From: Yponomeuta sedellus
Taxonomy: Eukaryota > Arthropoda > Insecta > Lepidoptera > Yponomeutidae
Assembly (NCBI GenBank): GCA_934045075.1
Contig: OW203724.1
Location: 546,001 to 610,000, forward strand
Reading direction: 5' to 3'
Length of the DNA stretch: 64,000 nucleotides
The notes beneath the pieces were generated by a model, which was not told where the DNA came from, did not search any database, and worked only from the letters and a program-made list of their open reading frames with translations. Positions 1-64,000 of the stretch are shown piece by piece. How positions within the stretch are numbered: position 1 is the stretch's first letter; each line of letters opens with the position of its first letter. A program made the position numbers and the translations under genes.

Positions 1-409
1 TTCGTTTCGTTTCGTTTCGTTTCGTTTCGTTTCGTTTCGTTTCGTTTCGTTTCGTTTCGTTTCGTTTCGTTTCGTTTCGTTTCGTTTCGTTTCGTTTCGT
101 TTCGTTTCGTTTCGTTTCGTTTCGTTTCGTTTCGTTTCGTTTCGTTTCGTTTCGTTTCGTTTCGTTTCGTTTCGTTTCGTTTCGTTTCGTTTCGTTTCGT
201 TTCGTTTCGTTTCGTTTCGTTTCGTTTCGTTTCGTTTCGTTTCGTTTCGTTTCGTTTCGTTTCGTTTCGTTTCGTTTCGTTTCGTTTCGTTTCGTATCGT
301 TTCGTTTCGTTTCGTTTCTTTTAGTTTCGTTTCGTTTCGTTTCGTTACGTTTCGTTTCGTTTCGTTTCGTTTCGTTTCGTTTCGTTTCGGTTCGTTTCGT
401 TTCGTTTCA
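1..409. repeat. TTCGT pentanucleotide array
   Basis: An almost pure array of the 5-bp unit TTCGT runs from the window edge to about position 409, with a few substitutions after position 295. It decays into TTTTA-rich sequence. It is cut by the window start, so its full length is unknown. Confidence 0.97.
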
Positions 410-619
410 TTTTATTTTATTTTAACTTAACTTAAAATTAGTATTAAGGTTAGTTACATGTATAACCAGCAGCATTTTCTTCAGTTTACAATATAAAAAT
501 ATTAGAATACAATAGGCACAGTGTGAGAAATGCATGCAATAGTTGGGTAATAAGTCAGATAATGTGCCCATAACCACGTCATCAATAAAATATATGCTTT
601 TAAAAAATCTTACACTATT

Positions 620-1385
620 ATGGCTGATTCAAATATAACAATTCCACAGTTACGCATAGCGCAGTATAATATACAAAGTCTTAACAGTAAGAAACCATCA
701 TTAATAAAAAAAATACAAAAAGAAAATATAGACATTTGTTTGCTGAATGAAACCTGGTTAAAAGATAACAACAAGTTTAGAATCCCTGGTTATAATTAGG
801 TATGTACAGTAAAAATGCAATTAATAAACACAATGGAGTAGCCATTCTAGTAAGACCTTAATTAAAATACACTGTTTTAGATACAACTTTTTATGATGAT
901 ATACAAACTATTGCTATTTCATTGTCTACAGAATTAGGTATTATAACTGTTTTATGTGTAGGTATACTGCCCACCTAGAGGTGGTCATATCAGGATAAAT
1001 AGATTGACTAACATTATAAAAGATCTCCCTTAACCTATTCTTATAAGTGGTGACTTTAACGCGCACCATGTTGCTAAAGGTCGAGGTCAGGACTTGCATA
1101 ATGTAAGTGACGAAAATGGTCTTTGCATTTTGAAGGAAATTATACAACTGTGAAACGTCCCACACAAAATCCTTCTGCTATTGATGTTACCTTTGCTAGT
1201 GCAAGTCTGGCGCCATTTTGTCAATTGTCTGTGCATGACGATCCTATGGGAAGTTACCACTATCCCACAATTACTGAAATAGCTTTGGCTATTGATAAAT
1301 ATTAGATTAACCCTCCTGTTGAAAAGTTTTTATTCAATAAAATCAACTGGAATAAGTATCATGGATTGTCTGAAAACTATTAATT
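620..1385 (+). mobile_element. decayed non-LTR retrotransposon, endonuclease domain
   Basis: Translation from the ATG at 620 begins like the apurinic-type endonuclease of a LINE ORF2, with AQYNIQSLNSKK and DICLLNETWLK, then hits a stop near 797. Further frames carry PPRGGHIRI and ISGDFNAHH, the second being the conserved GDFNAH motif. Several stops and frameshifts break it, so it is inactive. Only the endonuclease part is present and no reverse transcriptase follows. The clade cannot be fixed; jockey-like or RTE-like is likely. Confidence 0.75.
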
Positions 1386-1885
1386 TAATTTAGGCACTAT
1401 CCCCTGCCGAATCCCATAATTCACAACCGGCAAACGATTTTTTACTGTGCACACTTTTAGAATTCTTTCTTTATTATTTATTTATACGAAAAACAGTCTT
1501 ACAAAAACATGTACCTACGATTGTCGTATAAAGAAATGAGACTCATACTTAGTTTTCCCTTTTTTTATATAGCTCATTTTTTATCCCTTAAAAATAACTA
1601 GTAAAAAGCTAACCAAATTCAAGCCACAATAAAAGTACAGAAAACAAATTAGTCAGCTAACTTTTACATAAGAATATAATTTTTGAATGAGTTTAGTCAA
1701 AATATAAATTTCACTCAAATTCTATCGTAAAATAACACAAAAGCTGAATTCAATTAGCATTTTGCAACAAAGAAATAAACAAAATCGACTCCAAACGTGT
1801 TCATTATAAATTTATAAAAGACCTACGATTCCACAGATATGCAACTTCACAATTGTGCGATTAAATTACCTAGATTTGCGAGCAC
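1386..1885. other. AT-rich spacer, no gene seen
   Basis: About 500 bp of AT-rich sequence with no open frame, repeat or motif that I recognise. Confidence 0.6.
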
Positions 1886-2335
1886 GAAGTGAATTTTATT
1901 TGTATCTTAATGAGTCAAGAAAACTGGATCGAAATGCAACAAAATAATATACCATTTGATAACTCTGAGGTTAGAGCACAACTCCTACAAAAAGTAAACT
2001 TGTACAAGCAAGAATATCAAGCACACGTTATCGATGAAATGGCTAAAGGGAAGGGGGTTGCAGTGTTAAGACTACCTCATATCATAGTGAGCTCAACCCT
2101 ATGGAGCCCAATGGGCTCAAGTAAAAGGCTATGTAGCGACTAAAAATAAAACATAAATTATATGAAATGAAATCATTACGGAATGGGAAGCACTTACATG
2201 TATCACTGCAGAGCTGGCGAAGTTGCATGAAACATGTTGAGGAGGAAAAAAAAAGATGCGCCTATTAAACGGTATTGCAGATGACATGAAGGAGCACGTC
2301 ATTATAAATTTTGGTACAAAGTTTGGTATAAAGTT
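1886..2335 (+). pseudogene. DDE transposase C-terminal remnant
   Basis: The frame at 1889-2143 contains NNIPFDNSEVRAQLL, then YQAHVIDEMAKGKGVAVLRLP, which breaks by frameshift where a PPYHxELNP-type catalytic block is expected. About 100 bp further a second frame gives CMKHVEEEKK, like the C-terminus of the same insect transposase family. A related remnant lies at 47790-48120. It is decayed and has no recognisable termini. The family match rests on recalled motif order, so the exact superfamily is uncertain. Confidence 0.55.
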
Positions 2336-3396
2336 AGGTATAAAGGTTAGGTATAAAGTTTGGTAAAAATGCTTCCTACAAATTGTACGCATATTTTGAA
2401 TGTATAGAACCCATGGCTCTCCGTGACCTCTATTTCACCTTCTGTTTTTTGTTATATGAAATAGACTACTTTGAGCTGAACTGCGGACAGACAAAGAGAT
2501 AGCCAGGCAGACGAACAGACATGGCGAAACTATAAGGGTTATATTATAATATAAGACTACCTAACATTAATGATTTGGGAAAAAAATTACAGAGTAGAGG
2601 TTTTCGCTGCTTTTTCTCCAGTCTAAACTGATCTAACTCGACACGAAGTTATCTAACTACTAGATAGCATGAAGGAAATAGGATTCACTAATTCACATTT
2701 CACATTTTAAGTTATCGAAGCTGGCTGGAATCGGATGCATGTACAATAAGGGTTTTGTTTGTGGGGAGTCGATTCCACTGGAACACTCCTGTGTGTTTTG
2801 ACCGGTTTACAGCAGGACTTCCTGGCCGGACTCCGGTCAGGATATTATACTGTAGAAATGTAGGTACATATTGTATTTAAACATCTCGCTGTGACTTGTT
2901 TCTATCAATAAATAATATTTGATTTGATCTGACTAAATGTGAATTTATTGTGGTAGGTTAAAATTTGTAAAGTGACTGTTAACACTTATCAGTTAATTTT
3001 TTTCTGTAGTAGATAGAGTAGGTACCTAGGTACCTACTTTATATTATCTAGCTGCTAAAGTTAGATTTCCTTATCAGTATCAAGAATCACAAATGTGCGT
3101 CTTTTGCAAAACAAATGACAACTTGTAAGTCAATCGCGTAGATAGGTAGGCTGTTTATCAACGCTAAGCACCTAAATCAGAAAGCAGTAATATGTAAGCA
3201 GATAATTATTAGGGTCTTGACTGTTACAACACAAATAACGGCACTATCAATCCCTGATAAGTAAAATGATGTTATTTCTTGAAAGGAATCTTGTTGTTCC
3301 ATACGAATCCATTATCAGATCATTAAGAAATTCCGAAGGAGACGGAGTGTTGAAAATATTTATGTGCTAAGTTAATTTATCGTTGACCTACCTATC
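2336..3396. other. upstream region of AASS, no gene seen
   Basis: It begins with imperfect 12-bp repeats of a GGTATAAAGTTT-like unit (about 2310-2365). The rest is AT-rich. The AASS promoter and 5' UTR should lie in its last part, but I see no convincing TATA box or initiator. An in-frame TAA at 3373-3375 lies 24 bp before the proposed AASS start. Confidence 0.5.
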
Positions 3397-3462
3397 ATGT
3401 TAAAAACACAGTGTTTTGCGTCATACAGACGCTTGCAACTGGCCCAGTATTCTACTTCTAAG
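3397..3462 (+). CDS. AASS: AASS exon 1, mitochondrial leader
   Basis: 22 codons starting [19 protein letters not shown]. They are rich in K, R, S and hydrophobic residues with no acidic residue, as expected for a mitochondrial targeting peptide. The donor is AAG|GTAAGG, phase 0, which joins exon 2 in frame. An in-frame stop lies 24 bp upstream. The exon is placed by leader character, donor and phase rather than by strong conservation, so an alternative first exon is possible. Confidence 0.75.
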
Positions 3463-6400
3463 GTAAGGCCATACCAACGTAGTTTGTGTACGCGAAACAC
3501 GAGGCTCGGGCCATGTCTGCGCCAGCAGCTGGCAGGAATATCATCTGTATCGCCAATGATATACGTTTTGCCTTCGTTCGTGGATTCAGTAGGGTCAGAA
3601 GCTATCATTATTGAACGGTCGACAGTTGATAACTACCGACTGCGCTTGAAAGAAGGTATAATGCCCGACGAATAACTTGACCAAATGACTTTGACTTTGC
3701 AGGAAAAGAATTACGTATTTTGGGTCTCATTAGCGGGAGTCAATGGTTGCAACTTAGAATTCTTTGCACTTAAGTTTAGCCACTTAATATATCATTACAT
3801 AAATTCACGCCTGTGTCCCGAAGTGGTAGAAACAGGCCAAGATTGGCCACTGGCCGAGATCCTGACCAACCTGTGCCGCTTCGCTTCGTAATTGTATAGA
3901 ATACCAAAAACGTTCCAGCACTGCATAAAATATTATTTATTTTATACTTTGCCTAGGTTTTGTATATAATGCGGAATACACCTTTATAGGTACCTCTGAA
4001 ATTATCATTTTCTGTTTTTTTGTACATCTATGTCCTTCTCTAGTGTATTAGTCCAGTTCATTCAAAGGTTGTCTGGAAGAGATCAATTTTAGTGATAAGG
4101 TCGCCGTCTGTAAAGCCGTCTGTGGAAATATCTGTGTAATATCCATTTTTATGTACAATAAAGTGTTCTCTATCTCCACGTCTACCTATCAACACGTCGG
4201 GTAATGGATATAGTAGCAGGCAGTACCTAAACGAATGACACTTCGCGTGTTTATAGACGTGTGGGTTATTTTGAAAGAAAATGCCTTTTTTGCACGAATA
4301 TCGTACTTATGGTGGTCCGACTTATACATTTTACCTTTCTATATAGGCAATTTCACCCATGAAATTTTTAGCCTCTAAATAGGTTTTTAAATTTGTTCCT
4401 TAGCACGGGTTAGTGCATTAAAAATAAAAATAGTATAAACACGTGGTACAGTGATATCGTTCCGATGTTAAACCTAACTGCAAAGTAGGTAGTCGGGGCT
4501 GTAAGTAATGCAATTTGCTTAAGTCAGATGTCGCTGCCTGTACGTAATACAGAGAATATTGTAAAGAGGTTCGAAATTTCACTGATGCCGTGAGTCGCCC
4601 ATTGGCTCAATTGGTTGAGCGCTGGTACGGATAGCCAGAGGTTGCGGGTTCGAATCCCGGCGTGGGTGAAATTTTTAGCCTCTAAATAGGTTTTTAAATT
4701 TGTTCCTTAGCACGGGTTAGTGCATTAAAAATAAAAATAGTGTATTAAATATTTTTTTATTTTGAAATTAAATTAATGTGATGAAGCGAAGGTGATCTGC
4801 TGATCTGTCAGGATAGTGGAAAGTGGCAGTACCTGATGGGATAGAGGCGTGAGGTTGTTATGTTATGAAATGTTTTTTTTTTTTATGAAATGATGGGTGA
4901 AATAAATAGCGACGAAAATGTCCGAAAATAAGTTTACGCGGAATCATTGGTTAATGAAGCATTATGTGTGACTATCACTGTATAAAACTATGAGTGTCTC
5001 GAAATATTTTATACCTACCTACCACGTTGAAGAAAGTGAATAGTTGCATAAACTTTATGATGCACATCAGGAATTCAAGGTTGGAATACCATGTAAAAAT
5101 ATAACTAACCATGATAATGAACTGTTATACCTGCAACGTTTCGAACCACACCAGGAAAAATAAAAGGAATTCGTCGTCATGCATATCCGAATTTATTCCC
5201 GATTTCAAGTAGTTGCCGTTATACGTAGAATTGAGGTACAATTTTTACTATTTCTCTAGTTTTTAGAGATTACTATGCCGCCGCTGTCTGTCTGTCTGTT
5301 CGTCGTAGCCAGTTTTATTTTATAAGGTTGTTATAAAAGTAATTTTTCGGTAACCACGAGGGTTTTGGTTTGTACATGCTTACTGTAGGTGCCTACTATA
5401 CAGTTTAAAATACTTAATGCACATAGCTGCATTGTATTTAAATGTCTAAGGGACTCAATGGAATACGCAATATAATGAAGATATCATCAACCTATTGCAA
5501 CCATTGCCGGTGGTCCAATTTAGTGACTACGTTAAATTCAGTGGGACCGAGTAATTCGAATCAATCACTTGAATCAACAATAGGCGCGATCAGATGCAGG
5601 ATGGGTGACCGTCCCGTGGCTACCGCTAGTGGCATTTTTTTCCGAGCGCTTCCGTGATTCGCAATGCACGTTGGTGCATTTCGCAAAGCCATTGGTGCCG
5701 GCTGTCATGTTATGGCAGTGTTGTTAAGCCCTGTCGGAGGCCTTATGGGCGGCTTGATAACTTCTGACAGTATGGGCCACCCCTGTCTTACAATCCTCCA
5801 CCAATCCGGACTTAGCCCCTGTGGTGGAGTATGGCCTAACCTTCATGCTAGGCAGGAAGAGACCCTGTTCATCAAATGACACACTTCTTTTGATTATGAC
5901 TCATTTATTTCGCGTTTCCATGCCAATCGATATAATATGGAAGTAGGCAGGTACTGTTATCTATATAGGTAGTGATAGAGATATTCGTTACCATAACACA
6001 TTAATCAGAACTGTCACTACCTACTTAGGTTAGCCATTTACGATTGTAATTTTTTAGGGTTCCCTACATCAAAAGTAAAAAAAACATATTCACTTCATTG
6101 ACAACTTCGGCCCTTACTTATAGGATACTACCAAGACCTTTTTGCGTGGAACGCAATGTTGAAAATAATATTGTAATAAGTATGTACTTAATGTCTTAGA
6201 GGTGAAGAAATCAAATGAATCTGGTGATGTATGCCTTTAGCTCGCTCGTGACATAGTGGAACCAAGTGATTGGAATCAATCACTTGAGATATGCTGCAAC
6301 AAGCGCCGTTAGGTGCTGGATAGGTGACTGTCGAGTGACTACCGCTAGTGGCATTAATTCCGAGCGCTTCCGTGCCTCGCAAGGCACCTTAAGCCATTGG

Positions 6401-9400
6401 TGCCGGCTGTCATGTAAAGGCTGTCGTTAAGCTCGCAGTAAGGCCAGAAGTTAGTGTCAGAAGTTATCAAGCCGCCCATAAGGCCTCTGACATGGCTTAT
6501 CGACTACCATTAGATGACAGCCGGCACTAACGGCTTAACGTGCCTGTCAAAGCACGGAACCAGGCCAGGTTATCGGTCAAAGTTATTTGACCAAATTTGT
6601 TTGTTACACTTTTTTGCACATAATACTAAATAAGCACTTAAAAACAGGATTAAAATACTGAATGATTTAAACCTTCTTATTTTCTTAAAACCTGCATGAA
6701 AATTAATTTTTATTCTTCTCCTTCTTCTTACTCAGTCAAACTTGATCTCTATTCTCCAGTCCCGCCAAGTGATCGCCATCAGGCGAGAAGACCAGTCAGT
6801 ATGGGAGCGCCGCGCGCCTTTCGCTCCGGCTAATGTCAAGCGACTCGTGCGCAAGGGAGTCAAGGTCATCGTGCAGCCGTCCAACAGACGAGCTTATCCT
6901 ATGCAGGTAAGTTTTTATTGCCGAATACACCTCATAATGGTATTTGAAAAGATAGTCCGAGTTAGTTTAAAGAAACTCACAGGCTTGCATGAAGGTGTTT
7001 AACCTGGTGGTTAATAGTGAAAACACAACAAGACTACTGTCCGAGACTACTACTATTTTTTTCTTTTTTTAATAAATAAATAAACATTCATGGATATATT
7101 ACACAGAACTCGTTAGCCCTATACTAAGTATAACTAAATTACTTGTGCTATAGGTGCTAATTCGACGATGGATATAATATAATAAATACATAGATAACAT
7201 CCAAGACGCGAGACAAACTAGAAAAGTTCGTTTCCTAGTTTGACCCGGCCGGGGATCAAACCCGAGACCTTCGGTTTTACAGTCAGCGTGCCAAACCGCT
7301 GCGCCACCGAGGCCATCAAACTTCATGAGGCTAACCCGTTCCCGCACACTAACAAATTGTTTATCCACTGTAAACAATTGTCAGTAGGCCTTTTTTGTAC
7401 ACTTTGACTGACAGCTTATTCGTGTACGGGTTAACAGCTTATTAGTGTATGAAAAACCAGGGGTTCGATGACAATTTACCCGCTAAATATTTTCTTCAGG
7501 TGAAACTTCACCCTTTTCAAATCTCTAGGCGACACCTCATCCGTAAGTGGTATCGCTATACTTATGTGGTCAGCGTATGCCGCGTATACTTATTTGACGT
7601 GTTTTATTCTCATTTTAGTCGTACATAAGCGCCGGCGCAGTCATTCAAGAAGACATAAGCGAGGCGAGCGTGATATTCGGCGTGAAGCAAACTCCGATCG
7701 ACCTCCTCATCCCCAACAAGACGTATTGCTTCTTCTCGCACACCATCAAGGCCCAGGAGGCAAATATGCCGATGTTGGATGCCATATTGGCTAAGGTGAG
7801 CTCCTTGTTACCTCTCTACACTAGGGCCATCTGGATGGCCCAAATCCCATAGGCCATCGTGAAGAGGCGATTTTTTTTCGAAATGCTTGAAGGCTCCGTC
7901 GCTCCTGAAAACTTGTCCTTGAAAATTTCGGGGAAAGCACAGGCTATTTGACATGTAGGTAAAAAAGTAATAATTGTATACATCTGTATCAATTATGATT
8001 TTAAAAATCGATTTAAGGCATTTTGACTGAAAGAAAATGGAAAAGAAAACACAAGATAAAATTTGATAATTTTATATCTCTAGCAATTTTACCGAAAAAG
8101 GTCAGGATTGGTCGAATCCATAATGATGTTACAACTCAGTAAATATAGCGCTCCGAGACTCGAGAGTTGGCTTCGTTTGTTTACTGACCAGTGACGTCAC
8201 TAATTCCTGTGCGACGCCATATTGCTCAAGAGCGTTCTGGCGGTTTATTTTAAAAATGAGTTTTTATTTGTTTTTTGCAGAAAAAATACACAAGAGATTT
8301 AAATATAATCACTTTCTGAGCACTTATTAAACACCAACAAAATATTTCGGAAACCTGTCAAATAGTCTATTGCTAGCGAGCAATCATTTGAGTTTGCGTA
8401 CCTAATAACAATAACACGATAATGAACTTATCTCACAGATACGCAAGCTATTCACTTTATTTATAGAACCACTCTATGTAAACTTACTTTATCTACTGAT
8501 CTAGTTAGGCTTCGGTTCATTATACAAAATAAATCCCTCTTGTCTCAAATATATGTAAATCGCATTTAACGTTTCCGTATCTCGTAAGGAAAACTCAAAA
8601 TAGGATCGTAGAACGAATTAGTGTACACCATGTTGTGCAATTTAATAAATATAGAGAATAATTGAATTTTCCGTCCGTCTATATACGCCTCTACAGCCTT
8701 TTTCTCAGTAATGGATATGTACGAGTAAAATTTCAGCAAATTATACTTTCATCATCATCATCCATTATGTTCCTCGCCTCAGGAAGGTCTAGGCCGTACT
8801 CCACGACGCGACGGGGCGAAGTCCGGATTGGTGGAGGCTTTTTATGTAGCTTATATCTGTTAAGTAGAGGTGAGTCGTTGGCGAATTATGGGTCAACGAA
8901 AAGAAACTGCTTTTTTAAAAATCAAAACCAGTTTGAATAGCAGCTATTTGGTCAACTGGTTTTACACCAACGAGCGGCAACGACTTTGCTTGTGCTTGCT
9001 GCAAAACGTTGTATCGCGTTGGATCGACGACGCACGAGAACGTGTTTTACTTAAACCAACTGTTATCCCCATTGTCTGTGTTAAACTCACAGAACATAAA
9101 AAAAGAGTAGAAGTCGTAAGTGGGCGGTGCCCGCGTGCCTCACATTAGCAATGTATTGCCTATGCGAAGTCGGTGACAGTTTTGTTGACTTCAGTTGCCG
9201 TGCGCTTCTAGTAAAGAAAAAATGATGAAAACTTTATTAAAATGCCTTGTTATGCTGTGTTAGAGAGCAAAAATAAATGTTGGGGACCAAAACATACCGA
9301 TCATGCCGTAACATTTCATCTTTAGGACGTATTTCATTGTATTTTTAATTAAATTTGTAATGACATGAACACGGAAAGCAATGCGAAAATGAGAAAGTGA

Positions 9401-12400
9401 AATCACCTTTATTTACTGGCTAGTAAAGTTAAATTTTCATTGAAGAAAATGTACATTCTCTAGAAATTTCTGTCGAAATTTGAATTCTACTCGATTACGG
9501 ATGGGGGCACACATGATAAAAATCTATCGATAATTACTTGTCTATGACTTAGTAGTCATACATACTTAACGGTACTTAGGTATTGTAAATTCCAATAAAT
9601 TCGTCTAAGTAGGTAAAATAATTATTGTTATTTTATACCTACTTCCTAAGTGCCTTTTCATATGCACCCGGTCGCCGTCCGGTCGCCGGGCCGGGTAAAG
9701 TAGTAATGTATGAGCTCCGGTCGCCGGCTGGTCGTTGTGCATGTGAAAACTGTCTTTGGAGCTCATACATTACTTTTCATACAAGACATGACATGAGCAC
9801 ATGCAAGACATGAGCACAGCTAGATGGCGATATAGTTTTTCTTTACCAGTTTATCAGGGACTGAAATATTTAAGAAACTATCAAAGTAATTTTAATCTTA
9901 CATTTTTAAATATTCCAACCGAGATGTAAAGTGAGGTTATCGAAAACGACTCATATGGTTTTTGTTACTTCAGTTCAAAATATTAAGTAGTTTACTACTG
10001 TTTACCTGTTCGAGTGGTTGTTCTCTTGGCGAGCATAAGATTTTTGTTTTGTTAAGTTTTTTTTATTATTCTGCTATTTGCCCTTAATACTTCTACCCCT
10101 TTGACAACAGCAAACGGAGGCAATAATAAAACAACCCTCTCGGATTCAAAACAATTTGGAAGTGAGTTTTCGTTTAGTTTTCCTAAGGAAACGGGATATG
10201 AAATTAAAATGGAAGGCAGCGATAAGAAGGCAAAATTGGTTCCCAACGAAGATGAGCACAATATATTCAGAGCATTTTCATGAACACTTCATAATAACTA
10301 AAAAAGGCGGAAGGTGGCACTAATGTGATGCAGCAATACCAGAAAAAATGTGCTTCACTTCCAGGTTAGACTCCTGCGTAAAAATGAAATTATATTAGTA
10401 CAATCATCCATTAGTATTACGTATGAAACATGGCGTACAGATAGACAAAGATCTGAATTGAGTCGTAGAATAATATTTCCCGTGTTATAATTTCTAACGC
10501 CGGCGAAGCAGCGGGTTAAAGCTAGTTTTAATAAAAGATAACATTTTAAAATATTACGAAATCTACCACATTGTTTTATTTGTGCATCTATCCACCCTAT
10601 TAGTATTAATTCTTTATTGCACAAAAGATAATGTAAAAAGATGCATTTTCCACGAGTAAAGTCGGTACCAGTATTCGTATTCGGCCGTTAATGTGTTAAA
10701 CTGTTTGAATAATTTGTCGAAAGGTTCACTCTATCGATAAACTAGAACTCGCATTGTCCCATCCCAAACTGAGAATGTACTTGTTTTTCAATTTTGAACT
10801 TTATGTCTTACTAGGTAAAAGTTCTTTTCGGTCCGACGCGGTGGTAGTTCCATCTAGTGTAGAGTAGCGTTACTACAAAATGTCAACCTTAATGTCATCA
10901 TTGTCATTTGACTTTGATCATTGTTAACATTGTGAAAAGGTGCATATTTTACTTGAAATTTTTATGATGTACACCTTTTCGGCATTGACTTTATTTACCA
11001 ATGGCAGCTTGGCATTCGTAGTGTGCGTTTGGTTTATGTGTATCAGTTTGGTTACACTGGTTTTCGTACTAAAGTGTCATGTCACTACTTCTACTCTTTT
11101 TTTATGTTCTGTGGTTAAACTAGTCATGTTTTGTGTTTTGTATTCCTATGAAAGATTTAATAAATTGGTAATTTAATTAAGTACTTCCCTTCATTCTTTA
11201 TCAGGGAATCTTTATCAGGTATATCAATTTATCAATAAAATAATATTTTCCAGCCAGACAGTCCTAGTCTGGCTGGAAAATATTATTTTATTATTGAAAA
11301 CATGTTTATCAAAATAATATTTTCCAGCAAACTAAAAGTGCAAGTCGTTGGATCAAGGTCACGCGTGCATGCACGGCGATAACCGCCATGTCCGCCATTC
11401 GTTCGACTATTTCCGCGCATGTGCGGAGCGGCTTGTCAACGACAAGCAAATGTCTGACTTAGCAAATTGCATTACTTACAGCCCCGACTACCTACTTTGC
11501 AGTTAGGTTTTAACATCGGAACGATATCACTGTACCCACATGATGCAATTTGCTTAAGTCAGATGTCGCTGCCTGAACATAATACAGAGAATAGTGTAAA
11601 GACGTTCGAAATTTCACTGATACCGTGAGTCGCCCATTGGCTCAATTGGTAGAGCGCTGGCACGGATAGCCAGAGGTTGCGGGTTCGAATCCTGGCATGG
11701 GTGAAATTTTTAGCCTCTAAATAGGTTTTTAAATTTGTTCCTTAGTACGGGTTAGTGCATTAAATATAAAATAAAAAATTGTGTAAAGAGGTTTGCACCG
11801 TTAAAAAGTACTTTCAAAACCTAACCTTTGTAACCCATCGATTACCGGTCGTTCGCCGTGACTAGCGCCACTTGAACTTGCTATGTTAGGCTATGTTACT
11901 AAGTGCTAGTCACCTTATCACTGTGTCGAATATTATTTCTTATTCAACCTAAAGCAACCCAATGCTTCTGATGCACGCCATTCATTTCGGTCTTGGCCTT
12001 TCCGAATCCAGTCTTTTCCTGCTACTTTGACCAGGTCGTCCGTTTCATTGGTTGTATGCCTACACTTCTGCTTCCGTCTCTATGTCTCCAAGCTTGCCCT
12101 TTTACACCCTATCTTTTGTCTTGTCTACGGCACATTATTATAGCCTGCCCATTTCCACTTCTTACGCGAAATCACCATGGCTATGTCGGTTAGTTTCGTT
12201 CTTCTTCGCATTTCGGTGCTTCTGATCCGATCTCGAAATGAGATACCCAACATAGCTCTATAAACCTGCAGTTTGTGAGTAAACCATGATAGGGAGGGCA
12301 CATTGTTTGAACATCTGACGCTTCAGGTTTATTGGTGTAAAGGGGGCCACCCCTTTAACATTTTGGACAGCTTGCCAGAAGCTTCCCATCCCAAACGGAT

Positions 12401-15400
12401 GCGACGTTCTAATTCGTTATTCTGCTCGAATTGTTGTCAAGTTTCAAGGTTTCACCCAAGCAGATATACTCGTGCACTCTCTGAGTGATCTGTCCGTGTA
12501 GAATAACGTAGTCTGCGTCGCTATGGGATGCACATTAATTTTATTTTTGACGTTCATTTTTAGTCCGTCAATCACTGGAATCCGCAAAAAACTGCCGGTA
12601 GATGCTGGATGCGGCAAGCTGAAGACAGGGCGTTATGGCGCTCATGACTATGTCCAGCAGTGGACTAGTATAGACGACGAATGACTGGAACATCGTGCAG
12701 TTGTCCCAACAGAGTAGCACCTCATCGTCAGGCTATACTAGTCCACTGCTGGACATAGCCCTCCCCTAAAGAGCGCCACGTTGAGCTATCATGAGGGGTA
12801 ATGCCCATAATCCCCACGGCATGCGGGTTGGGGATCGCAGTTCGGTGGAATTGTACTGCAGGGGGGGATGCCGCCCACCCCCTGGTTTGCGTAGCGCCTC
12901 ATGCGATCTGAATTACAGAACATCCGCCTCATCGACTACGAGAAGCTGATGGACGACGCTGGCAACCGGGTGGTGGCGTTCGGCATGTACGCGGGCGTGG
13001 CCGGCATGATCAACATCCTGCACGGCATCGGGCTGCGGCTGCTGGCGCTAGGCCACCACACGCCCTTCATGGTGAGGCTTTCGTATTTTGCAAACAAAAA
13101 CCTCTGTTAGGTTAGTTGTTTGAAAAACTGGCCTAAAAACTGCCCGCGGCTACCTTCGTCTGGACCTTTCGATGATTATTTTTCCGGGATAAAAGTAGCT
13201 TACTTTCTAGAGTACATTCTATGTCTGCCTTTTTTTCTACACTGGCCTGCAGAACTAACTATCATACTTTTAAAATATAGTTGATTGTTTGACCAACTAG
13301 CTGCTGCCCGCGACTACCTTCGTCTGGAACTTTTGATGATTATTTTTCCGGAACAAAAGTAGCCTACTTTCTAGAGTATCATCTATCTCTGTGCCTTTTA
13401 ATCTATACTGGCCTGCAGAACTAAGTATCACACTTTTAAAATTGCAATAACTTCTAAAAATGTACCTACATAACATGTATTTTGAAAGTAAATGTTTATA
13501 AAAATGTACCTACATAACATGTATTTTGAAAGTAAATGTTTAGATGATTTATTTGTATAATGGTACCGAATGAATATTCTATGACTCTGGACTCAAAAAA
13601 TACTTTATTTTTCGATATAAATATTAATTTCATAGTCGATACCCAACCTTATTTTAAGAATAGACTGAAAATAACTTTAAAAACAAAAATAGTCTTCATT
13701 GAATTACTATTTTTCCCTTAGCTTTTTGTTTTTGTTTTCAACTTTATTCTTTATCGAAGTCTTACAAAACTAAATTCGACAACCCTTAAAGTTTATTTAT
13801 CATGCCTCTTTTACCTGAATAATGTACTAGAATAATGATTTTCCTGGAATTAGATCACTATGCGTCGTACAGTGCCACGAACCATATCCAATGCAAGATT
13901 ACGGGCACTGACAGACCAGAAGCCTATCAGTAAGGAAATATTGCAGGATTTCCTCACTGATAGCCATGTACCGATGACTTCGTGTTCTAAGTTACGTACA
14001 TTTGTAAAGTTAGCAGCAATACCACTCGCTAACCGTGAAGGAAAACATCGTGAAGGAAACCCGAGTGGCTGAGGTGTTCAAATACCGCAGCGCTTGAAAT
14101 TGTCAATCCGCGGTGGGCGCGCGGTAATTGAGGCCATACTCTCTCTCTCTTTGAGAGAAAGGCCGGGTGTTACGTGAGCGTGTGCGTGTGCGTGTGGCAG
14201 CACATCGGGCCGGCGCACAACTACCGCAGCTCCAGCATGGCGCGGCAGGCCATCCGCGACGCGGGCTACGAGGTGGCGCTGGGCGCCATGCCCAAGTCGC
14301 TCGGCCCGCTCACCTTCGTCTTCACCGGCTCCGGGAACGTCTCGCAGGTACCTTCGCCGAGCCTTTTTACACTCTACAGCTAGGGAGTCACATTATTATT
14401 ATCATTATTAAATTCTTTATTGTACCTGTAAAGACAGGACGCTAGTGCGCTCATTTGAGGAGGGCTATGTCCAGCAGTGGACTAGTATAGCCTGACGACG
14501 ACGACGACCTGTAAAGATTGTACAATTGGCGGGCTTAATACTAAATAGTATTTGCATTGAATATTTGCTCGATATGTTACAATTCGAATATTCGGCATGT
14601 CAGTACAGCGAGCCGAGCAGCTCGATGCGAGCGCCGAGCAAGCTTCGTTTGTTCGCGGAGCCCTTTGAATATGAAGCGGGATTTACGCGGGTCGATTTTA
14701 GCCGTGCGGCAAGTCGCCATTTGCATCGCCCCTCCAAGCCGAATCCCCACCCCATTTACACGAGTCGATGAAAGTCTACTTTGTGGCTTGCGACCTAGCC
14801 GAATTCGGGATGCAAAAAAAAAGTGAACTGCCTGAATCGAAAACCATTTCGAGCTTAGCATCCAAACTACAGTATTTTTAATGTAAGAGATTTTTATCAT
14901 AAAAGATGAGCCTTATTTTGAGTAAATAATAATATTTAAATGCCCTTCATATGACCTCTATGATGACGTCACATGTTAAATCGTCTGTGGTAGTACTTAT
15001 TCTGTAGAAAAAATAACCAATGGCCTGTCAACTTCATCTGTCAAACATCTGTCTTTTTACACTACCCCACAGACAAATCCAATCGCGAACTCTACCTACA
15101 CACATAGTATGTAACATATGACGTCACGCCGAATAATATTCATTATAATTAAATAACAATGATAAACTCGATAAATCACAAAAATTGGAAATTAGTTTCT
15201 TAAAATTACGTCTACTATCAGAATATAAAATAAAACCCGATCATAAAAAAAGCTTTGCATCCCTAATTGCCATTTAGACGGTCGTTCGGCTTTAGTCACC
15301 CGTGTAAGCCCTACATTACATTACAAGTCAGTCAGTCGCTGCCTGCGCGAGCACCGCACGCGTCGTATCTTGCTATGGCACGGGATAGATGGCGCCGGCG

Positions 15401-18400
15401 AACAAATATTCATCGCCAATATTCAGGTGTTGTGAGCATTTTCTCACAATGAATAAATATTCATGCGATATTCAGATCGAATGAATTTTCAATGTCAGTC
15501 GTCACCTTAACAGACACATACTTACTTGCTCTACAGAATGAAGAGATGATAGCAGGCATAAGAGAATTTATTTAAAGCTACATAGATATGCATGGTAGGC
15601 TATTTGACAGGTTTCTGAAAACCAGCTCAGATTTTTATTGATGTTTAATCAGGGCTCAGAAAGTAATAACTTTCCCATTGGTGGCGCTAGTAAGCACCCC
15701 GAAGCGCTGTAAGTTTAGGAAAGGATTGTGTCTTTACATCCATGTAAAGCTAATTAACTTTTTTAACCAAGTTGATGTTAATTTTTTATTTTAAAATATA
15801 TATGGGATTCGTCTGAGCATTTTTTTCGGTTCGTAGTCTATAAAGTGCTTTTATTTGTGCTCTTACGACATAATTTCTTTGGAAAGATTTGTTGTCTGCC
15901 ATTGTTTAATAATTTCAACTTTTTTTATCGATTTATATTTTATGTATAGGGAAGTCAAGAAATATTTCAAGAGCTGCCTCACGAGTACGTCCCGCCAGAG
16001 ATGTTGCGTAAGGTTGCGGAACACGGAAGTGAGTGAAAAATGATTTCATATATAAATAATAAATATTAAAGTATTTTATTTTAGTTAAAACCGCTTAACG
16101 TGCCTTGTGAAACACAGACGCGCTCCGAAAAAAGGCATTTTTTTTACCGGATGCCCCCGGGTGTTGTAGCGGCGCAAACCTCGTTACACCATTTTTTTAT
16201 ATTTCTTTAATATTGTCTATAGTTTTCAAAATTTCAAATTACGTCACCCATTTTTAAGATTTTCCTCTTTTTAGCATTACCACAGCATTATATTACTTTA
16301 CATTTCTACAAGACCGGTGCAGGTAAATCTTCTGTTTTTTGTCTGCTTATTCTGTTTTTTATCCAGTTTTCTTTTTAAATATTTACCTGCCAACTTGTAC
16401 AATCGAGTACATTTTTTTTACCCCTATACTATCATATACGAATAAATACTATAAATACTATACTGCGTCATTTCCTCTCTAATAATTCCTTTCTACTATT
16501 TGTGAATACTTATACAATATAAAACTCTTTATTTATTTACTTACCTCAATGGCTACCAAAGCCACCTTTTTAGTTTTCATTTTCATTATACAACATCACA
16601 TTGGCGCCCAACGTGGGGCGCCCATCCTGCACCTGACCGCGCCTGTTGTTGCTTAACTCAAGTGATTAATTCCAATCACTCAGTTCGACTAGGCTACGAG
16701 CGCTTAACTATACTACGAGCGCTCCACTATGCCAAGTATACAAAAAATTTCAATAACATTTTTTAGAGGTTTAAATTGGTCATTAGTTCAGTACCTACGC
16801 ACTTTCTATTATTAAAGTTAATTTCATACAGATATTGTATTAATGAAACCTATGTACGTACCACTGCAAGGCATGGTTAATACTTTAATAACTGTTTGAC
16901 AAATTAAGTCTTCTATAGGTCCAAACAAAATCTACGGCTGCGAGGTCCGGAGAAGACACCATCTTGAAAGGAAGAATGGTGGAGGCTATGACCCTCAAGA
17001 ATACGATGAGCACCCCGAGAGATACATCTCCACGTTTGCTCAAAAGGTAAGCTCGAAGGTATTCCTTTTGTGACAAATGCTGAGTCGGGTCCTTTCACAA
17101 ACGCAGTGCACTGATATTCCTTGCAGGTTTCTTTTTAATTTAAAATAAAAAGTTGTTTACTTTGTATTTGTATTCGGTCATTCAATTCAATTCAATAGGT
17201 TAGTTAGTTAGTCAGTCAGTCAGTCAGTCAGTCAGTCAGTCAGTCAGTCAGTCAGTCAGTCAGTCAGTCAGTCAGTCAGTCAGTCAGTCAGTCAGTCAGT
17301 CAGTCAGTCAGTCAGTCAGTCAGTCAGTCAGTCAGTCAGTCAGTCAGTCAGTCAGTCAGTCAGTCAGTCAGTCAGTCAGTCAGTCAGTCAGTCAGTCAGT
17401 CAGTCAGTCAGTCAGTCAGTCAGTCAGTCAGTCAGTCAGTCAGTCAGTCAGTCAGTCAGTCAGTCAGTCAGTCAGTCAGTCAGTCAGTCAGTCAGTCAGT
17501 CAGTCAGTCAGTCAGTCAGTCAGTCAGTCAGTCAGTCAGTCAGTCAGTCAGTCAGTCAGTCAGTCAGTCAGTCAGTCAGTCAGTCAGTCAGTCAGTCAGT
17601 CAGTCAGTCAGTCAGTCAGTCAGTCAGTCAGTCAGTCAGTCAGTCAGTCAGTCAGTCAGTCAGTCAGTCAGTCAGTCAGTCAGTCAGTCAGTCAGTCAGT
17701 CAGTCAGTCAGTCAGTCAGTCAGTCAGTCAGTCAGTCAGTCAGTCAGTCAGTCAGTCAGTCAGTCAGTCAGTCAGTCAGTCAGTCAGTCAGTCAGTCAGT
17801 CAGTCAGTCAGTCAGTCAGTCAGTCAGTCAGTCAGTCAGTCAGTCAGTCAGTCAGTCAGTCAGTCAGTCAGTCAGTCAGTCAGTCAGTCAGTCAGTCAGT
17901 CAGTCAGTCAGTCAGTCAGTCAGTCAGTCAGTCAGTCAGTCAGTCAGTCAGTCAGTCAGTCAGTCAGTCAGTCAGTCAGTCAGTCAGTCAGTCAGTCAGT
18001 CAGTCAGTCAGTCAGTCAGTCAGTCAGTCAGTCAGTCAGTCAGTCAGTCAGTCAGTCAGTCAGTCAGTCAGTCAGTCAGTCAGTCAGTCAGTCAGTCAGT
18101 CAGTCAGTCAGTCAGTCAGTCAGTCAGTCAGTCAGTCAGTCAGTCAGTCAGTCAGTCAGTCAGTCAGTCAGTCAGTCAGTCAGTCAGTCAGTCAGTCAGT
18201 CAGTCAGTCAGTCAGTCAGTCAGTCAGTCAGTCAGTCAGTCAGTCAGTCAGTCAGTCAGTCAGTCAGTCAGTCAGTCAGTCAGTCAGTCAGTCAGTCAGT
18301 CAGTCAGTCAGTCAGTCAGTCAGTCAGTCAGTCAGTCAGTCAGTCAGTCAGTCAGTCAGTCAGTCAGTCAGTCAGTCAGTCAGTCAGTCAGTCAGTCAGT

Positions 18401-21400
18401 CAGTCAGTCAGTCAGTCAGTCAGTCAGTCAGTCAGTCAGTCAGTCAGTCAGTCAGTCAGTCAGTCAGTCAGTCAGTCAGTCAGTCAGTCAGTCAGTCAGT
18501 CAGTCAGTCAGTCAGTCAGTCAGTCAGTCAGTCAGTCAGTCAGTCAGTCAGTCAGTCAGTCAGTCAGTCAGTCAGTCAGTCAGTCAGTCAGTCAGTCAGT
18601 CAGTCAGTCAGTCAGTCAGTCAGTCAGTCAGTCAGTCAGTCAGTCAGTCAGTCAGTCAGTCAGTCAGTCAGTCAGTCAGTCAGTCAGTCAGTCAGTCAGT
18701 CAGTCAGTCAGTCAGTCAGTCAGTCAGTCAGTCAGTCAGTCAGTCAGTCAGTCAGTCAGTCAGTCAGTCAGTCAGTCAGTCAGTCAGTCAGTCAGTCAGT
18801 CAGTCAGTCAGTCAGTCAGTCAGTCAGTCAGTCAGTCAGTCAGTCAGTCAGTCAGTCAGTCAGTCAGTCAGTCAGTCAGTCAGTCAGTCAGTCAGTCAGT
18901 CAGTCAGTCAGTCAGTCAGTCAGTCAGTCAGTCAGTCAGTCAGTCAGTCAGTCAGTCAGTCAGTCAGTCAGTCAGTCAGTCAGTCAGTCAGTCAGTCAGT
19001 CAGTCAGTCAGTCAGTCAGTCAGTCAGTCAGTCAGTCAGTCAGTCAGTCAGTCAGTCAGTCAGTCAGTCAGTCAGTCAGTCAGTCAGTCAGTCAGTCAGT
19101 CAGTCAGTCAGTCAGTCAGTCAGTCAGTCAGTCAGTCAGTCAGTCAGTCAGTCAGTCAGTCAGTCAGTCAGTCAGTCAGTCAGTCAGTCAGTCAGTCAGT
19201 CAGTCAGTCAGTCAGTCAGTCAGTCAGTCAGTCAGTCAGTCAGTCAGTCAGTCAGTCAGTCAGTCAGTCAGTCAGTCAGTCAGTCAGTCAGTCAGTCAGT
19301 CAGTCAGTCAGTCAGTCAGTCAGTCAGTCAGTCAGTCAGTCAGTCAGTCAGTCAGTCAGTCAGTCAGTCAGTCAGTCAGTCAGTCAGTCAGTCAGTCAGT
19401 CAGTCAGTCAGTCAGTCAGTCAGTCAGTCAGTCAGTCAGTCAGTCAGTCAGTCAGTCAGTCAGTCAGTCAGTCAGTCAGTCAGTCAGTCAGTCAGTCAGT
19501 CAGTCAGTCAGTCAGTCAGTCAGTCAGTCAGTCAGTCAGTCAGTCAGTCAGTCAGTCAGTCAGTCAGTCAGTCAGTCAGTCAGTCAGTCAGTCAGTCAGT
19601 CAGTCAGTCAGTCAGTCAGTCAGTCAGTCAGTCAGTCAGTCAGTCAGTCAGTCAGTCAGTCAGTCAGTCAGTCAGTCAGTCAGTCAGTCAGTCAGTCAGT
19701 CAGTCAGTCAGTCAGTCAGTCAGTCAGTCAGTCAGTCAGTCAGTCAGTCAGTCAGTCAGTCAGTCAGTCAGTCAGTCAGTCAGTCAGTCAGTCAGTCAGT
19801 CAGTCAGTCAGTCAGTCAGTCAGTCAGTCAGTCAGTCAGTCAGTCAGTCAGTCAGTCAGTCAGTCAGTCAGTCAGTCAGTCAGTCAGTCAGTCAGTCAGT
19901 CAGTCAGTCAGTCAGTCAGTCAGTCAGTCAGTCAGTCAGTCAGTCAGTCAGTCAGTCAGTCAGTCAGTCAGTCAGTCAGTCAGTCAGTCAGTCAGTCAGT
20001 CAGTCAGTCAGTCAGTCAGTCAGTCAGTCAGTCAGTCAGTCAGTCAGTCAGTCAGTCAGTCAGTCAGTCAGTCAGTCAGTCAGTCAGTCAGTCAGTCAGT
20101 CAGTCAGTCAGTCAGTCAGTCAGTCAGTCAGTCAGTCAGTCAGTCAGTCAGTCAGTCAGTCAGTCAGTCAGTCAGTCAGTCAGTCAGTCAGTCAGTCAGT
20201 CAGTCAGTCAGTCAGTCAGTCAGTCAGTCAGTCAGTCAGTCAGTCAGTCAGTCAGTCAGTCAGTCAGTCAGTCAGTCAGTCAGTCAGTCAGTCAGTCAGT
20301 CAGTCAGTCAGTCAGTCAGTCAGTCAGTCAGTCAGTCAGTCAGTCAGTCAGTCAGTCAGTCAGTCAGTCAGTCAGTCAGTCAGTCAGTCAGTCAGTCAGT
20401 CAGTCAGTCAGTCAGTCAGTCAGTCAGTCAGTCAGTCAGTCAGTCAGTCAGTCAGTCAGTCAGTCAGTCAGTCAGTCAGTCAGTCAGTCAGTCAGTCAGT
20501 CAGTCAGTCAGTCAGTCAGTCAGTCAGTCAGTCAGTCAGTCAGTCAGTCAGTCAGTCAGTCAGTCAGTCAGTCAGTCAGTCAGTCAGTCAGTCAGTCAGT
20601 CAGTCAGTCAGTCAGTCAGTCAGTCAGTCAGTCAGTCAGTCAGTCAGTCAGTCAGTCAGTCAGTCAGTCAGTCAGTCAGTCAGTCAGTCAGTCAGTCAGT
20701 CAGTCAGTCAGTCAGTCAGTCAGTCAGTCAGTCAGTCAGTCAGTCAGTCAGTCAGTCAGTCAGTCAGTCAGTCAGTCAGTCAGTCAGTCAGTCAGTCAGT
20801 CAGTCAGTCAGTCAGTCAGTCAGTCAGTCAGTCAGTCAGTCAGTCAGTCAGTCAGTCAGTCAGTCAGTCAGTCAGTCAGTCAGTCAGTCAGTCAGTCAGT
20901 CAGTCAGTCAGTCAGTCAGTCAGTCAGTCAGTCAGTCAGTCAGTCAGTCAGTCAGTCAGTCAGTCAGTCAGTCAGTCAGTCAGTCAGTCAGTCAGTCAGT
21001 CAGTCAGTCAGTCAGTCAGTCAGTCAGTCAGTCAGTCAGTCAGTCAGTCAGTCAGTCAGTCAGTCAGTCAGTCAGTCAGTCAGTCAGTCAGTCAGTCAGT
21101 CAGTCAGTCAGTCAGTCAGTCAGTCAGTCAGTCAGTCAGTCAGTCAGTCAGTCAGTCAGTCAGTCAGTCAGTCAGTCAGTCAGTCAGTCAGTCAGTCAGT
21201 CAGTCAGTCAGTCAGTCAGTCAGTCAGTCAGTCAGTCAGTCAGTCAGTCAGTCAGTCAGTCAGTCAGTCAGTCAGTCAGTCAGTCAGTCAGTCAGTCAGT
21301 CAGTCAGTCAGTCAGTCAGTCAGTCAGTCAGTCAGTCAGTCAGTCAGTCAGTCAGTCAGTCAGTCAGTCAGTCAGTCAGTCAGTCAGTCAGTCAGTCAGT

Positions 21401-24400
21401 CAGTCAGTCAGTCAGTCAGTCAGTCAGTCAGTCAGTCAGTCAGTCAGTCAGTCAGTCAGTCAGTCAGTCAGTCAGTCAGTCAGTCAGTCAGTCAGTCAGT
21501 CAGTCAGTCAGTCAGTCAGTCAGTCAGTCAGTCAGTCAGTCAGTCAGTCAGTCAGTCAGTCAGTCAGTCAGTCAGTCAGTCAGTCAGTCAGTCAGTCAGT
21601 TAGTTAGTTAGACCTGAGATTTCCGCACTTAGCCTCATGGTTGGGTCATTGTACGTAGCAAGCGCTGAGGTACGCTAACACCTCAAGACACTAGGGTTTC
21701 CTTACGATGTTTTCCTTCACGGTCAGCGAGTAGTATTGCTACTATAATTTCACAAATGTACATAACTTTGAAAACAAAGTCATTGGTTAATGCCGGGTTC
21801 GAACCTACGACCTCTCGATCGAGAAGCCGGAGTTCTACACCGCTCCGCTACCACCGCTCTCAATTCAATAGGTAAGACCACTCTACTATGTGCAGCTAAG
21901 CTGGGGTCTTCGCAGTACTGCTATGTAGCTGTTTTTACCCTTGTTGAATTTTTACCGTATCGAAGGCACAGTATAAATAAAGATAGGAAGAAATCTCCGG
22001 GAAAGTCTCTAAATTCTCAAAAAATTATAACTCGAAATTTATCAATAATCGCTGAACATACATGGGGGTGTTTTCGAAGGTCACGGTACGGGCCACAGAA
22101 CATAAAAAAAGAGTAGAAGTAGCGACATGACACATTAGTACGAAAACCAGTGTAACCACAGAACATAAAAAAAGAGTAGAAGTAGCGACATGACACATTA
22201 GTACGAAAACCAGTGTAACCAAACTGATACTTACAAACCAAACGCACACCACAAATGCCAACCTGCCATTGGTAAATAAAGTCAATGCCAAAAAGGCGTA
22301 CATCATAAAAGTTTCAATTAAAATATGCACCTTTTTGTAATGTTAACAATGATCAAAGTCAAATGACAATGATGAAATTAAGGTTGACATTTTGTAGTAA
22401 CGCTACTGTACACTAGATGGAACTACCGCCGCGTCGGACCGAAAAGAACTTTTACCTAGTAAGACAGAAAGTTCAAAATTGAAAAACAAGTACATTCTCA
22501 GTTTGGGATGGGACAATGCGAGTTCTAGTTTGTCGATAGGGAGAACCTATCGACAAATTATACTCATACAAACAGTTTACACATTAACGGCCGAATATGA
22601 ATACTGGTACTTAGAAGTATTTTTATCTATTTCTTTTTTGCCTGCGGGTTGACTGGTAGAAAATGCATCTTTTCTACATTATCTTTTGTGCAATATAGTA
22701 TATTTCATTACAAGTGCGGAAAGGCTGTCATTGCAAAGAGTTCCGACAAGTTGCAATGACGGTTCCGCACGTGTACTGAACGACTATTTTTAATACAGTT
22801 ACGAAAAAAATAAGCAATTTAATAAAGAAAATAATTTAGAAAATGGCGCCAACCGTAAAAAAATATAAGCAGAGATTTTTTTTCTTCACCCATTTTAGAA
22901 GGCAAAAGGAACTGTTTCCATACAGCCAAGTCTTCAGAAGAATTTTTTTATTTATATGAAATGAAAATGAAATTTAGTGAGATTAAATGAAATGAAACCA
23001 TTCAATCAAATCATTAAATCTGATATTGAAACAAATTAGTAGCTCATAAAAACTTCTATGATTTTTTTTAGTAAAAACTTCATGGTTGGTTTTTCTTTTT
23101 AAAAGATATTATTTTGACAGTTGGGAAAGAAAACGCACGATTGCGGGAAAGGTAAAAAAAAAACACGATTGTGTAATAGCCCACATCCCGCGTGCTATAC
23201 TTCCGTGTAATACGTCACTTTTTGAGCAACAGTATTAAAAAAGAATTAACACTAATAGGGTACATAGACGCACTAATAAACCAATGTTGTAGATTTCATA
23301 TTTTAAAATGTTATCTCTTATTTAAAACGAGCTTTAACCCGCTGCTTCGCGGGCGTTTGAAATTATAACACGGGAAATATAATGTATTCTACGACTCAAT
23401 TCAGATCTTTGTCTGTCTGTACGACATGTTTCATACGTTATACTAATTTTATTGACGATGGTACTAATATATTTCATTTATACGCAAGAGTCTAACCTGG
23501 AAGTGAAGCACATTTTTTCTGGTATTGCTGCATCACATAATTGCCACCTTCCGCCATTTTTAGTGTTTATGAAGTGTTTTCATATATTGTGTTCATCGTC
23601 GGTTTGAACCAATATATTGTGTTCATCGTCGGTTTGAACCAATTTTGACTTCCTGTTGCTGCCATCCATTTTAATTTCGTAGGTATCCGGTTCCTTAGAA
23701 AACTAAACGAAAACTCACTTCCAAATTGTTTGATTCCGAGAGGCCAGTTGTAACAGTGCCTCGGTTTTCTGTTGTCAAAGGGGTAAGATGAAAATTACTT
23801 CGATAGTTTCTTAGATATTTCAGTCACTGATAAACTGGTGAAGAAAATCTATATCGCGATCTATGTCTCATGTCATATCTTGTATGAAAAGTAGTAATGT
23901 ATGAGCTCCGATGACAGTTTTCACATGCACAACGACCAGCCGGCGACCGGAGCTCATACATTACTACTTTACCCGGCCCGGCGACCGGACGGCGACCGGG
24001 TGCATGTGAAAAGGCACTTAGGAAGTAGGTATAAAATAACAACAATAATTTTACCTACTTAGACGAATTGTAATTTACGATACCTAAGTACCATTAAGTA
24101 TGTAGGACTACTAAGTCATAAACAATTATCGATAGATTTTTATCATGTGTGCCCCCATCCGTAATTGAGTAGAATTCAAATTATGACAGAAATTTCTAGA
24201 GAAGGTACGCTTTCTTCGATGAAAATTTAACTTTACTAACCAGTAAATAAAGGTGGTTTCACTTTTTCATTTTCGGATTGGTTTCCGTGCTCATGTCATT
24301 ACAAATTTAATTAAAATACAATGAAACACGTCTTACCGATGAAATATTACGGCATGATCGGTATATTTTAGTGCCCAGCTTTTACTTTTGCTCTCTAACA

Positions 24401-27400
24401 CAGCACAACAAGGCATTTTAATCGTGTTTTCACCATTTTTTTCTTTACTAGAAGCTCACGGCAACTGAAGTAAACAAAACTGTCACCGACTACGCATAGG
24501 CAATACATTGCTAATGTGAGGCACGCGGGCACCGCCCACTTACGACTTCTACTCTTTTTTTATGTTCTGTGAGTGTAACCAAACTGATACTTACAAACCA
24601 AACGCACACCACAAATGCCAACCTGCCATTGGTAAATAAAGTCAATGCCGAAAAGGTGTAACATCATAAAAGTTTCAATTAAAATATGCACCTTTTTGTA
24701 ATGTTAACAATGATCAAAGTCAAATGACAATGATGAAATTAAGGTTGACATTTTGTAGTAACGCTACTGTACACTAGATGGAACTACCGCCGCGTCGGAC
24801 CGAAAAGAACTTTTACCTAGTAAGACAGAAAGTTCAAAATTGAAAAACAAGTACATTCTCAGTTTGGGATGGGACAATGCGAGTTCTAGTTTGTCGATAG
24901 GGAGAACCTATCGACAAATTATACTCATACAAACAGTTTACACATTAACGGCCGAATATGAATACTGGTACTTAGAAGTATTTTTATCTATTTCTTTTTT
25001 GCCTGCGGGTTGACTGGTAGAAAATGCATCTTTTCTACATTATCTTTTGTGCAATATAGTATATTTCATTACAAGTGCGGAAAGGCTGTCATTGCAAAGA
25101 GTTCCGACAAGTTGCAATGACGGTTCCGCACGTGTACTGAACGACTATTTTTAATACAGTTACGAAAAAAATAAGCAATTTAATAAAGAAAATAATTTAG
25201 AAAATGGCGCCAACCGTAAAAAAATATAAGCAGAGATTTTTTTTCTTCACCCATTTTAGAAGGCAAAAGGAACTGTTTCCATACAGCCAAGTCTTCAGAA
25301 GAATTTTTTTATTGATATGAAATGAAAATGAAATTTAATGAGATGAAATGAAATGAAACCTAACTTAACTCATTCAATCAAATCATTAAATCTGATATTG
25401 AAACAAATTAGTAGCTCATTAAAACTTCTATGATTTTTTTTAGTAAAAACTTCATGGTTGGTTTTTCTTTTTAATAGACATTATTTTGACAGTTGGGAAA
25501 GAAAACGCACGAGTGCGGGAAAGGTAAAAAAAAGCACGAGTGTTTAATAGCCCACATCCCGCATGCTATACGTCCGTGTAATACGCCACTTTTTGAGCAA
25601 CTATATTAAAAAAGAATTAACACTAATAGGGTACATAGACGCACAAAGAAAACAATGTTGTAGATTTCATATTTTAAAATGTTATCTCTTATATAAAACT
25701 AGCTTCAACCCGCTGCTTCGCGGGCGTTAGAAATTATAAAACGGGAAATATAATGTATTCTACGACTCAATTCAGATCTTTGTCTATCTGTACGCCATGT
25801 TTCATACGATAATACTGATTTTATTGACGATGGTACTAATATATTTTATTTATACACAAGAGTCTAACCTGGAAGTGAAGCACATTTTTTCTGGTATTGC
25901 TGCATCACATAAGTGGCACCTTCCGCCATTTTTTGTGTTTATAAAGTGTTCATGAAAATGCTTAGAATATATTGTGTTCATTTTGCCTTCCTGTCGCTGC
26001 CATCCATTTTAATTTCGTATCCGGTTCCTTAGAAAACTAAACGAAAACTCACTTCCAAATTGTTTTGATTCCGAGAGGGTTGTTGTAACATTGCCTCGGT
26101 TTTCTGTTGTCAAAGGTGTGAGATGAAAATTACTTCGATAGTTTCTTAGATATTTCAGTCACAGATAAACTGGTGAAGAAAAACTATATCGCGATATACA
26201 GGGTGTGTCGTAAATAATGGATAACCCTGTAGCTGCTGACTGGCCATATAATCATCTATTACATGTCCCACTTTTATCGTCATTTGGCCATGAATTTATG
26301 AAATATATATATTTTTTTATATTCAAAAGAAATATTGCTATTTTTACAAAATTGGCTACCATTTCCACAAATAAAGAGGTTTTTTGGTTCTGTTTTCTGT
26401 TTCTAATTTCTGAATATCTGTACTATTACTTGAATTAGAATAAAATAAGATAGTATTAACAATTATTTAAGAATAAATAGTTTTTTTCCTAATTTCAAGG
26501 TCATTTCTGCCGGACTATGTAACTTTGACTGAATTTTCTTAAAAAAAAATGTATGGCACTCAATTGGCCCATTATTTTAAAAAGTTGTCCACTTCATACA
26601 GATTATAACATGGTGTCATAGTAAAAGGTACCTTGTCGCAAGACAGAGTTATTACAATTTATCCAGAAAATGGGCTAAAATTAAAAGTTACGTGTATTAA
26701 ATTTTAACGTTTTAAAATCGTTGTGAATTGCTTGTGATTAAACCTTACGAAATAAAATGTTATCTAATTTTAAAAAGGGCCTTTTAAAAGTGTATGAATA
26801 ATGAAACAAGTGTTATTTTTCTAATTTTGATTAAACTAAATTTTCAAAATGGGCTCCATTTGCTGCGATGCATGCTCTACACCTTCTTATGAAAGATCGT
26901 TTAAGGCGTCGTGCGTATCTCTCCTGATTGATTTCTTCAGCAGCGTTGCGTATGCGTTTCCGTAATTGCTCCACCGTAGTAATTTCGTCTTTGTAAACTT
27001 TTTCTTTTAAACAGCCCCAGTAAAAAAAGTCCAGTGGATTTAGATCCGGTGAGCGAGGAGGCCACAATATTGGCCCCAGGCGCCCTATCCATCTTCCTGG
27101 ATAGGTGTCGTGTTGCCTCACACTCACAGCATAGTGAGCAGGACACCCGTCGTTTTGCAGCCACATGTTGTCTCGGACTTCAGGAACCACGTATTGCATT
27201 AGCTCAGGCAAATTATTTTGCAAAAAATTTAAATGATTATCTGCATTCAGGACAGCGGGCAGCTCAAAAGGACCAATTATTTGTCCTCCTATGATTCCAG
27301 TCCAGAGATTAATCTTAAATTGATATTGGGATCGGTCTTGGCGTATCAAATTGGGATTTTCTAACTGCCAGCTGTGTAGATTATGCATGTTTAAATAGCC

Positions 27401-30400
27401 ATATTTTCTGCATGTTGATTCATCACTCCAAAGAATTTTATCATAAAATTGTGGATCTTCTCTTATTCTTCGCAGCATTGTTCGGCAGAAGTTGACACGT
27501 AAAGGGTAGTCTCTCGGAAGCAATGTTTGTACCCGTTGATAATGGCATGGGTATAATTCGTGGCGTTGCAGCATACGATGTACAGTTCGGGTAGACATAC
27601 CAGTACGGGAATGCCAAGTCGTCGGTAATATCACTATTCAACTGTCCAATTCACTGAGAAAATCAGGGTCCAGGTAAATTAAGCAAAGTCGTCAAGTTCA
27701 CACAATAATCGAATCCAGTTCACAAGCAAATCGGAGTCCAGTAGAAAAAGTAGCAGATTGCGAGTTAAATAGGAAAGATACGGCGAGCAAAGACACATGT
27801 AACTACGTAAGAGAACAACTCAACTAAAGCTACATTTCACCGCTTCTTGCGCCCATCCAAACAAAGGACATAACCTTTCTTTTTTACTCTTATGAATACG
27901 GTGTCATTTAAAGTAGCCTATTTTTTTCTATCTATGGCCTTGAAGTACAATACAATTGACCATTTTGGGATCATAATTCCAAGAAAGCGACCCACAAGTC
28001 GATGGGGTAGCGTTTTTTTACTTGAACTACTGTTAATAATACATTTCATTACGATTAATCATCGTTTTGTTACTCAAAATTGTAAGTATTGTAACTTTAG
28101 ATAATTTGCAAAATCGACGTTTTATCATGTAATTAGTAATAACTCTGTATTGCGTCAAGGCACCTCTTACTATGACACCATTTTAGAATCTGTATGAAGT
28201 GGACAACTTTTTAAAATAATGGGCCACTTGAGTGCCATACATTTTTTTTAAGAAAATTGAGTCAAAGTTACATAATCCGGCAGAAATGATCTTGAAAATT
28301 AGGAAAAAACTATTTATTCTTAAATAATTGTTAATACTATCTTATTTTATTCTAATTCAAGTAATAGTACAGATATTCAGGAATTAGAAACAGAAAACAG
28401 AACCAAAAAACCTCTTTATTTGTGGATATGGTAGCCAATTTTGTAAAAATAGCAATATTTCTTTTGAAAATTAAAAAAAAATCATATTTAAAAAATGCAT
28501 GGCCAAATGACGATAAAAGTGGGATATGTAATAGATGATTATGTGGCCAGTCAGCAGCTACAGGGTTATCCATTATTTACGACACACGCTGTATGTGCTC
28601 ATGTCATATTTTGTATGAAAAGTAGTAATGTATGAGCTCCAATGACAGTTTTCACATGCAGAACGACCAGCCGGCGACCGGAGCTCATACATTACTACTT
28701 TACCCGGCCCGGCGACCGGACGGCGACCTGGTGCATGTGAAAAGGCACTTAGGAAGTAGGTATAAAATAACAACAATAATTTTACCTACTTAGACGAATT
28801 GTAATTTACGATACCTAAGTACCATTAAGTATGTAGGACTACTAAGTCATAAACAATTATCGATAGATTTTTATCATGTGTGCCCCCATCCGTAATTGAG
28901 TAGAATTCAAATTATGACAGAAATTTCTAGAGAAGGTACACTTTCTTCGATGAAAATTTAACTTTACTAACCAGTAAATAAAGGTGGTTTCACTTTTTCA
29001 TTTTCGGATTGGTTTCCGTGCTCATGTCATTACAAATTTAATTAAAATACAATGAAACACGTCTTACCGATGAAATATTACGGCATGATCGGTATATTTT
29101 AGTGCCCAGCTTTTACTTTTGCTCTCTAACACAGCACAACAAGGCATTTTAATCGTGTTTTCACCATTTTTTTCTTTACTAGAAGCTCACGGCAACTGAA
29201 GTAAACAAAACTGTCACCGACTACGCATAGGCAATACATTGCTAATGTGAGGCACGCGGGCACCGCCCACTTACGACTTCTACTCTTTTTTTATGTTCTG
29301 TGGTACGGGCTATCTAAAAAAAATAACGTCACCCGATTGGCCACATTCTGTAAATAGAATGTAACTTGGTGGCTCAATTGGTAGAGCGCTGGCACGGATA
29401 GCCAGAGGTTGCGGGTTCGAATCCCGGCATGGGTGAAAATTTTTAGCCTCTAAATAGGTTTTTAAAGAATGTAACTTGTATCATCATCATCGTAATCAAC
29501 CAACCGACATAGACATCCCCAGACACGCCACTTCTGCACTTCTCTTCCAGTCACTGCCCACAGCTTAAATTATATAGGTACGCTGAAATAAATTATTGAT
29601 TTCCGATAATTTTTTTAACATATTTTAAACTTTCGCAATTTGTACACGTAGTTAGAATATTTTCGGGGCTTAATCGCGTAGTAGTGGTTGAAATTAAGAA
29701 ACACAAAAATTTTAATCGGGAATGTAGTTTCAAACTGTCGCAAACGTGGGATCCGGTCATCAAGATGTGTTCGAGTGGGAAAAAGTAGCATGGCTTATCG
29801 TCCGACATTGCTGTCAGTGTAGTGTGTCGCAACCCTAATAGTGCTTTGTGATAGATTGTGCTGATTGAGGGTAGTCTGAAACCTCATCAGCCGAAGATGC
29901 GAACGGGTCTTCTCGTGACTCCGATGACTGTAACGTCGTCGAAACGTCGAGGTAAAATAGCAATAAGCCCCGAAAATATTCTGATTTCACTTTTTTTCAC
30001 TTAGAGTTCCATGGTAAGCCAACAACTATTACAATAACGATGATGATGCCTTCCATGCCGATTTCGGCAACGGCGACCAATTCTGTTTTGTGTTACTGGT
30101 GCGTCCTCACATGACTAATGTAACCAATTTTTGCAGTAAACGTCCGAAGACAGGTGCCACATTACATATAATCAATAACATATAATCTTATATAGGGAAA
30201 CGTAAAGCCAATTACAGGTTCACCCTTTCTCACACGTTCAAACATTGTCTATTCCTTATTGTAATTTGACCAGGAAGAACGTTAGTGACTCAAACAGTAA
30301 TGCCACTGTTAATGTGCCGGCTGATCGACCTTTGCTTTGGCTTTGACGACCTCTGTGGCGTAGCGGTAGCGCGTCTGCCTACCATGCAAGAGGTCCTGGG

Positions 30401-33400
30401 TTCGAATCCCGGCTGGAAACAAAAAAAGAAGTCCAGGTCTTGGATGTTTACATGTTTGTGATGTCGTCGTTTCTGGCTCCCACGTCACAGGGTATCCTAG
30501 TGTGGGGCCAGAAGCAATGTATGTGCTATAGGAAATTCAGGTTAGGAGCTGAATAGAAACCACTGAGATAGTTTAAACGAAACAAATAATTATTTATTCT
30601 TACGACACTGGAAAGCCATATCGACTGATTCCTAGCACTGACAGACTTTGACTGACCGAAACGAGATGGCGTTGAAATCACGTTGTTAAACTCGATTATT
30701 TAGTAATCGATTTAAGATTAATTTTTGTAAATAAAATTACATAAAATCAACATGTGCCTGTGTGTAACAAAAAAAATGCCACTGTTAATGTGCCGGCTGA
30801 TCCAGATCGCGCCGTACACGTCGGTGCTGGTGAACTGCATCTACTGGGCCGTGGACAGCCCCAAGCTGCTGACCATCCCCGACGCCAAGCACCTGCTGCT
30901 GCCGCCGCACACGCCCTGGCTGCCCAAGAGCGTGGGCGCGCCGGCCCTGCCGCACAGGTGCCGGCTCCAGCCTCTAAACTATATGGAGTTCTTTCGATTC
31001 GCATTAGACTAATACCCAAAATAGATAATATTGGCCTCTTGCATCCACTTAATGAGATGATTTATACAGCATCCAGTGGTATCTATCTCCGACGCTGTAG
31101 TGCCTGGGACATGGTTTTTTATAGACGGTGTAGGCTTGCCCAGCACCTATACCATCCTGACAGCTTAGTCGGCCTAGCCCACAGGAAAGACTAGTCAATA
31201 CGTGCGGAGCCAACCAAGCCGCGGGTTTCCTCGCGATGTTTTCCTTCACCGTTAGTGTGTGGTATTGCGACTACAAATAGAATACACCTAGGGTTATTTT
31301 AAATAGATACACCTAGGGTTATTTTAGCTTATTCTGTTATTCCCGAGGATGTTTTAGCTAAAATGTTCTAGGTTATTCCTTACGATTACACTCTGACGAA
31401 GTTACGTGGCAGGCGCCTTTTGAAAGCGCCGCCTGCTATATTTTCACAGTAATAAAACATTTATCCCATTGAATTGTACCAAACTGTTTAGGCAGTTTAT
31501 TTGTACATTCCTCTCTAAATTTACCTTCTGACCACCTGTTGCCTTCATATCGCCGCGGCGAGCGCACGATTATGAACTTATCTGCTTTTAGCGGCATTGC
31601 CGACCTTCAACGCTTATACGGTTTGGCTGCAATAAATATTTGGAGTCGGTGCCCGAAATGTGCTGGTCGTGCTGCTTCCCATCATAGTTTTACGAAATCG
31701 GTTTTTGTTTAAAATGTTTGGCACACTATCGCCTCAATGTTCCCAGGATGCTGGCGATCTGCGACATCTCAGCTGACCCGGGCGGCTCCATCGAGTTCAT
31801 GAACGAGTGCACAACCATCGACACACCATTCTGCCTCTATGACGCCGACCGCAATAAGGATACTAAGAGGTATTTATACTATCAGGTGTCCTCCGACCCG
31901 GTGGGATGACGACCTGCGAAAAACTGCAGGCAGATGCTGGATGCGGCAAGCTGAAGACAGGGCGCTATGGCGCTCATTAGGGGAGGGCTATGTCCAGCAG
32001 TGGACTAGTATAGCCTGACGATGAAGATGATTAATATTACAAAATAAAAACTATAATAAATATTAATTTTCTAACATTAAATGTAAATATGGATTGAATG
32101 TTTGAGATAAATTAATTGAGTGGAATTGATTTAACGTACGGTGCCCCACAAATAACTACTAATAACTAGCACAAATGACTTTGCTTAAAAAAATCGTTTA
32201 CGTATCATTCAGAAGCGCTCGTGGCCTAGGTGAACCGAGTGATTGGAGTCAATCACTTGCGTTAAGCAACAACAGGTGTGGGATGGGTAACCATCCCGTG
32301 ACTACCGCTAGTGGCATTTCTTCCGAGCGCTTCCGTGCTTCGCAAGGCACGCTAAGCCGTTGGCGCCGGCTGTCGACCTCTGTGACGTAGCGGTAGCGCA
32401 TCTACCGGAAACAACGACATCACAAACATGTAACCATCCAAGACCTGGGTTTTTTTGTCCCCAGTCGGGGTTCGAACCCGGGGCCTCTCGCACGGTAGGC
32501 TGAGGTGCTACCGCTACGCCACAGAGATCGTCAAGCAGGTCTCGATATCGATCGAGACCTGTTGACTAGGCTCGCTACGCAGGTCAGTTTCTCATGTAGA
32601 GACGGACCTGGTGCCGTGTCAGTTCTGAGTGCTTAGTGCGAGTTTGACGAATCCAATCGAATAACTTTACTACCGCGTTAATTGAGCATTGAGTAGTGAG
32701 TATGAGTAAGTTAACCGTTCGAACTGGCAAAACGCTGTCACAGTACAACTCGCACTCGCGTTTACTCGTGTTTTGGCTGGTAAACGTGTTCACTTATCAA
32801 CGTAAACCATTACAACTCGCACTCAGCAATTTTAATTTCCATACTTGTCGCTAGGTGGCGCTTCCTCGATGCCATAGAAATATGACTTTACGTTAACGCG
32901 ATCGAGTAGTTAAAAAACTCGCACTAAGCACTCTGGGTGTGCCGGTGATCCTCGTTGATAAGCTAAGCAGGGCGAGTGTAGGACTGAGTGGTGTGCGCAG
33001 CTTCAAGGGAGTGTAGGACTGAGTGGTGTGCGCAGCTTCAAGGGAGTGTAGGACTGAGTGGTGTGCGCAGCTTCAAGGGAGTGTAGGACTGAGTGGTGTG
33101 CGCAGCTTCAAGGGAGTGTAGGACTGAGTGGTGTGCGCAGCTTCAAGGGAGTGTAGGACTGAGTGGTGTGCGCAGCTTCAAGGGAGTGTAGGACTGAGTG
33201 GTGTGCGCAGCTTCAAGGGAGTGTAGGACTGAGTGGTGTGCGCAGCTTCAAGGGAGTGTAGGACTGAGTGGTGTGCGCAGCTTCAAGGGAGTGCAGGACT
33301 GAGTGGTGTGCGCAGCTTCAAGGGAGTGTAGGACTGAGTGGTGTGCGCAGCTTCAAGGGAGTGTACGACTGAGTGGTGTGCGCAGCTTCAAGGGAGTGTA

Positions 33401-36400
33401 GGACTGAGTGGTGTGCGCAGCTTCAAGGGAGTGTAGGACTGAGTGGTGTGCGCAGCTTCAAGGGAGTGTAGGACTGAGTGGTGTGCGCAGCTTCAAGGGA
33501 GTGTAGGACTGAGTGGTGTGCGCAGCTTCAAGGGAGTGTAGGACTGAGTGGTGTGCGCAGCTTCAAGGGAGTGTAGGACTGAGTGGTGTGCGCAGCTTCA
33601 AGGGAGTGTACGACTGAGTGGTGTGCGCAGCTTCAAGGGAGTGTAGGACTGAGTGGTGTGCGCAGCTTCAAGGGAGTGTAGGACTGAGTGGTGTGCGCAG
33701 CTTCAAGGGAGTGTACGACTGAGTGGTGTGCGCAGCTTCAAGGGAGTGTAGGACTGAGTGGTGTGCGCAGCTTCAAGGGAGTGTAGGACTGAGTGGTGTG
33801 CGCAGCTTCAAGGGAGTGTAGGACTGAGTGGTGTGCGCAGCTTCAAGGGAGTGTAGGACTGAGTGGTGTGCGCAGCTTCAAGGGAGTGTAGGACTGAGTG
33901 GTGTGCGCAGCTTCAAGGGAGTGTAGGACTGAGTGGTGTGCGCAGCTTCAAGGGAGTGTACGACTGAGTGGTGTGCGCAGCTTCAAGGGAGTGTAGGACT
34001 GAGTGGTGTGCGCAGCTTCAAGGGAGTGTAGGACTGAGTGGTGTGCGCAGCTTCAAGGGAGTGTAGGACTGAGTGGTGTGCGCAGCTTCAAGGGAGTGTA
34101 GGACTGAGTGGTGTGCGCAGCTTCAAGGGAGTGTAGGACTGAGTGGTGTGCGCAGCTTCAAGGGAGTGTAGGACTGAGTGGTGTGCGCAGCTTCAAGGGA
34201 GTGTACGACTGAGTGGTGTGCGCAGCTTCAAGGGAGTGTAGGACTGAGTGGTGTGCGCAGCTTCAAGGGAGTGTAGGACTGAGTGGTGTGCGCAGCTTCA
34301 AGGGAGTGTAGGACTGAGTGGTGTGCGCAGCTTCAAGGGAGTGTAGGACTGAGTGGTGTGCGCAGCTTCAAGGGAGTGTAGGACTGAGTGGTGTGCGCAG
34401 CTTCAAGGGAGTGTAGGACTGAGTGGTGTGCGCAGCTTCAAGGGAGTGTAGGACTGAGTGGTGTGCGCAGCTTCAAGGGAGTGTAGGACTGAGTGGTGTG
34501 CGCAGCTTCAAGGGAGTGTAGGACTGAGTGGTGTGCGCAGCTTCAAGGGAGTGTAGGACTGAGTGGTGTGCGCAGCTTCAAGGGAGTGTAGGACTGAGTG
34601 GTGTGCGCAGCTTCAAGGGCCCCGGCGTGCTGGTGTGCTCCATCGACAACATGCCGACGCAGCTGCCGCGCGAGTCGACGGACTTCTTCGGCGACCTGCT
34701 GCTGCCGTACTCCGCCGACATCCTGCGCTCCGACGCCACCAAGCCGCTCGAGGATCACGACTTCTCGCCCGTCGTCAAGGGGGTGAGAGCTGAAATGGAA
34801 TGAAAAAGTTTTATTCAAAGTAGCACAGAAACTGCGGCTTAATGAACGTTACAATTCAAACTAGGTTTCCAAAATCTTTTCAAAATCTAGATCATTTTGG
34901 AGAATAAATGGACAAAAAAACTCCAAACTTCAGGATGTTAGTTTCTTTAAATAAATCCCTTAACGAATCTCTACTGCCCAGCCTATAAATGAATCTTAGC
35001 TCTCTTCTGCAAGACGAAGATGGTCTCAATGTCTGCTGCCCGTCCCCACAGTCGTATGCCATAAAACATAAGACTATGGAAGTAACTAAAATAAACAAGC
35101 CTTGCGACGTCAGTAAGTTCTTTAATTCTTTTGACTGCATATGCCGCTAAACTAAGCCTATTTGCCAATTTTTCTATTCTCGTGACTCCTGCACGTTCCA
35201 CCGGCGTAGCCATATTGTGACTCGATGATGTCTGGAATTCAAGACAGTACAATGCATAATTCCCATGTTTTATAAGAATGAAAATGGACACCTAGTTTGA
35301 CTTGTAACGTTAATTAAGCCGCAGTTTCTGCGTTACTTTGAAAAACTTTTTCATTTCATTTCAATTTTGTTACCTACTTTTGAACCCCTTTTGTAACTTT
35401 TGGTGACACAGCTTAATTTGTCACTTTTTGAAGTACGTGCCTGTCTGTGACTAATTGTATTAAAATTCATTCAACTTGTATTTTTTTTACACTTTCCTTT
35501 TAATCTTTCAAGTTCGTGTTAAATTTGCCGAGGGTTCGAATATGATTTACGGTAACTTTCAAGTGGTTGCATCAAAGAGAAAATATTTGGAAAAAAACTG
35601 TAAGTTTTCAATGAATTTTACTTTACTATAGAGTAAAATCAAACAGAAAGCACAAAATTATAAAATAAAAAAAATTTCATGGCGAGCTTATTTCATTGAA
35701 AATCTCTCCTAGCCGACCCTTACTGTGGTAATACGGGGCAAGAGTACAATCATTATTTTATTAATGTTACACAATCAATTCTGTGACTTTTTGGTTTTGC
35801 TCGTGTATCTTTTGACTGTATCATTTCTCACAACAGAAATGATGATGCTGGTACACCTAAAGATTTTCATTCTCATACTTTCTTGCATTTTCACTTTCTA
35901 AAATATTCCAAATAATTTTATCTCTTCGGAAAGCTCTTCGCTTACTTTTTTACTCTAGGACAGCTTCTAAATTTAACAGCTCATGCCTACATTTTGGTGT
36001 ATGTCGTTGACAGCGATAGCTCGTTGTTAAGATAAATCTTTAGTAAAGAATTTTTACTATTAACTAGCTGACCCAGCGAACTTTCTTTTTTTTTCTCTCC
36101 GTAAGAACCATCCTCGCACTTCAAGGAATATTCTAAAAAATGAATTCGCGAAATCGGTTCAGCTGCTCTCGAGATTTGCGCTTACCAACACATTCAGCGA
36201 TTCATTTTTATATTATAGATTATTGATAGCACATCAGATAATGTACATAAGAAATACTTAATGCTAATGACTTTGTTCGTGACTTCGGTGTACCTAATCC
36301 TGATAGCAACAGTTCAATAAAAACTACACATTTCAGAAAAGGTTAAGTCTTTTATTTTAGATCAGATCCCGACTGTTTTTATACGTGTATGCGGTCGTAA

Positions 36401-39400
36401 TACCGCAATCGTCGATGACTGGTGCGTCATTGTGTTGACCTCAATTAAAAAATAATTCACTCCCTTTTTGTTTCAGGCAATTATCACAAGCAATGGGAAG
36501 CTGACACCGGCCTTCGAATACATTAACGATTTGCGAATATCTAATAACAAGTGAGTATTTCTCTCTAGCTCCATTTACATTACTTTACAGAGCGTCACAG
36601 GCCAGCGCGATTAGCTTTAAGGTGCTCAGGGGCGCTAACTAGCGCTACCGATGGAAAAAAACATAATTTGTTTTGTTGTTGATCCTAGGTTCTAGACTGT
36701 AGGTTCTAAAAATAGTTATCGCAGTTGTTAAGATTTGTCATGTTCACCTTAGATTCAAACGTATAATAAAACGTATAATAAAAGTTACGATTTTTATTCC
36801 ATTGGTGGCGCTAGTTAGCGCCCCTAAGCGCCTTAAGATTGAAGGCATCGATGTGTAAGACGGTCTGTACTATAATATCTATGCACTAAAAAACTACATA
36901 TATAAGTACCTATGTACAATTTAAGACGCTCCGGATTGCTTACTAGCGCCACCAATGGAAAATTATGAGCCCTTGGGACTACACTGTTGGTTCTAGAAAT
37001 AGTTGTCAAAGTTAAGATCTGTTTACATACATACACATACATAACCTCAAGCCTGTATCCCAGAGGGGTAGGCAGAGACCAGGGACTGCCACTTGCTACG
37101 ATCCTGACAGATCACCTTCGCTTCATCAACGTTCATAAGTCGTTGCATGCGCGCACGCCGGCTCCGGGTACTTCATCTAAGATCTGTTTATTCTATTCTA
37201 ATACGAAAAGAGCTCGTGTAGCTTATTTATCACGGAGCTTGGAGGGTTAACTAAGCGCACCAAATCCTATTGGAATAATGGCGTTTGTATCATCAATAGT
37301 CTATTTGACAGGTTTCTGAAAGCCTACTCAGATTATTCGTTGGTGTTTAATAAGTGCTCAGAAACGTCGTGTATTTATTTCTAAAAAACGAAATAATAAT
37401 TAATTTTAAAAATAAGCCGCCAAAACGCTCTTGGTTTGGTAAACAAACAAACGTCAAGTCAACTCTCGGGTTCTCGGATCGCTATTTTTACGCTGTGACG
37501 TCATTGCAGACTTGATTAATATTGGGCGTTTTGGATAAGATTATTACAAATATTGTATGGACGCAGGCGTAACTTTACGGTAACATTGTTGCAATCTGTT
37601 GCAGCCGCTCCAGACACAAGGTGGAGGGCGGCGAGCAGCAGACCTCCCTCGTGATCCTCGGCAGCGGGCTGGTCTCCAGCCCAGTCGTCGAGTACTTGTG
37701 CAGGGAGAAGAACATCGCCGTTACCGTGGGTCGGTGACACGATCGAAAAATCATTCTGTTTTCGAATCTTTGGTTTCCAAAGTGGCCGAGTCCGGGTCGG
37801 CGGTGGCGGGCCTCAACTTAGGAGTTATCGGGCCGCTCGGAAGTCCTGCGACGCGGCTCGACGGCTCGACGTGCCGGCGAAGCGCGCGGAAAAAATGCGC
37901 CCTTTGCCGGGAGCCTTTGTTTTTAGAGATCTGCGCAGACGAGGGACTTTTGTCCCCAAGGGACAAAAGTTTCTGAATCGTATAAGATGTCCTCCGAGTA
38001 TTTGTCGCGGACTCAACGCCTACGATGTGAGGTCATTCGTTCCCCGAAAATTTAGTGAAGCGGCGTATGGGAGGCAAATATTCTGAGATTATATTGTGTT
38101 GATATTTACCTACAAGAAATTGAAAAAGAAAAGGCGTTTTAAATGAAAACACCGATAGTCCTAGCAGCTATGAAAAAAAGCTGCATTTTGTGATGAAAGC
38201 AAGCCGTTTTGCACTGTGATAGTAGGGACAAAAATAAACGATTTGACCCGAAGCAGCACAAGTTTCACCCCTTAGGAACAGAGAGGGCGCCACTTCTTTG
38301 AAAAATACTGAAAAATTCTGACACGCTAACGGATGAACCGATTGCAATGATTAATATCTTATTCGAAAGCGAATTACTTAATGTATCATTAAAAAAATTA
38401 AAAGTACCTAAGTAAAAAACCATGACAACCGTCAAAAATCTTACGTTTTGTAACATTTTTTTTTGTAAATTTCCAGATTTTACAAAATCATGCAAAAAAA
38501 TTGTATTAAGAGGATATGTTTTTTACAATTCATATTGCTAGAAATTTAATACTGCATTAAATAAAAAAAGATCATGTCAATATCTTTAATAGTTTAGGAA
38601 ATATTTAGGTTTACGTGTGCTGGAAAAGCGGGGTCATTGCCCTCGCTTCGTAGTAACTGTGAAGAAAAGGAATTTATTTTTGTGGTGGAAGCTAGTCATA
38701 TCGGGTAGTGATAGTAGGGAATAAAATAAACGATTTTAACCGCTGCAGCAACACTTACACCCTTAGGAACATAGGTGGCGCCACTTATTTAAAAAAAATT
38801 ACGAAGTTTTTTTTATAAAATAAACCGCTCCACCGATTTTTCATGATTAAAGTTCATAATACAAAAAAATATAATCCACAAGATTTGTCATTTTCTCGTA
38901 TTATAATACGTTGAGTTTTTGGTTGCTTAATCAGATTAAATATTCCATAAATTGCGCCTTCAGATTTGGGTAGAACCAAATGTTTTTTTTAAATGGACAT
39001 TGAGGATAATTTAAAAACCTATTTAGAGGCTAAAAATTTCACCCATGCCGGGATTCGAACCCGCAACCTCTGGCTATCCGTACAGCCAGAGGTTGCGGGT
39101 TCGAATCCCGGCATGGGTGAAATTTTTAGCCTCTAAATAGGTTTTTAAATTTGTTCCTTAGCACGGGTTAGTGCATTAAAAATAAAAAATAAAAATGGTG
39201 TAATTGAGGATAATGTTTTAAATAAATGAATTTTGGGGTAAAAATACAAAATTTGTAAGTAAATAAAAAAGAACAGAATAGTCTCACTTGAATTATTCAT
39301 CTTCTGGCGTCTTGAATCTTATAGTTCTGAAAAAGGAAAAAGAAACATGACCGTTCTACTTACGTTTTATCAGCACAATCACCTTTGCACGATTACAGTG

Positions 39401-42400
39401 CAGAGTGCAGGGTAGGCACCCACAGAGCATTGTGTCGCAGCCTGATTTACCGGCGCATTGGTCGAGAAGGGATAATTCCGACCAAATAGCCGTGTTGTCG
39501 GTCCATTCTGGAGTTCATGTGATTCTTCCCTAAGAGGAGATCTTCCTCCTCAAAAAAAATGAACATGGGATTTTAACTGGTAAATTCAAAGATTTCCCCA
39601 TGTATGACCTGCTTGGTAACCAGCGCGCGGTGCGTGGTTGTGAAGGGTGGCTGATGTTGGCAGAAGGCTTATCACGAGCTTATTTCTTGAAGCAAACAAG
39701 TCCTCCCGCACTGTATTTACAGTCTTGTACTCTGTTCGGGGATAGTAAAGTTTGCAAGTGAATCTGAAACCAAAATCATCAGTGAATCGAATTAACATTA
39801 ACACAGAAAATGCAGCACAAGTAATGAAAATGAGTACGAACCGTTTAAAATGAGCCATTACATCTTTAGACGGGGTTTCAAAGAGACTTGAAATGCTTAC
39901 AAAAGCTAACAATGTAAATAATCATTACTGTAGGTGCTGCATTCGTTATGTCAATACGATTCACTGATGATTTTGGTTTCAGATTCACGTGCAAACTACG
40001 ATTCTCGAACAGAGCACAAGACTAGATGCGGTGCGGAAGAGGACTAGTTTGTTTTTTTATAAAGCATGAGCTTACTCTTGACCTTTATCTAGCCGGAGGG
40101 TGAAGATTAGGTCTAGGATAGACCGAGTTTGCGCAGAAAAAGCCCTCACACGCACCTCAAAGAGCTTCAGGTTATAATCGTTAAGAGAAATAGACGACAG
40201 CATGGTGTTCCATACTTTGGCTGTGCGCATTATGAAGGATGGTGAAGAACGCTTAGTGCAGAACTTCAGAATGGTAACCCCCTGTACGTCTGGTGTTCCC
40301 ATTGCGCAATCGAGATGGCGGTACGAGCTTATGGATTTCATAAGCAAATTCTCCGAAGTACATCTTATAGAACACCGACAGACATGCAACTTGGCGGCGG
40401 TCGGCTAAGCTGAGAAGCTTGGTTGCCAGTAGCTTTGAGTTAACAATTAGCCTCATGACTCTACGTTCCAGAGACGAGTGCGGCAGGTCGGCATTGCTTC
40501 ATGAAATAAGCTACTAACAAGCCTTCCGCCAACATCAGCCGCCCTTCACAACTACGCACTCCGTACAGTTTACCAAGCAGGACATAGGTGTATGGTTTAC
40601 TAGTTTACTAGTTCAAAACCCATGTCCATCTTTTTGGGCATGAAAAAGTCCTCCCACGGAAGAATAATATGGGCTCCACAATGGACCAACTGCCATTTGG
40701 TCGGAATTATTCCTTCTCGACCATTGCTCCCGTAAACCAGGCTGCGCCCCATGCGCTGTGGGTGCCTACCTTGCACTCTGCACTGCTATCCTGCAAAGGC
40801 GATTGTGCTAACAAAAGGTAAGTAGAACGATCATGTTTCTTTTCCTTTTTCAGTTCAATAAGATTGAATTAGACGGCAGAAGATGAAGTGAGACTATTCT
40901 GTTTTGTTTAATTTAAATTATATATGTACCTAAGTACTTTCAAGTAAAAATTTTGTATTTTTACCCAAAAAATTAATTATTTAAAACATGATCTTCAGTG
41001 TCCATTTAGAAAAACATTTGTTTCTATCCAAATTTTTGAAATATTTAATTTGATTAAACACAAAAACTCAACGTATTATAATACAAGAAAATGACAAATC
41101 TCGTGGTTTATATTTTTTTGTATTATGAACTGTAATCATCAAAAATCGGTGGAGTGGTTTATTTTATAAAAAAACTTCGGAGTTTTTTTAAATAAGTGGC
41201 GCCACCTATGTTTTTAAGGGATGTAAGTGTTGCTGCAGCGGTTGAAATCGTTTATTTTATTCCCCGCTATCTTAAGTAATTCCCTTTCGAATAAGATATT
41301 AATCATTGCAATAGGTTCATCCGTTAGCGAGTCAGAATTTTTCAAAGTGTTTTTCATAGAAGTGGCGCCTTCTCTGTTACTAAGGGGTGAAACATGTGCT
41401 GCTGCGGGTCAAATCGCTTATTTTCGTTCCTACTATAACTTTTCGGCAATAAAGTGTCGTAGCTGCTAGGACTACGACCTTTTGTCCAGTCTTTGATGTC
41501 CTCGGTAACTCGAGGGGCTTTTCGTACGGGGCACTTTTGGTCCTTCGCGTGCGTTATTCGATACATTCTATAAGAGATCTTTACGACGGACAAAAGAGTA
41601 CACGGGGGCTAGTCTCTCGTCCGCGCCGGAGACCGCGTCCGGCGCGACCTCGGTCCGGGGCGCCCTCGGCCCGGCCCTCGGTCGCGCCGGAGTGACGGTC
41701 GCCGCGGGCCCGCAGCGTCGCAGGTGAAGGAGGAGGCGGACGCGCTGGCGGAGCGCTACGGCGCGCGCGCGGCGTGGCTGGAGGCCAGCGACGGCGCGGC
41801 GCTGCAGCGGCTGCTGGCGGGCTGCGGCGCGCGGCTGCTGGTGTCGCTGCTGCCGCGCGAGCTGCACGGCGCGGCGGCGCGCGCCTGCCTGCACGCCGGC
41901 GCGCACCTCGTCACCGCCTCCTACGTCACGCCCGAGGTGCAGGACCTGCACGACAGGTCACCGCCTTCCGCATACACGTTCTGGTTAAAAATAAGAATAA
42001 TAGTACATTACACAACTAGGGTGGTAACACAAAGAAAGGCCGAGATCGCACAAGTTTGCGGCCCGAGCTGCAAGCGAGGGACAGTAATATGCGATCGAGA
42101 GCTTTCTTTATTACCTCCCGTGTTGTGTACTATCAGATTAAACAGCTAGAGTGGTAATACAAAGAAAAGCCAAGATCGCAGAAGATTGCGGCCCGAGCTG
42201 CAAACGAGGGACGTGAATATGCGATCGAGAGCTTTCTTTATTACCTCCCGCGTTGTGTACATCTTTTTATGTCTACACTTTGTGGCATAATAGTTGTTTG
42301 TTATACAAGAGTGCAAAGTTGCTTTTTAACCGCGTGTTAAATTTTGATGACTAGCAAGCGAAGGATTCTAAAATTGAATCACGAGCACATCGAGTGATTC

Positions 42401-45295
42401 AAAATTAGAATCCTGAGCGTTAGCGAGGGAATCAAAAGAGCACAAGGTGAAAAATATTTGCACTCGAGTGCAACACGTAACTTTTCATTCCACCTCAGCG
42501 AGGAAATGACTAAATGCAAAAAAAAACGTTTACAATCACAAGATAGGTACATTTTTTTAATTCACAAACTTAGTGCACACGATGTTCTAAATTCAATTTA
42601 CTTTATCCTCTAGAAAATAAAAACGGCTTTTCCACTCAGATATTGAAGATTAAAAATACTCCTTCCGAGATGGTGGGATGACAAAGAATTTTATTGCCTC
42701 ATCAAAAACAACTTAAACAAAGTAAGACTTAAAACTTGATATTATAAAATAAGGCAAAAGGTTCAGCTGGTGCTGACCCGGATCAGCCCCGGACAGCGCT
42801 GGTTTTCAGCCACTGCCTTCTCCCTGAGATGTTGTACGGGAGTAATGTAAAGAGGGCTGTATCAATTAGGTAAATAACCACTAATAGAAGACCAATTAAA
42901 AACTAACGAAACAAAACATCTGTTAAAATATGAGATCAAAATAAAAAAAAAACAATTTTTCTTCTTATATAAAAGGAAGTTACTAAAATTTTTTTTATTA
43001 AAAATAATTTATATAAAACAAAAAAAAGTATGTACGTGAATGGCACTATTATGACAATCAACAATGTAGGGTGTATTTATGTGTGTGTTGTGTGTGTTTA
43101 TGTATGTGTGCGTGTGTATATTGTCATGGACTATGTAAACGGCTAGAGTTTATTTTTTAGGATTTAAAATATTTTTTAAGGGACAAATCTTTAGACCAAG
43201 CACGCCTCAAATTTTCGGTAGCAAGCTGTCTTTGGAGCAGTGCTGATTTATATTTATTTTTGAATACTTGGACATATTTAGTTAAAGGCTCGTTTACGCC
43301 GAGGCAACAACGTGCGACAACGCCGCATGCTACATATTGTGGCGTGCGGCACCTTGACGCATGCTACAGTTTGCGGCATATGTGGCATACGGCAGCCTAT
43401 ATTACGCCGAGGCAACATCGTGCCTAGATAATTTCCAAAGCATCGTGATGTTTATGGAGTGTTTCTGGTTTACCTGCTTGTTTGATCGAAGGGATAAACC
43501 ATAGAATATGGCTAATCAAGTAACTTTAGCAGCTGCTTATTTAGTACTAAGCCATGTAGCTAAACAACAAAAGAAGAAACGTTTGGTGGAAAGAAGATTA
43601 CTTTAGAATGGCCCACGTACTAGTTTACTAACAAAAATTAAAGCAGACGATGGTGCCTTATTTAAAAACTTTATATACCAGAATGTCAATGTCGCACGAA
43701 AAATGTCCCATGGAATCCATAGTGCCTGGATACAAGCTGCGACAGTCTGCCACATGACGCAAGGTGTTGCCATGCCGCACGGCTCTTGCAACAATGTGCG
43801 ACATTTTTAATTTTGTAGCATGCGGCCTTGTGGTATGCCGCAATGCCGCATAGTGTTGCCCCGGTGTAATATAGCTTTAACGCTGAATGGTGACGAATGT
43901 CGCTTCTCGACCGGGGCTGAGCGGCGAGCACGCGGCGACGGCCTCTCGGCGACGGGTGTCGCTTTTTATTAAACGGAGAGCTGAGCGCGCACGCGATGAC
44001 GGCCTCCTACGTCACGCCTCGAGTGCGGGAGTTGCACGACAGGTCACCGCTTTTCCTATATTGAAAAAGTACCTCGTAAGCTAAAACCATTAAATTAATT
44101 CAATGCTAAAACCATTTCAAATTCAATGCTAAAACTAATGTTCGAACTTACCTTCTTAAGCACCACACATTATCAGCTCGATTCCGCATTCACTTACTTA
44201 AGCAAGTAAGTGAATCCGGAATTCAGTTAATAAACTTAATGTTTATTACCATATTATATAATATTAACTGTTGTCTATTGCATAGAGTTGATGGACATAG
44301 AGAATTGCTTCATTATGGCGCAGGGGGTTAATGAAATGCCCACAATCTTGCTGGAAGGCTCACCACTGGATGTTGTCGATAATTTCTGCTATCTTGGGTC
44401 CACAGTCTCGAACAATCTTTGCCTCAACGCTGAAATAAACAGCCGCATCGGCAAGGCCTCTACGATCTTCGGGAAGCTGAGCGCAAGAGTATGGTACAAC
44501 AAATATCGCACTGTAAAGACCAAGATGATTATTTATCAGACCTGCATCTTGTCCATACTCTTATATGGCGCAGAGACCTGGACATCGTATGCCAAACAGG
44601 AGCGGAAATTAAACAACTTTCATATGCGCTGTCTCAGGCGTATATTGGATATTTCTTGGAAGGATCGAGTAACAAACGAGAAGGTGCTTAGTATCGCGTG
44701 CATGCCTAGCATAACCGCACTACTTAAACAAAGAAGATTGCGCTGACTGGGGCATGTGCAACGGATGGAGCCTTCTCGTTTGCCAAGATTAACTCTCCTT
44801 GGTCAAATTTCGGACGCTAAACGTCCAGTTGGGCGGCCACTACTGCGGTTTAAAGATAGCGTTAAACGCGATCTGGTGTCTTTTAACATTGCCCCGAACA
44901 CCTGGGAAAAAGTTTCTGGTGACCGTGATAGTTGGAGGAAAAGATTATCTGATGGGGTAGTCGCGCATGACAATGCCTGGTTCGATCTGCTCTCCCAAAA
45001 GCGCCATCGACGTCACCAACGAATGGCACAACCTCTAACGTCACCGGGAACACAATTTGTTTGCGGACGTTGCGACCGGCGTTGTCGCTCTCGTATAGGC
45101 CTTGTTAGCCATCAGCGCAAGTGCCAAAAGCAAGTATCTAACTGACGCGGTTGCTGTTTAAATCATCTTTCGTAGATGTTAAAGGCCACTGATGATGATG
45201 ATGATTGCATAGAGTGTAGGTACTCCAAAAATCACGCATAAACCTCCCACGTTTTTGTGATTTTGCTTTGTTTAATTTCATTACACTTATGTGCC

Positions 45296-45327
<32 letters not shown>

Positions 45328-48300
45328 AAAAATACACGTTTTGGTTCACGAAGAATAACAATGAATGTCACTTTTTTGGGAGCCGCTTTCCCAAATTACG
45401 TTTTGATCGACACGGAGTGGCGACCGGTGACGCTTTTCGAACGGGGCTGAGCGTGCACGTGCGGTGACGTCGACGGCCTCCTAACGACGGGTGTCGCTTT
45501 TTAGTCCACAAGGAGCTGAGCGCGCACGCGGTGCCGGTCTCCTGCGCCACGCCTGAAGTGCAGGAGTTGCACGACGAAGACCGCTTTCCAAACGCCTTTT
45601 GAACCACACTAAATGGCACATCTCAATATAACCCCCTGGGTTGTAATATTTTCACTTTTAATAGTTTTTTCATCCCACCATCTCGGAAAGAGTATTTTTA
45701 ATCTTCAATATCTGAGTGGAAAAGCCGTTTTTATTCTCTAGAGGATAAAGTAAATTGAATTTAGAACATCGTGTGCACTAAGAATTAAAAAAGTGTACCT
45801 AACTTGTGATTGTAAACGTTTTTTTTTTGCATTTAGTCATTTCCTCGCTGAGGTGGAATGAAAAGTTACGTGTTGCACTCGAGTGCAAAGATTTTTCACC
45901 TCGTGCTCTTTTGATTCCCTCGCTAACGCTCAGGATTCTAATTTTGAATCCTTCACTTGCTCGGTCATCAAAATTGAACACGCGGTTAAAAAGCAACTTT
46001 GCACTCTTGTATAACAAATAACTATTAATTGCAACGGCCCTATAGTCTAATTTCGTAATAATAGACCTACTGATATTCGAAGATCGGAGCCGGCGTCGCA
46101 TCGAACTTATTTAAAAATGGAACCTAATTAAAAATAGTTTTTTTTTCTAAAATCGAGCGGGCCACGACGCAAGCTGAATGAAATACCTACATTTGAAAGT
46201 AAACAAAAGCCGCAAGTATTGTAAAACGCTGCAATAATATACGTAGGTATTATCTGCAAAGGTTCTGTAAATACTTCTTTTTTAATTTTCACTTTAAATT
46301 TAAATTTACTATAATGAAACCCGGTTTTTAGTAGCCTTGCTTTTTTATTGTCCCACAAAAGGTGAGAAAAGTAGAGTACACTCCTCGGGGATAAAGCTAT
46401 TTTTGTCTTGGGCGCGCTTGGGGTTCACTATTCAGGACTCGTCTTACTGCGCTCAGGACTCCTCGCTGCGCTCGGGAGTTAAATCAGGAGTCCTTTCTTT
46501 CCGTTCAGGATTGAATATCGCACCCGTGACATAAAACAGTGCTTTATCCCCTCGGTGCATAATCTACTATTAAATAAAGATTTACGACCTTGTGAAAGTA
46601 GCTGTAAATTTTTAGCCTCTAAATAGGTTTTTAAAATTGTCCTTAGCACGGGTTAGTGCATTAAAAATAATATAATCATGTGGATACAGCTATATCATTC
46701 CGATGTAAAGCCTAACTGCAAAGTAGGTACGCGGGGCTGCAAGTGATGCAAATTGCTTCAGCCAGATGTCGCTGCCTGTACGTAATACAGAGAATAGTGT
46801 AAAGAGGTTCGAAATTTTACTGATGCCGGTGAGTCGCCCATTAGCTCAGTTGGTAAGAGCGCTGGCACGGATGGCCAGAGGTCGCGGGTTCGAATCCCGG
46901 CATGGGTGGAATTTTTAGCCTCTAAATAGGTTTTTAAAAGCTGTAAATAACTTAAATAATTTTGCCCAACAGTGCCAAGGAAGCCGGCCTAACGTTCTTG
47001 AACGAGGTGGGTCTGGACCCCGGCATTGATCACCTGCTGGCGCTGGAGTGCATCCACGACGTCCAGAACCACGGAGGTCGCATCGACTCCTTCGTGTCCT
47101 ACTGCGGTGGTAAGCAATCTGAAGGAAACTGTTTTCAAATGACAGCCCAAAAAAAAAGAGTGGTACGTTGTCAGGGCTAATTTAAGGATGGCTGTTTGGC
47201 CGTTTCTCTGTTCCACTTATAATTCAGCCTATATACGTGGGGCACAGGACTTTGTTGGAGAAAGAATATTTCGCTATAACTTATTATAATGCTAACTATG
47301 CCCCGCTGTGTTTAGCGATATTCCCATGAGAATAAGATATTTTCCTGCAGTAAAACGTAGCTTATACCTAAGCCAAATTCGAAAACGAATGGCGATAAAC
47401 AAACCGTTGCTAGGCAACGACTTGTTTACACCTAAAAGACAGATGTTAACAACCTTACCTAGAAATCGTTTCCATACAAATAATAATCGTTCCTCCTACT
47501 AATGTAAAATGCTTATTTATGTTTATGATTTTATAATGGAAGGCTTAACCAATTTGAATAATGACATATGACAACACTGAAATATGAAATATGAAACACA
47601 GATTTAACAAACATCTACGCGAGCCATGCCGCATGATTTTCCTAATAGAATTAAGCGCGTTTAAGCAAAAAACTTACAAACTCTTCAACTCTATAATATT
47701 AATAAGTACCTATATATGCTACTATGAAAATGAGTAGATTGGGACCTACTGCAAATATTGCAATAAAAGAAAGTTATATTTTATTTTAGTATATATTTTT
47801 ATTCATATGTTCACACTAATCATCACTGTCACTGGCCAAAGAGGAGGATGAATTTGTGTCTCCGGAGACTTGAATTATAAATTCATCAATGACATTATCC
47901 ATTACACCATCAAATTCGGCGTTTTCTTTTCTTCTTTAATTACGTGTTCAACACAACGTTGTCATGCTGCTGGAGTAATTTTACTTATTGCCTCATCTAA
48001 CAAGACCTTTATTTAGTTCAGCCATTTAAAAAGTTTTATTTTTGGCAGCAACATGGCCTTTTACTTGCCCCCATATGATTTCTGTCGGATTTAATTCACA
48101 ATGATATGGGGGCAATCTATATTTTTGTCTTGTGCCATTTTGTCACACATATATGCTATATACTTATGACATATACACGTATTGACAAACGACTAAACTT
48201 CAATTGTTGGCATAAACTAAATTTCCCAAAATGTTTGTCACACCTGAATTTCATCCATGTTTCTTTTTCTGTAGGGCTGTGCGTAAAATTAATGTAATTT

Positions 48301-51300
48301 TTTTTATAGTTTTTCGAAATAACAAGGTAATAGGAATAGGAATTGTTAATAAATATTTAGCAAGTAAAAGGCTATAATCATGTAAACAATACAAGATTTG
48401 TAAAACGTGAGTTGTGATAACCCTAAATTGGTTTGTTTGCCTCTATTCTTTATCAAGTTTGGCAGAACTGTAGGTAATAATCCAGGGTGTCCGCTAACTC
48501 AGGGTGTCAGTATTATGGCTTACCACTACTAATTGTTCATATTTTTTTATAAACTGTATGTAGTATGCTGTGTTTTGATTATAGTTACAAGTTTATGTTT
48601 ACGGAACCCTAACAGGGCTTCTGTGACGAACTCTATTTAATGAAAAACCAAATATTAATACCATAATTACAATACTTAAATTGCGTCTATAGGTATATAA
48701 AAAACCAACTACTTATATACATTAAAATCTTAAATAAAATAAACTACTCATAACTAATTTAGTTAACAGCAAGTATTTATATATAAACAGAATAAGTATT
48801 AAGTATATAAAAAGGTCTTGACCGCTGCTGCAGAGAGTCGTTTATAAGCTTATCTTGTTTATGCGTGTGTTGTACTTTGACTCCAGGAATGCAATAATAT
48901 ATTGTTTTAGGTCTTCCGGCCCCCGAGTTCAGTGACAACGCCCTCCGCTACAAATTCTCGTGGAGTCCTCGCTCAGTGCTACTCAACACGATATCGAGTG
49001 CCAAGTATCTCAGTCGAGGACAGGTAAGTCAGAAGTTCTACTCCTATTTGGAGGTCTGTTATATAAGGCAATTAGGCCGTTCTAGTAATCTGAAAATAAT
49101 CTTTACCATACAATATTAAAAAAAACTGAAAAAGTTCGATATCAACCCTTGTCTGTCCCCACTGCTGGGGCACGGGTCTCTTCCTGCATTGCAGGAAGGT
49201 TAGGCCATACTCCACCCCGGGGGCCGAGTATGGTTTAACCCTTTGTATGCCCCCATTGTTAGAGTACAAGTCTTTTGATCGCAGGCAGGTTAGGCCATAC
49301 TCTACCCGCGGGCCAAGTCCGGGTTGGTGGAGGATTGTAAGACGGTGGCGGACTCTACTGTCAGAAGTTATCAAGCCGCTCATAAGGCCTCTGACATGCA
49401 TGTTTAGTGAAAAATCATTGCGGCATTAGGTATATATTTCGCTTCCGAGTTTTTGTCGGATTTATGCTGATTGAATATACCTAGCAAATAACCTCTTTTT
49501 GGTTAGGTCCGGTCGAGAAACTAAACTTTATCAGAAAAATCGAAACTCCCCTGAAAGTTGGGTTTGAGTGAGTTTTATGATTTTGGCCTCTAGGTAGTGG
49601 AGGTGCTGAGCGGCGGCGAGCTGATGTCGACCGCCCGGGAGCTGGACTTCCTGCCAGGGTTCGCCTTCGAGGGCTTCCCCAATAGAGACAGTACCCGGTA
49701 CTCCAAGCTTTACGGGATCGAGGACGCACACACCGTTTTCAGAGGCACCATTCGATACAAAGGTTTGTCAATAACACGATAACATAGAACACTATTATAA
49801 TTTTAGGCAACGATTAGATGTGAATGGGTGGAACAAGGGTGAACGAATTTGTCTATTCGGGGAGCCCGTTAACGAGGAATGGAAATTGTGAAGGTGATAT
49901 ACAAAGAAAAGTAAAAGCGGGATATTGTGTAGAGCTAGATGGGCTATTTGTAGTGCTTGTGTATGGTAGCGAGACTTGGGTCTGGCAAAAGAAACAAGAA
50001 AGTAGGATTAATGCAGTAAAAATGAGATCCCTGCTGAAGCATGTGTACTTTGAATGCCAGGATACCGCGTAAACTTTAACTTATACCTGTTGAACAATGT
50101 TTCTCTCCCACGAGACAAGCTTTGCCTAGTGTTAGAGTCAGCAATTGTCCAAATAATGGAACCGAGTAATGGAAATAAAATATGTATATCCCCACTGCTG
50201 GAGCACGGGTCTCTTCCTGCATCGCAGGAAGGTTAGGCTATGCTCCACCACGGGGGCCAAGTCCGGGTTGGTGGAGGATTGTGAGACAGTGGCGGGCCTT
50301 ACTGTCAGAAGTTATCAAGCCGCCCATAAGGCCTCCGGCATGGCTTAACGATTGTCATTACATGACAGCCGGCACCCACGGCTTAACGTGCCCTGCGAAG
50401 CACGGAAGCACTCGGAAAAATGCTACTAGCGGTAGTAACGGGACGGTCACCCATCCAGCACCTGACCGCGCCTGTTGTTGCTTAACTCGAGTGATTGATT
50501 GCAATCACTTGGTTCGACTAGGCCACGAGCACTTTGTAGCCTAGTCGAACCGAGCTAATAATATATATATTTAAATTTTAATAAAAAAGTTGATTTCATC
50601 TTAAATTGTTGATTAAAAAATTGCTGCAGACAAGATAGATTTTTCGCCTTTTTGGACATAATATGCTATCTTTGTCCGTTTCAGGCTTCGCCGAGACTAT
50701 GATTGCGATGCAACTATTCGGCCTCGTGGACCCCAACCCTCACTCATCACTGCACCCCGACGGACCTGATATCACTTGGGTTAGTCCTATCTTAAGCATA
50801 AGTAAAAAATTGCATGATAACTTCTTGAGTTTGACAATCATCATGCAAAAGCGGACATGACAAGCATGCAGCGGTCATACAAAACAGTGAATACAATATT
50901 CGGACGCGCTGCGCCGGCGCCGCTGCAGTGAGGTCCGACCTTAAATGTGTGGTAGGGGCTGGGTACAGAAAACTCTGGACTCAATTGGGGGAGGCCTTTG
51001 CCCAGCAGTGGGACACAAACAGAGGCTACGTAAAAAAAGGGGCTGGGTAATCAAGAGACATTCTAGAACAGTTTACTAATCAGAGTGTGAGTAACTATTT
51101 AATGTCACCATAAAAGAAAGAAACATTTCTTGAATGTCTGTTATGCTTGAAACATAGAGACTGTCCCATTTAGTCCGTGAAGTTTCAGCTCTTTTTCCTC
51201 TAACTGGACATGGTCATGGTTCCTTGCCTGTCATCTTATATTTTTATTTTAGAGATTATTGACCTAACCGCTTTCTTACATTAGATCCCTTTAAAAATAT

Positions 51301-54300
51301 ATATATTATACTATTTTTATTTTTAATGCACTAACCCGTGCTAAGAAACAAATTTAAAAACCTATTTAGAGGCTAAAAATTTCACCCATGCCGGGATTCG
51401 AACCCGCAACCTCTGGCTATCCGTACCAGCGCTCTACCAATTGAGCCAATGGGCGACTCACGGCATCTTGTGGTGTAACTTGTGCTACTCAAATCGCGCC
51501 TCGCGCGATTCGATCTTCGTCGCGAGAGATGCCTACTATATTGCGCGGGTCGTATCCATCGAATGACATCGCCCTGCTACCGCTTTGTAGACTACCGAAT
51601 CGAGGCAAATAGCGACCGCCGTCGCGCCGATATCGTTCCATCGAAAGACTAGGTGAGGATTGGAGTGTAAGGCCAGGCGTGTCTGTCTGCAGCGCGAGTT
51701 CGCGTGCGACCTGCTGGGGCTGAGCGACTCGTCGATCTTCTACGAGAACCTGAAGGGGCGGCTGGCGGAGCGGCTGGGCGCGGGCGGCGCCGCCGCGCTG
51801 GAGGCGCTGGGGCTGCTGGCGGACGAGCCGGCGCCGCGCCGCGGCAGCCCGCTGGACGCGCTCAGCCACCACCTGGCCAGCCGCCTGCGGCTCGGTCAGT
51901 GCGCACCGCCATTCACCACACACAAACCATTCACGACACACAAACTATTCACCACACAAAAACCATTCACCACACACATACCATTCACCACACACAAACC
52001 AATCACCACACACAAACCACACACATACCATTCACCATACACAAACCACACACATACCATTCACCACACACAAACCAATCACCACACACAAACCACACAC
52101 ATACCATTCACCATACACAAACCACACACATACAATTCACCACACATAAACCACACACATACCATTTACCACACACAAACCATTCACCACACACAAACCA
52201 ATCACCACACACAAACCACACACATACCATTCACCATACACAAACCACACACATACAATTCACCACACACAAACCACACACAAACCACACACATACCATT
52301 CACCACACACAAACCATTCACCACACACAAACAATTCACCACACAAAAACCACACACATACCATTCACCACACACAAACCTCATATCCACCTTTCGTATG
52401 TCCCCGCTGCTGGGACACTCAGGTCTAATAGTGTCAGTCAAACAGTTGTTTACAAAGTCTATATTAAAAAAACACCAATGTGTTTTCCCCGCGGTGGAGT
52501 ACGGCTTAACCTTACCGCGATGCAATCATCGCGGTAAGGTTATGCCGTACTCCACCGCGGGGACCGAGTCCGGGTCGGTGGACGATCGTAAGACAGCGGC
52601 GGGTCTCGTTGTCAGAGGTTATCGAGCCGCCCCTGGTGTGGCTCGAGGAGGTAGTCCTCTGCTGGGGCACGGGTCTCTTCCTGCATCGCAGGAAGGTTAG
52701 GCCATACTCCACCACGCGGGCCAAGTCCGGGTTGGTGGAGGATTGTGAGACAGTGGCGGGATTACTGTCAGAAGTGATCAAGCCGCGCGTAAGGCCTCTG
52801 ACATGGCTTAACGACTGCGATTACATGACAGCCGGCACCGACGGCTTAACGTGCCTGACGACGCACGCAGCGCTCGGAAAAAATGCCTCTAGCGGCAGTC
52901 ACCCGTCCAGCACCTGACCGCGCCGCCTGTTGTTGCTTAACCCTGGTTATTGATTCCAATCAATCACACGGTTTCATGAGACCACAAGCGCTACGACACA
53001 AACGTACGATGAGAGAAAAATGCGAAAAATCCCGGTCTGTTCCGTCAGTATTTCGATGCTCATGAATACGTGCGTCGAAATACGGACGAAATACTGATCT
53101 AGAGCCACTTGCACAGGCTCGTAAATCTTGATTTAAAACAATTTAAACCGGTTTCCCAATACAAAAAACTGTCAAAATTATACTAAACCTAGATTTAAGG
53201 GAACTGCGCAAGGGGCCCTTAATCGCGATTATTTTATGAGGTAACAGTGATTACTATTTCGCAATAACAGATCAAATCTGATCCGTTTATTACGAGCGTA
53301 CCGGTACCCTACATACATTTCCTTGCATATTAATAAAATTGGAACTATATAGTTATTGAAACTTCTTTTAGAATTATGATGATGCAATGAATTATGATAA
53401 TACATACTACATCACAAAATTTGTTTCACAGTAAAATCACTGATTCACTACTGCCATGACGGATTGATTTAAAATAGAGTAACGAAGAATGAAAAATTTA
53501 ATGAAGTACTGTGTTTTCAATTATTTTTAATGAGTCTGTAACTTCCTAAGATTCGACCTTGAAAATAACATTGGTTTGCAATTTTACGGATCGCGTTGTG
53601 AATATCCATGACGAAAGATTTTGAAATTCTCTTCCATAATGTGGGATACATTTATTGTTTACAGAAAAACATATTTTTCAGTTATAAAGTTTAACGGAGG
53701 TTAAAGCCGTTTGTTTAATAGTACATTACTGCAGAGGCCGAGAAGTAAGGGATTGCTGGACGAGTTTGGGATAGACGGCCGAGTCGTAGACGAGGCCGTC
53801 TAGAACGAGTCCTGCAATCCCTGTTCCGGCCGAGGATTGTATAATGCTTTTCTCAAACAATGCGAGGAAATATCAATATTAAAATAATGACTAGGTAATT
53901 AAGAAATAATAGTTTGTTAGGAAAAAAATAACGTAAAAATGTATTTTTCTTTACTTTTAGCCGTTAACAGATTCTCCATAGCTAATTTTGCTTCATTTCT
54001 CAAATTAGGCGGAGTACAGTCCATAATTTCCGCATCACTCTCGTCACTAGAACTCATTTTCAATATTTTCGATGAAATTATTATCGGAAAAAAAAGCAGA
54101 AAAAAGTTGTTTAGTTTGCCGCCTTTTTTATTTTTTAAATACACTAACATATTTGAGCACCATGTTTAACCGCACAAAAACCAATACCATAGATTGTTTT
54201 TTTTAATCTTGCAATTATGCTTTCAGAACTTAGTAAGTAGGTGTTTGGTTGTATGTAATTTTACCCAAGCGTGACGTGACGCGGCGTAATTGCCTTTTCA

Positions 54301-55645
54301 GTCAAAACGGCTGAAGGCAGTATAATCTTTTATTATAAAGAAAATATTGGCAATCTCGTTTTGTTTGATGAAAGTAAATCAGTGTTTTAAATCCTCTCAA
54401 TGCGTTCGTTAACCGTTGGGTCGTCGGCCCCTCCCGCGCAGAGGCGGATGAGACGGACCTGGTGGTGCTGCGGCACGAGGTGGGCGTGACGTGGCGCGAC
54501 GGGCGGCGCGAGCGCCGTGACGTCACCATGGCGGCGCGCGGCCAGCCCGGCGGACACTCCGCCATGGCGCGCGCCGTCGGCCTGCCCACCGCCATCGCCG
54601 CCAAGATGCTGCTCGACGGTGAGCGCCACCCATTCATGCAACACGTTTATTCAAATACACTAGGAGGCGAGCCCGAGCCGACCACCCGCCGACGAGCCGC
54701 GAGCTCGGCCCGAGGCCTCGCCGTTGCACGGGAACATTGTCTCGGCCTTCGGCCTCGGCCTGGACGGACTCGCGCCCGCTGCGCGGAGCTCGGCTTCCGG
54801 CCTCGCTGTCCCCTCTGGCTTTTGCGCTGGAACATGTGCGCCGTAACTTGAACGGTCAAGATAAAATATGGAACACCTGAAACTTCTTTTTATCTACACC
54901 TGTACGCATTATAATATTTGTACCAACCCACAAACGCAGTGCATTGACATTCCTTGCACGTTTCTTTTTAATTTAAAATTAAAAATGGTTTTTGTATTCT
55001 GTAGTTGTACTGTGTTTTAAGTGAATAAATTATTTCGATTCAATTCAATATTTCAGAAATAAAATGTTTGTATTTGCACAACAATAATTAAAAATAATTC
55101 CTTACAATATATTCACTTGACCCAACCTCTTGTCCTGGTCCCAAACTGAAATTCCTATGACAAGGTACCTAGGCGAGGATATTACAAACATAGAAATGCA
55201 CCCAATCTGAGCCCATTTCTATAAGTACGGCGACCAGTGAGAATCGAATCTATGATCTCAGTTTTTTTTGGACAAAGCGAAACCGCCTACGTCTGTACGC
55301 AGCGGTAGCGCATCTGCCTACCATACCAGACTTCACGGGTTCGACTCCCGGCTGGGAACGTACTGGTGAAAACTCTTGTCTTAAAACTCTTGAGGAATAG
55401 CTGAAGATTTAACCTGGTAAACCTGGTTTTTGAACCCAGGCCGAACCGTTGGATAGTTCCGACGGGCGGTTTGCCCCATATTCGTCGATAGCTTCGTGAT
55501 ATGATTCCGTGACATCCCTCGGCCAGGTGAGATCCAGGAGCGCGGAGTGGTGCTGCCATTCTCTCCGGCCGTGTACCGCTCGCTGCTGTCGCGGCTGCGG
55601 GCGGATGGCATCACGGCGCGGGAGACCACCACGCCGCTCAACTGA
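3397..55645 (+). CDS. AASS: alpha-aminoadipic semialdehyde synthase, mitochondrial (whole gene, 20 coding exons)
   Basis: Bifunctional first enzyme of mitochondrial lysine breakdown. The N-terminal half (lysine-ketoglutarate reductase) condenses lysine with 2-oxoglutarate to saccharopine using NADPH; the C-terminal half (saccharopine dehydrogenase) splits it to glutamate and aminoadipic semialdehyde using NAD. Exons: 3397-3462, 6760-6906, 7619-7795, 12919-13071, 14201-14347, 15950-16028, 16919-17046, 30806-30957, 31747-31869, 34611-34782, 36477-36550, 37605-37729, 41716-41956, 46973-47109, 48911-49023, 49594-49762, 50685-50779, 51693-51894, 54442-54618, 55527-55645. All introns are GT-AG and in phase; the total is 931 codons plus TGA, near the human length of 926. 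Landmarks: [12 protein letters not shown] (110-121), GSGNVS (224-229), [13 protein letters not shown] (355-367), nucleotide-binding LGSG (491-494), LDPGIDH (609-615), [15 protein letters not shown] near the end. No frame break is seen. Introns are swollen by repeats, giving a 52-kb gene. Confidence 0.96.
4351..4740 (+). mobile_element. tRNA-derived SINE (family A), tail-core-tRNA-tail form
   Basis: The tRNA-like head at about 4591-4670 carries an A box (TGGCTCAATTGG) and a B box (GGTTCGAATCC). A tail of about 70 bp follows (AATTTTTAGCCTCTAAATAG and on to GTGCATTAAAAATAAAAATAG). The same tail is also present upstream (4361-4436), followed by a core of about 145 bp, giving tail-core-tRNA-tail. 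At least six more copies occur in this window. Changed pairing positions and the attached tail mark it as a retroposon, not a working tRNA gene. Confidence 0.85.
5507..5880. repeat. interspersed repeat family D
   Basis: This family shares the blocks AGTTATCAAGCCGCCCATAA, CATGACAGCCGGCAC, a CGCTAGTGGCATT segment and a CCAATCACTTGG-like segment with copies near 6237, 16608, 32205, 49147, 50185, 52400, 60780 and 63460. I do not know its class. It encodes nothing recognisable. Confidence 0.7.
6237..6560. repeat. interspersed repeat family D, copy 2
   Basis: It shares the AATCACTTGG, ACCGCTAGTGGCATT, CAAGCCGCCCATAAGGCCTC and GACAGCCGGCAC blocks with the copy at 5507-5880. The order of blocks is partly inverted, so this may be two abutting fragments. 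Confidence 0.65.
6760..6906 (+). CDS. AASS: AASS exon 2, start of reductase domain
   Basis: 49 codons opening [20 protein letters not shown], the conserved beginning of the lysine-ketoglutarate reductase half (AlaDH/PNT N-terminal fold). It also has [12 protein letters not shown] at its end. Acceptor TCTCCAG, donor CAG|GTAAGT, phase 0 at both ends. Confidence 0.95.
7055..7318 (-). mobile_element. tRNA-derived SINE (family C)
   Basis: On the minus strand a tRNA-like head reads CCTCGGTGGCGCAGCGGTTT, with a B-box-like GGGTTTGATCCCC. Next comes a body (CTAGTTTGTCTCGCGTCTTG) and an A-rich tail made of AATAAATAAATA. A second copy lies at 63665-63942 in the same orientation. Confidence 0.8.
7619..7795 (+). 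CDS. AASS: AASS exon 3
   Basis: 59 codons with [15 protein letters not shown] and the highly conserved [12 protein letters not shown] block, at protein residues 72-130. Acceptor TTTTAG, donor AAG|GTGAGC, phase 0. The open frame 7564-7794 in another register is a shadow of it. Confidence 0.96.
7796..9079. other. AASS intron 3, first part
   Basis: No gene. 8100-8380 is a reverse-orientation copy of repeat family E (see 37295-37520), with CCTGTCAAATAGTCTATTG and a GTGACGTCAC segment in common. 8755-8850 matches family D (TCCGGATTGGTGGAGG). The rest is unassigned. Confidence 0.6.
9242..9322 (+). pseudogene. THAP-like N-terminal fragment in P-like element
   Basis: 27 codons, [20 protein letters not shown] then HAVTFHL and a TAG. 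The M-P-C start and final V-x-F-H resemble the first part of a THAP zinc-binding domain. The second zinc-ligand cysteine expected after AV is absent. In the copies at 24337-24416 and 29068-29147 the same stretch ends FHR at a GTAAGA donor, so it may once have been a first exon. The call is tentative. Confidence 0.4.
9660..9775. repeat. GC-rich inverted repeat inside the P-like element
   Basis: AGTAATGTATGAGCTCC appears at 9701 and its reverse complement near 9758. Between and around them lie GGTCGCCGGC-type repeats. The same block occurs at 23890-24005 and 28620-28740, so it belongs to the element. Confidence 0.7.
11233..11296. repeat. near-perfect hairpin
   Basis: Arms of about 27 bp (11233-11259 and 11267-11296, apart from a 3-bp insertion near the outer end) flank a 7-nt loop AGTCCTA. 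The stem centre is CCAGCCAGAC / GTCTGGCTGG. A further single arm (AATAATATTTTCCAGC) follows at about 11312. It lies just right of the P-like element. Confidence 0.85.
11461..11778 (+). mobile_element. tRNA-derived SINE (family A), with inverted head piece
   Basis: tRNA-like head at about 11633-11705 with A box TGGCTCAATTGG and B box GGTTCGAATCC, followed by the family tail. The first 70 bp (11463-11535) are the reverse complement of the family core (compare 4440-4515), so the copy begins with an inverted segment. Confidence 0.85.
11945..12600 (-). mobile_element. RTE-type LINE ORF2 C-terminal remnant
   Basis: Minus-strand frames give [19 protein letters not shown], then KKWKWAGY, then [20 protein letters not shown], the usual end of an RTE-clade ORF2 after the reverse transcriptase. 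Upstream pieces [11 protein letters not shown] and [14 protein letters not shown] also match. Stops and frameshifts break it, so it is inactive. Confidence 0.75.
12585..12790. repeat. LINE 3'-end fragments (TCCAGCAGTGG signature), inverted pair
   Basis: CTATGTCCAGCAGTGGACTA at about 12648 and its reverse complement near 12735 face each other. GATGCTGGATGCGGCAAGCT is also present, as in the copies at 31915-32035 and 14440-14512. These are typical lepidopteran LINE tails. Confidence 0.75.
12919..13071 (+). CDS. AASS: AASS exon 4
   Basis: 51 codons with [32 protein letters not shown] and [11 protein letters not shown], residues 131-181 of the reductase half. Acceptor TTACAG, donor ATG|GTGAGG, phase 0. 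Strong G/C preference at third positions contrasts with the AT-rich introns. Confidence 0.97.
13130..13545. repeat. tandem pair of an interspersed repeat plus 44-bp duplication
   Basis: A block with GCCCGCGGCTACCTTCGTCT, TGATTATTTTTCCGG and TTTCTAGAGTA (13139-13290) repeats at 13303-13440. It is followed by a 44-bp direct duplication (13454-13541, with CCTACATAACATGTATTTTG twice). No coding signal. Confidence 0.8.
13546..14200. other. end of AASS intron 4
   Basis: AT-rich. A tRNA-SINE-like fragment (GTGAAGGAAAACATCG and an adjoining CGAGTGGCTGAGGTGTTCAA) lies near 14025-14080. No gene is seen. Confidence 0.5.
14201..14347 (+). CDS. AASS: AASS exon 5
   Basis: 49 codons with [20 protein letters not shown] and [16 protein letters not shown]. 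The GSGNVS turn (residues 224-229) begins the nucleotide-binding part of the reductase. Acceptor GTGGCAG, preceded by a GTGTGCGTGTGCGTGTG tract. Donor CAG|GTACCT, phase 0. Confidence 0.97.
14440..14512 (+). repeat. LINE 3'-end fragment
   Basis: Contains GGGCTATGTCCAGCAGTGGA then GACGACGACGACG. This is the same LINE 3' end as at 31915-32035, with a trinucleotide tail. Confidence 0.7.
14550..15500. repeat. possible foldback element in AASS intron 5
   Basis: Imperfect inverted blocks pair 14750-14830 with 15240-15310 (GGGATGCAAA and its reverse complement) and 14950-15000 with 15060-15130 (TGACGTCACATGTTA, GTCTGTGG). The arms are diverged and the boundaries uncertain. The open frames inside are not supported as genes. 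Confidence 0.45.
15501..15949. other. end of AASS intron 5
   Basis: 15590-15680 matches repeat family E (GGCTATTTGACAGGTTTCTG). The rest is AT-rich without recognised features. Confidence 0.6.
15950..16028 (+). CDS. AASS: AASS exon 6
   Basis: 79 nt encoding [20 protein letters not shown] then KVAEHG and the first base of a serine codon. Acceptor TGTATAG, donor GAA|GTGAGT, phase 1. The split AGT serine is completed by exon 7, which confirms the join. Confidence 0.95.
16029..16918. other. AASS intron 6
   Basis: 890 bp. Fragments of repeat family D occur at 16095-16170 and 16608-16735 (GTTGTTGCTTAACTCAAGTG). Otherwise AT-rich and featureless. Confidence 0.6.
16919..17046 (+). CDS. AASS: AASS exon 7
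   Basis: 128 nt encoding [19 protein letters not shown], then [20 protein letters not shown], which is well conserved in AASS. Acceptor TTCTATAG, donor AAG|GTAAGC. It ends in phase 0, and the next exon is 13.8 kb away. Confidence 0.96.
17198..21612. repeat. uninterrupted TCAG tetranucleotide array, about 4.4 kb
   Basis: About 4390 bp (17211-21600, nearly 1100 units) of pure TCAG with no visible substitution. It is bordered on both sides by three TTAG units (17198-17210, 21601-21612). It lies inside AASS intron 7 and is transcribed as TCAG. The plus strand has no stop in any frame (GTC-AGT-CAG-TCA cycle); the minus strand has a TGA every four codons. The length may not be exact in the assembly. 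Confidence 0.97.
21625..21865 (-). mobile_element. tRNA-derived SINE-like copy (family with Ser/Leu-like head)
   Basis: On the minus strand the head reads GAGAGCGGTGGTAGCGGAG, then TAGGTTCGAACCCGGCATT, a B box. The remainder includes GTTTTCCTTCACGGTCAGCG on the plus strand, also seen at 31230 and 14025. It abuts the tetranucleotide array. Confidence 0.65.
24337..24416 (-). pseudogene. THAP-like first exon remnant (copy in first tandem unit)
   Basis: Minus-strand ATG at 24416. It reads [20 protein letters not shown] then HAVIFHR and runs into a GTAAGA donor. It is homologous to 9242-9322. The expected second cysteine is missing here as well, so the loss predates the copies. Confidence 0.4.
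26199..28591 (-). mobile_element. mariner-family transposon with long terminal inverted repeats
   Basis: Inserted at a TA (26197-26198 and 28592-28593). Termini CAGGGTGTGTCGTAAATAAT and CAGCGTGTGTCGTAAATAAT face each other. The inverted repeats continue, with divergence, for roughly 450 bp on each side (to about 26650 and from about 28150). The homologous spot in the neighbouring tandem copy (near 23856) is an empty site, which fixes the boundaries. It carries one transposase frame on the minus strand. Confidence 0.9.
26831..27634 (-). pseudogene. mariner-like transposase, N-terminally truncated
   Basis: A 267-codon open frame. It shows [28 protein letters not shown] (first catalytic Asp), [11 protein letters not shown] (second Asp) and [17 protein letters not shown] (third position Asp). 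The last two acids are separated by 39 residues, a DD39D pattern. The helix-turn-helix region normally found N-terminally is not present in frame: a stop lies two codons upstream and the first in-frame ATG is 12 codons in. A shortened, probably inactive copy is the best reading. Family membership is clear; clade within mariner is not. Confidence 0.8.
29068..29147 (-). pseudogene. THAP-like first exon remnant (copy in second tandem unit)
   Basis: Same coding stretch and GTAAGA donor as at 24337-24416, in the second tandem copy. No downstream THAP half is recognisable. Confidence 0.4.
29369..29465 (+). mobile_element. short tRNA-derived SINE (family A) with 13-bp target duplication
   Basis: A 97-bp insertion with A box TGGCTCAATTGG, B box GGTTCGAATCC and a shortened tail ending AATAGGTTTTTAA. 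It is flanked by AGAATGTAACTTG at 29356-29368 and 29466-29478. The perfect duplication shows that this piece was inserted as a retroposon. Confidence 0.92.
29480..30298. other. AASS intron 7, last part
   Basis: No gene recognised. GACGTCGTCGAAACGTCGA-like text appears near 29930-29950. The remainder is unassigned. Confidence 0.5.
30327..30774 (+). mobile_element. tRNA-derived SINE (family B) with 28-bp target duplication, next to exon 8
   Basis: tRNA-like head at about 30350-30418 (GTGGCGTAGCGGTAGCGCGT, GGGTTCGAATCCCGG), a body, and an A-rich end. It is flanked by identical 28-bp sequences at 30299-30326 and 30775-30802. The second duplication ends 3 bp before the last base of intron 7, so the insertion lies inside the 3' splice-site region of exon 8. 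Other family copies: 32375-32540, 55276-55375, 62410-62606. Confidence 0.85.
30806..30957 (+). CDS. AASS: AASS exon 8
   Basis: 152 nt encoding [40 protein letters not shown] and VGAPALPH. Acceptor CTGATCCAG has a poor pyrimidine tract. The donor CACAG|GTGCCG is weak. It ends in phase 2 and the split Arg codon is completed by exon 9. Confidence 0.95.
31040..31285 (+). repeat. interspersed repeat shared with 61784-62015
   Basis: Common blocks: GAGATGATTTATACAGC, GGTGTAGGCTTGCCCAG, CCCACAGGAAAGACTAGTCA and GGAGCCAACCAAGC, ending with the GTTTCCTTCAC segment that also ends the SINE-like copy at 21625. No coding function is seen. Confidence 0.8.
31747..31869 (+). CDS. AASS: AASS exon 9
   Basis: 123 nt encoding [40 protein letters not shown] and two bases of a serine codon. 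Acceptor TTCCCAG, donor AAGAG|GTATTT, phase 2. Confidence 0.97.
31915..32035 (+). repeat. LINE 3'-end fragment 45 bp after exon 9
   Basis: Contains GATGCTGGATGCGGCAAGCT and GGGCTATGTCCAGCAGTGGA, then GATGAAGATGAT. It has the same tail as 12585-12790 and 14440-14512. Confidence 0.75.
32205..32545. repeat. family D repeat joined to SINE family B (minus strand)
   Basis: 32205-32370 is a family D copy (GAGTGATTGGAGTCAATCAC, ACTACCGCTAGTGGCATT). It runs into 32375-32540, a minus-strand SINE B with GGGGTTCGAACCCGGGG and CTACCGCTACGCCACAGAG. A short plus-strand SINE B head (ACCTCTGTGACGTAGCGGTA) lies at the junction, so the head is present in both orientations. Confidence 0.75.
32546..32970. other. 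AASS intron 9, spacer before the minisatellite
   Basis: Unique-looking sequence with AACTCGCACT motifs recurring at 32749, 32813 and 32918. No gene. Confidence 0.5.
32971..34619 (+). repeat. 35-bp minisatellite, 47 units, made of the exon 10 splice acceptor
   Basis: The unit consists of the intron end GTGTAGGACTGAGTGGTGTG plus CGCAG, then the first exon 10 bases CTTCAAGGG. About 47 near-identical units run without a break into the real exon 10 (acceptor AG at 34609-34610). Every unit therefore carries the same CGCAG|CTTCAAGG acceptor, at 33000 and every 35 bp up to 34610. Only a few base variants occur (GTGTAC at 33361, 33606, 33711, 33956 and 34201; GTGCAG at 33291). From any upstream acceptor the AASS frame meets a stop within about eight codons. 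Confidence 0.97.
34611..34782 (+). CDS. AASS: AASS exon 10
   Basis: 172 nt. The AG from exon 9 plus C gives Ser, then [40 protein letters not shown] and [17 protein letters not shown], the end of the reductase half. The donor is GGG|GTGAGA, phase 0. Its acceptor is the last of the minisatellite series. Only this acceptor keeps the reading frame. Confidence 0.96.
34799..35355 (-). mobile_element. terminal-inverted-repeat element holding a LINE reverse-transcriptase fragment
   Basis: Inverted termini of about 70 bp pair 34799-34870 with 35285-35355 (AATGAAAAAGTTTT, AGAAACTGCGGCTTAAT and their complements). Between them, on the minus strand, is the end of a LINE reverse-transcriptase frame: [47 protein letters not shown]. 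The element begins 17 bp after the exon 10 donor. No clean target duplication is visible. Confidence 0.75.
35356..36476. other. rest of AASS intron 10
   Basis: AT-rich. 36062-36220 resembles the widespread lepidopteran repeat with ACTAGCTGACCCAGCGAACT and a TATTATAGAT end. No gene is seen. Confidence 0.55.
36477..36550 (+). CDS. AASS: AASS exon 11, linker between the two enzymes
   Basis: 74 nt encoding [24 protein letters not shown] and two bases of the next codon. Acceptor TTTCAG, donor AACAA|GTGAGT, phase 2. It bridges reductase and dehydrogenase halves. Confidence 0.95.
36551..37604. other. AASS intron 11 with repeats
   Basis: 36600-36960 carries three segments with CACCAATGG/GGCGCTAGTTAGCGCC-type text. 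37036-37140 is repeat family F (CAGAGGGGTAGGCAGAGACC). 37295-37520 is repeat family E (TCTATTTGACAGGTTTCTGA), matching 8100-8380 in reverse. Confidence 0.65.
37605..37729 (+). CDS. AASS: AASS exon 12, dehydrogenase nucleotide-binding start
   Basis: 125 nt encoding [40 protein letters not shown] and V plus one base. LGSG (491-494) is the Rossmann turn of saccharopine dehydrogenase. The donor GTGG|GTCGGT is weak but gives phase 1. Joined to 41716 it reads [11 protein letters not shown], the expected family sequence. Confidence 0.93.
39011..39202. mobile_element. head-to-head SINE A dimer with one 12-bp target duplication
   Basis: A minus-strand SINE A (39011-39083) meets a plus-strand SINE A (39083-39202) at the tRNA-like heads, forming a palindrome through CTCTGGCTATCCGTACAGCC. 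The pair is bounded by ATTGAGGATAAT at 38999-39010 and 39203-39214. The other foldback arm (near 40985-41000) lacks it, so the dimer came in as one insertion after the foldback formed. Confidence 0.85.
40040..40470 (-). mobile_element. LINE ORF2 C-terminal fragment inserted in foldback arm
   Basis: Minus-strand frames read [20 protein letters not shown] and, after a frameshift, [20 protein letters not shown], both typical of LINE ORF2 ends downstream of the reverse transcriptase. A T-rich start near 40052 (its A tail on the minus strand) and a diverged flanking duplication of about 20 bp suggest retroposition. Confidence 0.7.
41716..41956 (+). CDS. AASS: AASS exon 13
   Basis: 241 nt encoding (A)[39 protein letters not shown] and [17 protein letters not shown], residues 515-595. 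Acceptor CCCGCAG; a second AG 8 bp later would break the phase. Donor GACAG|GTCACC is weak, phase 2. Very GC-rich third positions. Parts of its 3' half recur in intron 13. Confidence 0.95.
42016..42260. repeat. 129-bp tandem duplication
   Basis: Two copies (42016-42144, 42145-42260) share GATCGCA, TGCGGCCCGAGCTGCAA, GCGATCGAGAGCTTTCTTTA and TTACCTCCC. Confidence 0.9.
42290..42683. repeat. left arm of a 3.7-kb inverted pair
   Basis: The reverse complement of 45664-46030 with moderate divergence; both contain GTTATACAAGAGTGCAAAGT, GCACTCGAGTGCAACACGTA and GGAAAAGCCGTTTTTATT in opposite orientation. The arms enclose the Harbinger-like and LINE insertions and both sets of exon 13 copies. Confidence 0.85.
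42684..43284. other. intron 13 spacer
   Basis: No gene recognised. A GT-rich microsatellite (43078-43120) is visible. The rest may be old transposon sequence. Confidence 0.5.
43285..43878 (+). mobile_element. PIF/Harbinger-like remnant
   Basis: Termini AAGGCTCGTTTACGCCGAGG and AAGCTATATTACACCGGGGC (reverse complement of the right end) are related inverted repeats flanked by TTA/TAA. An ATG at 43509 opens [20 protein letters not shown] and, after a stop, [11 protein letters not shown], resembling the N-terminus of Harbinger transposases. Too short and broken to be active. Confidence 0.6.
43884..44042 (+). pseudogene. decayed partial copies of AASS exon 13 (set 1)
   Basis: 44042 and upstream reads [20 protein letters not shown], matching the end of exon 13 with an internal deletion, and keeps the same GACAG|GTCACC donor. 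A more decayed copy lies just before it (about 43913-43957). There is no acceptor or full exon upstream, so it is unlikely to be spliced in. Confidence 0.8.
44240..45215 (+). mobile_element. LINE ORF2 C-terminal remnant with terminal zinc finger
   Basis: 44288-45145 carries [53 protein letters not shown], an in-frame TGA in place of Trp at about 44744, then [14 protein letters not shown] and a C-terminal [20 protein letters not shown] finger. A (GAT)n tail follows at 45190-45208. It is the 3' part of a non-LTR retrotransposon, nearly intact in frame. Confidence 0.9.
45298..45330. repeat. AAAT microsatellite
   Basis: About eight AAAT units. Confidence 0.95.
45410..45580 (+). pseudogene. decayed partial copies of AASS exon 13 (set 2)
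   Basis: 45513-45575 reads [20 protein letters not shown], again exon 13 with the same deletion as set 1, but the donor is lost. A poorer copy precedes it at 45444-45492. The two-copy arrangement and spacing match 43884-44042, so one block was duplicated. Confidence 0.75.
45664..46030. repeat. right arm of the 3.7-kb inverted pair
   Basis: Reverse complement of 42290-42683. Confidence 0.85.
46031..46599. other. intron 13, last part
   Basis: 46384-46555 begins CTCGGGGATAAAGC and ends GCTTTATCCCCTCGG, a small inverted-terminus element of about 170 bp with CTGCGCTCAGGACTCC repeats inside. Otherwise AT-rich. Confidence 0.5.
46610..46938 (+). mobile_element. tRNA-derived SINE (family A), full tail-core-tRNA-tail unit, next to exon 14
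   Basis: It starts with the family tail (TTTTAGCCTCTAAATAGG), then the core, the tRNA-like head (TTAGCTCAGTTGGTAAGAGC, GGTTCGAATCC) and the tail again. AGCTGTAAAT flanks it at 46600-46609 and 46939-46948, so this whole arrangement was inserted as a unit. It ends 34 bp before exon 14. Confidence 0.88.
46973..47109 (+). CDS. AASS: AASS exon 14
   Basis: 137 nt encoding [40 protein letters not shown] and [12 protein letters not shown] (609-615) is the strongest saccharopine dehydrogenase signature. Acceptor CCAACAG, donor GGTG|GTAAGC, phase 1. Confidence 0.97.
47110..47785. other. AASS intron 14, first part
   Basis: AT-rich, no recognised gene or repeat. Confidence 0.5.
47786..48125 (-). pseudogene. 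DDE transposase C-terminal remnant
   Basis: The minus strand reads [20 protein letters not shown], then [13 protein letters not shown] and, past a stop, [13 protein letters not shown] and [12 protein letters not shown]. The ELNPxExIW block is the third catalytic position of a Tc1-like insect transposase. It is broken by stops. It is related to 1886-2335. Confidence 0.7.
48126..48910. other. AASS intron 14, last part
   Basis: AT-rich; the first 200 bp may continue the transposase remnant. No other feature. Confidence 0.45.
48911..49023 (+). CDS. AASS: AASS exon 15
   Basis: 113 nt encoding [37 protein letters not shown] after the split Gly. Acceptor GTTTTAG, donor CAG|GTAAGT, phase 0 at the end. 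Confidence 0.97.
49130..49400. repeat. interspersed repeat family D, copy
   Basis: Two short related segments (CACTGCTGGGGCACGGGTCT; GGTTAGGCCATACTC twice) followed by TCCGGGTTGGTGGAGGATTG and AGAAGTTATCAAGCCG. Confidence 0.7.
49594..49762 (+). CDS. AASS: AASS exon 16
   Basis: 169 nt encoding [40 protein letters not shown] and [26 protein letters not shown] is a conserved dehydrogenase stretch. Acceptor CTCTAG, donor AAAG|GTTTGT, phase 1. Confidence 0.97.
49820..50060 (+). mobile_element. LINE reverse-transcriptase C-terminal fragment
   Basis: [30 protein letters not shown] and [20 protein letters not shown] match the end of an RTE-type ORF2. About 80 codons, then decay. Inserted 58 bp after exon 16. 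Confidence 0.8.
50185..50545. repeat. interspersed repeat family D, best-preserved copy
   Basis: About 360 bp with CACTGCTGGAGCACGGGTCT, TCCGGGTTGGTGGAGGATTG, AGTTATCAAGCCGCCCATAA, GGCTTAACGTGCC, GCTACTAGCGGTAGTAACGG and GTTGTTGCTTAACTCGAGTG, ending GGCCACGAGCACT. Useful as the reference copy for this window. Confidence 0.75.
50685..50779 (+). CDS. AASS: AASS exon 17
   Basis: 95 nt encoding [20 protein letters not shown] and [11 protein letters not shown] after the split Gly. Acceptor TTTCAG, donor TGG|GTTAGT, phase 0. Confidence 0.95.
50940..51030 (+). repeat. LINE 3'-end fragment
   Basis: GGGGGAGGCCTTTGCCCAGC continuing AGTGGGACACAA is the familiar end of lepidopteran RTE-type LINEs. Confidence 0.75.
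51311..51468 (-). mobile_element. tRNA-derived SINE (family A)
   Basis: Minus-strand copy: GGGATTCGAACCCGCAACCT and CCAATTGAGCCAATGGGCGA are the complements of the B and A boxes, with the family tail to the left. Located between exons 17 and 18. Confidence 0.88.
51693..51894 (+). CDS. AASS: AASS exon 18
   Basis: 202 nt encoding [40 protein letters not shown] and [16 protein letters not shown]. Acceptor GTCTGCAG, donor CTCG|GTCAGT, phase 1. Alanine/arginine-rich and GC-rich. The long frames running from here into 52700 are artefacts of the adjacent repeat. Confidence 0.95.
51903..52385. repeat. CACACAAACC minisatellite directly after exon 18
   Basis: About 480 bp of interleaved CCATTCACCACACACAAA and CCACACACATACCATTCACC units, starting within 10 bp of the donor. 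It is stop-poor, which creates long spurious frames on both strands. Confidence 0.93.
52395..52990. repeat. interspersed repeat family D, inverted pair
   Basis: Two family D fragments. TTACCGCGATGCAATCATCG and CGCGGTAAGG at about 52513-52540 form a palindrome at the centre. The right part carries CTTCCTGCATCGCAGGAAGG, GGTTGGTGGAGGATTG and GACAGCCGGCACCGACGGC. Confidence 0.7.
52991..54441. other. rest of AASS intron 18
   Basis: Mostly AT-rich. 53735-53830 has an imperfect palindrome (AAGGGATTGCTGGACGAG against a complementary run ending CAATCCC). The frames near 53917-54169 do not resemble a known protein. Confidence 0.5.
54442..54618 (+). CDS. AASS: AASS exon 19
   Basis: 177 nt encoding [40 protein letters not shown] and [28 protein letters not shown] is strongly conserved near the C-terminus. 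Acceptor GCGCAG, donor GACG|GTGAGC, phase 1. Confidence 0.97.
54619..55526. other. AASS intron 19
   Basis: Begins GC-rich (54655-54810, GGCCTCGGCC-type motifs), then AT-rich. 55276-55375 is a plus-strand SINE B copy (GCAGCGGTAGCGCATCTGCC, GGGTTCGACTCCCGG). Confidence 0.65.
55527..55645 (+). CDS. AASS: AASS exon 20 (last), with stop
   Basis: 119 nt encoding [38 protein letters not shown] and TGA at 55643-55645. Acceptor GGCCAG. It matches the family C-terminus in position and length. Confidence 0.96.
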
Positions 55646-55650
55646 CCTCG

Positions 55651-55690
55651 CCTGGACCTCCTGGACCTCCTGGACCTCCTGGACCCCCAC
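55651..55690. repeat. CCTGGACCT 9-bp repeat in the 3' UTR
   Basis: About four units of CTCCTGGAC right after the AASS stop codon. Confidence 0.9.
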
Positions 55691-55794
55691 CCGACCGTTC
55701 AAGCTGAACGCTGATCACACTAATTTATAAAGGCGAAAGTTTGTGAGTGTGTATGTTTGTTACTTCTTCACGTCTAGACGACTGGAGCGATTTT

Positions 55795-55800
55795 AATAAA
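55795..55800 (+). terminator. possible AASS polyadenylation signal
   Basis: First AATAAA after the stop, 150 bp downstream. It lies inside an interspersed repeat (GCGAAAGTTTGTGAGTGTGT) that recurs at 62608, so it could be a repeat-supplied signal. No transcript evidence is available here. Confidence 0.3.
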
Positions 55801-55980
55801 ATTTTCGTATGGAGTCAGCTGACACCCTGCACATGCACATAATCCAATACAAATAATTTGAAATACTTGTAATACTTGTAGAGACCCAGTGTCCCAGCAG
55901 TGGGGGCATACAAGGGTTGATAACGATAACAAACTTGTAATATAATTTTTGATCTGTTAAAACTAATTTATTATGCTTAG

Positions 55981-56498
55981 GCCCGCTTGCGTCAGTCCGG
56001 GTTAGATTATTTAACTCGAGTGAACCGGTTAATTCGATCGTTTTGTATGCGAGATTATCGATTTAACCGGTTCTTCTTTTTAATCGGTCCCGCAATTCTG
56101 AGGATCGTGACCATATACAATAGTTCTCCATTTGTCTCGGTCATATTATGCGCAATGGGATGCGTGCTGAATGGATCCCCCAGCTGCCTTCTTTATGGCA
56201 TCGGACCAGCGCATTGGTGTTCTGCCTCTCGCTCGTCTGCCCTCTAACTGGCCCAAAACGATCTGCTTCTCTAGGCTATGACGTCGTGACTGCATAATAT
56301 GCCCAAAAAAGCTGAGGGACCTCTGGCGACAGACTGACCACAGTCGCTTCGTTATACCGAGCTCGTTAAGTATAGAAATATTGGTTCTGAAGGCTTTCCA
56401 CGGGATTCTGAGCATTTTCCTCCAACACCACATCTCGAATGCATCTCGAACCGGTCAACTCGAGTTAAATGAGCTTACCCGGGCTGACGCAAGTGGGC
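55981..56498 (-). mobile_element. terminal-inverted-repeat element holding a LINE fragment
   Basis: Inverted termini of about 55 bp (GCCCGCTTGCGTCAG at the left, the complement of GCCCACTTGCGTCAG at the right, and an ACTCGAGT-ACCGGTT block) bounded by CTTAG on both sides (55976-55980, 56499-56503). Inside, on the minus strand, is a LINE ORF2 end: RKMLRIPWKAFRTNISILNE, LSFFGHIMQSRRHS, GRRARGRTPMRWSDAIKKAA. About 518 bp. Confidence 0.75.
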
Positions 56499-56503
56499 CT
56501 TAG

Positions 56504-58489
56504 TGTACAATCATCTTCTCAATATTATTGTCTGTGCCAAAATTTGTTGATACTCCTTACTGGCAAAACATAGAGATACTTACCTATTTCTCTTACGTGT
56601 AACATCTCAACTCTGCTATACCCATGTTGAACCAATAAATGCATCTTATCTTACCATGCACCTGGCATAATATTTAATAACATGTGATGCAATGTAACTT
56701 TGTCAATATTTTTTACATCTGTGCATAACACAAAACGAGGCTTATCAGTGTTAAGAATAGTAGGTAAATTGATTGGAAATTGTAGGAACTATCACAGAGG
56801 AAATACCAAGATCCTTGGGGGACATACCAATAAAAACAATTTGAAGCCTCCGACGGTAATCATTAATTTTCTCAATTTGTCCTTCAACATTTTCAACATT
56901 CAACATTTTGACGTGAGGATTGTGGAATTGATCGTCTCCGATCTCTTTTAAGGATTGTATTAATCTGACGCTCTTATAAGTGCATGCGTACTTTGAATGT
57001 GTGATGTAATATTCGATACTCTCCATTATTATTGTTATCTACTTCATAATTATCTTCATAAGTGTTGGTACTTAATATATCAAAACATGAAATAAATTTA
57101 ATGCAATTGGACGACGCCGCTTACGGTTTTAGCTGATAATGGTGAGCGCGTTAAACAAAGGCTTAAAGCAGCGACTCAGTCGGACCACGCGGCAGTCGCA
57201 CGACAAAGTCGTCGCCGAGAGCAAAGTAACGTTTTCATGTGAAATTCTCGCAAAGACGTGATATTTTTGTCGATCTGGTACGTTTAGTCGCGTGGTTGAT
57301 GCGTGGTCCTTCTGGGCACGGGATTACGGAATCCCTGTGCAAATGAAATCAAATCAATTTACGTAAAGAATTTTCTGACCATCTTTTCTCAAGTCATATT
57401 AAATCTAATACATCAGTTGCCACCTTTAGTATAGTTGTCACCTATGTACATGATAGCACACCAATCTGTACAATCTGAATTCATCACTCTGCCTTTGTAA
57501 TAACACTGGTCAAAGTGTAAAGCTTGTTCTGCTAGTTATGAATTATTATTTGCATTTATTTTTAAGTAGAATAAAATTACTTATTTACACCTAGCCACGA
57601 ACATGTGAAAATTTTTTCTACTCTTAGATAAATATTGTTAAGTACTGTATATTGTCGTAACAAATATAGAAATTAGCTTATAATTTATTAAAATAAAATA
57701 ATTTTATCTCTGTTTTTGTATGTTTTCGTTTTATCTACTTTAATCTCACCATTGACTGCGGCCAAGGCCAAAAGGAGTAACATGTTTGTTTCTAATAAGT
57801 TTCTAATAATAATTGTTTAGTTGAATTATTGAACATTCTAAATTGTTGTTTATCTCTAACTTTATCTTGGTTTGTTAGGACCTTAAATTTATTTGACACG
57901 CCGACAAAACGGTAGGATAAAGACATATTTAAAAAAGCTTAATTTGGTCACTCGCTAAATTTGGGATGGAATTTTTTCTCTGTTAAATGGGATATGTTCT
58001 CATATGGGACATCTTTTGAAAAGATTAGAAGTGTAACAAAATAATTTTTGATCTAGGGTTCCGTTTGCGAAATATTAAGCCTCGAAGCGGAAAATTTTGT
58101 CTCTCCTGGCTATACGGTTGATTGCAAAAACGTGAAAAGAAGTTTAAAGAAAAACTATTACGCCTCAGTAGGCTTTAGAATTTATTGAGAGTGATAGCCG
58201 ACATACTCATAAAGGGAAAACTTCGTACAATTTCCATTGAAAATTACTTTGATGATATTGTTGTGTAAAGCAGATATATTTACGGAACCCTAATGCACTT
58301 TGTCCGACTTGCACTTGGCCGGTTTTATATATTTTTTGATTCAGATGCAATAATTTTAAATTTATAAGAAAGATTGACGAACCAAATATAAGGGAATGGA
58401 AGGGCTAGTAAGGGACTTCACAGGAGGACATACATCGACCAAATAGGGGATATATTAGCAAAGGGGAAGATAAAAAGTACCCGAAACCC
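56504..58489. other. intergenic, no gene seen
   Basis: About 2 kb of AT-rich sequence between the AASS 3' end and klhl10. Frames up to 91 codons (56700-57026) show no recognisable domain. Confidence 0.5.
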
Positions 58490-58595
58490 GCGTGTTGTTG
58501 ATGAAACGAAGGTGATCTGTCAGGATCGTGGCAAGTGGCAGTCCCTGGTCTCTGCCTACCCCTCTGGGATACAGGCGTGAGGTTATGTATGTAAT
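58490..58595 (+). repeat. interspersed repeat family F
   Basis: GTGATCTGTCAGGATCGTGG and GTCTCTGCCTACCCCTCTGG, shared (reverse) with 37036-37140 and in decayed form with 4780-4862 and 3807-3890. Confidence 0.75.
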
Positions 58596-59061
58596 TTTCA
58601 ATACAGATGCTAAAATTTTCATTTCAGTTAATTTAAAACTCTCCTTGACATGTCTCAGTGCGAAAAAAAAGTTGCCTCTTTGTAGTGAAAGTTAACATTC
58701 GTAAACTTCTCGGCATGCCTGGCAGCCGAGAGCACGGCGGCCACATTTTGTATTCCGAAAAACTTAAAACATTTTTGTATTCAGCAAGGCAACCACAAAA
58801 ATGAAAATCCTCCTGCCGCTCAATGTCACGCGGAAAAAAAAGGTTTGACATGCTTGTCATTTTTATAGAATTTTTTTGCTAACCTAAAATGTATTATCAA
58901 ATGACTTGATTTGCGATTTTCGTGCTCTTTTTTATGATTATTTTTGTAAATTCACTTGGCTAAATCTCGATTGTGTCACGACGCGTTCGCATTTCCGCAG
59001 CCCGATTTTTTTGCGATCAATTTTTGTAATGATGACTTTACGCTAAAGTCACACCTTCGAA

Positions 59062-59085
59062 ATGGATAACGACCCGAATAACACA
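59062..59085 (+). CDS. klhl10: klhl10-like exon 1, 8 codons
   Basis: ATG plus seven codons (MDNDPNNT), then an ideal GTAAGT donor, phase 0. It joins 60301 in frame. The shortness makes it the least certain exon. The ATG at 60328 in exon 2 is an alternative start. Confidence 0.6.
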
Positions 59086-61469
59086 GTAAGTACCTGCCCC
59101 TGCGCGCCAGCTGCTGCGACGCTGCTGTGTATTGAACGCGCTTCGCTGGCTAATCTGGAAAATGCGATGGCAGAAACGATTTCTACTTGTTTACAAAAAA
59201 CGTCTACTAAGTTTTGATTTGGTGTGTCTGCAACACTTTTTAATTACAAAAAATATACTTTACGGTCACCAGTTTTAAGAGATTAGGTACCTACCCAACT
59301 TATGTTTAAGTTAATATTACTACTCTACTCTACTGTATAAGTTACGTCACTAACGTCGCAACAATGAGACAGCATGGGATACCTGACAGTCTAACAGGAG
59401 AGTCTGTACGTAATACAGAGCGTATTGTAAAGACGTTCGAAATTTCACTGATGTCGGTGAGTCACGCGTTGGCTCAGTTGGGAGAGCGCTGGCACGGTTA
59501 GCCAGAGATCGCGGGTTCGAGTCCCGGCATGGGTGGAGTTTTTAGCCTCTAAATAGGTTTTTTAAAAAAGAGAGTAATAAAAGTATCGATAATTCAAGAA
59601 TCTATATATCTTGGCTACTTAGCAACGAAGTAGCATAGTTAAGTCGTCAATATCGAAATCAAAATATAATGATTGACCCTTAGTTGTACCTACAAGCCGC
59701 GCAATCGAACTAAGACAGATCAAAGAGTGCTTGATAAGGATGAACCAGCACAGACTACTTGGTGAGATCGTGGGGACCAATTTTCATCTTGCAGTGCACG
59801 AATTGTAACTGGTAGATACTCCTTGAACACCCTGCCTATAGCCGACAACGTCCTTCAGCTCGTTAAGAATTTCTTTGTAGGCAAACTACCAGGGGGCCTC
59901 GAAGATATCCAAGTTTTGTCTACCTTCAGAACTTAAGTCAGTAGTGGAAGGTTGAACTTACCAAAACTTAATTTGCAGATTAGCTAAAAGTCATTCGAAT
60001 GGTGGCGTGGTGACCGGGTCATCTTTATCCCACCAAAATGGTTGAGACTGTTGACAATGGTTGAATGGCTGACCCCTGTTCGTGTGTCTGACCGCAGCAC
60101 TTGTGTTTTCCGAGTCCGATTCCGATTTCGGGGTTCGATTCCGACTTTTGTAAAACACTTAACTAATTTCATTTCACATTGTACATTGACATTCAGAAAA
60201 TAGAGTGTCAATTCTTTACGTTGAAATAAATTTAATTGAATTGGATTGAAGGCTATCCTACTTTATTTTGCGAGTAGTTTAGTTGGATGGTGTGCTGTAG
60301 ACGGCGGGTCGCGAGACCGGGCGCTGCATGTCGGTGGCGGCCATGCAGGCGCTGCACCGGCTGCGCGAGTGCCGGCTGCTGTGCGACGCCATCGTGCGCG
60401 CGGACGACGGCGCCGCCTTCCCGGTGCACCGCGCCATACTGTCCGCCTGCAGCCCTTACTTCCTGTAAGTGTAGGCCAATCTCTTATTTCGCAGCATTAT
60501 ATTATTTGTGGTTGTAATAGCAGGTATACAATATTTGAGCGTGCTTAAGATAGTGCCAAACAAAATGTGACTTAACCCTTAACAAGGCATGGGTAGTATG
60601 ATTTTTTTATTGGTTTTGCACTCTATTTCAAGGTGATAAGGTTCGTGGGAAAACCTTAGAAAACCTTAGAAACGTGGGAACTATTTTCCTCTTGCCACTT
60701 AAGGGTTAAATTGTATTTGAATATTCCCTTTTTTATGATTTTCCGCCATAGCGACACATATTCTTATTATTAACATTTTAACTACCGTGACCGACCCGCT
60801 ACTACCGCTAATGGCAGTTTTTCGGGCCGCTTCCGTGCTTCGCAAGGCACGTGTGGCCTACCCTTCCTGCAGGAAGAGACCCGTGCCCCAGTAGTGGGGA
60901 CATACAAGGGTTCGTATCTATTGATATCCATCCCTTCCCTTCACACGTTATACAGACAGACATCCGTCGTAGACATATTAATGTAGTCACGTTTGCATTC
61001 ATAAATTGCGGAACACAAAAGACAAGGTATTGTACATCTAGAAAAAAAATATCTACCGTGGAGTATAGGTCCAAACCCCGTTTGCAACTACTGAATAGCG
61101 CAGAGGAATTAAACGTTTAGCTCTGAGTGGGCGTCATAAGGCGGCATCACGTGTGCCCACATCGTCGGCCATGCACAGCAATGGACAGGGAATCAAACCC
61201 CCGGGCTACGTTTCCAGGGCGCTGTTCACAACTACGCTACACTCGCGGGAGCAGAGTGACGTGCTGATCTCGGGTGTCCGCTCCGAGATCCTGCTGCTGC
61301 TGATCGAGTATGCGTACCTGCGGCGCATCGACGTGACCAGCGGCAACGTGCACGAGCTGCTGATGACGGCCGACTACCTGGCGTTCCTGGGCGTGCTGCA
61401 GCTGTGCTGCGAGCACCTGCGCTCCGCGCTCAATCCGCGCAACTGCCTCGGCATCATGATGTTCGCCAG
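59062..61469 (+). CDS. klhl10: BTB/kelch-like protein, klhl10-like (5' part; exons 1-3)
   Basis: Exons 59062-59085, 60301-60464 and 61218-61469 join in phase (0, then 2) into 146 full codons plus two bases; the gene continues past the window. After MDNDPNNT come MQALHRLRECRLLCDAIVRA, AFPVHRAILSACSPYFLALF, VLISGVRSEILLLLIEYAYL and LGVLQLCCEHLRSALNPRNC, a complete BTB/POZ domain ending in the LNPRNCLGI start of the BACK region. Kelch-like proteins are substrate adaptors of Cullin-3 ubiquitin ligases. The CCExL and NCLGI pattern most resembles KLHL10, a testis/spermatid protein; other kelch-like members remain possible because no kelch repeats lie in the window. Confidence 0.8.
59405..59565 (+). 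mobile_element. tRNA-derived SINE (family A) in klhl10 intron 1
   Basis: TTGGCTCAGTTGGGAGAGCG and CGCGGGTTCGAGTCCCGGCA, with the family tail to 59562. A few changes in the A box show that it is old. Confidence 0.85.
59566..60300. other. rest of klhl10 intron 1
   Basis: No recognised feature. A GAACTAAGACAGATCAAAGA-type stretch near 59708 could be old transposon sequence. Confidence 0.45.
60301..60464 (+). CDS. klhl10: klhl10-like exon 2, first half of BTB
   Basis: 164 nt, GC-rich, encoding TAGRETGRCMSVAAMQALHR and on to LSACSPYF plus two bases of Leu. The LCD-A-I and VHRAILSACSPYF motifs are BTB hallmarks. Acceptor GCTGTAG; the codon just upstream is an in-frame TAG, so the exon cannot extend left. 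Donor CT|GTAAGT. Confidence 0.92.
60780..60915. repeat. family D repeat fragment in klhl10 intron 2
   Basis: TGACCGACCCGCTACTACCG, TCCGTGCTTCGCAAGGCACG and AGGAAGAGACCCGTGCCCCA. Confidence 0.7.
61218..61469 (+). CDS. klhl10: klhl10-like exon 3, second half of BTB
   Basis: 252 nt encoding ALFTTTLHSREQSDVLISGV, IEYAYLRRIDVTSGNVHELL, MTADYLAFLGVLQLCCEHLR and NPRNCLGIMMFA. Acceptor TTTCCAG, donor GCCAG|GTAACC, phase 2. No following exon is recognisable before 64000. Confidence 0.93.
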
Positions 61470-61526
61470 GTAACCGCCTCTGCTCCACAATATTAAGAAG
61501 AAGAAGGAGAAATATATTTTATCGCC

Positions 61527-61580
61527 ACTTAGATTCTATTCTATTCCATTCTATTCAATTATATTCCATTCTATTCTACC
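61527..61580. repeat. ATTCT-rich simple repeat
   Basis: Imperfect ATTCTATTCCATTCT units. Confidence 0.9.
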
Positions 61581-61783
61581 TATATATACAAATCGTAAAA
61601 TGCGAAGAAGAAATTAATAATATCATACACGGCAACACAATAAGGGGATGCGAGCCCTGTCCATGCAGTGGTAAAACGTCCTCAGGCTCAGTAATTGCTG
61701 CTGATTTTCAACAAAGGCCTGGTCCAGTGACTGACGGAACATCGTATCGATGCTTAAAAAGTTTGCTGATACGATACGTTAAA

Positions 61784-62015
61784 TAATGAGATGATTTATA
61801 CAGCGCCCAGTGGCATCTTTACTCACACTAGATGGGCGAAGGGACCACTCGGAGGCTGCAATGCCTGGTACATTGTGTTTAGATGGTGTAGGCTTGCCCA
61901 GTGCCTATACCTTCCTTCTTGAGCCCACAGGAAAGACTAGTCAATGCGCGTGGAGCCAACCAAGCGCGGGTTTCCTCACGAGGTTTCCTTCACAGCGTGT
62001 AGTATTGCGAATACA
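61784..62015 (+). repeat. interspersed repeat shared with 31040-31285
   Basis: Same order of blocks as at 31040-31285 (GGTGTAGGCTTGCCCAG, CCCACAGGAAAGACTAGTCA). Confidence 0.8.
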
Positions 62016-62127
62016 AATTCGTAAATTCGAGTTTCCTGTAATTTGTAAAATACTTACAGCCGGTAAACGCAAAAATTCCTACAACTTCAATGACGTGACT
62101 CTCAAAGCGATGGTGACCATCCATTAA

Positions 62128-62190
62128 TAAACGCAAGTTCCTGAAGTCAGATATTAGCTCAATATCTGACGACAGGAACTTGCAAGTGAG
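62128..62190. repeat. short palindrome
   Basis: GCAAGTTCCTGAAGTCAGAT and its near-complement ATCTGACGACAGGAACTTGC face each other around TAGCTCAAT. Confidence 0.8.
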
Positions 62191-62409
62191 CAGACCCAAT
62201 CTGGGCAATCTGAACTTTAGTTTTGTCAAGTTGATCTGCTGACGCTAGCAAGACACTTGGATTTATTGGGATTAATTAAGACAGTAAGGCCCGCCACTGT
62301 CTTACACCTGGACTGGACTAACTAACCTGGACTTTAGGCAGGATGTTTGGGAGGTCTGAGAATAGTCACGCTATATTTTTATTTTTATATAATATTATAA
62401 CATAACATA

Positions 62410-62606
62410 ACATTTACATACAGGCACAAACATTGCTTCTGGCCCCACACTAGGATACCATGTGTTGTGGGAACCAGAAACAACGACGTCACAATCATGT
62501 AAACATCCAAGACCTGGGGTTTTTTTTCGTCCCCAGCCGGGGTTCGAACCCGGGACCTCTTGCATGGTAGGCAGGTGCGTTACCGCTGCGCCACAGAGGT
62601 CGTCAA
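62410..62606 (-). mobile_element. tRNA-derived SINE (family B)
   Basis: Minus-strand copy with GGGGTTCGAACCCGGGACCT, TACCGCTGCGCCACAGAGGT and the family body GGCCCCACACTAGGATACCA. Confidence 0.85.
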
Positions 62607-62699
62607 AAGCGAAAGTTTGTGAGTGTGTATGTTTATAACTTCTTCACGTTTAAACGGCTGGAGCATTTTTAATAAAATTTGGTATGGAGTTAGCTGACA

Positions 62700-63199
62700 A
62701 CTTTTTTTTTTTTTTCACCCAGGAGAAACCCCAATTACGGGTACCACTGGCTCGGGGGAGCACAGTGGTTATGTCGGACTCCCCGCCCTGAAAAGGGCGG
62801 TATACCGACTAAAACTCCTGGGGTGTTCCTCCGCACCGCAAAGGACGGGGCCACGGGGACAGTTGCGCACACTTCCGCGACCCCGTCTGCGGGCGCCCTT
62901 TCGGGCACTCCTTCGGCGGCGCCCCCTGCCCCGGTGCTCGACGACGGGGCTAGGCCCCCCCAGTCGGTCCTTCATTCGGTTGGTCGCCTGGGTCCCGCTC
63001 CACAGGGTGAAACAGGGCCCACGCGACCCCTCCCGCCAGATTTTTCGCCGCTGGCCAGCAAGATCCCGTAAAGAGAAGTTACTGACCAGCGCCCAGGGTG
63101 CACCGGCCCTTGCCACTTACCCTTCCCACTGGTTCAAGATGAATCAGTAGGAACGGAAGCGGAAGGGCACACGGGAAGGTAATCTGGCATCGCACCCCA
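62700..63199 (-). mobile_element. 500-bp retroposon with 12-bp target duplication
   Basis: A run of T at 62702-62716 is an A tail on the minus strand. The insertion is flanked by AGTTAGCTGACA at 62688-62699 and 63200-63211 and splits a GCGAAAGTTTGTGAGTGTGT repeat. The minus-strand end GGTTTCTCCTGGGTG before the A tail resembles a LINE 3' UTR. GC-rich; the frames inside (up to 115 codons) match nothing known. Confidence 0.8.
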
Positions 63200-63459
63200 A
63201 GTTAGCTGACACCCTGGATCAACCCATAGCTACGTTTTCCCCCAAAATATCTTTTACTGTTAGTATACAATTTATTTTCCCTGATAAACCGCGGGTAACA
63301 CCACTGGGCATAGCTAGTAATTCATATGGCAAAACAGCGTTTGCAGGGACAGCTGGTTACCGTATCAAATACTTACAATTTCATACGTTCAAATCTTACA
63401 ATTTCAACAAATCAGTATAATATCAACTAACCCAGAACTAACTAATCCACATATCAACT

Positions 63460-63560
63460 CGGACTCCGTGGTGGAGTATGGCCTAACCATCCTGCGATGC
63501 AGGAAGAGACCCGTGCCCCAGTAGCCGGGGTTGATGATGGGGTTGATTTACAAGGGTTGA
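63460..63560. repeat. family D repeat fragment
   Basis: GTGGTGGAGTATGGCCTAAC, TGCGATGCAGGAAGAGACCC and GTGCCCCAGTAG. Confidence 0.65.
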
Positions 63561-63664
63561 TGTCGATATCAAATGAAAACTTCGCGAGGCCTCGATACAT
63601 TTATCGGTCAATTTTTATGCATGACATCGCTGAGCGATGTTTCAATAAATTTATATATTGTTAT

Positions 63665-63942
63665 TATAATAATAATAATATTCATGGAGATATTACACAG
63701 ATCTCGTTAGCCCTATTCTAAGTACAACTAAATGACTTGTGTTATAGGTGCTAACTCAACTAATAGATCAAGTTAATACAAAAAATACAAGATAATAATA
63801 ATACAATAAATACAAGATAACATCCAAGACCCGAGATAAACTAGAAAAGTTCGTTTCCTAGTTTGACCCGGCCGGGGATCGAACCCGAGACCTTCCGTTT
63901 TACAGTCAGCGTGCTAAACCGCTGCGCCACCGAGGCCGAGGG
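63665..63942 (-). mobile_element. tRNA-derived SINE (family C)
   Basis: Minus-strand copy of the element at 7055-7318: CCTCGGTGGCGCAGCGGTTT head, GGGTTCGATCCCCGGCCGGG B box, and an ATAATAATAATAA tail at 63665-63680. Confidence 0.85.
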
Positions 63943-64000
63943 TTATTATGAAAACTATTATTTCAATAAGTAGGTATGTCAAAAATAAAATTTTATTTTA

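What the first reader, a model, noticed from the sequence alone, without database searches (positions are those of the whole stretch)
32971..34619. A 47-copy tandem array of one splice acceptor, ending in the real exon 10 acceptor
The 35-bp unit is not random intron DNA: it straddles the intron 9/exon 10 boundary and carries CGCAG|CTTCAAGGG each time. The spliceosome meets 47 identical acceptors spaced 35 bp apart, and only the last gives an intact AASS frame. From any upstream copy the frame reads S-F-K-G-V and stops at TAG, or two codons later at TGA in the GTAC and GTGC variants. If upstream copies were used at any rate, the mRNA would be a premature-stop transcript. So either the machinery picks the last site, or the array tunes AASS output, and array length could vary between individuals.
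Basis: partly seen in the sequence, partly recalled or inferred. Interest (0 to 1): 0.9.

Follow-up and report, generated by a model that had tools for sequence, protein, structure and literature searches.

The report
Forty-seven-copy splice-acceptor minisatellite in moth AASS
In a moth or butterfly gene for breaking down lysine, a 35-base piece that straddles the start of one exon is repeated 47 times in a row, so the splicing machinery faces 47 identical landing sites of which only the last gives the normal protein; related duplications of exon borders are known in amphioxus and in human genes.

Summary
Window 32974-34619 is a 35-bp tandem array of 47.0 copies (41 identical, 6 with one change each) reaching 8-9 nt into coding exon 10 of a lepidopteran AASS (LKR/SDH) gene. 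All 47 copies carry CGCAG|CTTCAAGGG. Only the 47th (34611) yields AASS without added residues; the other 46 stop after 5-7 codons. The junction peptide DTKSFKG is the same in 28 of 28 lepidopteran relatives compared. Best reading: a young, probably length-variable minisatellite that happens to span the intron 9/exon 10 boundary, spliced mostly at its last copy by exon definition, with some leak into premature-stop mRNA. The kind is known: amphioxus 'mirages' and, on the donor side, the ABCA7 VNTR and the IFI6 minisatellite (citation). I found none reported from insects. Regulation by array length is possible but unsupported. No RNA, population data or sister-species DNA could be examined.

The parts
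31747..31869 (+). AASS coding exon 9 (ends in codon phase 2: ...GAT ACT AAG AG)
   Evidence: tblastn of Cydia pomonella AASS, gene model
31870..31875 (+). Intron 9 donor gag|GTATTT, the lowest-scoring of the gene's 18 placed donors
   Evidence: leave-one-out PWM 0.97 against 1.88 to 11.24 for the other 17
32627..32933 (.). 307-bp stretch bounded by perfect 19-bp inverted repeats (possible small TIR element), ending 40 bp before the array
   Evidence: no target-site duplication or second copy established
32955..32967 (+). Two branch-point-like motifs just upstream of the array: TTGAT (32955-32959, fits yTnAy) and CTAAG (32963-32967); their A lies 42 and 34 nt before the first copy's acceptor. 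Possible pre-expansion branch points (inference)
   Evidence: motif scan of 32901-33001; coordinates
32974..34619 (+). 35-bp tandem array, 47.0 copies, unit GAGTGTAGGACTGAGTGGTGTGCGCAGCTTCAAGG (27 nt intron + 8 nt exon; shifted by one base, 26 + 9), each with acceptor CGCAG|CTTCAAGGG
34594..34598 (+). CTGAG, the only CTRA motif in each unit (last copy shown); A 13 nt before the acceptor's last base; candidate branch point, weak and close
34609..34611 (+). The acceptor (AG 34609-34610 | exon base 34611) that keeps the AASS frame
34611..34782 (+). AASS coding exon 10 (172 nt); its first 8-9 nt lie in the last repeat copy

Best explanation
The feature is a minisatellite grown from a 35-bp tandem duplication that took in the last 26-27 nt of intron 9 and the first 8-9 nt of exon 10 of a lepidopteran AASS gene, then multiplied to 47 copies, probably in blocks (duplication and block growth: inferred from the sequence). 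Every copy holds the same acceptor sequence (shown). Exon 10 is most likely still spliced at or near the last copy, because in an intron of 2.7 kb the acceptor is paired across the exon with exon 10's donor and exonic enhancers, and only the copies next to the exon give exons of usual size (inferred). Some transcripts use neighbouring copies (exons of 207 or 242 nt), read into a stop after 5-7 codons and are probably degraded, or yield an LKR fragment without its last segment and without SDH (inferred). The array is by default a tolerated by-product of repeat growth, and its length probably differs between individuals (inferred).
For: Array and copies. Frame of all 47 acceptors. The 909-aa model is 87% identical to Cydia pomonella AASS over 906 columns, and DTKSFKG is the same in 28 of 28 lepidopteran rows of that call, so the gene looks functional and the exon 9-10 join conserved. 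Only two distinct substitutions in 1645 bp, one of them in five copies: turnover faster than mutation (inference). Those five copies are spaced 7, 3, 7, 7 units; at least three pairs with one and the same separation arise in 2% of random draws (post hoc). Placed exons 2-19 run 74-241 nt; 1 to 5 extra units make exon 10 207, 242, 277, 312 or 347 nt. A 130-nt piece with the last three to four units folds worse than shuffles (z +1.9; 199 of 200 fold at least as well), so those sites are not hidden by structure. Amphioxus mirages that copy the acceptor side 3 or 6 times are said not to interfere with regular splicing, by RT-PCR (PMC3087553, passages). In the ABCA7 donor array the two frameshifting isoforms were 14+-6% and 2+-1%; I read the second as one-unit retention, from the order of the sentence (PMC5954066, passages).
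Against: No RNA was seen. The acceptor has the lowest pyrimidine fraction of the gene's 19 (0.35 at -20 to -4; next lowest 0.47) and intron 9 has the weakest of 18 donors. Each unit also holds rivals: tgtag|GAC scores 3.66 against 3.18 for the true acceptor (the five G->C copies lack this AG) and would shift the frame in the last copy, and gtg|GTGTGC scores 6.49 as a donor, above 9 of the 18 real donors. The only yTnAy motif found is TTGAT upstream of the array, none in the unit; scanning from there would favour the first copies. A minigene paper reports almost exclusive use of the proximal AG once two AGs stand more than about 6 nt apart (PMC2875228, passages). With 47 equal sites, 90% correct splicing needs a mean 414-fold preference for the last copy. 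In ABCA7 exon 19 skipping reached 45+-10% in one brain area, so splice-junction arrays are not always harmless.
Confidence: 0.72

Rival explanations
1. Copy-number rheostat: a steady fraction of transcripts uses upstream copies and dies as premature-stop mRNA, so array length sets AASS output and selection keeps it.
For: 46 of 47 acceptors give a stop within 5-7 codons; low pyrimidine content and a weak donor leave room for leakage; in ABCA7 a longer splice-junction VNTR goes with lower expression and more exon skipping.
Against: Selection on the array could not be tested; no conservation data. In ABCA7 exon skipping, not unit retention, followed length. Near-perfect unit identity is what recent neutral growth would give as well.
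Confidence: 0.1
2. Harmful allele: splicing to exon 10 is badly impaired and the assembled haplotype is a weak or null AASS allele at low frequency.
For: Even half-correct splicing needs a 46-fold preference; the branch-point-like motifs at 32955 and 32963 now sit 1.6 kb from the true acceptor; skipping exon 10 leads to a stop after 377 codons of the model.
Against: All 19 placed exons are intact with no internal stop, so the allele has not decayed, and amphioxus mirages are said to splice normally.
Confidence: 0.1
3. Assembly artefact: the array or its copy number was created or inflated by mis-assembly.
For: Reads were not available; one amphioxus mirage appears to be aberrantly assembled in a draft genome.
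Against: Six variant units in an ordered pattern and no Ns in the window; another very long clean array, (AGTC) about 1100 copies at 17202-21608, suggests long-read assembly (inference).
Confidence: 0.08

Closest known systems
[quoted passage not shown] Adh3, BflGb6, BflGb9)
   Same: Tandem units spanning an intron-exon boundary; in BflGb6 the 3' intron end plus the 5' exon part is copied, as here; Adh3 units of 10-72 bp bracket 35 bp; the authentic boundary is the one spliced (PMC3087553, passages read; the original Adh paper, PMC117041, is not held).
   Different: BflGb6 has 6 or 3 units of 150-160 bp, 81-100% alike; here 47 units of 35 bp, nearly identical, in an insect, without RNA or haplotype data. 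The copy number at Adh3 I did not see.
ABCA7 intron 18 VNTR (human)
   Same: 25-bp minisatellite whose unit begins with the GT of the exon 18 splice donor; about 12 to 427 copies; keeping one unit shifts the frame (PMC5954066, passages read).
   Different: Donor side, not acceptor; effects on splicing and expression were measured there.
IFI6 (6-16) minisatellite providing multiple splice donor sites
   Same: A minisatellite that supplies repeated splice sites in one gene (known to me from its title in a reference list, and recall; paper PMC306954 not held).
   Different: Donor side, human.
NAGNAG tandem acceptors
   Same: Competing AG acceptors in one intron (PMC2875228 passages; PMC1449888 seen as search listing).
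   Different: Sites a few nt apart that share one branch point; here 35 nt apart, each copy with its own upstream context.

Membership tests
Mirage (tandem duplication of an intron-exon boundary) | Repeat unit spans an exon-intron boundary | tested here: met
   Array 32974-34619 overlaps exon 10 (34611-34782); 27 nt intron + 8 nt exon per unit, or 26 + 9 if shifted by one
Mirage (tandem duplication of an intron-exon boundary) | Units carry the splice signal | tested here: met
   CGCAG|CTTCAAGGG in 47 of 47 units
Mirage (tandem duplication of an intron-exon boundary) | Regular splicing undisturbed, authentic copy used | not testable with these tools
   No RNA of this species at hand; an intact conserved gene model is indirect support only
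Mirage (tandem duplication of an intron-exon boundary) | Length instability between haplotypes | not testable with these tools
   One assembly only; the own-genome search did not complete (13 identical requests)
Minisatellite / VNTR | Head-to-tail units of 10-100 bp, high identity | tested here: met
   35 bp, 47.0 copies, 99% matches, no indels
Minisatellite / VNTR | Copy number varies between individuals | not testable with these tools
   No population data
AASS (LKR/SDH) gene, Lepidoptera | Homologous, open coding sequence | tested here: met
   19 exons, 909 aa without exon 1, no internal stop; 87% identity to Cydia pomonella, grouped with Lepidoptera at 100/100

The most novel reading that the evidence does not exclude
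The array is a heritable copy-number rheostat: each added unit is another decoy acceptor that shifts a little AASS pre-mRNA into premature-stop transcripts, so natural length alleles tune lysine breakdown, and the locus is a natural 47-site experiment on how the spliceosome chooses among identical acceptors.
Probability: 0.08. Interest if true: 0.8.

Novelty: new member of a known kind. Interest (0 to 1): 0.45.

Why it matters
Identical acceptors in near-identical 35-nt contexts remove site strength as a variable: whatever copy is used must be chosen by position (distance to exon 10's donor and enhancers, or to a branch point). Simple scanning from an upstream branch point predicts early copies; exon definition predicts the last. 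RNA reads from one moth would separate the two. It also extends exon-boundary minisatellites from amphioxus and humans to insects, with many more acceptor copies than the amphioxus globin cases (6 and 3 units).

Tried and rejected
RNA structure as the means of hiding upstream copies: rejected for the piece folded (34501-34630, three to four units of 47); 199 of 200 shuffles fold at least as well. A different true acceptor that leaves the protein unchanged: none among 292 AGs tested, and the junction peptide is conserved. The unit as a dispersed repeat: no ungapped place in the window with 13 or fewer of 35 mismatches; no exact match in the bacterial/archaeal and viral contig collections, which say little about insects. 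A same-species protein, or one ending SFKGV: two protein searches showed no hit above 78% or 93% identity among the 120 rows listed in each (6680 and 1354 hits in all); I did not inspect the ends of the listed proteins. Branch point: no yTnAy match in the unit, only CTGAG; left open. Literature: ten searches were answered, seven of them on repeated or duplicated splice sites; by titles and openings of abstracts none is about an acceptor minisatellite in insects. The library holds open-licence papers only. (PMC12480690, passages) was used only for the citation of Reed and Maniatis 1986, a paper I did not see. One search (PMC12177298, passages) gave plant examples of intronic repeats that affect splicing.

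Weak points: the splice-site matrices rest on 17 or 18 sites of one gene; exon 1 was not found and the start of exon 2 is a choice; the 2% figure for the variant spacing was computed after seeing the pattern.
Full report
What is there. The array is exact and long: 32974-34619, 35-bp unit, 47.0 copies, 99% matches, no indels. Of 47 whole units 41 are identical; copies 12, 19, 22, 29 and 36 share one G->C and copy 10 has one T->C. CGCAG|CTTCAAGGG occurs in every copy, 47 times on + and 0 times on -. An ungapped scan finds no place elsewhere in the window with 13 or fewer of 35 mismatches to the unit.

The gene. Exon 10's translation matches human AASS in the PDB (8e8t, E 1.5e-17, chain residues 373-428). 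A joined query of window exons has lepidopteran AASS proteins at the top of its list. tblastn with Cydia pomonella AASS places exons along 6.7-55.6 kb. The model with checked splice sites has 19 exons (numbered 2-20) and an open 909-aa protein; exon 1 was not found. A tree of 33 rows puts the window protein inside Lepidoptera (100/100) with no supported smaller group; highest identity is 87%, to C. pomonella. DTKSFKG at the junction is present in 28 of 28 lepidopteran rows (24 named species, 4 unnamed) and in 31 of 32 relatives given to that call; the miss is Leptinotarsa, DTRSFNG.

The frame. Exons 2-9 leave two bases (AG), which the C after the acceptor completes to serine. Of the 47 acceptors only the last gives the intact protein; 40 give SFKGV-stop, 5 SFKGVYD-stop, 1 SFKGVQD-stop. 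Of 292 AGs tested between exon 9 and 34660, four others, in the last three units, give full-length protein with 4, 8, 18 or 21 extra residues. Skipping exon 10 leads to a stop after 377 codons. A product that stops at the array would lack the part of LKR that matches human chain residues 373-428 and all of SDH; that it is inactive is inference.

Strength of the sites. By a leave-one-out matrix from this gene's own sites the array acceptor ranks 11th of 19, but it has the lowest pyrimidine fraction of the 19 (0.35), and intron 9's donor is the weakest of 18. Twelve per cent of the 4312 AGs in the window score as well or better. Exon 5's acceptor is also UG-rich with few pyrimidines (0.47), so such sites occur elsewhere in this gene. 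Each standard unit also holds a second acceptor-like AG, tgtag|GAC, that scores slightly above the true one (3.66 against 3.18), and a donor-like gtg|GTGTGC (6.49) that scores above 9 of the 18 real donors. Cryptic use of these is a real possibility and counts against clean splicing. A 130-nt piece with the last three to four units is less structured than shuffles. The + strand is G-rich over the array (GC skew 0.48-0.50 in windows that lie inside it).

How it probably arose. The unit takes in 26-27 nt before and 8-9 nt after the exon start; the exact phase is ambiguous by one base. The left flank (AGCAGGGC|GAGTG) and right flank (CAAGG|GCCCC) share little with the internal junction (CAAGG|GAGTG), which fits a duplication with about one base of homology (inference). 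With two distinct substitutions in 1645 bp, one of them carried to five copies, growth or homogenisation has outrun mutation (inference). The five variant copies are spaced 7, 3, 7, 7 units, as block duplications would leave; at least three pairs with the same separation arise in 2% of random draws, a post hoc figure. Without the 46 extra units the intron would be 1131 nt instead of 2741.

How it probably works. In long introns acceptors are usually chosen together with the donor of the same exon (exon definition; established knowledge, recalled). All copies have nearly the same local context, so position must decide. Copies 46 and 45 would give exons of 207 and 242 nt, near this gene's largest placed exon (241), and copies further up larger ones; hence my expectation of the last copy with some leak to its neighbours. 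The opposite prediction comes from scanning. Upstream of the array lie TTGAT (32955), the only yTnAy match in the last 100 nt before the first acceptor, and CTAAG (32963), 42 and 34 nt before that acceptor; either may have been the branch point before the expansion (inference). Minigene work shows the proximal AG winning once AGs stand more than about 6 nt apart. Within each unit the only CTRA motif is CTGAG, 13 nt from the acceptor, which is short. If all 47 sites were equal, the correct one would get 1 in 47; 90% needs a 414-fold mean preference. This tension makes the locus testable, but no RNA was available.

What is known. [quoted passage not shown] BflGb6 copies the acceptor side 6 and 3 times in two haplotypes, Adh3 has units of 10-72 bp, the authors state that RT-PCR suggests no interference with regular splicing, and length instability, at Adh3 even somatic, was found (PMC3087553, passages). 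The ABCA7 VNTR is the donor-side counterpart, about 12 to 427 copies of 25 bp; exon 19 skipping (12+-6% in cell lines, up to 45+-10% in one brain area) rises with length, one-unit retention does not (PMC5954066, passages). The IFI6 minisatellite with multiple donors is known to me from a citation and recall. So the kind is known. The insect host, the gene and the acceptor side with 47 near-identical copies are new as far as the searches listed under Tried and rejected show.

Limits. The own-genome search did not complete in 13 tries, and no insect DNA collection was at hand. Copy number, polymorphism, splicing and sister species are therefore untested.

Noticed in passing
window 17202-21608: A 4.4-kb (AGTC)n microsatellite, about 1100 copies at 99%, begins 156 nt after exon 7 in AASS intron 7; the genome seems prone to long clean tandem growth.
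   Followed up: partly
window 51909-52380: A CCATTCACCACACACAAA-type array begins 15 nt after the end of AASS exon 18, another tandem array hugging an exon boundary of the same gene.
   Followed up: partly
window 43984-44046 and 45513-45572: Two weak matches to the end of AASS exon 13 lie in intron 13 (tblastn E 0.012 and 0.95); the first is followed by GACAGGTCACCG as at the real exon 13 donor, so it may be a duplicated exon end.
   Followed up: partly
window 32627-32933: 307-bp stretch with perfect 19-bp terminal inverted repeats, a possible small DNA element, 40 bp upstream of the array.
   Followed up: partly
window 62529-62600, 46837-46906, 51385-51453, 11633-11701, 30353-30415, 29369-29428, 4597-4668, 59467-59531: Eight tRNA-model matches (29-41 bits); two (30353-30415 and 62529-62600) lie in stretches 85-87% alike to about 32404-32534, so probably tRNA-derived SINEs.
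   Followed up: no
window 22401-22973 and 24762-25334: Open frames of the same lengths recur 2361 bp apart, which suggests a direct duplication inside intron 7.
   Followed up: no
window 1-412: (TTCGT)82 array at the left edge of the window.
   Followed up: no
window 60250-61480: GC-rich coding-like stretches that resemble BTB/Kelch-type protein sequence (recalled resemblance, no search made), perhaps the next gene downstream.
   Followed up: no
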